From positions 1 to 44,797 of IMG/VR virus record IMGVR_UViG_3300023096_000008: a stretch of DNA of 44,797 bases; one strand, written 5' to 3'. Source of the DNA: a virus. Positions 1 to 44,797 of the stretch are shown here, one piece after another. The notes below the pieces were generated by a model. The model had not been told where the DNA came from. It searched no databases and was given only the letters and a program-made list of their open reading frames with translations. Every line of letters begins with the position of its first letter. Position 1 is the stretch's first letter. The position numbers and the translations under genes were made by a program.

Positions 1-1
1 C

Positions 2-100
2 AAAGGGGGCACGATCCCTGCGCCACGGCCGATCGACCTTCAGCCGCCGCAGGGTGATGCGACGCCGCAGACACACGCCTGGGCGTCGCTCACCGGGTAG
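2..100 (+). CDS. C-terminal part of small proline-rich tail-end protein (continues from window end)
   Basis: This is the 3' part of the 48-residue gene that is complete at 44612-44758; the frame enters at base 2 and stops at TAG 98-100. It encodes the proline/glutamine-rich tail of that protein (PAPRPIDLQPPQGD and on). The stop lies directly against the stop of the opposing gene at 101-103, with no spacer. Once the genome is circularised this is the same gene as the last one in the window. Confidence 0.7.
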   Translation, partial: KGGTIPAPRPIDLQPPQGDATPQTHAWASLTG

Positions 101-138
101 CTATCGCACTTCCCTGGCCACGCGCCAGGCGACATAGC
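100..138. terminator. Interrupted inverted repeat at the convergent gene junction
   Basis: Outer arms GCTAT (100-104) and ATAGC (134-138) enclose a perfect inner stem CCTGGC (113-118) / GCCAGG (124-129) with a 5-base loop. It sits just inside the minus-strand gene where rightward tail and leftward early transcription meet. There is no U-tract on either side, so a role as a two-way terminator is only inferred from position. Confidence 0.35.
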
Positions 139-421
139 GGTGGCGGGTGTAGTTCACCGCCACCGCTGCAAAGCCGAACAGGTTCGGCGCAAACGACATG
201 ACCACAGCGACCCACACCGGTACCGGCGTCATGTCCTGCAGGGCCAGCACCAGCAGCACGACGCCGGCGGTGCGAACCACGTCAATAACCGCCCACAGCA
301 GGGCGGCCACCTGCATATGTGCTGCATGCGTCAGCACCATGCGCGATCGCTGCTGGTGCGCAGCGCGCGCCTCCTTCGCGGGGTTCCTGGGCGGCATGCC
401 CGGCCCGTAGCTCTTCACCAC
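101..421 (-). CDS. Small membrane protein, two predicted transmembrane segments
   Basis: A 106-residue protein beginning GTG GTG at 421. The second GTG at 418 overlaps the preceding stop as GTGA, so either could be used and translation is probably coupled to the upstream gene. The N-terminal 30 residues are basic and polar. They are followed by two hydrophobic stretches, around residues 38-62 (AALLWAVIDVVRTAGVVLLVLAL) and 67-90 (VPVWVAVVMSFAPNLFGFAAVAV), and a basic tail, so it is an inner-membrane protein. It is the last gene of the leftward recombination operon. No family recognised. An accessory membrane or superinfection role is conceivable but not shown. Confidence 0.65.
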   Translation of the reverse strand: MVKSYGPGMPPRNPAKEARAAHQQRSRMVLTHAAHMQVAALLWAVIDVVRTAGVVLLVLALQDMTPVPVWVAVVMSFAPNLFGFAAVAVNYTRHRYVAWRVAREVR

Positions 422-498
422 TTCACCATGATTAGCATGCCGACGATGGCCAGGGTGGCCATGTCAATCCAGTAGGGACGGCGTTTCATCTTTCGCAT
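415..498 (-). CDS. Tiny single-span membrane peptide (27 residues)
   Basis: The frame from ATG 498 to TGA 415-417 encodes a basic start (MRKMKRRPYW) and a hydrophobic segment (MATLAIVGMLIMV). A GAGG Shine-Dalgarno sequence lies about 9 bases upstream. Other starts are ATG 489 and ATG 513. It overlaps the end of the upstream gene and its stop overlaps the start of the next as GTGA, a layout seen throughout this genome. Function unknown. Its size and shape fit a small membrane-active peptide, but the coding case rests on the start signals and overlaps only. Confidence 0.45.
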   Translation of the reverse strand: MRKMKRRPYWIDMATLAIVGMLIMVKW

Positions 499-784
499 TG
501 TCGGGATCCTCATAGGGGCGCAGGGCGCTGGAGTGTGGCCAGTGGAGTTTGGCGCGGCCGCGGCCGCCGGTTCGCGCCACCAGGTAGGACTGTTCCGAGC
601 GCGGCGAGCCCGCGGCGATCGGTCGGAGGTTGTAGCGATCGGCCAGGCTGGGCAGTAGGGGCGCCAGCGGGATGCCGGCGGGCACCACCAGCACCACAAC
701 GCCCACCTGGCTTTTCCGCTCCCCGTTGCCTTGCGTGCGCCAGCGAACCAGGTCGCCGCGGACGAATTGCCGGTGGGTGGTCAT
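464..784 (-). CDS. Hypothetical early protein
   Basis: A 106-residue soluble protein with ATG at 784, starting 12 bases beyond the SSB stop in the same leftward operon. It opens MTTHRQFVRGDLVRWRTQG and has a short valine-rich strand (VGVVVLVVPAG) near residue 30, perhaps a small beta-barrel-like core. It ends in a charged, acidic tail. No catalytic motif is seen and no family is recognised. The neighbours are recombination proteins, so a DNA-metabolism role is possible but unsupported. An overlapping frame at 415-699 lacks a good start and is its shadow. Confidence 0.6.
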   Translation of the reverse strand: MTTHRQFVRGDLVRWRTQGNGERKSQVGVVVLVVPAGIPLAPLLPSLADRYNLRPIAAGSPRSEQSYLVARTGGRGRAKLHWPHSSALRPYEDPDNAKDETPSLLD

Positions 785-795
785 GGTCGGCGGCC

Positions 796-1326
796 TCAGA
801 ACGGAATGTCATCGTCAGCGAAGTCATCCATGGCCGGTGAAGGCGAGCCATAGGACCGCGTCCCATCGCCGTATTCCTGCCTGGGCGCCGCCTCACGCTG
901 CGCGGGCGCCTGGCGCCCACCACCGCCGCGACCCCCACCGTAACCGCCGCCCTGGGCGCGCTGGGGCCGTTCCTGGCCACCTTCGCCGCCTGGCCGTGAG
1001 CCAAGCATCTGCATTTCGTCGGCGATGATATCGGTGGAGTACTTCTCCACCCCGTCCTGGCCGGTGTACTTGTCATAGCGCAGCGACCCTTCCACATAGA
1101 CGGAACTGCCCTTGCGCAGGTACTCGCCGGCAATCTCGCCCAGCTTCCCGAAGAACACCACGCGGTGCCATTCGGTGCGCTCCTGCTGGTTCCCCTCGCG
1201 GTCCTTTCGGACGCTGGTGGTGGCCAGCGAAATGCGGGTGATCGCCATGCCGCCTTGGGTGTACTTCACGTCCGGATCATTGCCCAGGTTTCCCACCAGG
1301 ATGACCTTGTTCACGCCCCTTGCCAT
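796..1326 (-). CDS. ssb: Single-stranded DNA-binding protein
   Basis: A 176-residue bacterial-type SSB. Residues 1-110 form the OB-fold: [18 protein letters not shown], then [24 protein letters not shown] and VYVEGSLR. A glycine/glutamine-rich linker ([12 protein letters not shown]) follows, and it ends in the acidic tip [11 protein letters not shown], which in this family binds partner proteins such as RecO, PriA and exonucleases. The length matches E. coli SSB. The start at 1326 has a GGAG Shine-Dalgarno sequence 8 bases upstream. It should coat single strands during phage replication and work with the annealing protein and exonuclease of the same operon. Confidence 0.97.
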
Positions 1327-1346
1327 CGCTCTTTCTCCAGGTTGAT

Positions 1347-1368
1347 GGGGCGCCGTGATCGGCGCCCC
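1347..1368. other. Perfect intercistronic hairpin upstream of ssb
   Basis: GGGGCGCC (1347-1354), a 6-base loop and GGCGCCCC (1361-1368) form a perfect 8-bp stem between the coiled-coil gene and ssb. There is no U-tract in the direction of transcription, so it is more likely an mRNA processing or stability element than a terminator. Confidence 0.5.
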
Positions 1369-1375
1369 GGTGTGG

Positions 1376-2434
1376 TCAGGACTTCTTCGCGCGGGTGTTC
1401 GTGGCGATGTTGGCCACCTGGCCGAACGTCACGCCAGGCACGCGCGCTGCACCTTCCATGATCTTGGCCAGCTTATCCAGCGCGCCGGTGTTCACCTGCA
1501 GGTACGCCAGCAGCTCCGGTGCGCGATCGCTGTTCGACTCGATCGCCTTGGCCACGCCCAGCACCAGGTCAGAGAGGTTTACGTCGATCGCCTTCCAGGT
1601 GCGGCGGGTGGTGGCGCCCACGGCCTTGGCCTGGCTGGCCACCACCGGTGCCGGCGGCTCCACCGCCTGCAGGTCGATCGACTCCTGCAGCTTGGCCGCG
1701 GCCTCATCGGCCTCGCGCTGGGCCTGTTCGGCATCTTCCTTTGCAGCCGCGGCCACCCGGTCGGCCTCTTCCTTCGCCGCCGCGGCCACCCGGTCGGCTT
1801 CTTCCTGCGCGGCCTTGGCCTGGCGGTCAGCCTCTTCCCGGGCAGCGGCATTGCCTTCGCGTTCGGCCTTGTCGCGCGCTTCCTTCGCAGCCGCATCAAT
1901 CTTGTCCTGGGCCTCTTTGGCCTCACGGGCTACGCGGTCGCGTTGGGCCTGAGCATCGCGTTCGGCCTGCTGGGCTTTCCGGCGCGCTTCATCGTCCAGG
2001 CGCTGCTGTTCCAGCTGCTGCCGGCGCAGTTCGGCCAAGCGCTCGCGCTCGCGCTGGTCCTCTTCTTCGCGCAGCTTGCGCAGGCGATCCTGTTCCTTGC
2101 GATCGAACACCAGCATGCGCTCTTTCACCAGGTTGGCGGCGGCCTCGATATCGGCCAGCGGCTGGCGGAAAAAGTCATCAATGCGGCGACCGCCTTCCAG
2201 GAACGGTTCCTTCAGGTGCTTGCGCTTTTCGTCAACCAGCTTCCACTTGGCGCGCAGGTCGCCCAGGTCGTCGGCTGCAGCCTGGTAGACCTCTGGCGAG
2301 TCGATCACCAGGGCCGCGGCCATCTTGGTGCTGTGAGCCGCCGTGCGGCGCGCCTGGACAACGTCGGGCATCTGATCGGCGCCCATCAGTTCGCCGGCGA
2401 CGGCTGCGGGGGTGGTTTCGGTGGTCGTGGTCAT
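1376..2434 (-). CDS. Coiled-coil protein of the recombination operon
   Basis: A 352-residue protein whose central part, about residues 105-240, is almost wholly charged coiled coil rich in Glu, Arg, Ala and Gln ([19 protein letters not shown]). It includes an imperfect tandem repeat of [11 protein letters not shown]. The C-terminal 100 residues are more globular. The start at 2434 is preferred: AGGAA precedes it, it reads [12 protein letters not shown], and it overlaps the exonuclease stop as ATGA; a start 16 codons further up has no such support. Proteins of this shape often sit beside phage exonuclease and annealing genes. A structural or partner role in recombination is inferred. Confidence 0.8.
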
Positions 2435-3060
2435 GCTGTGGTTTCCTGTATGTAGTGGGCGATATTGAGGCAGGAGCGCCACACGCGGGCATCGCGTGCG
2501 TCATCGGTGAAGGGGTGCAGGTGCCAGGTGGCGACCTCCTGGCCCCGGTTTGGTTTCTTCAGCTGCAGTGCGTAGCGCCGCAGCGGTGCATCAGGTGGCA
2601 GCAGATCCGGCCGCGCTTCGCGGACCAGGTCGCCATAGGCGAACGTCTGCGGTCCGGTGCTGGGCGCGACCATGGCCACCCGCTTGGCGTCGATAAGCGA
2701 GCGGATCCCGTTCAAGCGGCCGAACAGATCCAGCGTCCCGGCGTACCGGTACCGGCGGCTTGCCAGCTGCTGTTCGGACAGCTGCGGCGTGAACCCCGAC
2801 GTGGTCAGGAAGTGGCGCCAGCCGCGGTAGTAGGGCAGCAGCCGGTAGTCCAGCATGTCGGCATCGAGCTGGCCGAGAATGTCCAGCTCGATCACCTTGT
2901 GGACGGCCTGGCCCAGGATGGCGGCGGCTTCCATCACGGCCGGATCCACGCCGCGATAGAACGCCGTGCTGATCGGCTTCAGCACGGTGGTGACGCCGGG
3001 GAGCTTCTTCCCGTCCAGGGTGTAGCGGTGGTTTTCCTGGTCGAATACAAGCCCGTCCAT
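2431..3060 (-). CDS. PD-(D/E)XK-type exonuclease/endonuclease
   Basis: A 209-residue protein with the layout of phage recombination nucleases. GQAVH at residues 50-54 matches the conserved G-x-x-H helix. YAGTLDLFG gives an Asp at 111. SLIDAKR gives Asp124-x-Lys126, the D...D/E-x-K metal site. YALQLKK follows late in the protein, where this fold places a conserved Gln. It should resect double-stranded ends for the annealing protein encoded one base upstream. Its stop overlaps the next start as ATGA. The fold is fairly sure; exonuclease versus endonuclease is inferred from the operon. Confidence 0.8.
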   Translation of the reverse strand: MDGLVFDQENHRYTLDGKKLPGVTTVLKPISTAFYRGVDPAVMEAAAILGQAVHKVIELDILGQLDADMLDYRLLPYYRGWRHFLTTSGFTPQLSEQQLASRRYRYAGTLDLFGRLNGIRSLIDAKRVAMVAPSTGPQTFAYGDLVREARPDLLPPDAPLRRYALQLKKPNRGQEVATWHLHPFTDDARDARVWRSCLNIAHYIQETTA

Positions 3061-3061
3061 G

Positions 3062-3928
3062 TCACTTGTCCTGACCGGCGTCGCGCAGCTTGGTCAGCGC
3101 CTGGCTGACGTTTCCCATGGTGATGACGCCGCACAGCTTGATTACAGCGGCATCGCTCAGGTTGGCCGCGGCGGCGCGTTGCTTGGCCATGGCCACCTGC
3201 CCGGGGCTCAGATCCGCGCCCCAGGGGCTAATTATTTCGCCGGTACCTTCATCCACCACGACCCCGGTTTCATCGTCTACCACGCCCGCGGCGGCGGGCT
3301 CCCCTTGCTCAAAACGGCGCAGCGCGTCGTCCAGCTCATCGGTGGAGGGCATCACGGTTTTGTTGCTGGCGATCGGCATGCTCGGGGCGTTGCCGCGGCG
3401 CGCGGGCGCTTGGCCCCCGGTGCGTTCGGATCCTTCCATGCGCTGGCCGTCGTCGTCATCTTCTGACGCAACGCACAGCAGCATCTGCATGCCATACCGG
3501 CGTGCATAGGTCAGCGAACCACCGTAGTCCTGGGCGCCGTTTTGACCCTTGGCAAAGAACATGGGGATATCGAGCGCCATCCACTCGCCGGTTTTGTGGA
3601 TCAACACCGTGCGCACCACTTCCACGAGCTTGCCATCTGCAGTGGTGACGATCACTGGCGGCTGGATTACCGCAAGTTCGTTCGACGCCAGCGACGGTCG
3701 CGTTTTGTCGATGATCGTTTCCAGCGGCGCGTATTTGTAGGTGTACGAACCAATCACCCGGCGGGTTTCTTTGTCCCTGATATCGACCGTTACCGATTTT
3801 TCGCGCGGGATGGGGGGGAAGGCGCCCTGCGCCTTGGCCAGCGCAAATGCCACCTGGGCAAAACTGGCGCTGCAGAGAAAGGGCCTGTCCAGCTGGGGCG
3901 CAGCCAGGATGGGGTTGTCGTCAGTCAT
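3062..3928 (-). CDS. erf: ERF-family single-strand annealing protein
   Basis: A 288-residue recombinase. The N-terminal 170 residues carry the ERF-type pattern: FAQVAFALAKAQGAFPP, YKYAPLETIIDKTRPSLASNELAVIQ, GEWMALDIPM, then QDYGGSLTYARRYGMQMLLCVASEDDDD. The C-terminal part is a low-complexity linker plus a small acidic domain. In P22 and relatives ERF promotes annealing of complementary single strands and circularisation. The start at 3928 is chosen because GGAG lies 9 bases upstream; a start 19 codons earlier would run into the operator region. It is the first gene of the leftward operon and is probably controlled by the palindrome at 3995-4015. Confidence 0.93.
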   Translation of the reverse strand: MTDDNPILAAPQLDRPFLCSASFAQVAFALAKAQGAFPPIPREKSVTVDIRDKETRRVIGSYTYKYAPLETIIDKTRPSLASNELAVIQPPVIVTTADGKLVEVVRTVLIHKTGEWMALDIPMFFAKGQNGAQDYGGSLTYARRYGMQMLLCVASEDDDDGQRMEGSERTGGQAPARRGNAPSMPIASNKTVMPSTDELDDALRRFEQGEPAAAGVVDDETGVVVDEGTGEIISPWGADLSPGQVAMAKQRAAAANLSDAAVIKLCGVITMGNVSQALTKLRDAGQDK

Positions 3929-3973
3929 GTGGGCAATCTCCAGTGAGGCCGGCGGGTCTGCCGGCGCCGGGCA

Positions 3974-4002
3974 ATAATGCGACACAATGCAGCGGGATGC
4001 AA
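3974..4002 (-). promoter_or_regulatory. Leftward early promoter for the recombination operon
   Basis: Read on the minus strand: TTGCAT (4002-3997), a 17-base spacer, CATTAT (3979-3974). Spacing is ideal for sigma70 and the -10 matches four of six consensus bases. The -35 lies inside the left arm of the 3995-4015 palindrome. The leftward promoter at 25471-25499 has the same -35 and spacer length. Confidence 0.55.
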
Positions 4003-4015
4003 CACGCTTGCATCC
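3995..4015. promoter_or_regulatory. Perfect palindromic operator candidate
   Basis: GGATGCAA (3995-4002), a 5-base spacer CACGC and TTGCATCC (4008-4015) form an exact 8+8 inverted repeat. It overlaps the -35 of the leftward promoter and lies upstream of the rightward one. The size and symmetry fit a site for a dimeric helix-turn-helix repressor, most simply the YdaS/Cro-like product encoded at 4114. Confidence 0.65.
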
Positions 4016-4016
4016 A

Positions 4017-4032
4017 TACCGGTAGACCGGTG
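4017..4032. promoter_or_regulatory. Secondary site: doubled ACCGGT
   Basis: ACCGGT, itself a palindrome, occurs at 4018-4023 and 4026-4031, separated by AG, directly after the first palindrome. It may be a second protein-binding site in the divergent control region. No known site is matched. Confidence 0.35.
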
Positions 4033-4051
4033 CCGAGATAATTGAATCGCG

Positions 4052-4081
4052 TTGCTTTTTCCTGCATCGACCTGATACAGT
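4052..4081 (+). promoter_or_regulatory. Rightward early promoter for the cro-like/replication operon
   Basis: TTGCTT (4052-4057), an 18-base spacer and TACAGT (4076-4081), with a TGA just before the -10 that gives an extended -10 (TG-n). The start of transcription would fall shortly before the GTG at 4114. The promoter at 14718-14747 has the same pattern. Confidence 0.55.
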
Positions 4082-4113
4082 CGGCCCGCACCCTCAAACA
4101 GGAGCCAACGAAA

Positions 4114-4410
4114 GTGGCCAACGAAGACGGCAACACCAGTTCCACCCTGCCAACCGATCCGGTGATGCGCGCGCGCTGCATTGCGATCCGCACCGCCGGC
4201 GGCACCAGCAAGGTGGCCCGCGCCATGGGCCTGAAGAATCACCGCAGCGTTAGCCGCTGGATGGAGAGCTACGACCCGCGGCCCGAGCAGGCCCGCATCC
4301 TGGTCAAGCTGTGCGGCAACGTGGTGACCCTCGCCGATATTCTCCCGACCGTGTACGCCGACCTCACCAGCGATGAACTGGGGTACCAGCCGGAGGCGCC
4401 CACGGCGTGA
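4114..4410 (+). CDS. YdaS/Cro-like helix-turn-helix regulator
   Basis: A 98-residue DNA-binding protein. The HTH is in IRTAGGTSKVARAMGLKNHRSVSRWMES (about residues 29-56), followed by the Cro/YdaS pattern RPEQARILVKLCGN. The GTG at 4114 is taken as start because AGGAG lies 9 bases upstream; an ATG 24 codons earlier would start within the promoter. It heads the rightward early operon, divergent from the annealing-protein operon, so it probably regulates both through the 3995-4015 palindrome. Its stop overlaps the next GTG as GTGA. Confidence 0.75.
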   Translation: MANEDGNTSSTLPTDPVMRARCIAIRTAGGTSKVARAMGLKNHRSVSRWMESYDPRPEQARILVKLCGNVVTLADILPTVYADLTSDELGYQPEAPTA

Positions 4411-5282
4411 AAACCGGCAGTCGCGCAATCATCCCCGAACCGCCCTTGCTGGTACTGCCCAGCCTGGCGGTTGCAGTAGGACTTCCCGGGGCAATGGTGC
4501 TGCAGCAGCTGCACTTCCTGAGCCACAACCGCCGTCCTGATCGGAACGGCGAAAGGTGGGTCGAAATGGGCAACGCCGACCTGCAACACACGTTCCCCTT
4601 CCTGAGCAAAAACACCCTGTTCCGTGCGGTCTACAAACTCCGCGATGACGGGCTGCTGACGATCAAGGCAGTGGAGGGCAGAAACAACCGGTATCGCCTG
4701 GAATATGAGGCGATCGACGTCGCCCTGGTGGCTGGCACCCTACCCAAATTGGGGCAACCCAAAATGGGTAGGGGGTCTACCCAAGATGGGGCGGGTACCC
4801 TACCCAATATGGGTAGGGCTACTACTAAAGAGGTTTTAGAGTTTGAGAGTTCTACAAATCAGGGGGGTGTGGATAAGTCGAAAGAGGAACAGCCGCCTGG
4901 CCCGTTGATGACGATGCAGTGGCTTCCGTCGGAGGCCTGCCAGCAGCAGCTGCTGGATGCCGGTTTCGGCCTGGACTTCATCCGCAAGGTGCTTCCGGAG
5001 TTCCGCATGTACTGGACCGAGCGTGGCGAGGCCAGGCCCTGGGAATCGGCCTTCATGGCTCACGTTCGGATGCAGCACGACAAGCGCAAGACCGCGCCGG
5101 CGGCCAAGGCCCAGGTGGCGTCCCAGCAGAATCCGAGCTACCAACGCAACGGACCACCCGAACCAACGCACGGCCGCCAGCCTGACGCAGCCGAAGTCAT
5201 CGCCAGCTTTACCCCGAAAAACCCGCTCAGTCCCGAAGAGAACAAGGCGCGGATGCAGAAGCTGCACAAAGAACTGTTTTGA
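4407..5282 (+). CDS. Replication initiation protein (winged helix plus DnaT-like domain)
   Basis: A 291-residue protein starting with GTG. The N-terminal part, about residues 8-105, looks like a winged-helix DNA-binding domain (LLVLPSLAVAVGLPGAMVLQQLHFL, FPFLSKNTLFRAVYKLRDDGLL). Residues 112-138 are low-complexity and are encoded by the iterons. Residues 170-227 (MQWLPSEACQQQLLDAGF, EFRMYWTERG, WESAFMAHVRMQ) match the DnaT-like ssDNA-binding domain seen in phage initiators and primosome proteins. The plan is that of lambda O: initiator with the origin inside its own gene. No separate helicase loader is visible, so it may recruit the host helicase itself. Confidence 0.85.
   Translation: MKTGSRAIIPEPPLLVLPSLAVAVGLPGAMVLQQLHFLSHNRRPDRNGERWVEMGNADLQHTFPFLSKNTLFRAVYKLRDDGLLTIKAVEGRNNRYRLEYEAIDVALVAGTLPKLGQPKMGRGSTQDGAGTLPNMGRATTKEVLEFESSTNQGGVDKSKEEQPPGPLMTMQWLPSEACQQQLLDAGFGLDFIRKVLPEFRMYWTERGEARPWESAFMAHVRMQHDKRKTAPAAKAQVASQQNPSYQRNGPPEPTHGRQPDAAEVIASFTPKNPLSPEENKARMQKLHKELF
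4741..4870 (+). other. ori: Predicted replication origin: four iterons plus AT-rich segment
   Basis: Four near-copies of a 15-base palindromic iteron (consensus TACCCAANATGGGTA) lie at 4741-4753, 4756-4770, 4778-4790 and 4801-4815, with starts 15, 22 and 23 bases apart. The last is a complete palindrome apart from its centre. Directly after them is a stretch unusually rich in A and T for this genome (about 4819-4860), a good duplex-unwinding element. The position inside the initiator gene copies the lambda O / ori arrangement. Confidence 0.8.
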
Positions 5283-5305
5283 CCCATAACTCACAAGGCA
5301 ACGCC

Positions 5306-5908
5306 ATGCCCACCACCCCTGAAAAGCTGTTCCATTTCACCATTCCCCACACCCCCGTGGCCAAGGGCCGCGCACGGTCGACGGTCAAGCGCGGCCGCGG
5401 CGGGAAACCCATCCTCACGAAGGATGGCCAGCCGATCGTGTCGACCTACACCCCGGAGAAGACCCGGGACTTTGAGGCCCTGGTCCGCGACTTTGCCCAG
5501 CAGGCCGCCTGCGGCGAGCCGCTGGATTGCCCGGTGGATCTGCTGGTGGAGTTCCGTTTCAAGATCCCGACCAGCTACACGAAGTGGCAGCGCGACCTGG
5601 CCGCCGAAGGCATGCTGCACCACACGAAGAAGCCCGACTGCAGCAACCTGGTGAAGGCCATCGAGGACGCATGCAATGGCGTGCTGTTCAAAGACGATGG
5701 CCAGGTGGTCGGGTGCGTGACCGACAAGGTGTTCACCACCGGCCGGGAGTGCATCGTGGTCCACGGTTACCGCCGCGCCGGCGTGAGCTGCACCGCCACC
5801 CGCGCCGAGGCCGCGGCCTTCCTGGCCAACTACACGAACCCGAGCGTGCGCCTGAATCACATGCCCCTGGGCCAGCGCATGCGCACCCTGCGCCTGGTGA
5901 CGGAATGA
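5306..5908 (+). CDS. rusA: RusA-family Holliday junction resolvase
   Basis: A 200-residue protein with the RusA pattern: KLFHFTIPHTPVAKGRARSTV at the N-terminus, then KPDCSNLVKAIEDACNGVLFKDDGQVVG at about residues 109-135. Asp111, Asp121 and the FKDD acidic pair correspond to the metal-binding Asp residues of the family. The usual second Asp of PDxDN is Ser here, as in many phage homologues. It is longer than E. coli RusA (120), with an extra C-terminal tail. The start at 5306 has AAGG 7 bases upstream. It should resolve branched recombination and replication intermediates before packaging. Confidence 0.93.
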   Translation: MPTTPEKLFHFTIPHTPVAKGRARSTVKRGRGGKPILTKDGQPIVSTYTPEKTRDFEALVRDFAQQAACGEPLDCPVDLLVEFRFKIPTSYTKWQRDLAAEGMLHHTKKPDCSNLVKAIEDACNGVLFKDDGQVVGCVTDKVFTTGRECIVVHGYRRAGVSCTATRAEAAAFLANYTNPSVRLNHMPLGQRMRTLRLVTE

Positions 5909-6117
5909 GCGCCGCTGATGCCGTCCAGGTCTACCTGTCCCGCGGGCACGTCGTGCACCTGCTGCCAGCGCGCGGAGGCCTACCAACTTCACGCGCCGCC
6001 AAGTGCGGCCGCAGGCCAAAAAATGGTGGCGCGTGGCTGAAGGCATGCACCTACGCCCCGACACGCTGCTGCCCCCGCTGTTTCCCCGCTGCACCCACAA
6101 CCGACCCTAAGGAGTGA
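5905..6117 (+). CDS. Small cysteine-containing protein
   Basis: A 70-residue basic protein whose ATG overlaps the RusA stop (ATGA). Four Cys (AAKCGRR, LKACTY, TRCCPRCF) suggest a possible zinc-binding tail, although the spacing is not a standard ribbon. The stop codon lies inside the AAGGAGTGA that also serves the next gene as Shine-Dalgarno. No family recognised. Confidence 0.6.
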   Translation: MSAADAVQVYLSRGHVVHLLPARGGLPTSRAAKCGRRPKNGGAWLKACTYAPTRCCPRCFPAAPTTDPKE

Positions 6118-6122
6118 AACCC

Positions 6123-6464
6123 ATGTCCCCGAAACCCACCCAGCCGAAGTTCCCCGCCAAGCCGAAGCGCATCGTTCCGACCAAGCACATCAGCGAAGTG
6201 CCGCAGATAACCCTGGAGCCGGTACCGGTCGCGTCCAGCCAGGTGCACTCTTTCGGCCACGACCCGGAAACCAACACCCTGGCGATCCGCTTCCCGGGCT
6301 TTGATGGCGCGCCCGGCTCGCTGTACCACTACGCCAACTTCAACGCCCAGCAGTTCGCCGAGTTCGCCGCGGCGCCGTCGATCGGGACTTTCTTCATCCG
6401 CCAGATCAAGGCCAATGAAGCCCTGTTCCCGTACACCAAGATTGACGAAACCCCGGCGAGCTGA
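6123..6464 (+). CDS. KTSC-domain protein
   Basis: A 113-residue protein. The first 45 residues are a Pro/Lys-rich linker. The rest (VHSFGHDPETNTLAIRF, LYHYANFNAQQFAEFAAAPSIGTFFIRQIKANEALFPYTKI) is a clear KTSC-type domain, a small fold found in phage and bacterial proteins and sometimes joined to nucleic-acid enzymes. The start at 6123 is fixed by AAGGAG 8 bases upstream; the GTG three codons earlier overlaps that site. Biochemical role unknown. Confidence 0.8.
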   Translation: MSPKPTQPKFPAKPKRIVPTKHISEVPQITLEPVPVASSQVHSFGHDPETNTLAIRFPGFDGAPGSLYHYANFNAQQFAEFAAAPSIGTFFIRQIKANEALFPYTKIDETPAS

Positions 6465-6494
6465 TCGCCGGGCTTCCAACGCCCTGGAGGCCCC

Positions 6495-6911
6495 ATGTCC
6501 GTAGCAAATGAAGACCGCCGGCAGACGCGCTTGGTCGCGCTGCCGGTGGCGCAGATCACGCTGAACCTGCCCGACCAGGTGCCGCGTGAGCTGTTCACCA
6601 CACGCGGCGTGCGCGTGCAGCTCGCCGAGCTGGGCGGCACCGACGTGGTGATGCTGGCCATGGCCAGTGCCCGGTCGCTGGTGCGCACCTGGCACAGCCT
6701 GGCCACCGCCCGCATGTCGCGCGCCGACGCTGCCCTGGTGTACGAGCCCGGCGCGATCCACCAGGCGATCGCCGAACGCATCGCCAAAGCCATGGCGGTG
6801 CAGTACGGCCGCGATTGGGAAGAAATGAACGAGGCGACGCGCGCCGCGCTGATCGTCAATGCACAGAGCCACATCACCCATCTGATCCAGGAGCTATTCC
6901 GCCATGACTGA
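6495..6911 (+). CDS. Hypothetical protein
   Basis: A 138-residue protein with ATG at 6495 preceded by GGAGG. The N-terminus (RLVALPVAQITLNLPDQVPRELFTTRGVRVQLAELGG) looks like mixed beta strand. The rest is alpha-helical (SARSLVRTWHSLATARM, AIAERIAKAMAVQYGRDWEEM). It ends HLIQELFRHD and overlaps the next gene by 8 bases. No catalytic motif or family is recognised. It lies in the early or middle rightward operon. Confidence 0.65.
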   Translation: MSVANEDRRQTRLVALPVAQITLNLPDQVPRELFTTRGVRVQLAELGGTDVVMLAMASARSLVRTWHSLATARMSRADAALVYEPGAIHQAIAERIAKAMAVQYGRDWEEMNEATRAALIVNAQSHITHLIQELFRHD

Positions 6912-8592
6912 CCAAGCCGAAATCACCATCAACGTCCACGGTGCTGTGGGCATCGGGAAGACCGCTGTTGTTTTGGCGATTCTCGATCGCTTGCGCGCCG
7001 TTGGGTTGAACTGCGAATGGGCGGATGAAGCCGAAGAGCGGAACGCTGGCAGCACCGCGCGGGATATAGAAAACCTGGAGCATCGGCCGCTTGTGCGCCT
7101 GATCGAAACCAATCCGTCCATGGTGAAGCCGCCGGCGCCGCTTTCGAGTGCGCAGGTTGGCGAGGTGCAGGGGGATGGACTGGAAACCATCATCGCCGCG
7201 CTTGAACACAGCAAGCCCACGCATGACCGCTACCCGGAACCGGTGGAGCGCCACGCCGAAGCACTGGCGCACGCTCGCGCCCTCGCCGCGCGCCAGCCGG
7301 TGGCGTGGCAGATGCGCACAGACGAACGTCACAACGGCTTCGATGACGATAAATGGATGGAAATCCCTCGCGATGAATATGAGGCCTACAAGCGTGTGAT
7401 GGGCGGCGATGGGCCGAAAATGCTTGCTGGAGCCACTGGGCGAGGCGATCTGCGCATTGATGACGGCGGTTGGATGATCGAGCTTCGCCAGTTGTTCGAC
7501 GCCCCGCCCGCGCAGGGCATCGACCTGGGTCCGGTTTCACAGGCAGCCAGTGACCCGAGTACGCAGATTCACATCGGCACCACCGCCACGACTGGGGGGC
7601 AGCTTTGGCACTCCGATGGAAAGGGCGGGCTGTGGTGTGGGAACACGTACCACCGCACGCCGCGGCAACTGTGGGATGAGTGCCAATCGGTGCTGAGCGA
7701 CCTGCGTATTCTGGCCGACCAGCGCGATGCAGCGCCGGCGGAATTCAAGATGCCCGCTGTCGAGGCTGGCAAGCCGATCCCGGTCGTCACCGAACACGGC
7801 GCGCACGCCGACGGCGGCGCCAGCTGCCCCATCTGCATTGGTCAGAACGAAGAGCGCCTGCGGCTCTACGCCATGCCGGCGCAAGATATAGACCTGCTGG
7901 CCACGGTGAGGCGTCTGCGCCAGCACCTGGCAAAGGCGAGCTTTGCCACCGAGGTTGACCGCCATTCCGCCGGCGACCTGGTGAGCGACCTGGTGGATGC
8001 CATCGATGAGCGCAGGGAGGGTGTCACCGGCTTCACGATTCGCCAGCCGGTGCCGGAGCCGACCACCGAGGGTTTCGCGCCGTTCTACTTTGAGCGCCCG
8101 ATCGGCGGCGGCAGCGTTTCACTGGTCAACCGCAGTGCCCGCGACTGGCCCGAGTGGGCCGAGGAAGCGGCCAAGGCCTGCAACTACAGTTCACCGCTGG
8201 TTGGCATGGAAATGCGCCGTCTGCGCCTGCAGGTGGAAACCCTCACCCGCGATCTGCTGGAAGCCAAGCGCCTTGCTTGGCTGCTGGCACGGTCTGCCCC
8301 AGGCGGTGAGGTGACGATCAATCTTCACCTGCTGCAGTCCACTGACTGGAGCCTGGCCGAGCTTCAGAAAAACAGGGACAAGTCAGGGTTCACCGACACA
8401 TGGGTGGCCAAGCTGCAGGGCCAGCCGCAGCCTGCAGGCCTGCACCAGGCCATGGCGCTGATCGACACCTCGCTGGGTTACTTGTCGACGGCGCTCGATG
8501 ACCTGAATTCAAGCCCTGATCCGCGGCCGGGGATCATGGTGCAAGAGGCAATGGGATGCCTGCGCCAGGTGCTGGTCGGGAGTTCCCCGTGA
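6904..8592 (+). CDS. Large mosaic early protein with N-terminal P-loop-like motif
   Basis: A 562-residue protein. GAVGIGKT at residues 13-20 fits a Walker A P-loop, and the next 20 residues look like the following helix (AVVLAILDRLRAVG), but no convincing Walker B follows. Further on come several separate-looking modules: RQPVAWQMRTDERHNGFDDDKWMEIP, a Trp/Gly-rich WHSDGKGGLWCGNTYHRTPRQLW module, ASCPICIGQNEER with a lone CxxC, and a helical RRLRQHLAKASFATEVDRHSAGDLVSDLVDAI stretch. This patchwork resembles Ea22/ead-like phage proteins built from exchangeable segments. Function unknown; the NTP-binding call is tentative. Confidence 0.7.
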   Translation: MTDQAEITINVHGAVGIGKTAVVLAILDRLRAVGLNCEWADEAEERNAGSTARDIENLEHRPLVRLIETNPSMVKPPAPLSSAQVGEVQGDGLETIIAALEHSKPTHDRYPEPVERHAEALAHARALAARQPVAWQMRTDERHNGFDDDKWMEIPRDEYEAYKRVMGGDGPKMLAGATGRGDLRIDDGGWMIELRQLFDAPPAQGIDLGPVSQAASDPSTQIHIGTTATTGGQLWHSDGKGGLWCGNTYHRTPRQLWDECQSVLSDLRILADQRDAAPAEFKMPAVEAGKPIPVVTEHGAHADGGASCPICIGQNEERLRLYAMPAQDIDLLATVRRLRQHLAKASFATEVDRHSAGDLVSDLVDAIDERREGVTGFTIRQPVPEPTTEGFAPFYFERPIGGGSVSLVNRSARDWPEWAEEAAKACNYSSPLVGMEMRRLRLQVETLTRDLLEAKRLAWLLARSAPGGEVTINLHLLQSTDWSLAELQKNRDKSGFTDTWVAKLQGQPQPAGLHQAMALIDTSLGYLSTALDDLNSSPDPRPGIMVQEAMGCLRQVLVGSSP

Positions 8593-8777
8593 TGGGCTCC
8601 TGGCTGTGGATCGCCCCGCTTGTGGTTGTGCTGGCCATCCTGGCCATGGCCATCATCATCGTGGCCGAGGCGATCCGCCGGAGCTACTGCACCCACCAGC
8701 GCCAGGTCACCAACATGGACGGCGATCGCGTGTGCCTGGCCTGCAGGGCGAACCTGGGGAAGGTTGATGCAGGATGA
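8592..8777 (+). CDS. Small membrane-anchored Cys protein
   Basis: A 61-residue protein; its ATG shares one base with the preceding stop (TGATG). Residues 2-28 form one strong hydrophobic segment (WLWIAPLVVVLAILAMAIIIVA). A basic stretch and a short tail with CTHQ and CLAC follow, possibly a CxH...CxxC metal site on the cytoplasmic side. No family recognised. Confidence 0.65.
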   Translation: MGSWLWIAPLVVVLAILAMAIIIVAEAIRRSYCTHQRQVTNMDGDRVCLACRANLGKVDAG

Positions 8778-8991
8778 CCTGTTCATCGCGCTTCCTGTCC
8801 AGCAGCATGAAGGGCGCGTGGTACTGGTTTCCAACGGCCGGGAATACCGGTCGTTGGAAACCGAAAATGGCATAGGAGTGGCGTGGTTCGGACCAGGTGA
8901 CACCCAGGGGGTGATCGGGTGCTATCACGCCAGCAACGCGGACGCATTGAGCGCCGCTCAACACATCGAATCGAAGAGGGCAGCACCATGA
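8767..8991 (+). CDS. Hypothetical small protein
   Basis: A 74-residue protein in an alternating-strand style (LFIALPVQQHEGRVVLVSNGREYRSLETENGIGVAWFGPGD), probably a small beta-rich fold. The ATG at 8767 overlaps the previous gene by 11 bases, and GGGGAAGG lies close upstream. The stop overlaps the next ATG as ATGA. No family recognised. Confidence 0.6.
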   Translation: MQDDLFIALPVQQHEGRVVLVSNGREYRSLETENGIGVAWFGPGDTQGVIGCYHASNADALSAAQHIESKRAAP

Positions 8992-10145
8992 TGGGAGAGG
9001 CGAAACCGACCTGGACGCAGAACAGGCACGAGTTCCTGCAGCTGGTGAACGCGGCCGGCGCAGCTGGCTGCAGGGCGCGCGGCGTGGCGTTCGGCAGCGC
9101 GTGCACGGCCATGCGTAGGCTGGGCTGGGTCGAGCAGATCCAGGCGATCGGGGTGAAGGTCCGCATTACTGACCTTGGCCGGCGCGCGCTGCAGGCGTGG
9201 GACGCCGGCGAGCGCCGCGACCTGGACCTGCGTACCGAGGAAGAGCGCACGGCCGTGACGCTGGCGCAGATCCTGGAGGCGTCGGCCGACTACAGCCTGG
9301 ACGAACGCCTGGTGAAAGCGCTGTTCCAGCGCATGCCGCTGCTGACCATTCACCGCCTGGTTTGGGAAAGCATGGAGGCGGCCGGGATCAATGACCGCGG
9401 CGCGGCTGCTCTGGCCGCGCTCAACGAGCTGGAATGCCCGGTGGACGGGTGCGGCAAGATGCCGGCCTATGTCTTTGCCGCCGCGGCCAGCGTTAAAGGG
9501 GGCGTAGTTTCCCACCAGGGCGGGATCGCCAAACCTTGCCAAGGCGATCAGATCCTGGAGCGCGGGGAAGAGGTGCTGCGAAAGGGTGATCCCCTGGAGC
9601 GGTTCCACCAGGGCGGCCTCGCCGGCAAGCTGCCGGAGGGGATCATCCCGCGGATCATTGAAACCGGGCAGGTGGTGCCGGCGACAGATCCGCGGCTCAC
9701 CGCTGCGGCGCCAGGCGCATCCAAGACCATCACCCTGGTTGTGGGTCAGCCCGAAGCAAAGAACATGGCGTTTCGAGAGCTGAAAAGGCTGTCCGCCAAT
9801 GTGGCCGAGCCAGTGCAGCCTGTAGAGCACGAAGATCCGCCGCCGGTAGAACATGAAGTCCGATTCCTGATCGACCTTCCGGCAACAAAGCCAGCCGCCG
9901 GTGGCTTGGCCAACCTGCTGGGCGGTGCTGACCGGTTCGTGCCCGACAGTTTCGCCAGCGATCGCCCTGCAGGCCAGGCCACGCCGCCGGCGGAGCTGCC
10001 GGACGTGCCGGCCGATGAGCAGGAAGACGACGACCGCCGCGTGCTGTGCCCGAAGTGCGAAGGCCGCGGATCCACCGGCCCGGCGCACCTGGACTGCACC
10101 AGGTGCAAGACGCGCGGGTATGTGTTCCGCACGGTGGAAATGTGA
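8988..10145 (+). CDS. Winged-helix and DnaJ-type zinc-finger protein
   Basis: A 385-residue protein. Residues 10-65 look like a winged helix (HEFLQLVNAAGAAGCRARG, ITDLGRRALQAW). The middle is helical, with a region from about 170 (GKMPAYVFAAAASVKGG) that contains no clear motif. The C-terminus has CPKCEGRGSTGPAHLDCTRCKTRGY, a CxxCxGxG...CxxCxxxG pair like the DnaJ Cys-rich finger. Some phage Q-type late antiterminators combine DNA binding with such a finger, and the gene lies shortly before the late genes, so that role is possible but unproved. The start overlaps the previous stop as ATGA. Confidence 0.65.
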   Translation: MMGEAKPTWTQNRHEFLQLVNAAGAAGCRARGVAFGSACTAMRRLGWVEQIQAIGVKVRITDLGRRALQAWDAGERRDLDLRTEEERTAVTLAQILEASADYSLDERLVKALFQRMPLLTIHRLVWESMEAAGINDRGAAALAALNELECPVDGCGKMPAYVFAAAASVKGGVVSHQGGIAKPCQGDQILERGEEVLRKGDPLERFHQGGLAGKLPEGIIPRIIETGQVVPATDPRLTAAAPGASKTITLVVGQPEAKNMAFRELKRLSANVAEPVQPVEHEDPPPVEHEVRFLIDLPATKPAAGGLANLLGGADRFVPDSFASDRPAGQATPPAELPDVPADEQEDDDRRVLCPKCEGRGSTGPAHLDCTRCKTRGYVFRTVEM

Positions 10146-10444
10146 GCCGGGGGACGAAGGTTGCCCGCATCTGTGCAGGCTGTGGCCGCGGCTACAGCGC
10201 ACTGCTGGTCGACCTGAAGCGAGGGTGGGGGAAGGTCTGCAGCCAGCGCTGCGGCGCGCGGGTGCGCCAGCGTGAGGTTGACCAGGAGCGTGCCCGCCGG
10301 GCGCGCAAGGCAGGCAAGCCAGCGCCGGCGCTCCTGCAGCAGCGACACCAGCAGATGGCCGCCGGCCGCCTGCAGGACATTGAGACAACGGCCGAGCTAC
10401 GCACCAGCGGGCCGGAATTCGATTTTTCAGAGGGGGTGCAGTGA
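10142..10444 (+). CDS. Small zinc-ribbon-like protein
   Basis: A 100-residue protein starting at GTG 10142 and overlapping the previous stop as GTGA. Near the N-terminus ICAGCGRGY...KVCSQRCGAR gives a CxxC...CxxxC pair separated by about 19 residues, a plausible zinc ribbon. A basic helix rich in Arg and Gln follows, with an acidic end. Possibly a small nucleic-acid-binding protein. No family recognised. Confidence 0.6.
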   Translation: MSRGTKVARICAGCGRGYSALLVDLKRGWGKVCSQRCGARVRQREVDQERARRARKAGKPAPALLQQRHQQMAAGRLQDIETTAELRTSGPEFDFSEGVQ

Positions 10445-10590
10445 TGCCAATGTGGATGAAAACGATTGCGTTGCAGGCGGCCATGTTCCTGGCGGGGTGG
10501 GCTTTTGCATGGCTTCTTCACCCGTATCCAGATGGGACCGACAACGCCACGCGGGTGTGGCGCCGGATCCGCCGCTGGTGGCTCGCATGA
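10444..10590 (+). CDS. Very small single-span membrane protein
   Basis: A 48-residue protein whose ATG shares a base with the preceding TGA. Residues 6-24 are hydrophobic (KTIALQAAMFLAGWAFAWLL). The tail is basic (RVWRRIRRWW), so the N-out/C-in topology is favoured. Its stop overlaps the next ATG as ATGA. Function unknown. Confidence 0.55.
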   Translation: MPMWMKTIALQAAMFLAGWAFAWLLHPYPDGTDNATRVWRRIRRWWLA

Positions 10591-11015
10591 TCGGTAGCAA
10601 GAAAGCCACCCGCGCCGAGTCGGCCCACATGCTGGCCTGTAAGAACGGCCCGTGCATTCCGTGCCTGGTCGGCGTCAGCACCGGCCTGATCGACCCACAA
10701 CACGCCATGCGTGGTGGCGAGGATGAGGACGGCATGCCGCTGCCCATGGTCACCTTCCAGCACTGCAAGAGCGGCAACATGCGCCGTGGCCACGAAGAGG
10801 GGTTTGGCTGCTGCATCTGGCACCACTTTGGAACCCAGCAGCTGCACATCCTGGGCATGAGCAAAGAGGCCGCCTATGAGCGGTGGGGGCCCAGCCTGTT
10901 CCACCAGGCCCGCGAGTTCCACCAGGTGTTCGGTTCGGACGATGAGCTGATCGAAGCCCAGCTGTTCGTCCTGCAGCAATCCGCTACCGGTGGTACGCTT
11001 TCCGCGGTTTCGTGA
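10587..11015 (+). CDS. Ref-like HNH/His-Cys nuclease
   Basis: A 142-residue protein matching the pattern of the P1 Ref (RecA-dependent nuclease) family: GPCIPC (Cys23, Cys26), FQHCKSGNMRRGHEEG (His59, His69), GCCIWHHFG (Cys75/76, His79, His80), then a helical end with GPSLFHQAREFHQVFGSDDELIE. Ref in P1 is an HNH-type enzyme that cuts RecA-coated DNA and boosts recombination. Here the first His of the usual His-His pair is replaced by Gln. It lies after the early genes and before the late activator. Fold fairly sure; RecA dependence inferred. Confidence 0.78.
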   Translation: MIGSKKATRAESAHMLACKNGPCIPCLVGVSTGLIDPQHAMRGGEDEDGMPLPMVTFQHCKSGNMRRGHEEGFGCCIWHHFGTQQLHILGMSKEAAYERWGPSLFHQAREFHQVFGSDDELIEAQLFVLQQSATGGTLSAVS

Positions 11016-11407
11016 AGCGAGCGGCGGCGATGGCACTGAAGATTCTTGATGACCTGGTGGACTTCATTGGGCACCAGCACGCCATCGAGCTGCTGAGGGC
11101 ATGGGGAGGTCGGCGCCTGAAGGTGCCGACCGAGATAGGCCAGGACCATCCTCTGGCGATGACCATAGGCCTGGATTCGGCGAAGGTGATGGCCACCTAC
11201 TACGGCGGCACGGAACTGTATCTGCCGGCGGAACGCAATTTCCTGATCGACCTGCGCAATGCGGCGATCGTGGCCAAGTTCAAGGGCGGCAGCAGCATCA
11301 CCAAGCTGTCGGAGGACTTCGGAGTCAGTCGCCGGCATGTCCACACCATCCTGGATGCCCTTGGCCAAGGCGAGAACCGCAAGGCCCGTGTGGCAACCCG
11401 CACCTGA
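11012..11407 (+). CDS. Mor-family transcription activator
   Basis: A 131-residue protein starting at GTG 11012 (GTGA overlap). It has the Mor/C layout: an N-terminal helical dimerisation part (LKILDDLVDFIGHQHAIELLRAWGG), a middle beta-strand part (GGTELYLPAERNFLI) and a C-terminal HTH at about residues 91-116 (KGGSSITKLSEDFGVSRRHVHTIL). In Mu, Mor and C switch on middle and late transcription. This gene is the last before the lysis genes, exactly where a late-gene activator would be expected. Confidence 0.82.
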   Translation: MKRAAAMALKILDDLVDFIGHQHAIELLRAWGGRRLKVPTEIGQDHPLAMTIGLDSAKVMATYYGGTELYLPAERNFLIDLRNAAIVAKFKGGSSITKLSEDFGVSRRHVHTILDALGQGENRKARVATRT

Positions 11408-11416
11408 TCTGACTGC

Positions 11417-11431
11417 CCTGTAGGGGCAACA
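11417..11431 (+). promoter_or_regulatory. Short inverted repeat before the lysis genes
   Basis: TGCCC and GGGCA flank a 5-base centre (TGTAG) between the activator gene and the endopeptidase gene. It could be the dyad bound by the Mor-like activator at a late promoter. No recognisable -35 is present nearby, as would suit an activated promoter. Weak evidence. Confidence 0.3.
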
Positions 11432-11460
11432 ATGCCGCCACTCAACATGGGGGCACCGCT

Positions 11461-11889
11461 TTGAACCTGAGCAAGAATTTCACGCTTGCCGAGCTGACCG
11501 TAACCAGGCACCCGCTTGGCAACACCCCCAACGCCACCGAGCGCGAAGCGCTTCGCCAGCTGGCCGTCCATATCCTGCAGCCGCTGCGCGAGTCTCTGGG
11601 CAAGCCCATCGTGGTGTCCAGCGGCTACCGCAGCGAAGCGGTGAACAAGGCCGTAGGCGGCGCCAGCTCCAGCCAGCACCGGCTTGGCCAAGCCGCTGAT
11701 ATCACCGTCCCGGGCATGACCAGCCGCCAGGTCGCCCAGGCAATCATCAGCATGGGCTTGCCCTATGACCAGGTCATCCAGGAGTTCGGCCGCTGGGTGC
11801 ACGTCAGCTATGGCCCGCGCAACCGCCGGGAAATCCTCACCGCCAAGACCATCGCCGGCAAGACTCAGTATCTGGCGGGCCTGGTGTGA
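11461..11889 (+). CDS. M15-family peptidoglycan endopeptidase (endolysin)
   Basis: A 142-residue peptidase M15A-type protein. SSGYRSEAVNKAVGGASSSQHRLGQAADI supplies the zinc ligands His73 and Asp80. QEFGRWVHVSYG gives the likely catalytic Glu108 and the third ligand His114. Family members cut peptide cross-links of peptidoglycan. There is no signal peptide, so it should need a holin. The only start in place is TTG 11461, behind a G-rich stretch. It is followed at once by a holin candidate. Confidence 0.93.
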   Translation: MNLSKNFTLAELTVTRHPLGNTPNATEREALRQLAVHILQPLRESLGKPIVVSSGYRSEAVNKAVGGASSSQHRLGQAADITVPGMTSRQVAQAIISMGLPYDQVIQEFGRWVHVSYGPRNRREILTAKTIAGKTQYLAGLV

Positions 11890-12362
11890 TGGCCGCCGAG
11901 AAAGCCGCCGGCATCCTGGTGACCGTCGCCGCTGGCGTGCCGGCGTTCCTCTCCGGCCTGTCCAACGACATGACCGTCCCCATCATCGGCGTGGGCGCAA
12001 CCACGATCGTGGGCGCTGCGCTGGGCACCCTCGCCGCCCTGGGCTATGACAACAACCCGCCGCGGCCTGGCGGGCGCCTGGTCGTGCGCGCGCTGTCGAC
12101 CATCATCATGGCCAGCCTGCTGGTCGGCGGCGTGCCAGCGATCGCTGGCTGGACGTGGGACACCCCCGCGGCCGAAGGTGCGGTGACCGGCCTGGTGGCG
12201 ATCGCCGTCTATTACCTGTTCGACCCGGTCAAGGCCTGGGCACTGGCTCAGGTCAGTGAATTCAAGCTGTCCGACTTCATCCCCTGGCTGCGCAAGCGCA
12301 CGCCCACCACACCGACGGCCGGGCAGAATGCCCCGACCGACGAAGAGAGCCACAAGCCATGA
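11889..12362 (+). CDS. Holin candidate, four predicted membrane segments
   Basis: A 157-residue protein with ATG at 11889 (TGATG with the endolysin stop). Hydrophobic segments lie at about residues 7-24, 30-52, 66-90 and 98-114 (GAVTGLVAIAVYYLF), followed by a charged cytoplasmic-type tail. The position directly after the endolysin and before the spanins makes a holin role the best reading. The number of spans is more than the usual two or three, so it may instead be one half of a holin pair with the next gene. Confidence 0.7.
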   Translation: MAAEKAAGILVTVAAGVPAFLSGLSNDMTVPIIGVGATTIVGAALGTLAALGYDNNPPRPGGRLVVRALSTIIMASLLVGGVPAIAGWTWDTPAAEGAVTGLVAIAVYYLFDPVKAWALAQVSEFKLSDFIPWLRKRTPTTPTAGQNAPTDEESHKP

Positions 12363-12787
12363 ATGCCTGGTACCTGATCGCTGCACCCGCCTGGTTCGTC
12401 CTGTTCGTCACCGCCTGCGCACGACTGGCAGACATGGATCGCACGCAATGGGCCGGTACCGACCACGTTCGCCGCCTTGGCATGATCGGGGTGGGCGGCA
12501 TGGCCATCATCATGCTCGCCATGCCATTCACGAAGGATGGGTGGATCTACCCCAGCGCGACCTGGCGAACGGCCGGCCTGTCCTGGTCCTGGGCGCTGGT
12601 GTGGCTGACGACCCCGGGCATGCCGCCGTGGTGGGACTTCATCCTGGGCGTGCACCGCCGCACCGACGACTGGAAGCACCAGGGCTTGCGCACCAGGGTG
12701 CGGGGCGAATGGCGCGCGCTGCGGGACAGCTTCCGCCCGCGCCGCAGCCGCAAGCCGATGAGTGGCCCGATAGGTCCGCTGCCGTAA
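12359..12787 (+). CDS. Membrane protein of the lysis cassette
   Basis: A 142-residue protein overlapping the previous stop as ATGA. Three hydrophobic stretches are visible: WYLIAAPAWFVLFVTACARL (residues 4-23), LGMIGVGGMAIIMLAMPF (about 40-57) and TAGLSWSWALVWLTT (about 71-85). A strongly basic C-terminal tail follows (RRTDDWKHQGLRTRVRGEWR). It may be a second holin or antiholin. The assignment rests on location and topology only. Confidence 0.65.
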   Translation: MNAWYLIAAPAWFVLFVTACARLADMDRTQWAGTDHVRRLGMIGVGGMAIIMLAMPFTKDGWIYPSATWRTAGLSWSWALVWLTTPGMPPWWDFILGVHRRTDDWKHQGLRTRVRGEWRALRDSFRPRRSRKPMSGPIGPLP

Positions 12788-12814
12788 CCGTTGACCGGAT
12801 CCAGGCGGCGCACC

Positions 12815-13294
12815 ATGCTGCGCGAACCCACCGCCTGGATCCTCGCCATGATCGAAACACCGCCGACCTGGGCCGCTCGCAACGCGGCCCGTATTGCCAT
12901 CTGGATCCTGCTGGCCATCCTGGCCACCGTCGCTGTACTGCAGATCCTCACCTGGCGCCGTGACGCCCAGGACAACGCCGCCGCCATCGATGCGCGCGAT
13001 GCCACCGCAACCGCCGCCGGCGGAATCACCGCCGACCTGGCCACCACCACCACCGACCGCCAGCGCGTCGAGGTCCGCATCACCGCGGATGCCCGGCAGA
13101 TGGCCATTGACCTGGAGACGCTGCGCCGTGAGAACCCCGACCTGGATCATTGGCTGCGCACTGACGTGCCTATGCAGCTGCGCGACCTCGCCCGCCAACG
13201 ACGCGAAGCCCGCGACCGACTTGGAAGTACTCCGCCTGGGAGTGCAGCAGCTGACGCGGGAGCGCCAGCCGCAGGGAGCGGTGACGCGCGCTGA
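12815..13294 (+). CDS. Rz: Rz-like inner-membrane spanin
   Basis: A 159-residue protein with one N-terminal transmembrane segment (AARIAIWILLAILATVAVLQIL) followed by a long charged periplasmic helix (TDRQRVEVRITADARQMAIDLETLRRENPDLDHWL) and an Ala/Gly/Pro-rich end. This is the plan of an i-spanin. Possible starts are TTG 12791, ATG 12815 and ATG 12848. None has a strong Shine-Dalgarno; 12848 would give the most compact N-terminus. It overlaps the Rz1-like gene in another frame, as in lambda. Confidence 0.8.
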   Translation: MLREPTAWILAMIETPPTWAARNAARIAIWILLAILATVAVLQILTWRRDAQDNAAAIDARDATATAAGGITADLATTTTDRQRVEVRITADARQMAIDLETLRRENPDLDHWLRTDVPMQLRDLARQRREARDRLGSTPPGSAAADAGAPAAGSGDAR

Positions 13295-13517
13295 AGATGC
13301 GAAGGATGGCCAGGAGGCGTTCGGCCTGCTGATCGCCCTGGAGGACACCAACTGGCTGCAGAACGATGACAAGCGGCGCACCCGCGAGTTCGTCAACACC
13401 GCGACCAGGCGCATCGAGCTGTCGCGGCTTCCGACCTGCAGCTGGTGGCAGTGGCGGTGCATCCGCGATCGCAACCGCCTGCAGCGCCAGATTGACGCCC
13501 CGGCCGCAGGTCCGTAG
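13128..13517 (+). CDS. Rz1: Rz1-like outer-membrane lipoprotein spanin (overlapping frame)
   Basis: A 129-residue product read one frame off from Rz, from GTG 13128. It begins MRTPTWIIGCALTCLCSC, a short signal peptide with a lipobox-like LCSC, then ATSPANDAKP. Processing at the Cys would give an outer-membrane lipoprotein. The remainder is polar, with a WW-containing TCSWWQWRC segment. It shares 167 bases with Rz. Lambda Rz1 is only 60 residues, so this one is long, but it continues past the end of Rz with no rival frame. Together the pair should join inner and outer membranes in the last step of lysis. Confidence 0.75.
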   Translation: MRTPTWIIGCALTCLCSCATSPANDAKPATDLEVLRLGVQQLTRERQPQGAVTRAEDAKDGQEAFGLLIALEDTNWLQNDDKRRTREFVNTATRRIELSRLPTCSWWQWRCIRDRNRLQRQIDAPAAGP

Positions 13518-13616
13518 GATCCGCGTTGTCGGGCTCCGGCGGCAGGTTGGTATGGGAATGGCTCCCTGCTGCCGGGCCTGGCCAGCACTCCAGTGAGCGA
13601 TGGGAGCCGCGGATCC
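13517..13616 (+). ncRNA. Possible structured RNA element after the lysis genes
   Basis: Nested complementary arms: GGATCCGC (13517-13524) with GCGGATCC (13609-13616), GGCTCC (13532-13537) with GGAGCC (13603-13608), and GGCGGCAGG (13538-13546) with CCTGCTGCC (13565-13573, one G-U). This gives a bulged closing stem of 14 pairs around at least one internal hairpin. No tRNA-like features are present. It could be an RNA fold or a DNA-level site. Speculative. Confidence 0.35.
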
Positions 13617-13676
13617 GGAGGGCGAACCGGATCCAAGCCAACGGGGTGCCACCCTGCGGCCCAAGGTGATAGGCCG

Positions 13677-13709
13677 AAAACCCCCGGAGGGCGACCCCCG
13701 GGGGTTTTT
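13677..13709 (+). terminator. Rho-independent terminator after the lysis cassette
   Basis: CCCCCGG (13681-13687) pairs with CCGGGGG (13698-13704) around a 10-base loop. AAAA precedes and TTTTT (13705-13709) follows. This is a textbook terminator for rightward transcription leaving the lysis genes. Confidence 0.88.
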
Positions 13710-13790
13710 CGTTGTAGGATTGCCCGGCAGCGTTCCCCACGCTGTTGGCCAGATCCCCCTGGCTGGCGACTGTCTCAGCAACGGCCGCCT

Positions 13791-13830
13791 GAAGCCCCGC
13801 CCGCTCCCCCAGCTGGCGGGGCTTCTTCTT
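13791..13830 (+). terminator. Second terminator-like hairpin
   Basis: GAAGCCCCGCC (13791-13801) and GGCGGGGCTTC (13815-13825) form a perfect 11-bp stem followed by a T-rich TTCTT. It lies about 80 bases behind the first terminator, so the region acts as a tandem stop between the early/lysis and the structural transcription units. Confidence 0.75.
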
Positions 13831-13975
13831 TCTGGCGTGCACGTTTCGGCCGCCACCACATACGCTTTTCTCGATTTTTTTGCCGGATATCGGCTTTCCG
13901 CGCACGGAATCGGCCATCCCGCGAACAGCCCCGGCCGTACACTCCCCGCGTCACCCACCCGCGAGGAACGCCGAC

Positions 13976-14704
13976 ATGGCGAGGAAGAGCAAACCCAATC
14001 CCTGGAAGAGCCGCATTGTCGGTGAGGCCGAGGTTCCGGCCGACCAGCTGCTGGCCAACCCTGAGAATTTCCGCGTGCACAGCACTGAGCAAGGCGCCGC
14101 CCTGGACGGTGCGCTGAACAGCATCGGCTGGATCCAGCGCGTGATCGTGAACAAGCGCACCGGCCACGTAATTGATGGCCACCTGAGAGTTCAGCGCGCG
14201 CTGCGCCGCGGCGAGTCGGTACCGGTGGTCTACGTCGACCTGTCCGAGAACGAAGAGCGCATCGCCCTGGCCACGCTGGACCCGATCGCCGCGATGGCCG
14301 GTACCGACGATCAAATGCTCGAGCAGCTGCTGGGTGAGATAACCGCCGACGATGCGGATCTGCTGGAGTTCCTGGCCAGCCTGCATCCTCAGTCCGGTGA
14401 CGGTGGCGGTGGCAGCTCCACGCCGGCCGAAGCGATCACCGTGTGGGGCGAAATCATCAACCTTGGCCAGCACCGGCTGCTGTGTGGCGACATTGAGGAT
14501 GAATCGCACCAGCTGGCCGTTACAGCCGGAATGCCTGGCGCAACCATTCGGGACTTTGCCGACCTGGCGATTTTGCCCCTGACGGTGAAGAGCAACCCCG
14601 CGCAGCTGTTCGTGATCCATAGCGACCCCTTTGCCATTGACGGCCTTGTGATGGCCTGGGAATCGGCCACTGGCAAGACTTCCGAGCGAATCCCCCCGGG
14701 TTAA
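13976..14704 (+). CDS. ParB-like nuclease-domain protein, apparent remnant of a ParB-methyltransferase
   Basis: A 242-residue protein, start fixed by GAGGAA 9 bases before ATG 13976. Residues 15-110 form a ParB N-terminal domain (VPADQLLANPENFRVHSTEQGAALDGALNSIGWIQRVIVNKRTGHVIDGHLRVQRAL, VPVVYVDLSENEE). Then VWGEIINLGQHRLLCGDI matches the entry to the methylase half of phage ParB-DNA methyltransferase fusions. The end, SDPFAIDGLVMAWESATGK, resembles the last helix of such methylases. The catalytic core between them, including any DPPY motif, is missing. It is probably not a methylase now; the ParB domain may still bind or cut DNA. Confidence 0.8.
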   Translation: MARKSKPNPWKSRIVGEAEVPADQLLANPENFRVHSTEQGAALDGALNSIGWIQRVIVNKRTGHVIDGHLRVQRALRRGESVPVVYVDLSENEERIALATLDPIAAMAGTDDQMLEQLLGEITADDADLLEFLASLHPQSGDGGGGSSTPAEAITVWGEIINLGQHRLLCGDIEDESHQLAVTAGMPGATIRDFADLAILPLTVKSNPAQLFVIHSDPFAIDGLVMAWESATGKTSERIPPG

Positions 14705-14717
14705 GAGCAAAGCCGAT

Positions 14718-14747
14718 TTGCTAATCCCGTTAGCGTCCTGATACATT
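14718..14747 (+). promoter_or_regulatory. Rightward promoter for the 14834 gene
   Basis: TTGCTA (14718-14723), an 18-base spacer and TACATT (14742-14747) with TGA before the -10. It is almost the same as the early promoter at 4052-4081, including CCTGATACA at the -10. An inverted repeat GCTAA/TTAGC (14720-14734) overlaps the -35 and spacer and could be an operator. Confidence 0.6.
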
Positions 14748-14786
14748 CCGCTTGCCCGCACAGGGCACGTCCGGGAAGAGCAAAAA

Positions 14787-14837
14787 ATGAAACGCTGCCC
14801 GAACGCCATCACACGAACGGAGAAAAACGCACCATGA
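14787..14837 (+). CDS. Possible 16-residue leader peptide
   Basis: A short frame MKRCPNAITRTEKNAP begins at ATG 14787, behind a GGAAGAG stretch. Its stop overlaps the ATG of the next gene as ATGA. This is the overlap style of true genes here, so it may couple translation to the 14834 gene. It is too short to judge by coding bias. Confidence 0.3.
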   Translation: MKRCPNAITRTEKNAP

Positions 14838-15550
14838 GCAAACAGTCGCCCCTGTCCCTGTTGGGTTACCCCGGTATGGAACCCGAGTTCACCCTGGCCG
14901 ATGGCCGCACCATTCCCGCCGGCGATCTGATCGGCGAACACGCCTTGCCGCTGTACCACAAGGCCAATCCCGGCTTGGATCAGTCCCAGCTGCAGGCCGC
15001 GTGGAACGGCCTCACCAACGCCGAGCGCACCGGCTTCTGCATCCAGGCGTTCGACAAGCTGGATGCAGCTTCCGAGCAGTCCGCAGCCTATGACGCCCAG
15101 CGCACGCTGATTACCGATATCGCGCCGAAGGCCGAGCTGCAGCTGGGCGATGGGATCCTGGACGTGATCGTTCAGGCCATGCAGCGCCTGCGCGCCCCGT
15201 GGCACATGCTGCGCGAGGACGAACAGGATGAGATCCTGGAGTTCGTCACCGCCCGCGTGCGTGGCGTAGCGAAAGACACGGTGCGCACGTTGGCCGCCCG
15301 CGGTACCCACCACATCGTGGCAACGCTGGATCAGATCACGATCAAGAAGGGCGCCAAGCTGGTGCTGTCCATCCAGGCCGCTCAGATTGACGAACACCTG
15401 ACCGAGTCGGTGCAGCAGCAGGTGATCCTGGTGCTTGCGCCGGCGCTGGATGAAGCCGAGGCCATCGAGCCGCCGCCGGCGGATCCGCAACAGAAGGGCC
15501 TGCAGCTCGATGCCAGCAACGGCGTGCAGCACAGCGACCCGGAGGACTGA
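14834..15550 (+). CDS. Hypothetical protein upstream of terminase
   Basis: A 238-residue, mostly helical protein. The N-terminal part (FTLADGRTIPAGDLIGEHALPLYHKANP) is followed by a helical region and a well-formed core, LRAPWHMLREDEQDEILEFVTARVRGVAKDTVRTLAARG, then HIVATLDQITIKKGAKLVLSI. It ends in a Pro/Gln-rich acidic tail. Similar proteins occur near phage terminases, but I do not recognise a named family. It has its own promoter and GGAG upstream. Confidence 0.75.
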   Translation: MSKQSPLSLLGYPGMEPEFTLADGRTIPAGDLIGEHALPLYHKANPGLDQSQLQAAWNGLTNAERTGFCIQAFDKLDAASEQSAAYDAQRTLITDIAPKAELQLGDGILDVIVQAMQRLRAPWHMLREDEQDEILEFVTARVRGVAKDTVRTLAARGTHHIVATLDQITIKKGAKLVLSIQAAQIDEHLTESVQQQVILVLAPALDEAEAIEPPPADPQQKGLQLDASNGVQHSDPED

Positions 15551-15554
15551 GGCC

Positions 15555-15806
15555 ATGCCATTCATCAAGGTTCGCACCACCACCACGAACCCCCGATCGC
15601 TGTGGTTGCGCACCACGGCGATCGAGCTGATTGAGGACCAGTCCAATCCGGGTGGGTGTCGCCTTACCACCACCCAAGGCGAGGCATATAGCGTTTCCGG
15701 GATGACTGCGGATGAAATGGCCAGGCATATTTCCCTGGGTGAGAGCCCCGGGGTTAAGGTCATTCACCACCCGCACGGCGTGAAACCAGGGGAAGAGCTG
15801 ACATGA
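15555..15806 (+). CDS. Small hypothetical protein
   Basis: An 83-residue protein with GGAGG upstream of ATG 15555. It starts MPFIKVRTTTTNPRSLWLRTTAIELIED and includes GGCRLTTTQGEAYSVSG, a small beta-rich fold reminiscent of FlbD-like domains, without certainty. The end overlaps the next gene as ATGA. Confidence 0.65.
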   Translation: MPFIKVRTTTTNPRSLWLRTTAIELIEDQSNPGGCRLTTTQGEAYSVSGMTADEMARHISLGESPGVKVIHHPHGVKPGEELT

Positions 15807-16132
15807 ACACTTCCCAGCTGCTGGCCGAAATCGTCAAGGCCATGGAGAGCGATAATTGCTGCAATTTCACCATCACCAAGGGCGACCTGGCCGAGGCGGC
15901 AGGCCCGCTGCAGCAGCTGCTGAATGATGGGTATTTCGCCAACGGCGACAGCAGCGATATCGACAGTGACGTGTGGATTGCGGCCGCCGGCGAGTACACC
16001 GAGAGCCGCAACCACTTCAGCAGATCGTCCCAGGCCTACCTGGCCCTGGACGTAGTGGTGGAGAGGATCTTTGCCCGCCTTCCGGACGAAGATCCCGCGG
16101 CACAGCCTGAAAGCGACGGCCAGGCCGCATAA
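15803..16132 (+). CDS. Small acidic hypothetical protein
   Basis: A 109-residue acidic protein, mostly helical (MNTSQLLAEIVKAMESDN, LAEAAGPLQQLLNDGYF), with a short SSQAYLALDVVVERIFARL helix near the end. No family recognised. It is coupled to the previous gene by ATGA and lies 30 bases before the terminase small subunit. Confidence 0.65.
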   Translation: MNTSQLLAEIVKAMESDNCCNFTITKGDLAEAAGPLQQLLNDGYFANGDSSDIDSDVWIAAAGEYTESRNHFSRSSQAYLALDVVVERIFARLPDEDPAAQPESDGQAA

Positions 16133-16162
16133 TCGCTGCATCGCAACAGCTGACAGGCTGAC

Positions 16163-16717
16163 ATGGCCAAGAAACAGGGGACACCGGAGAAGCCCGCGGC
16201 CAAGCCGCGGGCGAAGCGTTCCAGGCGCACCGCCCAACCCCGCTACGCCGCTGCAGCCAAGATCCGCGCCCAGGTGCTGGAGCTGCGCACCCTGGGCCTG
16301 ACGATCGCTCAGATCGCCGAACGCGTGGGCCGGGCCCCGTCCGTGGTGCACACCCACCTGAAACACGCACTGGAGGAAATGGACGCCGAGCAGCGGGAGC
16401 AGTCCGACCGCATGCGCGCGCTGGCCTTTGGTCGCCTGGAGAAGGTGCTGGCCAGGGCGATGCTGGGTGCGATCAAGGGCGACGTGAAGTGCATGCGCGA
16501 GGTTCAGCGCTGCATCCTGGCGCAGGCCCGCTTGATGGGCTGGATGATCCCGGCCGCGCGCAACCCCGAGACTGGCGTTCCCCTGGGTGACGGTGACACC
16601 GGTGCAGGCCCCGGCCGCTGGACGTTGCCTGGCAGGCCGGACGTTGACCTGGTGAAGTGGCAGGAGCAAGCGGAGGCGGTATGGGAAGCACAGCAGCAGC
16701 GCAACGCGGCGGACTGA
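16163..16717 (+). CDS. terS: Terminase small subunit
   Basis: A 184-residue protein. A basic N-terminal arm is followed by an HTH (VLELRTLGLTIAQIAERVGRAPSVVHTHLKHALEE, about residues 38-72). A long helical oligomerisation region follows (AFGRLEKVLARAMLGAIKGDVKCMREVQRCILAQARLMGW). The tail overlaps the large subunit gene by 37 bases. This layout is normal for TerS, which binds pac or cos DNA and hands it to TerL. Confidence 0.85.
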   Translation: MAKKQGTPEKPAAKPRAKRSRRTAQPRYAAAAKIRAQVLELRTLGLTIAQIAERVGRAPSVVHTHLKHALEEMDAEQREQSDRMRALAFGRLEKVLARAMLGAIKGDVKCMREVQRCILAQARLMGWMIPAARNPETGVPLGDGDTGAGPGRWTLPGRPDVDLVKWQEQAEAVWEAQQQRNAAD

Positions 16718-18213
16718 AAGGCACGTCCCGCGAGCTGCAGGCGGGCGCCTTCCCGATCAACCTTGTGTGGCGGCCCCAGCGTGGGCCGCAGTCGCTTCTG
16801 ATCGCCTGCCCGGCCGATGACATTCTGTTCGGCGGCGCGCGCGGTGGCGGCAAGACTGACGCGCTCCTGGGCGATGCCGGCATCTACAGCCAGCAATATG
16901 CGCCCCACTTCCGCGGGATCTTGATCCGCCGCACATACGATGAACTGGACGAAGTGGTCGCCCGCAGCCAGGAGCTGTTCCTACCGCTGGGCGCCAGGTG
17001 GCAGGCCGGCAAATACACCTGGCGGTTCCCGTGGGGCGGCTTCCTGAAGATGCGGTATCTGCAAAAGGATGCCGATGCAAGCCGCTACCAGGGCCATTCC
17101 TACAACTGGCTGGGCAAGGATGAGGGGGGCAACTTCCCCGCGTGCGCGCCCCTGGACAAGCTTTCGGCCACCCTGCGCGACAAGAACGGGGTACCCATCC
17201 GGGAGGTCATGACTGCCAACCCAGGCGGCCCTGGCCAGGCGTGGATCGTTGACCGATATATCCGCAACCGCCAACCCATGGTGCCGTGGCGCGACCCCGA
17301 GACGGGCCGCGTGCGCGTCTACATACCCAGCCGCCTGAGCGACAACGCCGAGCTGGTCAATTCAGATCCGAACTACGCCATGCGCCTGCGCGGCTCAGGC
17401 CCTGCCTGGCTGGTGGCGGCCTGGCTCAACGGCGACTGGTACGCGACCCAAGAGGGTGGCGTCATCAAGTCGAAGTGGTGGCAGCGGTACGCCGTGCGCA
17501 ACGCAGACGGCACCCCGAACGTGGATCCAACGCCGCTGGAAATCCGCCTGGCGCTGCCGCCTGGCAAGGTCGTGGCCTGGGTGCACAGCTGGGATACGGC
17601 GCAGAAGGACGCCGACGTAAACGACCCCAGCGTGGGCACCGTGTGGGCCGTAATGGACACCGGCAACGCCTACCTGGTCGACGTGGTGCGCGAGCGCATG
17701 GTCTACCCGGACCTGAAGAAAGCGGCGATCGCGCTGTATGACAAGTGGGGCGCCGACGTGGTGCTGATCGAGGACAAGGCCAGCGGCACGTCGCTGATCC
17801 AGGATCTGCGCAACGACACGAACCTGCCGGTGAAGGCGATCGAGCCCGACGGCGACAAGGTCACCCGGGCCGTCAGCTCCACGCTACTGATGGAAGCGGG
17901 GCGTATGTGGATCCCGCAGCGCGCGCCATGGCTGCTGGACTTTGAAAACGAACTGACCAGCTTCCCTACCAAGGGCGTGCACGACGACCAGGTCGATAGC
18001 GTGTCTCAGTTCCTGGAGTGGCTGCGCAGCTTCCCACTCACCCATATCCCGCAGGTGGCCAGCGCCGGCACCCGTGCAGGCCTCAAACTGGAAGCACCTG
18101 GATCACCGCCCCGCACCCCGGCCAAACCGGTGGCTGCGGAAACCCGCACCCGCGGCACACCGCCCACGTCGAGTAGAGTTCGCCGCGGACCCGCAGGAAC
18201 TGAAGGATTCTAA
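16681..18213 (+). CDS. terL: Terminase large subunit
   Basis: A 510-residue packaging motor. GGARGGGKT at residues 51-59 is Walker A. YNWLGKDEGGNF is the Walker B region. MTANPGG is the coupling motif. The nuclease half shows WVHSWDTAQKD, VVLIEDKASG and GVHDDQVDSVSQFL, giving the three acidic positions of the RNase H-like site. The C-terminal 60 residues are a Pro/Arg-rich extension. The start at 16681 has GGAGG just upstream. It drives ATP-dependent packaging and cuts the concatemer. Confidence 0.97.
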   Translation: MGSTAAAQRGGLKGTSRELQAGAFPINLVWRPQRGPQSLLIACPADDILFGGARGGGKTDALLGDAGIYSQQYAPHFRGILIRRTYDELDEVVARSQELFLPLGARWQAGKYTWRFPWGGFLKMRYLQKDADASRYQGHSYNWLGKDEGGNFPACAPLDKLSATLRDKNGVPIREVMTANPGGPGQAWIVDRYIRNRQPMVPWRDPETGRVRVYIPSRLSDNAELVNSDPNYAMRLRGSGPAWLVAAWLNGDWYATQEGGVIKSKWWQRYAVRNADGTPNVDPTPLEIRLALPPGKVVAWVHSWDTAQKDADVNDPSVGTVWAVMDTGNAYLVDVVRERMVYPDLKKAAIALYDKWGADVVLIEDKASGTSLIQDLRNDTNLPVKAIEPDGDKVTRAVSSTLLMEAGRMWIPQRAPWLLDFENELTSFPTKGVHDDQVDSVSQFLEWLRSFPLTHIPQVASAGTRAGLKLEAPGSPPRTPAKPVAAETRTRGTPPTSSRVRRGPAGTEGF

Positions 18214-18216
18214 GCA

Positions 18217-19737
18217 ATGGCCACTGAAACCCCCGAAACCCCCAAGCGGCCGAGCGCCGAGGAATACGCCAAGTTCGGCCGCGGCGGCGGCCTGGTCGGC
18301 TCGCCGTTCGTGGAGCTGATGCAGCCCACCGACCCGATCCTGGTCAGCAAGGGCGCCCGGGATTACAAGCTGTACCGGGAGACGCTACGCGACGACCAGT
18401 GCGCCGCCACCTTCGCCGATCGTCGCCTGGCGGTGACCTCGAAAGAATGGATCGTGGACGCTGCCAGCGAGGATCCCCTGGACGTAGCCGCGGCCGACGA
18501 CCTGCGCGAGCAGCTGCAGCGCATCGGCTGGGATCGCGTCACCGACGGCATGCTCTACGCCCGCTGGTATGGCCACGCCGTGGCGGAATGCATGTACGCC
18601 CCGTCTGGCGATCGCGTGGAGCTGACCGGCATCAAGGTGCGCAACCGCTCGCGCTTCCTGTACGGCACCGACGGCAGCGTGTGGCTCCTGAGCAAGACGG
18701 GCCAGTGGGAGCGCATGCCGGACCGCAAATTCTGGACGGTCAACGTCGGCGCCGACAACGACGATGAACCGTTCGGCCTGGGCCTGGCGCACTACTGCTA
18801 CTGGCCGGTGTTTTTCAAGCGCAACGACCTCAAATTCTGGCTGGTGTTCGTGGAGAAGTTCGGCGCCCCGACGGCGATCGGCAAGATCCCGGCTGGCAAG
18901 TGGAAGGATGAAGAGCTGAAAGACGCCGTCCTGGAAGCGCTGCTGCAGTTCAGCAGTGAGGCCGCCATCGTGGTGCCGGCCGAAACCACGGTGGATCTGC
19001 TGGAGGCCGCGCGATCGGGCACCGGCACCTATGGCGACCTGTACGACAAGATGGACGCAGCGCTGGCCAAGGTCATCATCGGCCAGACCGCCAGCAGCGA
19101 GGGCACGCCCGGCAAGCTGGGCAACGAGAACCTGCAGGCCCAGGTGCGCGACGACCTGGTCAAGGCCGATGCAGACCTGATCTGCGGCAGCTTCAATGAC
19201 CAGGTGGCGCGCTGGCTCACGGAATGGAATTTTCCAGGCGCCCGCGTGCCCAAGGTGTGGCGCAAGGTCGAGCCCGATGAGGATCTGTCGGCGGCCGCCG
19301 AGACGGATACGAAGATCAAGGCGCTTGGCTTCAGCCCCACCGAGGAATACATCAAGTCGCGGTATGGCGACCATTGGGAAAAGGCCGAGCCCATCAACCT
19401 GGGCGCCGGGGACGGTTCGTTCCGGGCGCAGCCTGGCCCTCTCGATGCCGCGGCCGACTTCGCCGAGCTGGGCGCCATCGGCGTGCTGCGCGCCGGCAAG
19501 CGAGCTGACCAGCAGGTGATTCTGGAGGCCGCCCAGGTGCTGGCCAGGCGGACGGACGCCGTCGGCGATCGCGTGGCGCAGATCGTGGCGTATGGCGAAG
19601 AGACGGGCGATTTCGCCACCATGCAGGTGCGCCTGGCTGAAATGGCGGCCGAGCTGCCGAGCCAGCGGGCCGTGGAGCAGATCCGCAACACCAACGTGGT
19701 CGCCAGGCTGCTGGCCCGCTGGAGGGGCAACGAGTGA
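18217..19737 (+). CDS. Portal protein, DUF935 (Mu gp29-like)
   Basis: A 506-residue protein with clear DUF935 features: YKLYRETLRDDQCAATFADRRLAVTSKEW, DGMLYARWYGHAVAECMY, YCYWPVFFKRNDLKFWLVFVEKFGAPTAIGK, and KVIIGQTASSEGTPGKLGNENLQAQVR. Twelve copies should form the portal ring for DNA entry and tail attachment. AAGGA precedes the ATG at 18217. It lies between TerL and the gpF-like gene, as in Mu-type head modules. Confidence 0.95.
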   Translation: MATETPETPKRPSAEEYAKFGRGGGLVGSPFVELMQPTDPILVSKGARDYKLYRETLRDDQCAATFADRRLAVTSKEWIVDAASEDPLDVAAADDLREQLQRIGWDRVTDGMLYARWYGHAVAECMYAPSGDRVELTGIKVRNRSRFLYGTDGSVWLLSKTGQWERMPDRKFWTVNVGADNDDEPFGLGLAHYCYWPVFFKRNDLKFWLVFVEKFGAPTAIGKIPAGKWKDEELKDAVLEALLQFSSEAAIVVPAETTVDLLEAARSGTGTYGDLYDKMDAALAKVIIGQTASSEGTPGKLGNENLQAQVRDDLVKADADLICGSFNDQVARWLTEWNFPGARVPKVWRKVEPDEDLSAAAETDTKIKALGFSPTEEYIKSRYGDHWEKAEPINLGAGDGSFRAQPGPLDAAADFAELGAIGVLRAGKRADQQVILEAAQVLARRTDAVGDRVAQIVAYGEETGDFATMQVRLAEMAAELPSQRAVEQIRNTNVVARLLARWRGNE

Positions 19738-21257
19738 ACCTCGCGCGCCAGGTGCTGGAGTTCCTGGACGTGCCGACCGCATCGTCCTGGGATATGCCGC
19801 CGCAGCAGGCCCTGGACTTCTTCCGGGCCAAGGGCCTGCGGACCACGTTCAACTGGCAGGAAATGGTCGGCGACGAACACGCCCGCGCCTTCACGATCGC
19901 CAAGATGATGGACACGGATCTGCTGTCCACCGTCCAGCAGAGCCTGGAGGATGCACTGGCCAAGGGTGTGCCGTTCAAAGCCTGGATGGATGACCTGGTG
20001 CCCACCCTGCAGGCGAAGGGGTGGTGGGGTAAACAGCTGGTCGACGCCCCGGGCGGCCGGCAGATGACGGCCCAGCTTGGTAGCCCTGCCCGCCTGCAGA
20101 CGATCTACCGCACCAATATGCAAAGCGCCTACGCCAGCGGGCAGTGGGACGATATCCAGGACCAGGCCGAGCTGGCGCCGTTCCTCATGTACGACGCGGT
20201 GGATGACCTGCGCACCAGGCCCGAGCATCGCTCCTGGGATGGCGTGGTGCTGCCGATCAGTGATCCGTGGTGGCAGACGCACTACCCGCCAAACGGGTGG
20301 AACTGCCGCTGCAGCGTGATCCAGCTCTCCCAGGATGACCTGGACGATATGGGCCTGGTCGTCAGCAAGCGGCCGAAGGGAGGCACCTACACCTGGACCA
20401 ACCCGACCACCGGCAAGGCGGAGAAGGTTCCCGCCGGCGTGGATCCGGGCTGGCAGACCAACGTCGGCGAGGCCCGCAACAAGGCGCTGGCCAAGACCCA
20501 GGCCGAGAAGCTGCAGAGCTACCCGGAGGCCATTCGATCGAGCGCCGCCAAGGGGCTGGAGGCAGCAGCTGCAGCCGGCAAGGAAGTGGCCGCGGCCGCC
20601 GGCGGGAGCAAGCGCACCGGCCTGGCCAGCACCGGCCTGGTCAAGGGTGCCGACAAGGCAGCACAGCGCGCGGCACAGCGCGCCATCACCACCGCCCTGG
20701 AGGCACGCACGCCCTACCTGGCGCCAGCCCTGCGCGCGCTGCAGGCTACGCCAGCGGGCCGCGGCATGGTGCCGGCGCAGCAGCTGCAGGCGGCCAAGGC
20801 GCAGGCCACCCGGGCCGAGCAGCAGGCCGGCCTGGCCGACTACCGCAAGGCGTACCTGGCCAACAAGAAACCCAGCGCGCGCGCCCGGGCTGCATTCGAC
20901 GCCCTGCCGGACGATGCCCAGGCCGCATTGCGCTCCACGATGGACGCCAAGCGCACGGACAGCGCGCTGCAGGACGCCGCAGACGCAGAGCTGGGGGATA
21001 TCCGCGCTCTACCCGTAGGAAGCCCGCAGCGGGCCGCTCTGGAGGCCGTGGAGTCGTGGGCGGATGACTTGGCCAAGCCCACCGAGCTGCTGGCCGCGGT
21101 CATGGTGGAACTGAAGTCGGCCGGGTCGCGCCAGGCGCTGGCCGCATCGCTCCAGTCCGAGCTGCGGGAAGCGCTGGCCGCCGCCGGCGTTGACCTGTCC
21201 GAAGAGGCGCTGCAGGCGCTGGTCGCACGCATCGCTGCAGGCCGTGGCCTGGTGTAG
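19734..21257 (+). CDS. Minor head protein (Mu gpF / SPP1 gp7 type)
   Basis: A 507-residue protein starting at GTG (GTGA overlap with the portal stop). The family core is seen in FKAWMDDLVPTLQAKGWWGK, TIYRTNMQSAYASGQWD, and RSWDGVVLPISDPWWQTHYPPNGWNCRCSVI. The C-terminal 200 residues are an Ala-rich helical extension. These proteins sit inside the head near the portal. Rightward genes stop here, and the next 4 kb is read the other way. Confidence 0.92.
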   Translation: MNLARQVLEFLDVPTASSWDMPPQQALDFFRAKGLRTTFNWQEMVGDEHARAFTIAKMMDTDLLSTVQQSLEDALAKGVPFKAWMDDLVPTLQAKGWWGKQLVDAPGGRQMTAQLGSPARLQTIYRTNMQSAYASGQWDDIQDQAELAPFLMYDAVDDLRTRPEHRSWDGVVLPISDPWWQTHYPPNGWNCRCSVIQLSQDDLDDMGLVVSKRPKGGTYTWTNPTTGKAEKVPAGVDPGWQTNVGEARNKALAKTQAEKLQSYPEAIRSSAAKGLEAAAAAGKEVAAAAGGSKRTGLASTGLVKGADKAAQRAAQRAITTALEARTPYLAPALRALQATPAGRGMVPAQQLQAAKAQATRAEQQAGLADYRKAYLANKKPSARARAAFDALPDDAQAALRSTMDAKRTDSALQDAADAELGDIRALPVGSPQRAALEAVESWADDLAKPTELLAAVMVELKSAGSRQALAASLQSELREALAAAGVDLSEEALQALVARIAAGRGLV

Positions 21258-21282
21258 TCAAACTGGTCCACTTTCGCCCACG

Positions 21283-21308
21283 AAAAAAGCCCCGGGAATC
21301 CGGGGCTT
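21283..21308 (-). terminator. Terminator at the end of the leftward cluster
   Basis: AAGCCCCGG (21287-21295) and CCGGGGCTT (21300-21308) form a 9-bp stem with a 4-base loop. On the minus strand it is followed by a run of T (21288-21283 on plus are A), so it stops the leftward cluster best. It may also slow rightward transcripts from the gpF-like gene, though that side lacks T's. Confidence 0.85.
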
Positions 21309-21347
21309 ATGCGTTGGGTGGACCAGGTGCGCGCCGGCGGCGCCGAA

Positions 21348-21767
21348 TTAGGCCAGCAGCCCCTGCGCCCAAGCCTTCACTGAGCGGGCCAGTTTCCTGG
21401 TGCGTTCCGAGTCGCTGTGCCCACACTTCACGACACTGGCCATAGAGGTCTGAAGTTCATCCACCGCCCTGGCCAGCGCATCGTCCCGGCTATCCCCTCG
21501 CGCCATCCTGGTGAGCATCAGCGGGGACATGCGGCCCGTGTCACCCAGGTGGTAACTGGTCGAGTAGATCCAGCCGAACGCCGGAACGTGCAGCAGATCT
21601 ATTTCGGCCAAGGGCATGGCGTGCTGGCCACGTCCGCCAGGTCGACCGCTGGGCAGCGTCAGCGTTTCGTCTGGCTCCAGGTAGACGCCGTGTGCGTTCG
21701 GCGCCGGCGGTGCGCCCAGCGATCGGTGTTCGCGTTCGGTGAACAGCTGCAGCTGGTCGACGGTCAT
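21348..21767 (-). CDS. Hypothetical protein, last gene of the reversed cluster
   Basis: A 139-residue protein with ATG at 21767, behind a GGGGGA stretch and overlapping the upstream gene as ATGA. The first half is beta-rich (GVYLEPDETLTLPSG, MPLAEIDLLHVPAFGWIYSTSYHLGDTGRMS) and the second half helical (RDDALARAVDELQTSMASVVK). No catalytic motif is clear. It is followed at once by the terminator. Function unknown. Confidence 0.65.
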   Translation of the reverse strand: MTVDQLQLFTEREHRSLGAPPAPNAHGVYLEPDETLTLPSGRPGGRGQHAMPLAEIDLLHVPAFGWIYSTSYHLGDTGRMSPLMLTRMARGDSRDDALARAVDELQTSMASVVKCGHSDSERTRKLARSVKAWAQGLLA

Positions 21768-21928
21768 CGGCGTTCCCCCACAAGGCTGGCCACGGCATCG
21801 TGGTCGCGGTGGAACCGCAGCAGCTCCAGCGCGCGGCGCGGCGTGTAAGCCCGAGTGCGCAGATCCGGTGCCCGGCGCGTGCCGGCGTACCACCAGGATC
21901 CGATGCGGGCAATGTGCGGCTTGCTCAT
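21764..21928 (-). CDS. Small basic protein
   Basis: A 54-residue, Arg-rich protein (SKPHIARIGSWWYAGTRRAPDLRTRAYTPRRALELLRFH). The ATG at 21928 overlaps the upstream stop as ATGA, which fixes the start better than an ATG 11 codons earlier. Basic and aromatic, perhaps nucleic-acid binding; no family recognised. Confidence 0.6.
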   Translation of the reverse strand: MSKPHIARIGSWWYAGTRRAPDLRTRAYTPRRALELLRFHRDHDAVASLVGERR

Positions 21929-22566
21929 GGCAGGTAGTCCGGTGCGCCGGCGGCGCGGCAAAGGGAACAGGTGGTGATGCGGCCCGCTGGCACAAGCCGC
22001 GGGGCCGGTTCGGGATTGCGCGAAGGGCCGGGCTCACGGAGGCAGAAGGAGCAGGGCCAGGGAACCAGGCGGAGCATGGGCGGCCCTTGCCGCGCCTCGC
22101 CAGCGCAGTTAAATCCGAAATCGCCAGGCACCCATTGGTAACCCTTTGGCGCCGGCCTGGCCGCCAGTTCCTCGCGCTGCAGGCGGTACTGCCGTTCCAG
22201 GCGCTCATGCACCTGGGTGGCGGTTTCGCTGGCCAGGTCGACGTCATCCTCGATCGTGAAGCCTGGGCAGATGACCCCGAGCGCCTGCAGGGTGTCGTCG
22301 GGCGCGCGGTAGCTCACGGTAGCGCCAGCCAGCTGCAGGCCGCGGGCTGGGTGGGAGAACGGCCGCACGGGGTACGTGCGCATCTGCCTGGCCAGATCCT
22401 TCAGGCTGACCAACGATGCGGCGTTGGCCTTGCGCATCCTGGCGAACAGGCCAGTCAGGTGGCCAATGGAATCCATCATGTCGTCATGCCGGCGCCGCAG
22501 GCGGGCCCGGGCGATCGCCGCGTATGCCTTGCGCGCCGCCTTGGCGCGGATCATGCGGCGGTTCAC
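21925..22566 (-). CDS. Hypothetical protein with C-terminal Cys pairs
   Basis: A 213-residue protein. The basic helical N-terminus (MNRRMIRAKAARKAYAAIARARLRRRH) is followed by a mixed core (PARGLQLAGATVSYRAPDDTLQALGVICPGFTIEDDVDL) and a helix (VHERLERQYRLQREELAA). The C-terminus has CSFC and CSLC about 28 residues apart, a likely zinc ribbon. It is the largest gene of the reversed cluster and is coupled both ways by ATGA. No family recognised. Confidence 0.65.
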   Translation of the reverse strand: MNRRMIRAKAARKAYAAIARARLRRRHDDMMDSIGHLTGLFARMRKANAASLVSLKDLARQMRTYPVRPFSHPARGLQLAGATVSYRAPDDTLQALGVICPGFTIEDDVDLASETATQVHERLERQYRLQREELAARPAPKGYQWVPGDFGFNCAGEARQGPPMLRLVPWPCSFCLREPGPSRNPEPAPRLVPAGRITTCSLCRAAGAPDYLP

Positions 22567-22958
22567 TCTTCACCCCGCAGCGCGCCCGGCGGGCATACAT
22601 CGGCGTTGCCCATGCTGGTCAGGATATCCAGCGTCTGCGCGTCACTCCCCTGGTACAGCAACAGGCCCGGCAGGTCGGTGGTGCTTGCGATCGGCGGCGG
22701 CGTGTCGTCATGAAGCCCGAGCCTGGCGAATTCGACCTGGTCGACCGACCACCGCAGCTGTGCGCGGGCAGCACGAATGCCGCGCGCAGCCTTGGAACGC
22801 TGGTCGATCGGAGCCGCGGCAAAGCTCTGGCCATACACCTTGCCGTTACTGCAGCGACGGAACAGATGCCAGTGAACGCACCCGTCCGGATCCACGCGGC
22901 GCGACCAGCCGAACAGACGGCTTTTGCATGCCCGGGCGGTTGTCGGCAGGCGCTTCAT
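22563..22958 (-). CDS. Hypothetical protein
   Basis: A 131-residue protein, basic in its first half (KSRLFGWSRRVDPDGCVHWHLFRRCSNGKVYGQSF) with an ordered-looking strand and turn pattern. It is followed by a helix (SKAARGIRAARAQLRWSVDQVEFARL) and an acidic end. Both ends overlap neighbours as ATGA. No family recognised. Confidence 0.62.
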   Translation of the reverse strand: MKRLPTTARACKSRLFGWSRRVDPDGCVHWHLFRRCSNGKVYGQSFAAAPIDQRSKAARGIRAARAQLRWSVDQVEFARLGLHDDTPPPIASTTDLPGLLLYQGSDAQTLDILTSMGNADVCPPGALRGEE

Positions 22959-23305
22959 GCCGCACCGCCGATCGATGCCGAGGCGATCGCCGCCAGGCCG
23001 GCCACCAGCGCCAGGAAGAGCAGCGCCAGCGTGCAGCGCTCCATGTATCGATTGGCCGCCCGGCGGGCCGTGCGCAGCTCGATGCGGGCGGCGAGGTCGT
23101 CATCCTGCCGCAGCGAGGTCAGCCGGTACCGGATCCCGCCAATGCGCGCGCGGTACAGGCTGCGGCGCTGCGACAGCACGACGGAGCGGCTGATCTGCCC
23201 GGTGACGCTGGCCGCCTGCTGGGCGCTGGGGCCGATGCGCTTCAGCGCCATGCCCAGCTTCTTCATGGCTTCCGCCGGATCCGGGGAAGAGGTTTCGTTT
23301 GCCAT
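22955..23305 (-). CDS. Tail-anchored membrane protein
   Basis: A 116-residue protein. The polar N-terminal 85 residues are rich in Arg, Gln and Ser (helical, SQRRSLYRARIGGIRYRLTSLRQ). One C-terminal hydrophobic span follows (CTLALLFLALVAGLAAIASASI). GGAG lies 8 bases upstream of ATG 23305. It should be inserted in the inner membrane by its tail. Function unknown; exclusion or host-takeover roles are possible but unsupported. Confidence 0.65.
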   Translation of the reverse strand: MANETSSPDPAEAMKKLGMALKRIGPSAQQAASVTGQISRSVVLSQRRSLYRARIGGIRYRLTSLRQDDDLAARIELRTARRAANRYMERCTLALLFLALVAGLAAIASASIGGAA

Positions 23306-23308
23306 TGG

Positions 23309-23713
23309 TCACTCTCCAGTGAGTCGAACAATCAGGTACATCGTTTGGTTATCCATGCCGGTGCGGACGTCCAGCATCACGCGGCCAAGGCGATCAGCCG
23401 CCGGCACGTCCAGGCGGATAGATTCGGCCCCATTGTTGGAGCGGCGGCGCCGAATCGTTTCGGCCTGGATGGCGTGCCACAGCGCTCTCATGCGCATGCC
23501 CCGGGCGTGGTGTTCCGAGTTCAGCAGGCGCTTGCGGGCGCGCGAGCCGATGACGGCGTCATAGACCGAATCCGTCATGTACGCCGGCACGGTGAAGCCC
23601 ACCCAGCTGGCAAAGGTGGTCGAGTCGATCAGATCCCCGCGCGCGACCATTTCCTCAACCGTCGCCGGCTTGGCCAGGGACTTCAGCAGCGCATCGAGGT
23701 CAGATGCCGCCAC
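23309..23713 (-). CDS. Hypothetical protein
   Basis: About 134 residues from GTG 23713, which has a GGGG stretch upstream; a TTG at 23731 would add six residues. It contains DALLKSLAKPATVEEMVARGDLIDSTTFASW, then a basic helical part (IGSRARKRLLNSEHHARGMRMRALWHAIQ) and a C-terminal strand pair (VMLDVRTGMDNQTMYLIVRLTG). It ends just before the membrane-protein start. No family recognised. Confidence 0.62.
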   Translation of the reverse strand: MAASDLDALLKSLAKPATVEEMVARGDLIDSTTFASWVGFTVPAYMTDSVYDAVIGSRARKRLLNSEHHARGMRMRALWHAIQAETIRRRRSNNGAESIRLDVPAADRLGRVMLDVRTGMDNQTMYLIVRLTGE

Positions 23714-23864
23714 GGTGGACCCCGAAGCCAAGGCGGCGGGCCAGTGCGCGCACGCGCTGCCACGCGGTGGGAGGCTTCGCCGGCGGACGGCGCACCGGTA
23801 CCGGCAACGGGCGCATGGCCAGTTCCCTGTTGGCCACCGCCTCGCTGCGGTTGCGGCGGCTCAC
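23700..23864 (-). CDS. Small very basic protein
   Basis: A 54-residue product from GTG 23864 (GTGA overlap with the upstream stop): SRRNRSEAVANRELAMRPLPVPVRRPPAKPPTAW and on. It is rich in Arg and Pro. A rival frame in the same stretch (23683-23871) lacks the overlap and is less protein-like. Called mainly from the coupling pattern of its neighbours. Confidence 0.5.
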   Translation of the reverse strand: MSRRNRSEAVANRELAMRPLPVPVRRPPAKPPTAWQRVRALARRLGFGVHRGGI

Positions 23865-24340
23865 TCGCCACGCTCCAGCAGCTGCAGGGCGTTGGTGATT
23901 TCAGCGTGTGTCGCTTCCTGGATCAGCTGGGCCGTCTGTTTGTCGTGCAGGGTGCGATTGATCGAGTCAGCCGCGCGCTGCAGGGCATAGACCGCCTGCG
24001 CCAGCGACTTCTGCGGGATGGCCACGTATGCCGGCAGCTCGCGCCCAATGGTCGAGCTGGAGCGCTCCACGCTCAGGTACATGGTGGCGCTGTAGATATC
24101 GTGGGTGACGCCACCGCCGATATCGTCGGTCGGCAGCACGGCTTCAGGCAGCGCGTGCCAGTCCGCGGCGCCGACCCGCAACAGCGGCAGCGGTGCCGGC
24201 GCCGGCAGATCCTTCTGAATGCAGGCGCTGCACAACTCCACATCAACCCAGGTGCAGCCGCCCATGCAAGCGCAGGTGTCTGTGCAGCCGCAGCCACGGC
24301 AGCGCCAGTCTTTGGTGTCGGTGGGGTGCGGGGCGCTCAT
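23861..24340 (-). CDS. Cys-rich N-terminal zinc-finger protein
   Basis: A 159-residue protein. The first 40 residues hold WRCRGCGCTDTCACMGGCTWVDVELCSACIQ, a dense Cys cluster with a CxWV...LCSxC pattern seen in several phage early proteins and likely to bind zinc. The rest contains beta strands (THDIYSATMYLSVERS) and helices (KSLAQAVYALQRAADSINRTLHDKQ). It is coupled to both neighbours. Function unknown. Confidence 0.7.
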   Translation of the reverse strand: MSAPHPTDTKDWRCRGCGCTDTCACMGGCTWVDVELCSACIQKDLPAPAPLPLLRVGAADWHALPEAVLPTDDIGGGVTHDIYSATMYLSVERSSSTIGRELPAYVAIPQKSLAQAVYALQRAADSINRTLHDKQTAQLIQEATHAEITNALQLLERGE

Positions 24341-24459
24341 CGGGTCGGCTCCTGGGCAGGGCGCACGCGGCGCGGGCGCTGGGCTTCCATGCGCGCACGG
24401 CGCGCGGCCTGGATGGCCAGCAGTTCGGGACGGGAACGGCGGATGGCTTGGATACGCAT
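24337..24459 (-). CDS. Tiny Arg-rich peptide
   Basis: A 40-residue peptide from ATG 24459 (MRIQAIRRSRPELLAIQAARRARMEAQ), a basic helix. AGGAG sits 7 bases upstream, one of the better Shine-Dalgarno sites of the cluster, and its stop overlaps the next ATG as ATGA. These signals support it as a real gene despite the size. Confidence 0.55.
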   Translation of the reverse strand: MRIQAIRRSRPELLAIQAARRARMEAQRPRRVRPAQEPTR

Positions 24460-24463
24460 GGGT

Positions 24464-24739
24464 CTACTCCTGATCGAGGGGTGGCAGCTCATCAATGAAG
24501 GCCTGCACCCGAGCGGCGCGGCGTTCGTATTCGGTCACACGGCCCGCATGCCTGGCGGCCTCGCGGGTGTCACGCGCCTTGGCGGCGTTGTCGCTGGTCA
24601 CCTTCGCCCGGATGGCCAACGAAGCCCAGCAGTCACGCGAGCCGGCGAACGCGCGGTGCAGCAGCTTCAAGCTGTCCTGATCGGCCAGCATCAGCGTGAC
24701 CTGCGCCGGCGTAGCCTGCATGCTCTTGGGCCTGGCCAT
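24464..24739 (-). CDS. Small helical hypothetical protein
   Basis: A 91-residue helical, basic protein (ARPKSMQATPAQVTLMLADQDSLKLLHRAFAGSRD, DNAAKARDTREAARHAGRVTEYERRAARVQAFIDEL). The ATG at 24739 shares its A with the preceding stop. No family recognised. Confidence 0.62.
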   Translation of the reverse strand: MARPKSMQATPAQVTLMLADQDSLKLLHRAFAGSRDCWASLAIRAKVTSDNAAKARDTREAARHAGRVTEYERRAARVQAFIDELPPLDQE

Positions 24740-25068
24740 CACATCACCCGCTGGCGGTTGGCCAGCAGCAGCTGCCGGGCAGGTTCGGGAAGCATTTCCC
24801 AGGCGCGGCGGTGTTCGGCCTGCTGGCATGCCTCGCGCGCGGCGTCCTGGTTCGCGCAGTGGCGCAGCGGCGTCACCACGTCCCGCGGCGGTCCACCCCA
24901 GCTGCTGGACTTGTGGACCGCGGACGCCACATAGACGTCATCCAGCGGATCCACCCGGTACGAAACCCCGCGCGCCGGCGTGGTGCCGAACATCGAGGGA
25001 CCGCCGTTGGCCAACACCCAGCGGATGGGCTCGCCGACACTGATCGGCGGTGCATTCTTGTCGCTCAC
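24739..25068 (-). CDS. Hypothetical protein
   Basis: A 109-residue protein from GTG 25068, overlapping the upstream stop as GTGA. It contains a beta-type first half (ISVGEPIRWVLANGGPSMFGTTPARGVSYRVDPLDDVYVASAV) and a helical end (REACQQAEHRRAWEMLPEPARQLLLANRQRV). A longer reading from 25254 lacks start support. No family recognised. Confidence 0.6.
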   Translation of the reverse strand: MSDKNAPPISVGEPIRWVLANGGPSMFGTTPARGVSYRVDPLDDVYVASAVHKSSSWGGPPRDVVTPLRHCANQDAAREACQQAEHRRAWEMLPEPARQLLLANRQRVM

Positions 25069-25175
25069 AGGCACCCCCAGGCGGCAGTGACCGCCCATGC
25101 GACGGTCACCATGTCGATGATGGCCAGCACCGCCACCAGGGCGGCGCGACCGTTGTTGTGCGGGCGGCGGCTCAC
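25065..25175 (-). CDS. Tiny single-span membrane protein
   Basis: A 36-residue peptide from GTG 25175. It has a short basic start (SRRPHNNGR), then a hydrophobic segment (AALVAVLAIIDMVTVAWAVTAAWGCL) that fills the rest. It overlaps both neighbours as GTGA, which is hard to explain by chance. Function unknown. Confidence 0.55.
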   Translation of the reverse strand: MSRRPHNNGRAALVAVLAIIDMVTVAWAVTAAWGCL

Positions 25176-25426
25176 AGCTCGAACGCCAGGCTGAAGGAGT
25201 GCAGGGTGTCCGGGTCGGTCGCGTCGACCGGGCCCAGGTAGATCGCGGCGTCATAGCTCTCCTGGACGATCACCTGCGGATCAATGACGCCTTCCGACAG
25301 GGCCCAATCACGCACATGGGTACGCACCGCTTCAGCCGGCATGCTGCCGTAGTTGGCGCGGTTCACGAACATCTGGCCGTCGGCGGCAATCTGGCGGGAG
25401 TCGGTGCGGAGGACGGTGGCGAACAT
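25172..25426 (-). CDS. First gene of the reversed cluster, hypothetical
   Basis: An 84-residue acidic protein (MFATVLRTDSRQIAADGQMFVNRANYGSMPAEAVRTHVRDWALSEG), with a strand-rich end (DPQVIVQESYDAAIYLGPVD). AGGAG is 8 bases upstream, and the promoter at 25471-25499 lies about 45 bases further, so this is the promoter-proximal gene. No family recognised. Confidence 0.68.
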   Translation of the reverse strand: MFATVLRTDSRQIAADGQMFVNRANYGSMPAEAVRTHVRDWALSEGVIDPQVIVQESYDAAIYLGPVDATDPDTLHSFSLAFEL

Positions 25427-25470
25427 GGTTGCAGCTCCTGGGAAAGTGGCCGGGCGTGGCCACGGGATTT

Positions 25471-25499
25471 AATGTAATGGAACTATCCATCCGATGCAA
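25471..25499 (-). promoter_or_regulatory. Promoter of the reversed cluster
   Basis: On the minus strand: TTGCAT (25499-25494), a 17-base spacer and TACATT (25476-25471) inside a local AT-rich stretch. The -35 lies in TGTTGCATC, the same nine bases as at the recombination-operon promoter. A dyad CCGAT/ATCGG (25491-25509) spans the -35 and could be an operator. Confidence 0.7.
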
Positions 25500-25536
25500 C
25501 AGGTATCGGAAAGAAATTTGATCGAGGGGTGATTCA

Positions 25537-25557
25537 GGCCCCTGACTGTGGGGGGCC
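25537..25557. other. Hairpin between divergent transcription units
   Basis: GGCCCC (25537-25542) and GGGGCC (25552-25557) can pair around a 9-base loop. No T-run follows. Its use is unclear; it lies in the leader of the rightward protease gene and upstream of the leftward promoter. Confidence 0.35.
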
Positions 25558-25621
25558 ACACCTTCACGGGCCTTGCCGCTGCTGGGAAGATGCTCGCCGA
25601 CTACCCGCGCGAGCCCATCCA

Positions 25622-26863
25622 ATGAAGCCGTTTCGCATCTTCCGCCCCGGCAAGCACACCGCATCTTGCGGCACGGTGATCGAGTTCACCGAAGACGACC
25701 TGATCCGTGCCGTCGGCGCCTACAGCCCGCAGCTCTACGCCGCACCCCTGGTGATCGGGCACCCGAAACAGGAAGACCGTGCGTATGGCTGGGCCGAGCG
25801 CCTGACCTATGAGGACGGCCACGTGGTCGCCCATCCGGAGAAGGTCGAGGCCAATTTCGGCGAGCTGGTCGAGTCGGGCGCCTACCGCAACCGCAGCGCC
25901 TCCTGGTACATGCCCGACCATCCCAGCAACCCCAGCCCGGGCAACCTGTACCCGAAGCACATCGGCTTCCTTGGCGCGGTGCCGCCGGCGCTGAAGGGCC
26001 TGGGCGATATCCAGTTCAGCGAGGAAGCCGCCCCGCTGGACTTCGCCGCGCCGGATCCGCGTCCGGACCTGGTGCTGGAGTTCGATGAGTTCACCACTGA
26101 GGACCGCTGGAGCCTGGCCAACACCCTGGACAGCTTCGCCCGGCAGATGCGCGCATTCCGGGATGCGTTGATCGGCGAAAAGGGCCTGGAGGAAGCCGAT
26201 AAGCAGATGCCGGATTGGCAGATCCGCGATGCAGAGCGGGAGGCGCTGCGCATGTCGGAGCGCGCCCGCGAAGAGAGCAAGAAAAACGCCGCTGTTACCC
26301 CCGCTTACACCGAGGTCGCGCCCGCGGCCACCACCACCGAGGAAAACCCGACCATGACCCCCGAAGAAATCGCAGCGATGAAGGCCGAAAACGACCGCCT
26401 GAAGGCCGAAGCCGCCGAGTTCGCCGAGCGCGATGCTCAGAACAAGAAGGCCCAGCGCGTTGCCGCCATGAACACCGCCCTGGAGCCGCACGTGAAGGCT
26501 GGCCGCGTGCTGCCGGCACAGCGCGCGCACCTGGCCGCCTTCATGGCCACCCTGGATGACACCGCCCAGGTGATCGAGTTCGGCGAGCCGGTCGACGGCA
26601 AGGTGCAGACCGTTTCGCAGCTGTCTGCCCTGCAGGCGCTGCTGGGCAAGATGCCGAAGGCCATCGACTACAGCGAGCGTTCCGGCAACGGCAACGGCCA
26701 GGGCGAGGCCCTGACGCAGAAACAGCTGTCCGAAAAGATCGCCGAAAAGGTCGACAAGGCCCGCGCCGCTGGCAAGTCGCTCTCCTACTCGGAGGCATCG
26801 CAGCAGGTGTGCAGCGAGTTCAACGTCCAGCAGGTCGACCCCAACCCCGCCGCCAACGTCTGA
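25622..26863 (+). CDS. Head maturation protease with fused scaffold (Mu gpI-like)
   Basis: A 413-residue protein. Residues 1-160 are protease-like (KPFRIFRPGKHTASCGTVIEFTEDDLIRAVGAYSPQ, PLVIGHPKQEDRAYGWAERL, NRSASWYMPDHPSN, HIGFLGAVPPALKGLGD), the pattern of Mu-type gpI proteases. A linker follows, then a helical scaffold part from about residue 245 (MTPEEIAAMKAENDRLKAEAAEFAERDAQNKK) to the end. It should build and then clear the prohead. The start at 25622 begins MKPFRIF; an earlier in-frame reading has no support. Confidence 0.85.
   Translation: MKPFRIFRPGKHTASCGTVIEFTEDDLIRAVGAYSPQLYAAPLVIGHPKQEDRAYGWAERLTYEDGHVVAHPEKVEANFGELVESGAYRNRSASWYMPDHPSNPSPGNLYPKHIGFLGAVPPALKGLGDIQFSEEAAPLDFAAPDPRPDLVLEFDEFTTEDRWSLANTLDSFARQMRAFRDALIGEKGLEEADKQMPDWQIRDAEREALRMSERAREESKKNAAVTPAYTEVAPAATTTEENPTMTPEEIAAMKAENDRLKAEAAEFAERDAQNKKAQRVAAMNTALEPHVKAGRVLPAQRAHLAAFMATLDDTAQVIEFGEPVDGKVQTVSQLSALQALLGKMPKAIDYSERSGNGNGQGEALTQKQLSEKIAEKVDKARAAGKSLSYSEASQQVCSEFNVQQVDPNPAANV
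26354..26863 (+). CDS. Nested in-frame scaffold protein (internal start)
   Basis: ATG 26354 inside the protease gene has GAGGA about 10 bases upstream and would give a 169-residue helical protein (MTPEEIAAMKAENDRLK...) ending with the protease. Mu gpI/gpZ and lambda C/Nu3 use the same trick, making free scaffold from an internal start. The coding sense is identical to the C-terminus of the protease. Confidence 0.65.
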   Translation: MTPEEIAAMKAENDRLKAEAAEFAERDAQNKKAQRVAAMNTALEPHVKAGRVLPAQRAHLAAFMATLDDTAQVIEFGEPVDGKVQTVSQLSALQALLGKMPKAIDYSERSGNGNGQGEALTQKQLSEKIAEKVDKARAAGKSLSYSEASQQVCSEFNVQQVDPNPAANV

Positions 26864-26866
26864 CCC

Positions 26867-26924
26867 GGTAGAACCCGGCGAAGCACCCACCACCACCAAC
26901 ACCCGATATCAGCGAGGTTCTACC
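26867..26924 (+). promoter_or_regulatory. Long-range hairpin that can hide the decoration-gene ribosome site
   Basis: GGTAGAACC (26867-26875) is exactly complementary to GGTTCTACC (26916-26924), 40 bases apart. The right arm takes in part of the GAGG Shine-Dalgarno (26914-26917) of the gene starting at 26926. Pairing would block ribosome binding. A competing small hairpin (CCGG at 26865-26868 and 26875-26878) overlaps the left arm. Confidence 0.45.
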
Positions 26925-26925
26925 C

Positions 26926-27303
26926 ATGTCCATGCGTACCGATGGCCTTATCAAGTCTTTCCGCGCCGGTGCTGCGATCGTCAAGCACCGTATCGGCAAG
27001 CACGGCGCGGCCGATGCTGCCGCACTGCAGGCTGCTGCCGCGTCCGACCCGATCCTGGGCGTGCACGGTTCCCTCAATGCCGCCCAGGGCGACGTGACCG
27101 ATTTTGTGGTCGACGGCTATGCCACCGTCGAATACGGCGGCACCGTCACCCGCGGCGCGGCGCTCACCGCCGACGCCCAGGGCCGCGCGATCGTGGCCAC
27201 CACCAGTGGCCAGCGCATCGTCGGCTTTGCCGTCCTGGCCGGCGCTGTGGGTGACCTGGGCACCGTCGACGTGCGCCTGGGCTTCTTCACCGCCACCGCC
27301 TGA
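26926..27303 (+). CDS. Head decoration protein (DUF2190-like)
   Basis: A 125-residue protein: a short polar N-terminus, then a beta-rich body (ILGVHGSLNAAQGDVTDFVVDGYATVEYGGTVTRGAALTADAQGRAIVATTSGQRIVGFAVLAGAVGDLGTVDVRLGFF) typical of small capsid-cementing proteins. The position just before the major capsid gene supports this. GAGG precedes ATG 26926. Confidence 0.8.
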   Translation: MSMRTDGLIKSFRAGAAIVKHRIGKHGAADAAALQAAAASDPILGVHGSLNAAQGDVTDFVVDGYATVEYGGTVTRGAALTADAQGRAIVATTSGQRIVGFAVLAGAVGDLGTVDVRLGFFTATA

Positions 27304-27367
27304 TCCAACCGGGTTCAACAACCCACAACGCAGCATCCAACACCCCGAACCCGAGAGGACCACAACC

Positions 27368-28300
27368 ATGCAGCGCCCTTATCCGAATGACCCGCGACTC
27401 TCCGGCCTGACGCTGGCGTTTCGCAACCGCGAGCTGATCGCCGACCAGGTGATGCCCCGCACCCAGGTGGCCCGTACCACCTTCAAGTGGAACGAATGGG
27501 ACTTCGCCGAAGGCCTGACCCTGCCGGTCACCCTGGTGGGCCGTAAGGGCCGCCCGACCGAAGTCGAGTTCACCGCGATCGAGCGTCCGGGCTTCACCGA
27601 AGATCACGCGCTGGATGACGTGATCCCGAACGATGACATTGCCGACGTTCCGGCCGGCTCCAGCCTGGATCCGCTGGGCCGCGCCACCGAGGGCCTGACC
27701 AACCTGATTGCCCTGGGTCGTGAGCTGCGCGTGGCATCGAAGGTGCGCGACACCGCCAACTTCAACCACAGCACCACCGTGGCCACCGGTGACCAGTGGC
27801 AGCAGGCCGCTGCGGATCCGTCTGGCCAGATTCTGGACGCGATCAACATTCCGCTGGTGCGCCCGAACATCGGCGTCACTTCGCTGGCGGTCCTCAACGC
27901 GCTGCGCAAGAACATCAGCATCGTGTCGGCGATCACCGGCAACACCAGCGGCAAGGGCATCGTGTCCAGCGTGCAGGTGGCGCAGTACTTCGAGCTGGAC
28001 GAAATCCTGACCGGCGCGGCGTGGGTGAACATCGCCAAGCCTGGCCAGGTGCCGCAGTACACCCGTGTGTGGGGCAACGACTTCGCCCTGCTGCGCCGCG
28101 GCAATATCGTGCAGACCCAGGGTTCGGAGCCCTCCTGGGGCATCACCGCCGAGTTCGGCGAGCGCGTGGCAAAGCAGATCCCCGAAGAGAAAACGGGCAT
28201 GCGCGGCGCCACCCGCGTGCGCGTGGGCGAGTCGGTTGGCGAAATCGTCCAGTCGAAGGAAGCCGGGTTCCTGTTCAAGGCGGTGATTCCGACCACCTGA
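27368..28300 (+). CDS. Major capsid protein
   Basis: A 310-residue protein (QRPYPNDPRLSGLTLAFRNRELIADQVMPRTQVARTTFKWNEWDF, GRKGRPTEVEFTAIERPGFTEDHALDDVIPNDDI, and QYTRVWGNDFALLRRGNIV). Length, position after protease and decoration protein, and an even, non-repetitive composition fit the HK97-type capsid of Mu-like head modules. It is the best candidate for the most abundant protein. AGAGGA precedes ATG 27368. Confidence 0.9.
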   Translation: MQRPYPNDPRLSGLTLAFRNRELIADQVMPRTQVARTTFKWNEWDFAEGLTLPVTLVGRKGRPTEVEFTAIERPGFTEDHALDDVIPNDDIADVPAGSSLDPLGRATEGLTNLIALGRELRVASKVRDTANFNHSTTVATGDQWQQAAADPSGQILDAINIPLVRPNIGVTSLAVLNALRKNISIVSAITGNTSGKGIVSSVQVAQYFELDEILTGAAWVNIAKPGQVPQYTRVWGNDFALLRRGNIVQTQGSEPSWGITAEFGERVAKQIPEEKTGMRGATRVRVGESVGEIVQSKEAGFLFKAVIPTT

Positions 28301-28317
28301 CGCCAGGTGTCGGTCGT

Positions 28318-28341
28318 GGCGCCCAGGGCAACCTGGGCGCC
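28318..28341 (+). other. Perfect hairpin with GCAA tetraloop after the capsid gene
   Basis: GGCGCCCAGG (28318-28327), loop GCAA, CCTGGGCGCC (28332-28341): ten perfect pairs closed by a GNRA tetraloop. There is no T-run, so not a classical terminator. It probably protects the 3' end of the capsid message or lowers readthrough. Confidence 0.65.
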
Positions 28342-28385
28342 TGAGTACTTCAGATCCACCCATCAACCACAGCGAGGATCCAACC

Positions 28386-28922
28386 GTGGCCAAGACCACC
28401 AGCACCAGCAAGCCGGCCAAGACCGCCGCAAAGAAGGCCGTCACCAAGGCCGCCACCAAGCCGACCCCGAAGGCCGGCACCAATGCCGCCACCGATGCGA
28501 TCGACACCGCGGCCGCCGCCGGCGCCAAGGGGCCGACCGCGAAGGCGGACGCCGTCAAGAACGCCCAGCTGGCTGCATCGGCTGGCCCGGAAAAGCTCAC
28601 CCGCTGCGAAGTGGCACCGGGGCACAGCATCATGAGCGGTGGTGTGCGCTACCTGGCCGGCGAAGCGATCGACCTGCCCCAGGTGGACGTGGACCGCTTC
28701 CGCGGCAATGAAATCCTGGACCCGGACGCCGACGGCCAGGCGGATGAAGAAGATGACGGCGATGACGGCGATGACACCCTGACCGGTGCCCATGGCGTGA
28801 CCGTGCCGCACCCGGATACCCCGGCCGGTGCCGAGCTGCAGAAGACCCAGGAACAGGAATCGGCTGAAGCCGAAGCCCAGCGCCTGGCCGACGGCCTGCC
28901 GTCCGGCGCCGAGAACAAGTAA
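28386..28922 (+). CDS. Hypothetical structural-region protein, Ala/Lys-rich N-terminus
   Basis: A 178-residue protein from GTG 28386 (GAGGA upstream). Residues 1-60 are Lys/Ala/Thr-rich (KTTSTSKPAKTAAKKAVTKAATK). A small ordered part follows (RCEVAPGHSIMSGGVRYLAGEAIDLPQVDVDRFRGNEIL), then an acidic stretch (DEEDDGDDGDD). Proteins like this occur between capsid and head-tail joining genes; the ordered part resembles head-fibre or capsid-stabilising segments. Function unknown. Confidence 0.7.
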   Translation: MAKTTSTSKPAKTAAKKAVTKAATKPTPKAGTNAATDAIDTAAAAGAKGPTAKADAVKNAQLAASAGPEKLTRCEVAPGHSIMSGGVRYLAGEAIDLPQVDVDRFRGNEILDPDADGQADEEDDGDDGDDTLTGAHGVTVPHPDTPAGAELQKTQEQESAEAEAQRLADGLPSGAENK

Positions 28923-28950
28923 CCCCGCAGCAACCTGAGAGCGCGCCCAC

Positions 28951-29418
28951 ATGGCTTACCTGGACGAAACTGGATACACCGAGCGGTTCACCCAGCGCGA
29001 GCTGCAGCAGCTCACGCAGACCGGTGGCGGCATCAAGCTGGAGCAGGCGATCGCCGACGCCAGCGAAACGGTGGACAGCTATCTGGCGGCCATCCCTGGG
29101 CGCGCTTTCACCCTACCCCTTGCTGTGCCGCCGGCGAAGATCGTCGGCGTCACGGCCGATATCGCCCGCTATGAGCTGTGGGCGCAGCGCGCGAGCGAGG
29201 AAGTGCAGCGCCGCTATGAGCAGGCCATCAACTACCTGAAAGACCTGGTGGCTGGCCGTGCCTCGCTGATCGTCGGCGATGAAACCCCGGTCGATGACGG
29301 CGGCGACCCGATGCAGCGCGTCGGCTGGCGCCGTAACCGCCGCGTGTTCACCGACTGCAGCCTGGGCGACTTCACCGGTTCGCCGGTCGAGCGCGGTGGA
29401 GACTGGCGCCGTGATTAA
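28951..29418 (+). CDS. Head-tail connector, Mu gp36-like (DUF1320)
   Basis: A 155-residue protein: MAYLDETGYTERFTQRELQQLTQTGGGIKLEQAIADASETVDSYLAAIPGRAFTLPL, then helical KIVGVTADIARYELWAQRASEEVQRRYEQAINYLKDLVAG. This is the DUF1320 pattern of Mu gp36. It should fit below the portal as an adaptor. It overlaps the next gene by 8 bases. Confidence 0.88.
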   Translation: MAYLDETGYTERFTQRELQQLTQTGGGIKLEQAIADASETVDSYLAAIPGRAFTLPLAVPPAKIVGVTADIARYELWAQRASEEVQRRYEQAINYLKDLVAGRASLIVGDETPVDDGGDPMQRVGWRRNRRVFTDCSLGDFTGSPVERGGDWRRD

Positions 29419-29953
29419 GTTCCAGCTGTTGGCCGACCGCCTGGAAGAGCGATTCCGCGAGCTGGGTACCGAGTCGCCGCAGGTCATGCGCGCCATCGAC
29501 GCGTTCGCGCGCGTTGTGCGCACGCGGATCCAGATGGGTTTCCGCACCGCGCGATCGCCGCATGGCCAGCCCTGGAAGAAGCTCAATCCCTTCTTCCGCG
29601 TTGGCCAGCCGCTGCGCCACACCGGACGCCTGTTCGGATCCATCCAGACCCGCCGAGTCGGCAACGCGGTGGTGGTGGGCACGAACCTGCGCACGCCTGA
29701 CGGCCAGCACAACCTGGGCGCAATCCACCAGTTCGGCGCTGTGGTCGTCCCGCGGGAAGGGCCTGGCGCCACGTACCGCGGCCGCCTGCTGGGCCCGATC
29801 CCGACTGCCAACAAGGGCTTTGTGTTCCTGAAGAGCGCCGTTATCCCCGCGCGTCCGTTTATGCCGATCGATGCCGGCGGCCGCGTCAACCTGCCCCCGG
29901 CATGGGCGAAAGCATCGCTGCAGGCGATGGGCCGCGCATTGGAGCTGAAATGA
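29411..29953 (+). CDS. Virion morphogenesis protein, Mu gpG-like
   Basis: A 180-residue protein from GTG 29411. It has the gpG pattern: IKFQLLADRLEERFRELG, RTRIQMGFRTARSPHGQPWKKL, LRHTGRLFGSIQTRRVGNAVVVGTNL, HQFGAVVVP, and RPFMPID near the end. This family acts in head completion and head-tail joining. It overlaps the next gene as ATGA. Confidence 0.88.
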   Translation: MIKFQLLADRLEERFRELGTESPQVMRAIDAFARVVRTRIQMGFRTARSPHGQPWKKLNPFFRVGQPLRHTGRLFGSIQTRRVGNAVVVGTNLRTPDGQHNLGAIHQFGAVVVPREGPGATYRGRLLGPIPTANKGFVFLKSAVIPARPFMPIDAGGRVNLPPAWAKASLQAMGRALELK

Positions 29954-30417
29954 GCGTTTCTGCAATCAGCAAGGCAATCCAGGCCCGCCTCACGCAGGGC
30001 CTGATTACCGACCAGGTCACCCCGCTGGTGGACATGATTTACAGCCAGCGCGACTACCTGGCTGTTCCTGAAAACAACATGGTCTGCCCATCCATCGCGG
30101 TGGTCTATTCGGGCTACACCCCGACGCAGACCCCTGGCCAGGCCGCAAACACGGCCATGAACCAGGAAGTCTCTTTCCAGTTCCTTATCGTGCTCAACAT
30201 CTCCAATGCCGGCGACACCGCCACCGGGGAAGGCGTGGAGGATGAGGTTTCACCGCTGTTCGATGCTTGCATGGAGCTGCTGCTGGGATTCCGCCCGGCC
30301 GCAGGCTTCAAGCCCCTGAAACTGGATCCAGCACCAGGCGCCGCGGTGTCTGACGCTGGGTTCGGCTATTACCCCCTGGCTTTCACCACCGCCCGCGCTT
30401 ACCGCGGCAAACCCTGA
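29950..30417 (+). CDS. Tail completion/terminator candidate (Mu gp37-like position)
   Basis: A 155-residue protein (SVSAISKAIQARLTQGLITDQVTPLVDMIYSQRDYLAVPENNMVCPSIAVVYSGYTPT, FQFLIVLNISNAGD). The alternating strand and helix order and the place between gpG-like and tail-tube genes fit a tail terminator or neck protein. The exact family is uncertain. Start overlaps gpG as ATGA. Confidence 0.7.
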   Translation: MSVSAISKAIQARLTQGLITDQVTPLVDMIYSQRDYLAVPENNMVCPSIAVVYSGYTPTQTPGQAANTAMNQEVSFQFLIVLNISNAGDTATGEGVEDEVSPLFDACMELLLGFRPAAGFKPLKLDPAPGAAVSDAGFGYYPLAFTTARAYRGKP

Positions 30418-30432
30418 CCGGAGCAACCACAC

Positions 30433-31191
30433 ATGCGCACTGATTATTCCTACATCGGCTCTGGCCGGATCCTCGCCCGCCGCCGCAACGTCGCCGGCGC
30501 GGCTTTCTTTGAGCTGGGCAACTGCAGCGCCCTGGGCATCGCGGTTGAAACGGAGCGTAAGCAGCTGCGCGACTTCCGCCAGCCGGGCGGCGGCATCTAC
30601 AACCAGGTCGACCGCATCACCGCGGTGAACCTGACTCTGACCGCGCATGACCTGTCGCCCATGAACCTGGCTCTGGCCACCAACGGCACCACCAGCGCCG
30701 TGGCCACCGGCCCGGTCACCGATGAGCTGGCGCTGGCCGTCAAGGGCCAGTATGTCGGCCTGAAGGGCCAGCCGTCGGCCATCACCAGCGTGAGCCCGGC
30801 GGCGAGCGGTACCGCCTACGTCGCCGGCGTGGACTACGTGTTCCAGAATGGCGGCCTCTTCATCCCGGCCGCATCGGCGATCGCAGCGGCCACCGGTAAT
30901 ACGCCGAACATCAAGGTCACCTATGCGCAGAAGAAGGGCTCCCTGGTGCAGGCGCTGGTCACCGCATCGCCGGAGCTGGAATTCATGTTCCTGGGTCTGA
31001 ATGAGGCCGATAGCGGCAGCGCGGTTACCGTCAACGTCTGGCGTTCCAAGCTGGCGCCGGCGCAGAACCTGGCGCTGATCGGTGACGACTACGCCGCCCT
31101 GGAAATGACCGGCTCTGTCATGGCCGACTCTTCGCAGCCGGCGGGCATTTCGCAGCACTTCCAGACGTTCGTGGAAGACAACACCGTCTGA
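30433..31191 (+). CDS. Major tail tube protein
   Basis: A 252-residue beta-rich protein (AAFFELGNCSALGIAVETERKQLRDFRQPGGGIYNQVDRITAVNLTLTAHDLSPMNLALATNG). A middle Ig-like insert follows (VSPAASGTAYVAGVDYVFQNGGLFIPAASA), then a tube-type ending (ALEMTGSVMADSSQPAGISQHFQTFVEDNTV). GGAG lies 9 bases upstream. It directly precedes the chaperones and tape measure, as expected for the tube subunit of a long non-contractile tail. Confidence 0.88.
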   Translation: MRTDYSYIGSGRILARRRNVAGAAFFELGNCSALGIAVETERKQLRDFRQPGGGIYNQVDRITAVNLTLTAHDLSPMNLALATNGTTSAVATGPVTDELALAVKGQYVGLKGQPSAITSVSPAASGTAYVAGVDYVFQNGGLFIPAASAIAAATGNTPNIKVTYAQKKGSLVQALVTASPELEFMFLGLNEADSGSAVTVNVWRSKLAPAQNLALIGDDYAALEMTGSVMADSSQPAGISQHFQTFVEDNTV

Positions 31192-31198
31192 TCCACCT

Positions 31199-31232
31199 GG
31201 TGCACGCCGGCGCGAATGTTCCGGCGTGCACC
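31199..31232 (+). other. Perfect 12-bp hairpin after the tail tube gene
   Basis: GGTGCACGCCGG (31199-31210), a 10-base loop and CCGGCGTGCACC (31221-31232) pair exactly. There is no T-run, so transcription probably continues into the chaperone gene. A 3'-end stability or partial stop element for the abundant tube message is likely. Confidence 0.65.
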
Positions 31233-31279
31233 ATCACTGTTCCACCCAATGTTCCACAGGCCTGGAAGGAGGCCCCACC

Positions 31280-31849
31280 ATGACCAACACCCGAAAGAAG
31301 ACCCAACCCATTCCGCCCGCCCAGCAGGTCCAGAACGATGTTGATCGCCTGGTAAACGCGCAGCAGTCGGCGAAGACCGTTGACCTTGGCCAGTACAGTT
31401 TCACCGTGTACCCGCTGAAGGTCCGCCAGCTCTTCCCGTTCCTGCAGCTGGTGCGGCCCCTGTTCGCTGCCCTGTCCGCGCCGCGTAGGCCGGACCTTCC
31501 GCCGACCACGCCGGTCGCCGGGCAGGGCGGCGACGTTGATCCCGCCGCGCAGGAGCTGCCGGCGAATGTCCAATCCGTGCTGACGGACGTGGACTACATG
31601 GTGGACATGGTTTCCGAGCATGGCCCCACCATCCTGAAGGCGCTGGCCTGCGGCCTGGACAGCACCGGCAATGCCGAAGCGCAGCGGCAGCTGATCGAGA
31701 AGATGGAAGATCTGGAGCTGGCCGACCTGCTGGTGCTGGTGCGCACGTTCGTGCAGGTCAATTCAGGTTTTTTCGTGGCCCGGGGGTTGACCCTGGATCC
31801 GGGCCAGCTGCTGGGCGGCCGAGCCCCAAGCGTCACCGCGGCAATGTAA
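31280..31849 (+). CDS. Tail assembly chaperone (short form, G-like)
   Basis: A 189-residue protein with AAGGAGG upstream of ATG 31280. It contains DRLVNAQQSAKTVDLGQYSFTVYPLKVRQLFPFLQLVRPL, then a helical body and MEDLELADLLVLVRTFVQVNSGFF near the end. Position between tube and tape measure and the slippery site near its end mark it as the G-type chaperone that coats the tape measure during tail assembly. Confidence 0.85.
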   Translation: MTNTRKKTQPIPPAQQVQNDVDRLVNAQQSAKTVDLGQYSFTVYPLKVRQLFPFLQLVRPLFAALSAPRRPDLPPTTPVAGQGGDVDPAAQELPANVQSVLTDVDYMVDMVSEHGPTILKALACGLDSTGNAEAQRQLIEKMEDLELADLLVLVRTFVQVNSGFFVARGLTLDPGQLLGGRAPSVTAAM

Positions 31850-32067
31850 CGGATACCTGGCTGTGGTCGGACACGCTGCAACTGCTGTTCGACCACGGCC
31901 ACACCCCGGAAAGGGTGGATGGATACACCCTGGACCAGGTGCATGCCTTCAGCGGCGCGATTGACCGCAGCAGGCGCAGGCGACACCAGGAGCTGGCGAT
32001 CCTGATCCGCGCCGGCTCGCAGTACGACAATGACACCTTTGAAAAGTTCTTACAGGGACCGCCATGA
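31280..32067 (+). CDS. Tail assembly chaperone, -1 frameshift product (GT-like)
   Basis: The same start as the short form, but a -1 shift at 31768-31774 (T TTT TTC) moves ribosomes into an open frame that ends at TGA 32065-32067. Residues 1-165 are shared. The 97-residue extension begins RGPGVDPGSG and contains WLWSDTLQLLFDHGHTPERVDGYTLDQVHAF and ELAILIRAGSQYDNDTFEKFL. The extension has no plausible start of its own and ends by overlapping the tape-measure ATG, as in lambda G/GT and Mu. Confidence 0.82.
31768..31774 (+). promoter_or_regulatory. Programmed -1 frameshift site T TTT TTC
   Basis: In the zero frame the codons are GGT TTT TTC, so both tRNAs can re-pair after slipping one base back. 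It lies 25 codons before the zero-frame stop. The -1 frame is open from here to 32067. The GC-rich run that follows (from 31780) could form a stimulatory structure. Confidence 0.85.
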
Positions 32068-35000
32068 GCAGCACTGAGCTGGAAATCCGCGTAACCGCCG
32101 AGCTATCGCAGATCCGGCAGGCATTGGGCCAGCTCACAGGGCAGATTGACACGGTCAACAACAAGGCCCGCCAGGCTTCCAATGGAGGCAATGCCCTGGC
32201 GGGCAGCTTCCAGCAAAGCTCCATCGCCGCGCGACAGACCGCCACAGCGGCCGAGAGCGTGCGCAACACCATGGCCGGGGTGGTTACCCAGGCGCGCCTG
32301 CTGGTGGCCGGCCTGGGCATCCTGGGGGCCGCCAGGGCGTTGGTGCAGTACGCCGACACCGCCACCCGCCTGCGAGGCCAGCTGACCCTGGCCACCAAGT
32401 CGCAGGATGAGCTGGCCAGGGCCATGGCCGAGACGTTCAACATCGCCCAGCGCACCCGTCAGGGCCTGGAGGGTACGGTGAACCTGTACGCGCGCATTGC
32501 GCGTGCGGGCCGCACCACGCAGGCGCAGACACTGAGCCTGACCGAGGCAATCAATCAGGCGGTGGCGCTTTCGTTCACCACCGCGCAGGCGTCCGAAGCC
32601 GCCCTGTTCCAGCTTGGCCAAGGTCTGGCCAGTGGTCAGCTGCGCGGTGAGGAACTGAATTCCGTCCTCGAGCAGACACCGCGGCTTGCCCAGGCGATCG
32701 CCGCCGGCCTGGTGAAGCTGGGCCAGATCAAGACCACCGACCAGCTGCGCAAGTTCGCCAGCGAAGGCAAGCTGACCAGTGACCTGGTCATCCAGGCCGT
32801 GCAGAGCCAACAGACGGCCCTGCGCGAGGAATTCGCCAAGCTGGCGCCGACCGTGTCGGATGCTTTCACCGCGCTGCGCAATGCCGCGATCAAGTTCGTT
32901 GGCGACGTGGACAGCGCCAACGGTGCCAGCCGCCAGCTGGCCGACGCCATCCTGCTGTTGGCCAACAACCTGCAGCTGGTCGCGGGCCTGCTGGTCACTG
33001 GCACGAAACTGTGGCTCGCCTGGTACGCCGCTTTCCGGATCGTGCCGGCGATCGTCGTTGCAGCTGCTGCAGCGTTCACCGCGCTGCGGACCTCGATCGC
33101 GCTGAACACCCCGGCTATGCGGGCGTTCCAGGTGCAGGCCATCGCCATGACGGCCGCCATGAACGGCGGTACCGCCGCCGCGGTGCGCTTCAGCCTGACG
33201 ATGAACGGCACGGCGCTGGCAGCTGCAGGAACGGCCACGAAGCTGAAGGCCGCCGCGGCTGTGGCGTTCTCCGCTTGGGCTGGCTGGGAGCTTGGCACGT
33301 ACCTGAGCAATGAGTTCAAGGTCGTGGAGCAGATGGGCATCGCCCTGGCTGCAGGCCTGACCAAGTCGGCCAACGTCATCAAAAACGCCTTCATCATCAC
33401 CTGGGGCACGGTCAAGGCTGGAGCCCTGTCCATGTTCAACGAGGTGCTGGCCAAGGCCGCGGACGTGTACGACCGGGTGGCTCGCTTCCAGCGGTCGATC
33501 CCGCTGGTCGGCAACAGCCTGGCCAACGCATCCGAGCGCCTGGCCAAGGGCATGCGCGAAACCCGCGTGGAGACTGAGACTGCCGAGGCGGCGTACAAGC
33601 GCCTCAGCGCCACCGCGCAGGCCGAGCTGGCGGCAATCGACCGCGAATACATGGGGCTCTTCAATTCGTCGGTGAACGCCGGCCAGGCGGCCGAACAGGC
33701 GCTTGACGGCGATGCAGACGGCGGCAACACCGCCAAGGGAGCCAAGGCCGCGGCCGACCAGTTCAAGCTGATGAAAGACGCCGCCGAGCGCGCGCTGGTC
33801 GTGCTGCAGCAGCGCTATGACGATTGGCAGGTTTCTACGGGCAAGTACTACGCCGAGAAAACCAGGCTGCAGCAGGCCAGCATCGATGCCGACATGGCCG
33901 AGGCACGCGCCCGCGCAGCCACCGCAACCACCGATGACGCCCGCAAAGCTGCGCTGACCGACATAATCATCCTGGAGCGTCAGCGCCGGAACCTGGCCGT
34001 GGACAATGCCCGCGACCAGCGGCTGCAGGCCGAGGACATGGAGCGCCAGCTGGGCGCGGTCTACGTGCGCCTTCTGCAGGCCATGGGCAAGACCGGCGCC
34101 GCGGCCACGGCCGAGCTGGAAGAAGAGTTCCGGGAAATGAAAGCCCGGCTGCTGACCGACGGCAACCAGGACGGAATCGACCTGGTAAACAAGCTGATCG
34201 ATACGGCGGCCTTCAAAGCCCGCATGGACGAAATCGACACCCGCGTGCAGCAGAGCCTGCAGCGGTTCCAGTCGACTGAGACGGCGGTTGGCTCCCAGGT
34301 CGACGCCGGCATGCTGGGCAAGAGCGACGGCGAAGCGCGCGTGCAGCAGCAGCGCGAACAGACGCTGGCCACCTTGGCCAGCATGCGCGACGGATACCGC
34401 GCGATCGCCGAAGAGGCCCGCAAGGCCAATGACGTGATGAGCGAGCGGCGCGCGCTGGATGCGCTGCAGGATCTGGATGGCCAGATCGCATCCATTGCCA
34501 TCAACACGGAGAGCCTGGGATACAAGGCCGCCCAGGTGGCCAAGGGTGCATTGACCACCCTGTTCACTGACCTGGCCAGCGGCACCAAGAGCGCCGGCGA
34601 TGCGCTGCGGGACTTTGTACTCAACTTCGCCCGCGGCATGGCGCAGATCGCCGCCGATGCACTGGCCACCTACCTGGTGCTGCAGCTGCTGGATGCGATC
34701 TACCCGGGCCTGGGCAAGATGACGGCCGCCGTCGCCGGCGCCACCGCTCACCACGCCGGCGGTGTCGCTGGCCAGGGCTACCAGCGCCGTGAGCTGCCGT
34801 CCTACCTGTGGGCGGCCGCGCCGCGGTACCACACCGGTGGCGTGGCAGGCCTGGCCGCCGATGAGGTGCCGGCCGTGCTGAAGAAGGGCGAAGAAGTGCT
34901 GACCGCCAACGACCCGCGGCACCGGTTCAACGGCGGCGGTGAGGGTTCGGCCGAAGAGCCGGCTACCCGCATCGTCCTGGTCGATGACTCCCGATCGGCT

Positions 35001-35084
35001 GAAAAATTCCTGGAGAGCGCCGCCGGCGAGCGCATCATTGTCCGACACATGCAGCGCAACCAACTTACGAGGGGATCACGATGA
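32064..35084 (+). CDS. Tape measure protein
   Basis: A 1006-residue protein, the longest in the window. The N-terminal 250 residues match the TMP N-domain (ELEIRVTAELSQIRQALGQLTGQID, TFNIAQRTRQGLEGTVNLYARIARAGRTT, EELNSVLEQTPRLAQAIAAGLVK). Hydrophobic segments follow at about 290-430 (LADAILLLANNLQLVAGLLVTGTKLWLAW). A long coiled-coil body comes next, then a Gly/His-rich C-terminus (AHHAGGVAGQGYQRR). In this family length sets tail length, so a tail of about 150 nm is expected. Start overlaps the GT frame as ATGA. Confidence 0.97.
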   Translation: MSSTELEIRVTAELSQIRQALGQLTGQIDTVNNKARQASNGGNALAGSFQQSSIAARQTATAAESVRNTMAGVVTQARLLVAGLGILGAARALVQYADTATRLRGQLTLATKSQDELARAMAETFNIAQRTRQGLEGTVNLYARIARAGRTTQAQTLSLTEAINQAVALSFTTAQASEAALFQLGQGLASGQLRGEELNSVLEQTPRLAQAIAAGLVKLGQIKTTDQLRKFASEGKLTSDLVIQAVQSQQTALREEFAKLAPTVSDAFTALRNAAIKFVGDVDSANGASRQLADAILLLANNLQLVAGLLVTGTKLWLAWYAAFRIVPAIVVAAAAAFTALRTSIALNTPAMRAFQVQAIAMTAAMNGGTAAAVRFSLTMNGTALAAAGTATKLKAAAAVAFSAWAGWELGTYLSNEFKVVEQMGIALAAGLTKSANVIKNAFIITWGTVKAGALSMFNEVLAKAADVYDRVARFQRSIPLVGNSLANASERLAKGMRETRVETETAEAAYKRLSATAQAELAAIDREYMGLFNSSVNAGQAAEQALDGDADGGNTAKGAKAAADQFKLMKDAAERALVVLQQRYDDWQVSTGKYYAEKTRLQQASIDADMAEARARAATATTDDARKAALTDIIILERQRRNLAVDNARDQRLQAEDMERQLGAVYVRLLQAMGKTGAAATAELEEEFREMKARLLTDGNQDGIDLVNKLIDTAAFKARMDEIDTRVQQSLQRFQSTETAVGSQVDAGMLGKSDGEARVQQQREQTLATLASMRDGYRAIAEEARKANDVMSERRALDALQDLDGQIASIAINTESLGYKAAQVAKGALTTLFTDLASGTKSAGDALRDFVLNFARGMAQIAADALATYLVLQLLDAIYPGLGKMTAAVAGATAHHAGGVAGQGYQRRELPSYLWAAAPRYHTGGVAGLAADEVPAVLKKGEEVLTANDPRHRFNGGGEGSAEEPATRIVLVDDSRSAEKFLESAAGERIIVRHMQRNQLTRGSR

Positions 35085-36667
35085 CGTGGATGACGGGTGT
35101 AGCCGCGGGCTACGTGGACTTCCTGGACCAGCTGCAGGCGGCGCTGTGCGACCGCGGGCACGCTTCCGGGCTGTTCTACCAGGGCACGGGCAACGGCACG
35201 CTGACGGGCCCCACGGGCGCATCTGGCGGCTACGTGGGAGGCACTGCATCGGTGGCCGAGACGTTCACCATCACCGCGATCGACGCCAACACCTTCAGCG
35301 TGGTGGGTAGCCTGGCGGGCGATATTGGCCAGGCGACGGTGGGTGTGCCCTTTGCATCGACCCGGATCAACTTCCGGATCAACGGCGGCGCGACCGCGTT
35401 CGTGGCCGGCGACCAGTTCAAGCTGTCGACCACGCCGCGCTGGACGCTGGCCAGGCGCCAGGGCACCGGCGCTGCCGGTCGGTTCTCCAACGGGTTCGCC
35501 AACAGCACCCGGCTGTGGGATGGCCTGGTGGGCACCACCGCTGAGTTCGCCTCGCGCGCTGCAGCCCTGCCGGCCAATGCCGGCATTTCCATGATCGGGG
35601 CGGCCGACGTGCGCCGCGTGTCGATAACAACGACCAACAACCAGCTGTTCGCGCCGGCCGGCTTCCGCGTGGAGTACTCCGACAACGGCAGCAGCTGGAC
35701 CGAGGCGATCGCTTACGCCAACGTCGAATGGACCAGCACCGAGGCCCGCAGCTTTGCCGTGCCTGACGTTGGCCTGCACCTGCACTGGCGCGTGGTGTTC
35801 ACCGCATCGGTGAATGGTGGCGCCGCCGGCATCGTGGAGGTGCAGGAGCTGCGGTTCTACCGCGGCGTGGTCGGGGACATGCAGCTGCAGCAGCGCGCGG
35901 AGGCCGTGCTGGCCGCCCCGGGCAACGATGGCCTGGACGCGATTTACATCGGCATAGAGCTGTATGAAGACGCGGCCGCGGCGGCGCGTAGCTTCAACTT
36001 CTACCAGTTCCGATCGTTCGATCCGCTGGTGGCCGTGCGCAGCCAGGCCAACAACAGCGGCCTGACGAACGTTCCCCTCAGCTCCAACAACTTCACCTGG
36101 TGGGCGGCGGTCAACGGCCGGCGCATCGCCGGCGTGGCCAAGATCGGCGCGGTTTACGTGCCGTTCTACCAGGGCCTGGGCAAACCCTATGAGCTGCCGA
36201 GCGTGCACCCGTATCCGGCCATCAACGCCGGCACGAGCAGCAATGAGGCCGGCGTGGCCACCAGCACGGATCCAAACTTCCGCGGCTTCAGCCACCCGGG
36301 CCGCTACGGCCTGCGCGCACGCTATCCGGACAACGTCTGGCGGCCGCATTCAAACCGCTTCCTGAGCGGCAGCAGTGAGACGGGCGACAGCGCCACGCCT
36401 GGCAAGGTGTACCCCGCGGCAACCACCAACGGAGGCCGGGAATCCGACTTCCGCGAGGCACTGGACGGGAGTCGAGTGCTTTACGAAATCGTCCTGACCA
36501 GCATCGATCCGCGCCATATGTGGGGCGAGCTGGACGGCTGCTACTTCACGCCCGGGTTCAACCTGGTTCCGGAGCAGAACATCACCATGGCCCGCTTCGA
36601 CCACATGGTGTTCCAGAACTGTTTCCGGAACGCCGCCGCCGACTTCTTCGCTATCCGCCAGGACTGA
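35081..36667 (+). CDS. Tail protein with discoidin-like domain
   Basis: A 528-residue protein, start overlapping the tape-measure stop as ATGA. Residues 1-20 are FLDQLQAAL-like helix. A Gly/Thr-rich beta region follows. Residues about 165-270 (FSNGFANSTRLWDGLVG, FRVEYSDNGSSWTEAIAYANVEWTST, LHWRVVFTASVNGGAAGIVEVQELRFYRG) read like an F5/8-type (discoidin) sugar-binding fold. The rest is aromatic-rich. It lies where distal-tail or tail-wall proteins are found, so it may touch the host surface. Confidence 0.7.
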   Translation: MTWMTGVAAGYVDFLDQLQAALCDRGHASGLFYQGTGNGTLTGPTGASGGYVGGTASVAETFTITAIDANTFSVVGSLAGDIGQATVGVPFASTRINFRINGGATAFVAGDQFKLSTTPRWTLARRQGTGAAGRFSNGFANSTRLWDGLVGTTAEFASRAAALPANAGISMIGAADVRRVSITTTNNQLFAPAGFRVEYSDNGSSWTEAIAYANVEWTSTEARSFAVPDVGLHLHWRVVFTASVNGGAAGIVEVQELRFYRGVVGDMQLQQRAEAVLAAPGNDGLDAIYIGIELYEDAAAAARSFNFYQFRSFDPLVAVRSQANNSGLTNVPLSSNNFTWWAAVNGRRIAGVAKIGAVYVPFYQGLGKPYELPSVHPYPAINAGTSSNEAGVATSTDPNFRGFSHPGRYGLRARYPDNVWRPHSNRFLSGSSETGDSATPGKVYPAATTNGGRESDFREALDGSRVLYEIVLTSIDPRHMWGELDGCYFTPGFNLVPEQNITMARFDHMVFQNCFRNAAADFFAIRQD

Positions 36668-36670
36668 ACC

Positions 36671-37636
36671 ATGAGCTATCAAACCGGCAACGCACTTGAC
36701 GTCAATGATCTTCTGGACCGGTTCCGGCTGTTCCTGCTGGCCAACGGCTGGGCGGTCAATTTTTGGGGCGATCGCGCCGGCGGCCAGGGCAAGGCACTGC
36801 AGGTCAACAAGGGCGGAAACTTCTACTCCATCTTCAGCAACACGTTCCTGGATTCGGCCAACAGCAACCAGCCTGGCCCGTACATGGAAGTGATGCTGCA
36901 TTCGTCCTACCTGACCCCGGGCAGCGCGACCCAGCCCGACGGTACCCGTCTTCTGCGGTCGACCCGCTACACCTCGCCGATGCAGGCCTATCACTTCTTC
37001 GCCGGCGACGGGCCCAACGGCTCCTATGCGTACATGGTCGTGGAAACGGATCCGGGCACCTACCGCCACCTGGGCATCGGCGTGCTGCACAAGATCGGCG
37101 CCTATGCCGGCGGGGCTTTCTGCTACGCCCTGTCCTGGTACCAGGCCACCGGCACGGTCAACAGCCCCGATGCCTCACAGCACGGCGTTCCCTTCGATGA
37201 CAACGGCATCCCCACCACGTCGATCAATTACCCGATCGGCGGGACGGTCATCCGCGCTGACTACGGCGGTATCAGTCCGCGCTACCACTACCTGGACACC
37301 GGCACCACGGCCAACCCCCGCGGCCGCGGCGGCTGGCGCAACACCAACGCCGAGCGCGGCACCATCGCGCTGCCCGTCAGCGCCGGCGCCAGCATCCTGA
37401 CCGGCCGTGCGCCGCTGATTCCGCTGTGGTGCGCAGTGGAGCGCGGGAGCCTGCTGTGGTCTGACATTGGCTATCCGCCTGGCATGCGGTTCGTGCGCAT
37501 GGACAACATGGAGCCCGGACAGGAATACCCGCTGGGCACGGACACCTGGGTCGTGTTCCCGGTCACTCGCAAGAATGGATCCGCCGGCATGCCCAGCTCG
37601 GGCGTGTACGGCTACGCCTTCCGAAAGGAGCTTTGA
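36671..37636 (+). CDS. Tail structural protein
   Basis: A 321-residue protein with AGGA 8 bases before ATG 36671. It has an N-terminal helix (SYQTGNALDVNDLLDRFRLFLLANGWAVNFWG), then a beta-rich body full of Tyr and Trp (YMEVMLHSSYLTPGS, YRHLGIGVLHKIGAYAGGAFCYALSWYQ). It ends RMDNMEPGQEYPLGTDTWVVFPV. It is one of two similar-sized beta-rich proteins after the tape measure, likely tail-tip parts. No named family. Confidence 0.7.
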   Translation: MSYQTGNALDVNDLLDRFRLFLLANGWAVNFWGDRAGGQGKALQVNKGGNFYSIFSNTFLDSANSNQPGPYMEVMLHSSYLTPGSATQPDGTRLLRSTRYTSPMQAYHFFAGDGPNGSYAYMVVETDPGTYRHLGIGVLHKIGAYAGGAFCYALSWYQATGTVNSPDASQHGVPFDDNGIPTTSINYPIGGTVIRADYGGISPRYHYLDTGTTANPRGRGGWRNTNAERGTIALPVSAGASILTGRAPLIPLWCAVERGSLLWSDIGYPPGMRFVRMDNMEPGQEYPLGTDTWVVFPVTRKNGSAGMPSSGVYGYAFRKEL

Positions 37637-37638
37637 CC

Positions 37639-39339
37639 ATGTCATGGGCACTTTGGGCGCCAGATCCGCCGAACCCGGTCGGCTGGGGCGCTGGGCCAGT
37701 GTGGAATGAGCGCTACGCCTCCCTGGCTCTCCAGCAGGGCCAGCGCGCTGGCTCGCTGGTTACATTGCCCGCCTCGCCCCCTGCTGACGCTCAGAGCGCC
37801 ATACAGGGCCATTCCCAGCCGGTGTTCGATGCGGACTTCTACAACCGCCTGCACCTGTCCATCACCACGCTCGCCCTGGGCAACGTCGTGGGCGACCAGC
37901 AGCGCGTTGTGTCGGTGTGGAACGCCAACACCTACGGCGTCACCCTCAACACGCTGCTGATCGAGAACGGCGAGGGCATCGACGTGGTTGGCCAGCCCAT
38001 TCCGCCGCTGGCGTTCGGTCCGCTGCAGGAGCGGTCCTGGAGCGTGCAGCTGTCGTCTGAAGGTCCACCGACGATCGACGCCACCGTGACCTGGTCGTTT
38101 GACACCGGCACCAGCCTGCAGCTGCACATCACGGGCAACCGCGTTACCCCGTGGACCTGGCGGCCGGACTGGAGCCGCGGAGTCAGTGAGGCCATGGAGT
38201 GGCTGACCGACGTAATGGTTTCCGAGGAAGGCGACGAACAGCGCATGGGCCGCCGCATTACGCCGCGGCAGTCCTGGGCGTTCACGGCAACCGCGATCGA
38301 TATCCCGCGCCAGGCCATGGAAGCGGCGATGGCCGGCTGGGGCGCCAGGTCGTGGGCGCTTCCGCTGTGGCCACACGGCGCGGATCTGCGCGCGCCTGCA
38401 GCAGCTGGTGACACGGTCATCCAGGCGCCAGGCCTTGGGCGCGAGTTCGTCGCCGGCGGCCTGGCATTGCTGATGGGCGATGACGCCTCACGCAGCGAAG
38501 TGGTGGAGGTCCAGGAAGCATTGGCCAGCACCCTGGTGCTGAAACGTCCGCTGTCTGGCAGCTGGCCGGTGGGCACGGTTGTGTATCCGGCCAAGTCGGC
38601 CCGATTGACCGATGCGGGGCTCACCCGGTTCACCGGATCCGTGAGCGATGCGCAGGTGACGTTCGCTGTCGCCGCGGCCAACCCATACCCGGCGATCGAC
38701 CCGGCCACACTGCCGCAACATCGGGGGTTCGGCGTGCTCGAGGATCGTCCGGACTGGTCGCTGGCGCCCACGCTCACGCCGTCCCGCCGCCTGGCGATCG
38801 GTGACAACAACGTGGGCGTACCGAAGTGGGTCGATCGATCTGGCTACCCGGCGCTTCGCCAGGTGCTTCGCTGGTCGCCGTATGGCCGGGACCAGCTCGA
38901 TCGCATCCGCCGGATCCAGTACCACCTGGCTGGCCAGCTGCGGCCGCTGTGGGTGCCATCGTTCGCCAATGACCTGGAGCTGGTCGCACTCGCCGGCGTG
39001 GGCGCCAGCAACATCGACGTGACGCACTGCGGCTACACCGCCTATCTGCGCGGCCTGGTCGGGCGGTCGGATATCCGCATCGAGTCGGCTTCAGGGATCC
39101 AATATCGCCAGATCACCGGCAGCACCGACCTGGGCAATGGCCAGGAGCGGCTTGGATTCAACCAGCCGCTGACCGCGCTGGTGGATCCCGCGGCCGGCCC
39201 TGTGTCGATCAGCTTCCTGTCGCTGATGCGCGGCGATAGCGATCGCATCGAATGGGCGTGGTGGTCTGGCGACATGGGAGGCGACAATGCACACGCCGAC
39301 ACCCCGATGCCGATGAGGACGTTCCGCCATGAGCTTTGA
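37639..39339 (+). CDS. Tail-tip protein
   Basis: A 566-residue beta-rich protein. AAGGAG lies before ATG 37639. It starts MSWALWAPDPPNPVGWGAGPVWNERYASL. It contains YAVTLNT-type strands, a distinct segment LRQVLRWSPYGRDQLDRIRRIQYHLAGQLRPLWVPSFANDLEL and a late GLVGRSDIRIESASG stretch. Proteins with this last region are found beside BR0599-type hub proteins. It overlaps the next gene by 11 bases. Role in tail-tip assembly inferred. Confidence 0.72.
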   Translation: MSWALWAPDPPNPVGWGAGPVWNERYASLALQQGQRAGSLVTLPASPPADAQSAIQGHSQPVFDADFYNRLHLSITTLALGNVVGDQQRVVSVWNANTYGVTLNTLLIENGEGIDVVGQPIPPLAFGPLQERSWSVQLSSEGPPTIDATVTWSFDTGTSLQLHITGNRVTPWTWRPDWSRGVSEAMEWLTDVMVSEEGDEQRMGRRITPRQSWAFTATAIDIPRQAMEAAMAGWGARSWALPLWPHGADLRAPAAAGDTVIQAPGLGREFVAGGLALLMGDDASRSEVVEVQEALASTLVLKRPLSGSWPVGTVVYPAKSARLTDAGLTRFTGSVSDAQVTFAVAAANPYPAIDPATLPQHRGFGVLEDRPDWSLAPTLTPSRRLAIGDNNVGVPKWVDRSGYPALRQVLRWSPYGRDQLDRIRRIQYHLAGQLRPLWVPSFANDLELVALAGVGASNIDVTHCGYTAYLRGLVGRSDIRIESASGIQYRQITGSTDLGNGQERLGFNQPLTALVDPAAGPVSISFLSLMRGDSDRIEWAWWSGDMGGDNAHADTPMPMRTFRHEL

Positions 39340-40153
39340 TGCCCTGGAAAAAAGCCGGTTCGATGGAAACAAGGTGTTCCTATACACCTGGACCCGCGGG
39401 GCAAAGGTCTACCGTTTCGCCGCGGCTGACCAGGACATGGTGCTGGACTTCCAGCGGTACCTGGCCAACGGGATGATTCGGCACGGCGATATCGAGCAGA
39501 GCGGCGACCCGATCCGCTCGCCGGTAGACGTGACGGTGGACGCTGACCATCCTGTGGCGCTGCTGTTCCGGTCCACGCCGCCGGTCGACACCGTGATGCT
39601 GGTCATCCAGGAAGTGCACATGGCGGATCTGTCTGACCGCCGGCCCGTCTGGAGCGGCCGCATCACGTCGGTGAAGTGGTCGCCGGAGAATGCCGAGGCG
39701 GTCATCACCCATGAGCCAACGCAGACCAGCCTGGAGCGCACGGGGCTGAGGCGGGCCTACCAGCGGCTTTGCCCGCTGGTCACCGGCGGCAAGCGTTGCG
39801 GCATCAACATGGAGGCCTACGCGCTGGAAGTGGAAGTGCAGGAGGTCAACGGCCTGGAAATCAGCGTGGCCAGCGTGTCCGGACGCCCTACCGACTACTT
39901 CACCGGCGGATTCCTGGTCTATGAAATCACGTCCGGCGTGGTGGAGCGGCGGCCGATAAAATCGCAGGTCGGAACGGTCATGACACTGACCAATTTCCCC
40001 GTTGGCTTGCTGGCAGGGATGAAGGTTAAAGCCTACCCAGGCGACGACCACACGGCAGACACCTGCGCCGACAAGTTCAACAACATTCCCAACTACGGTG
40101 GCTTCATCTACTTCCCGAACAAAAACCCGTTCGGATCGTCCCCGATCTACTGA
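39329..40153 (+). CDS. Tail hub protein, BR0599/DUF2163-type
   Basis: A 274-residue protein. An N-terminal domain (YTWTRGAKVYRFAAADQDMVLDF) is followed by the signature RAYQRLCPLVTGGKRCGIN and the ending DTCADKFNNIPNYGGFIYFPNKNPFG. The paired Cys (RLCP, RCGIN, DTCADKF) are typical and may form a metal or disulfide site. It is placed before the small tip protein and the gpJ-like protein, as in BR0599-type tails. Confidence 0.88.
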   Translation: MSFDALEKSRFDGNKVFLYTWTRGAKVYRFAAADQDMVLDFQRYLANGMIRHGDIEQSGDPIRSPVDVTVDADHPVALLFRSTPPVDTVMLVIQEVHMADLSDRRPVWSGRITSVKWSPENAEAVITHEPTQTSLERTGLRRAYQRLCPLVTGGKRCGINMEAYALEVEVQEVNGLEISVASVSGRPTDYFTGGFLVYEITSGVVERRPIKSQVGTVMTLTNFPVGLLAGMKVKAYPGDDHTADTCADKFNNIPNYGGFIYFPNKNPFGSSPIY

Positions 40154-40163
40154 GGCGGCATGC

Positions 40164-40391
40164 ATGTACGTTCAAATCGCCATCCTGATTATCGCGTTGA
40201 TTATCGGGTATGCACTCGCACCCAAGCCGCCAATTCCGAAGCCACCATCGCTTGATGACTTCGACGTTCCCACCGCTGAAGAAGGCCGCGCCATACCTTG
40301 GGTTTGGGGCGAAGGCTGGCTGACCGGCTACAACGTGCTTTGGTATGGCGACCTTGGCACCGATCCGATCCAACAGAGTTCCGGAAAGTGA
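40164..40391 (+). CDS. Small membrane-segment tail assembly protein
   Basis: A 75-residue protein. It starts with a hydrophobic segment (MYVQIAILIIALIIGYAL), then PKPPIPKPPSLDDFDVPTAEEGRAIPWVWGEGWLTGYNVLWYGDL. This N-terminal hydrophobic plus DxPxAEEGRxIPVVFG-like motif is a known small tail-assembly pattern found before gpJ-type proteins. Its stop overlaps the next GTG. Confidence 0.75.
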   Translation: MYVQIAILIIALIIGYALAPKPPIPKPPSLDDFDVPTAEEGRAIPWVWGEGWLTGYNVLWYGDLGTDPIQQSSGK

Positions 40392-40600
40392 CCAGGCGCG
40401 CCGACATGGTGACGATGGGCGATGTTCGCGCCCGGGGCTGGTGCGTGTCTGGAGCGCGGGAGTTCGGGAAGCGCTACAACCTGGACTGGCGCACGTTCCT
40501 ACGCGAGGGGCTACCTTGCGAGGTGATGCTGGCCACGGGAGACGACTTGGCCCGCCAACTGGTGGAAGACGTGAGGAACAGGGAGAACTGCAGTGGGTAA
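40388..40600 (+). CDS. Small hypothetical tail-region protein
   Basis: A 70-residue protein from GTG 40388 (GTGA overlap). TRRADMVTMGDVRARGWCVSGAREFGKRYNLDWRTFLREGLPCEVMLATGDDLARQLVEDV reads as a compact helical fold. It also overlaps the next gene by 8 bases. Seen in this spot in other phages before the hub gene; function unknown. Confidence 0.7.
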   Translation: MTRRADMVTMGDVRARGWCVSGAREFGKRYNLDWRTFLREGLPCEVMLATGDDLARQLVEDVRNRENCSG

Positions 40601-42956
40601 GGGCAAAAAGCAAACCATCGGCTACTGGTACCGGATGGGCCTGCACATGGGCATCTGCAAAGGCCCGATCGACATGCTCATCGCCATCATGGGCGGTGAG
40701 CGAATCTTTTGGTCTGGCCAGGTCACGTCCAACCGGCGCCTGTGGATCCAGGCGCCGAACCTGTGGGGCGGTGAAAAGCGCGAAGGTGGCGTGGAGGGTG
40801 ACCTGGACGTTATGTTCGGCGCGCCCGATCAGATGCCGAACGACTACCTGGCCAGCGCCCAGGGCGGTGTGCACAACCCGGCATACCGCGGCATTTTCTC
40901 CACTGTGTTCCGCCGCGGCCGGGTCGGTGCGATATCGCCATACGTGAAGCCCTGGGCCTACCGGATCCGCCGCATAAAAGCGGGCTGGGAAGAGGGCGTG
41001 TGCTGGTACCCGGAGGCGGCAGAGGTCGACGTGGGCGAAGGCCCGCCGCTGACGCCAATCGGTGCGCCTACCATCCGGACGCCGCACCTTGGCGAGATCC
41101 CCACCACGCCGGTACCGACGCCGCCGCCGGCGCGGATCCTGTGCGCCAACCCGGCGCACATCATCTACGAAATCATGACCGACAAAGAGGATGGCATGTC
41201 CCATCCGCCGGGCATGTTCAACGATGCCGAATGGCGCGCGGCCGCGGATCTGTTCAAGGCCGAAAAACTGGGGCTCTTCATCAAGTGGATGCAGAGCGAG
41301 AAAATCAGCGACACCCTGCAGCAGATCCTGGACCACGCCAACGCGATGCTGGTCCAGTCTCCGGAGGATCTGCGCTGGACGCTTATCCCGATGCGCGGCG
41401 ACTACGTGCTGGCAGATCTTCCCAGCTACGGGCCGAAAGGCGCCGGCTATGACGTGGACTGTGTGCTGGAGAGCTTTGAGCGGGCAACCATTGAGGAAAC
41501 GGTCAACGAGGTCACCGTTACCTGGAATGATTCGGCCGACAACCAGGAGCGCAGCGTAACGGTGCAGAACCTGGCGGCCATCCAGGCCGCCGGCGGCGTC
41601 GTGAACCAGACCAAGGCCTATGCCGGGTGCCCGACCGAGGCGATCGCCGCGCGCCTGGCGCAGCGCGACCTGGACGTGCTTTCGGCGATGCTCTCGCGCG
41701 TGCGGATCCGCGCCAACCGGCGCGCCTACAAGGCCGTGCCCGGCAAGGTCATCCGGCTGTCCTGGCCGGCTTACGGCATCCTCAACATGCCAATTCGGGT
41801 GCTGAAGGTCACCGACTACGGCAGCGATGGCGGGCAGATCGTGATCGAGGGCACGGAGGACGTGTTCAAGTTCGGCCTGACCAGCTACATCAAGCCGCAG
41901 CCGCCGGGCTGGACCGATCCCAACGGCCCCGCCCAGCCAGCCGCCTACGTCGATGCGTTTGAAGTTCCATTCCGGGATATCGTCCAGGTGATCGGCATCG
42001 ATGCGGCAAAGGAGCTGGATCCCATGGTGAGCTACTTTGGCATGGTGGCTTCCCAGCCCCCGGGCCTGGCCACCAGCTTCAACGCCTACGCGCGCACCGG
42101 GGCCGGCGAATGGGCGGACAACGGATCCGGCCAGTTCACGCCCACGGCCACGCTGTCGGCCGCCGTGGGCCGCGGCGCTACCGTCCTGCCCATCACCAAC
42201 GTGATCGGCTCCTGGGCCACGCTGGAGCCCGGGAGCGTCGTGTTCCTGGGCAACCATCCCGATGCCGAAGTGGTCCGTGTGGATTCGATGAATGCTGCCG
42301 GCACCCAGATCACTGTGGCTCGCGGCTGCCTGGACACCCTGCCGCCGAAGGAGTGGCCGATCGGCACCAGGCTGTGGGCGTATGACAACGATTCGGTCAT
42401 GTCCACCACGCAGTACGCCCTGGGCGAGCAGGTGACAGCGCGCGCTGTCACCAATTCGGGCCGCGGCCAGCTGGCGATCGAGGTCGCCCCCGAAGACAGC
42501 GTGACCATGAACATTCGCGCAGCTCGCCCGTACCCGCCGGCGCGCATGCGCATCAACGGTGCCGACGACCAGGCCAACCTGTCCGGGAACCTGGTCGTCA
42601 CCTGGCGTCACCGCGATCGCTGGCTGCAGGGTGACAAGGCAATCGGCCAGGAAGAGGCTGGCGCGGGCCCGGATCCGCTCACGCGCTACGGGATGCGCTT
42701 CCTGGACAGCGCCGGCAACAACCTGGTGGCCAGGTCCGATATCGCCGGGATCACCGCCACCGTCGTGCTGGCCTACACCGGCACGGTGGACATGGAGCTG
42801 TGGGCGCTGAATGATGACGGCACTTCCTGGCAGCGGTACCGCCGGCGCTTCGACTACACAATGCCGCCCGGCACGCTGGCCAGCTCGATCACCGCACCTG
42901 CGTGGGTCAGGCCTGAAACCATCATCGACGGCGGCGAGGTTGTTCCCAATGGCTGA
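40593..42956 (+). CDS. Tail tip/attachment protein (gpJ-like)
   Basis: A 787-residue protein from GTG 40593. It opens KGKKQTIGYWYRMGLHMGICKGPIDMLIAIMGGERIFW, the typical start of the gpJ-like phage tail family. It contains a phage-tail-3-type region (PPGMFNDAEWRAAADLFKAEKLGLFIKWMQSEKISDTLQQILDHANAMLVQSPEDLRWTLIP) and a late fibronectin-like part (NLSGNLVVTWRHRDRWLQGDKAIGQEEAG). It should form the central hub of the tail tip and contribute to host recognition and DNA release. Confidence 0.92.
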   Translation: MGKGKKQTIGYWYRMGLHMGICKGPIDMLIAIMGGERIFWSGQVTSNRRLWIQAPNLWGGEKREGGVEGDLDVMFGAPDQMPNDYLASAQGGVHNPAYRGIFSTVFRRGRVGAISPYVKPWAYRIRRIKAGWEEGVCWYPEAAEVDVGEGPPLTPIGAPTIRTPHLGEIPTTPVPTPPPARILCANPAHIIYEIMTDKEDGMSHPPGMFNDAEWRAAADLFKAEKLGLFIKWMQSEKISDTLQQILDHANAMLVQSPEDLRWTLIPMRGDYVLADLPSYGPKGAGYDVDCVLESFERATIEETVNEVTVTWNDSADNQERSVTVQNLAAIQAAGGVVNQTKAYAGCPTEAIAARLAQRDLDVLSAMLSRVRIRANRRAYKAVPGKVIRLSWPAYGILNMPIRVLKVTDYGSDGGQIVIEGTEDVFKFGLTSYIKPQPPGWTDPNGPAQPAAYVDAFEVPFRDIVQVIGIDAAKELDPMVSYFGMVASQPPGLATSFNAYARTGAGEWADNGSGQFTPTATLSAAVGRGATVLPITNVIGSWATLEPGSVVFLGNHPDAEVVRVDSMNAAGTQITVARGCLDTLPPKEWPIGTRLWAYDNDSVMSTTQYALGEQVTARAVTNSGRGQLAIEVAPEDSVTMNIRAARPYPPARMRINGADDQANLSGNLVVTWRHRDRWLQGDKAIGQEEAGAGPDPLTRYGMRFLDSAGNNLVARSDIAGITATVVLAYTGTVDMELWALNDDGTSWQRYRRRFDYTMPPGTLASSITAPAWVRPETIIDGGEVVPNG

Positions 42957-43731
42957 CACCGTCGTTTCCTACCGATTCCTGGTCCGCGGCGGCACTGCCG
43001 CCAACCTGGCGCTGGTCAATGAAATCCCCAAGTCGCGCGAGCTGGTGATTGAAACCGATACCCGAAAACTGAAGGTCGGCAACGGCGTGGCCAGGTTCAA
43101 CGACCTGCCCTATATCAGCGGCGGCAACACTGAAATGCGCGTCAACGCCACCCACATTCAGTGGAGCAATGACGGCGTGACCTGGTTCAACCTGATCGCT
43201 ATTTCGGATCTGAAGGGAAAGGACGGCCGCGAGGTTCAATTGCGGGTTAGCTCAACTGGCATCCTGCAGTGGCGGTATGCCGGCGTTACCGCCTGGACAG
43301 ACCTTATGGACCTGTTGGCGCTGAAGGGCGAACCCGGCGCAGCAGGTGCGGCGGGTCCGCCAGGGCCATCCAGCACTACGTTCCCCACCGCCTCATTTGA
43401 TGGCGGCTTGGGGACCATCATCGTGGGCAGCTTCTGCGACCTGTACGTGCCTTTCGGCTTTACGATCAGCAAGGCAACGCTGGTCGGCGATGCGGTCGGG
43501 ATCCTGGAGGTGGACGTGCGTGTGGCGCCCTACGCGAGCTTCCCGCCGTCGTCGCTTAATAGCATTTGCGCCGGCAACAGGCCCAGACTTTTGAGTTCCA
43601 TCAAGTATCAGGACGCAGCACTTACCGACTGGACGAAAGCAATCGCCAGCGGCTCATTCATCCGATTCGTTATCACGGCCTGCACCGGCATCAAGCGGGC
43701 CAATCTTGTACTGGAAGGAGCTAGAACCTGA
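42949..43731 (+). CDS. Tail fibre/receptor-binding candidate with collagen-like stretch
   Basis: A 260-residue protein overlapping gpJ by 8 bases. Residues 1-55 (FLVRGGTAANLALVNEIPKSRELVIETDTRKLKVGNGVARFNDLPYI) match the N-terminal module of phage tail tropism proteins such as the BPP-1 Mtd N-domain. The recurring IQWSNDGVTWFNLIAISDLKG and LQWRYAGVTAWTDLMDLLALKG are known tail-fibre repeats. GEPGAAGAAGPPGPSS is collagen-like, implying a trimer. The C-terminal head is beta-rich and likely binds the receptor. Confidence 0.82.
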   Translation: MADTVVSYRFLVRGGTAANLALVNEIPKSRELVIETDTRKLKVGNGVARFNDLPYISGGNTEMRVNATHIQWSNDGVTWFNLIAISDLKGKDGREVQLRVSSTGILQWRYAGVTAWTDLMDLLALKGEPGAAGAAGPPGPSSTTFPTASFDGGLGTIIVGSFCDLYVPFGFTISKATLVGDAVGILEVDVRVAPYASFPPSSLNSICAGNRPRLLSSIKYQDAALTDWTKAIASGSFIRFVITACTGIKRANLVLEGART

Positions 43732-44612
43732 TGGCGCGCGTAACTAACAACACCAGCGGCGCTACCAGCACCGCCGAAGCCTATCGGGCAATCATTGTCT
43801 CGATCGAAGAGAGCATTGCGGCCTGTGGCCTAGTGAGGACGGCAGACACTGGGCAGATCAACCCGGCTACCGTGACGATCCCTACCACTGTAAATACTGA
43901 TGTTGGGTACAGCGTCTGGAGGTTTTCCGACGCGCTACAGTCTGTCGCACCTATCTTCATCAAACTGATGTACCGCCGAGGCAGCAATGGCCAATCGCTG
44001 GGGGCGAAGTGGACCATAGGCACCGCAACTGACGGCTCCGGGAATTTTGTTGGCGCATCCATGGAAAGCTCCGCCCTGTCTGGCATCAGCCAGACCGCAG
44101 CGACTCCGACATACGACAACTACTACACCCATTCCTCAGGGTTTTTCGGGATTGCCCACTTTGTCGGAATAGCTACCGGCAACACCTCTCCATTTACTGT
44201 TTTCGTTCAGCGCACCGTGGACAACAATGGAGCGCCCACCGCTGAAGGGGTGGTAATGACCGTTAGCGGAACAGCGGCAACCTCTACCGGTAGCTGCTAT
44301 CGGATGACTTTCACTTCTCCGCCTTCTCAGAGGTCGTACAACAGCTCCTATTCGACCACCATACCCGGCGATCTGCTGGACTCTCGGATCAACCTAGACC
44401 CACAGGTTTTTTTGTGCTGGACAAGCCTTCCAAAGGTTAAGCCGCTTATTGCAACGGCCGGTTACCTTGTCGGCGAGATAACGGAAAAGGCGCAGTTCTC
44501 GATCGCGTTGGTCGGTGTTACGCCAAGGAACTACATAGCCCTTGGTCCATCTGCCGGCCGCATTCTCAACAATGCCGCCGGCAGTAATTACGCGATGCTT
44601 TGGGAGGACTGA
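43731..44612 (+). CDS. Tail fibre or fibre-associated protein
   Basis: A 293-residue, Ser/Thr/Asn-rich, beta-type protein (ARVTNNTSGATSTAEAYRAIIVSIEESIAACGLVRTADTGQINPATVTIPTT), ending NYIALGPSAGRILNNAAGSNYAMLWED. Its codons end in A or T more often than those of the structural genes before it, so it looks like a recently exchanged module. Position after the receptor-binding candidate suggests a distal host-contact role. The stop shares a base with the next ATG. Confidence 0.75.
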   Translation: MARVTNNTSGATSTAEAYRAIIVSIEESIAACGLVRTADTGQINPATVTIPTTVNTDVGYSVWRFSDALQSVAPIFIKLMYRRGSNGQSLGAKWTIGTATDGSGNFVGASMESSALSGISQTAATPTYDNYYTHSSGFFGIAHFVGIATGNTSPFTVFVQRTVDNNGAPTAEGVVMTVSGTAATSTGSCYRMTFTSPPSQRSYNSSYSTTIPGDLLDSRINLDPQVFLCWTSLPKVKPLIATAGYLVGEITEKAQFSIALVGVTPRNYIALGPSAGRILNNAAGSNYAMLWED

Positions 44613-44758
44613 TGGCCTATATCCCCGCGTTTCCCACAATCGTTTTGGCAGTCCAGGCCAAAGGGGGCACTATCCCTGCGCCACGGCCGATCGACCTTCA
44701 GCCGCCGCAGGGTGATGCGACGCCGCAGACACACGCCTGGGCGTCGCTCACCGGGTAG
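44612..44758 (+). CDS. Small proline-rich protein at the circle junction
   Basis: A 48-residue protein (MAYIPAFPTIVLAVQAKGGT, then PAPRPIDLQPPQGD). The ATG shares its A with the preceding TGA, so it belongs to the tail-fibre operon. The gene reads through the terminal repeat and is complete here; its 3' part is also present at 2-100. Function unknown; small Pro-rich proteins next to fibres are sometimes fibre-assembly factors. Confidence 0.7.
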   Translation: MAYIPAFPTIVLAVQAKGGTIPAPRPIDLQPPQGDATPQTHAWASLTG

Positions 44759-44797
44759 CTATCGCACTTCCCTGGCCACGCGCCAGGCGACATAGCG
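44659..44797. repeat. Terminal direct repeat, right copy
   Basis: Repeats positions 1-139 with one mismatch (T here at 44671, G at 13). The last 126 bases match exactly. See the left copy for interpretation. Confidence 0.95.

Follow-up and report, generated by a model that had tools for sequence, protein, structure and literature searches.

We identified 13 leftward (minus-strand) open reading frames (ORFs), g1 to g13, which tile positions 21348-25426 of the window, as we call the complete IMG/VR virus record analysed here (44,797 bases). The block is flanked by gpF (19734-21257) and by the protease gene (ATG at 25621), with an intergenic region (25427-25620) on the protease side. A reversed cluster of 13 genes between gpF and the protease, made up of small genes joined by ATGA/GTGA overlaps, had been described in an earlier sequence-only reading. 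Such 4-base overlaps occur at eight of the 12 junctions in the block, and the g3/g4 overlap is one base. The products are 36-213 amino acids (aa) long.

The closest relatives of the window in the databases are the Stenotrophomonas phages Suso, StM171 and QH16 and the Xanthomonas phage HXX_Dennis. All are siphophages, and StM171, Suso and HXX_Dennis have been proposed as the genus Nordvirus (PMC10747581). The group further contains four contigs, two from IMG/VR and two that had been binned into bacterial metagenome-assembled genomes (MAGs).

The first gene, g1 (84 aa; 25172-25426), is 67-70% identical across the Nordvirus group and is absent from QH16, G001 and G004, where an unrelated 163-aa gene (Q40) is carried. 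Orthologue comparison places five further genes in the core: g2 (36 aa; 25065-25175), a single-pass membrane protein; g4 (91 aa; 24464-24739), which is helical; g7 (54 aa; 23700-23864), which is very basic; g9 (116 aa; 22955-23305), with a C-terminal membrane anchor; and g10 (131 aa; 22563-22958). Small membrane ORFs resembling g2 were seen by eye in two deeper relatives, L124 and L127. The core protein g6 (159 aa; 23861-24340) has an N-terminal zinc-ribbon-like motif, CxxCGCTDTxxCxGGCxW...LCSAC, and this zinc-type pattern of six cysteines recurs in other phage proteins, some of which have a winged-helix-like tail. The core protein g8 (134 aa; 23309-23713) evolves fast between species and is predicted to have an alpha/beta fold. 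The last gene, g13 (139 aa; 21348-21767), is the best conserved in the block (65-72% identity, dN/dS about 0.2-0.3).

The remaining genes are more variable. The accessory gene g3 (109 aa; 24739-25068) has a 47% identical homologue in the L124 block and no match in a search of the phage collection. For the basic protein g5 (40 aa; 24337-24459), orthologue comparison revealed no clear homologue in relatives, which have a 59-aa membrane protein in its place. The accessory protein g11 (213 aa; 21925-22566) has C-terminal cysteine pairs, and its similarity to QH16 is confined to a 32-residue patch. The basic accessory protein g12 (54 aa; 21764-21928) shows a weak 31-residue similarity in G002, and the phage collection search returned no match. 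The zinc-type (g6), basic (g5, g7, g12) and membrane (g2, g9) proteins announced by the sequence-only reading are thus all present.

Nine block families (g1, g2, g4, g6-g10 and g13) occur in the same order among the orthologues in Suso, QH16 and StM171. This ordered conservation, together with a third-position excess and dN/dS values below 1 in most pairwise comparisons, indicates that the block genes are real. The constraint on g13 is about that on the terminase. The genes g4, g8, g9 and g10 diverge fast between species, and some of their dN/dS values lie near or above 1, where dS is unreliable. On the strand opposite to the block, an ORF of 852 aa (22376-24934, plus strand) is open in the window and broken in Suso and StM171; as it is not kept open in these phages, we regard it as an artefact of G+C content.

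Promoters and transcript signals around the block

The block has a promoter and a terminator of its own, as had been claimed from the sequence. The predicted leftward promoter (25471-25501, minus strand) consists of a TG, TTGCAT (25499-25494), a 17-bp spacer and TACATT (25476-25471), the last fitting the -10 form nAnnnT, and it is conserved at the same place in all nine genomes. Alignment of the divergent region of these genomes revealed a conserved GTTGCATCG element that, read leftward, is followed at a distance of 17 bp by a TAnnAT-like box. A generic sigma-70 scan of the window missed this promoter. At the other end, a predicted intrinsic terminator, AAGCCCCGGATTCCCGGGGCTTTTTT (stem 21308-21287, minus strand), would stop leftward transcription before gpF.

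The same promoter pattern, TG TTGCAT N17 CATTAT, precedes the ERF/exonuclease/SSB recombination operon (3974-4004, minus strand). The consensus TGTTGCAT-N17-nAnn[A/T]T has exactly two sites, one before the block and one before the ERF operon, in each of five genomes (window, Suso, QH16, StM171 and G003). It has one site in G001, where the ERF copy carries one change, TATTGCAT. The expectation is 0.06 sites per shuffled genome, an indicative value since the pattern was composed after the sites had been seen, and the genomes are related, so that their counts are not independent. With a looser pattern, one TTGCA[T/A] promoter-like site was found at the place of the block in each of L124, L132 and L125, and none was found in L127, which is a point against an early operon. 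The paired sites in the five genomes support the assignment of the block and the ERF operon to the same predicted promoter class, in line with the earlier proposal that the two are under the same control. An inverted repeat, GGATGCAA-N5-TTGCATCC, lies at 3990-4020 of the window, overlapping the ERF promoter at its -35 box. It is a possible operator candidate; the full repeat is not kept in relatives.

Between the block promoter and the ribosome-binding site lies a leader stem-loop, GTGGCC-ACGCCC-GGCCAC (25446-25463, minus strand), for which the statistics are weak. The leaders of relatives form comparable small hairpins of different sequence. We considered this hairpin as a regulatory RNA and mention it only in passing, as its folding does not clearly surpass that of shuffled sequences (z about -1 to -2); the combined p of 0.002 comes from leaders that are not independent.

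On the opposite strand, a predicted protease/capsid promoter (25546-25591, plus strand) was assigned by its match to a dyad class: CTGTGG-N4-CCACACC, 23 nt, then GAAGAT. The general form, [GC]TGnGG-N4-CCnCACC with a -10-like box 23 nt further on, occurs before the protease gene and before the lysis genes, and the lysis-side dyad (window 11388) sits at the end of a Mor-like gene. The dyad is also found upstream of the portal gene (window 18134), in the window and in QH16. In phage Mu, the activator of middle transcription, Mor, binds a dyad, which makes the rightward dyads candidate sites for the Mor-like protein of this phage; by this analogy, the dyad at the protease and lysis genes is probably a Mor-type late site. 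Given the leftward TTGCAT promoter and the rightward dyad, the intergenic region 25427-25620 seems to hold back-to-back early and late promoters, both predicted. Early timing of the block is likely, judging by its promoter class.

Inheritance and gene turnover

The block is found at the identical place and in the identical orientation in all eight close relatives (the G001 contig stops within gpF). The blocks of Suso (CPT_Suso_008-018), StM171, HXX_Dennis and QH16 share with that of the window their position, strand, gene order, nine families, promoter and leader, and differ in that g3, g5, g11 and g12 stand in the window in place of other genes. The capsid protein and the terminase served as queries to recruit deeper relatives, in three of which (L124, L132 and L127) a block again has this place and orientation. 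Among these, L124 (70% terminase large subunit (TerL) identity) has in common with the window block g3, g8, a g4-like gene, the N-terminus of g11 and two others. L132 (TerL 57%) and L127 (major capsid protein 44%) carry different leftward small genes in the gpF-protease interval. In the L127 block, positions 2746-5876 (minus strand) encode a C5 DNA methyltransferase, an adenine DNA methyltransferase and one more ORF of early type; a DUF3268 zinc protein also belongs to this block.

The block is absent from L006, which has the same head genes and stands nearest outside the group (48% gpF identity); there, gpF is followed directly by the protease and capsid genes. Mu and B3 have the same order of gpF, protease and major head protein as the window, and in contrast to it have no genes in the gpF-protease interval besides G, with one tiny ORF in B3. 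The comparison of this interval in related phages, proposed with the earlier reading, thus yielded presence in all close relatives, absence from L006, Mu and B3, and other contents elsewhere.

The continuous head operons of L006, Mu and B3 might suggest that the block was acquired recently, as a foreign island or a moron cassette found in the window phage alone. This is contradicted by the synteny that eight close relatives and deeper lineages share with it, and its codon-position composition matches that of the rest of the genome; we consider a recent origin extremely improbable. As judged from its distribution, the block is old and inherited by the whole lineage, and its description as 'inserted' is misleading.

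Gene content within the block has changed nonetheless. Suso and StM171 belong to one species according to PMC10747581, and their block proteins have a median identity of 90% versus 97% for proteins encoded elsewhere (p 0.002). Their blocks also differ by missing and replaced genes, so that gene turnover in the block occurs even within one species. The same test of block against remaining genes reached no significance in the other close pairs. In terms of orthologue content, the block is a stable core (g1, g2, g4, g6-g10 and g13) with swapped accessory genes, and about nine genes recur.

Searches for function

Scans of ten block proteins (g1, g3, g4, g6 and g8-g13) against Pfam, PHROGs, NCBIfam and PADLOC gave sub-threshold chance matches only, and a PDB sequence search with g6, g8, g11 and g13 returned nothing credible. 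The claim that none of the genes is recognised therefore stands as regards function and fails as regards homologues, which published phages carry as hypothetical proteins. The consulted parts of the Suso, StM171 and QH16 descriptions give no function for the block. The orthologues of g13 in QH16 and StM171 (L003 38092-38490 and L004 31138-31536) are labelled '5-formyltetrahydrofolate cyclo-ligase'; this assignment found no support here, as g13 of the window has no such match in Pfam/NCBIfam, in PDB sequences or by fold. AlphaFold2 models were obtained for g13 (pLDDT 70) and g8 (pLDDT 83) from just five sequences each, and Foldseek found no match for either at E <= 0.001. Structure prediction, which the sequence-only reading had suggested for the 139-residue g13 among others, thus gave no match for either product.

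No head or tail structural family was matched by the ten scanned proteins in Pfam, PHROGs or NCBIfam, nor by g6, g8, g11 and g13 in the PDB. These results bear on the possibility that the genes encode late accessory proteins of the head or virion and lie by chance on the other strand, as their position within the head operon might suggest. The opposite strand, the separate terminator, a promoter without the late dyad and the absence of structural matches all argue against it, and Mu, B3 and L006 make the same head type without the block genes. We consider a virion role very unlikely, in line with the earlier reading, which had treated the cluster as non-structural.

Alternatively, the block may be a relocated extension of the recombination operon, made up of ordinary early replication or recombination helpers or of modifiers of host metabolism. 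The promoter class common to the ERF operon is consistent with this, as are the strong conservation of g13 and the L127 block, with its methyltransferases, DUF3268 zinc protein and early-type ORF. However, the ten scanned window genes match no known replication family, membrane and very small basic proteins would be atypical of such a set, and genes are swapped within a species. We regard this explanation as rather unlikely.

The gpF-protease junction and the proposed role of the block

The assumption that Mu-type head modules are continuous at this place does not always hold. JBD30 and DMS3 carry an anti-CRISPR (acr) gene and a winged-helix-turn-helix (HTH) gene at the equivalent junction, after gpG (AcrF1 function, PMC11445458; accessory region G, PMC4378225). 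In L047, a Mu-headed prophage, the gpF-protease junction (9205-14897) encodes a PDC-S06-like AAA_13 ATPase, a SRAP protein and an OLD-like ATPase, and the ATPases match defence models. The same junction of L075 (9945-10840) has a capH/capP-like pair of an HTH protein and an IrrE-type peptidase, and L018 (8900-10024, minus strand) has a RelA/SpoT-domain protein between gpF and the protease. Such contents, like the L127 methyltransferases, indirectly favour a role in host interaction for the window block. Accessory or early genes set between head genes in this way are a known kind of arrangement. In a survey with a home-made profile, the junction measured 0.4-1.6 kb in most of 38 loci versus about 4.4 kb here; these statistics are partial, as the protease was located in only 38 of 80 loci. 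These data suggest that, in Mu-type head operons, conflict genes generally settle at the gpF/G-protease junction and could be mined there by position alone.

It is conceivable that the block is specifically an anti-defence island that corresponds to the anti-CRISPR locus of Casadabanvirus, with most products inhibiting host immunity. Like the acr-aca locus of JBD30 and DMS3, it occupies the equivalent junction, ahead of the protease gene, and consists of small variable genes, here family-less and partly swapped, and the L127 block contains DNA methyltransferases. However, the acr-aca locus follows gpG and comprises two genes co-directional with the head genes, one of them an HTH regulator, whereas the window block follows gpF on the opposite strand; no sequence similarity between the two was found. 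A search of the ten scanned proteins in Pfam and NCBIfam for an Aca-type HTH regulator gave no match that passed the cut-off (only HTH_65, E 0.1, for g11). In addition, known families are unmatched, and a nine-gene core is stable across lineages, which acr loci are not. We therefore consider a purely anti-defence island possible and somewhat doubtful. Since no block protein has a functional match, the anti-defence reading depends on where the block lies and on a single distant relative, L127; a role in anti-defence or host takeover is plausible by analogy.

The ERF-type promoter shared with the recombination operon, and the different dyad promoter of the late genes, make the block most likely a second early operon. 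We favor, with some confidence, an early leftward operon within the late head operon. Under this proposal, host RNA polymerase would transcribe the 13 overlapping small genes soon after infection, from a promoter with the -35 octamer and 17-bp spacing of the recombination operon. Leftward transcription would be halted by the terminator ahead of gpF, and a Mor-type activator would later fire the divergent protease/capsid promoter. More tentatively, the products, both core and swapped, may be small non-virion effectors that redirect host functions or weaken host defences. The slow evolution of g13 fits a core phage function better than an arms race and counts against this proposal. The earlier interpretation, an early host-takeover or anti-defence set, is retained in its shared control and non-structural nature and abandoned in its notion of an insertion.

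The block is a compact, conserved set of about nine families of uncharacterised function whose timing of action is predicted. This is a reason to test its products as host-takeover or anti-defence proteins, in phages already in culture against an antibiotic-resistant opportunist. It is less probable, though worth stating, that these uncharacterised families form a lineage-wide, multi-gene early operon devoted to disarming defences, which sits where Mu-type head operons have a hot spot for cargo and has a core set of its own and not single borrowed inhibitors.

The gpF proteins of the deeper relatives L124 (1965-5249), L132 (7735-11778) and L135 (13200-17267) have very long C-terminal extensions, for a total of about 1100-1350 aa. 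By eye, these extensions are reminiscent of MuF polymorphic toxins.
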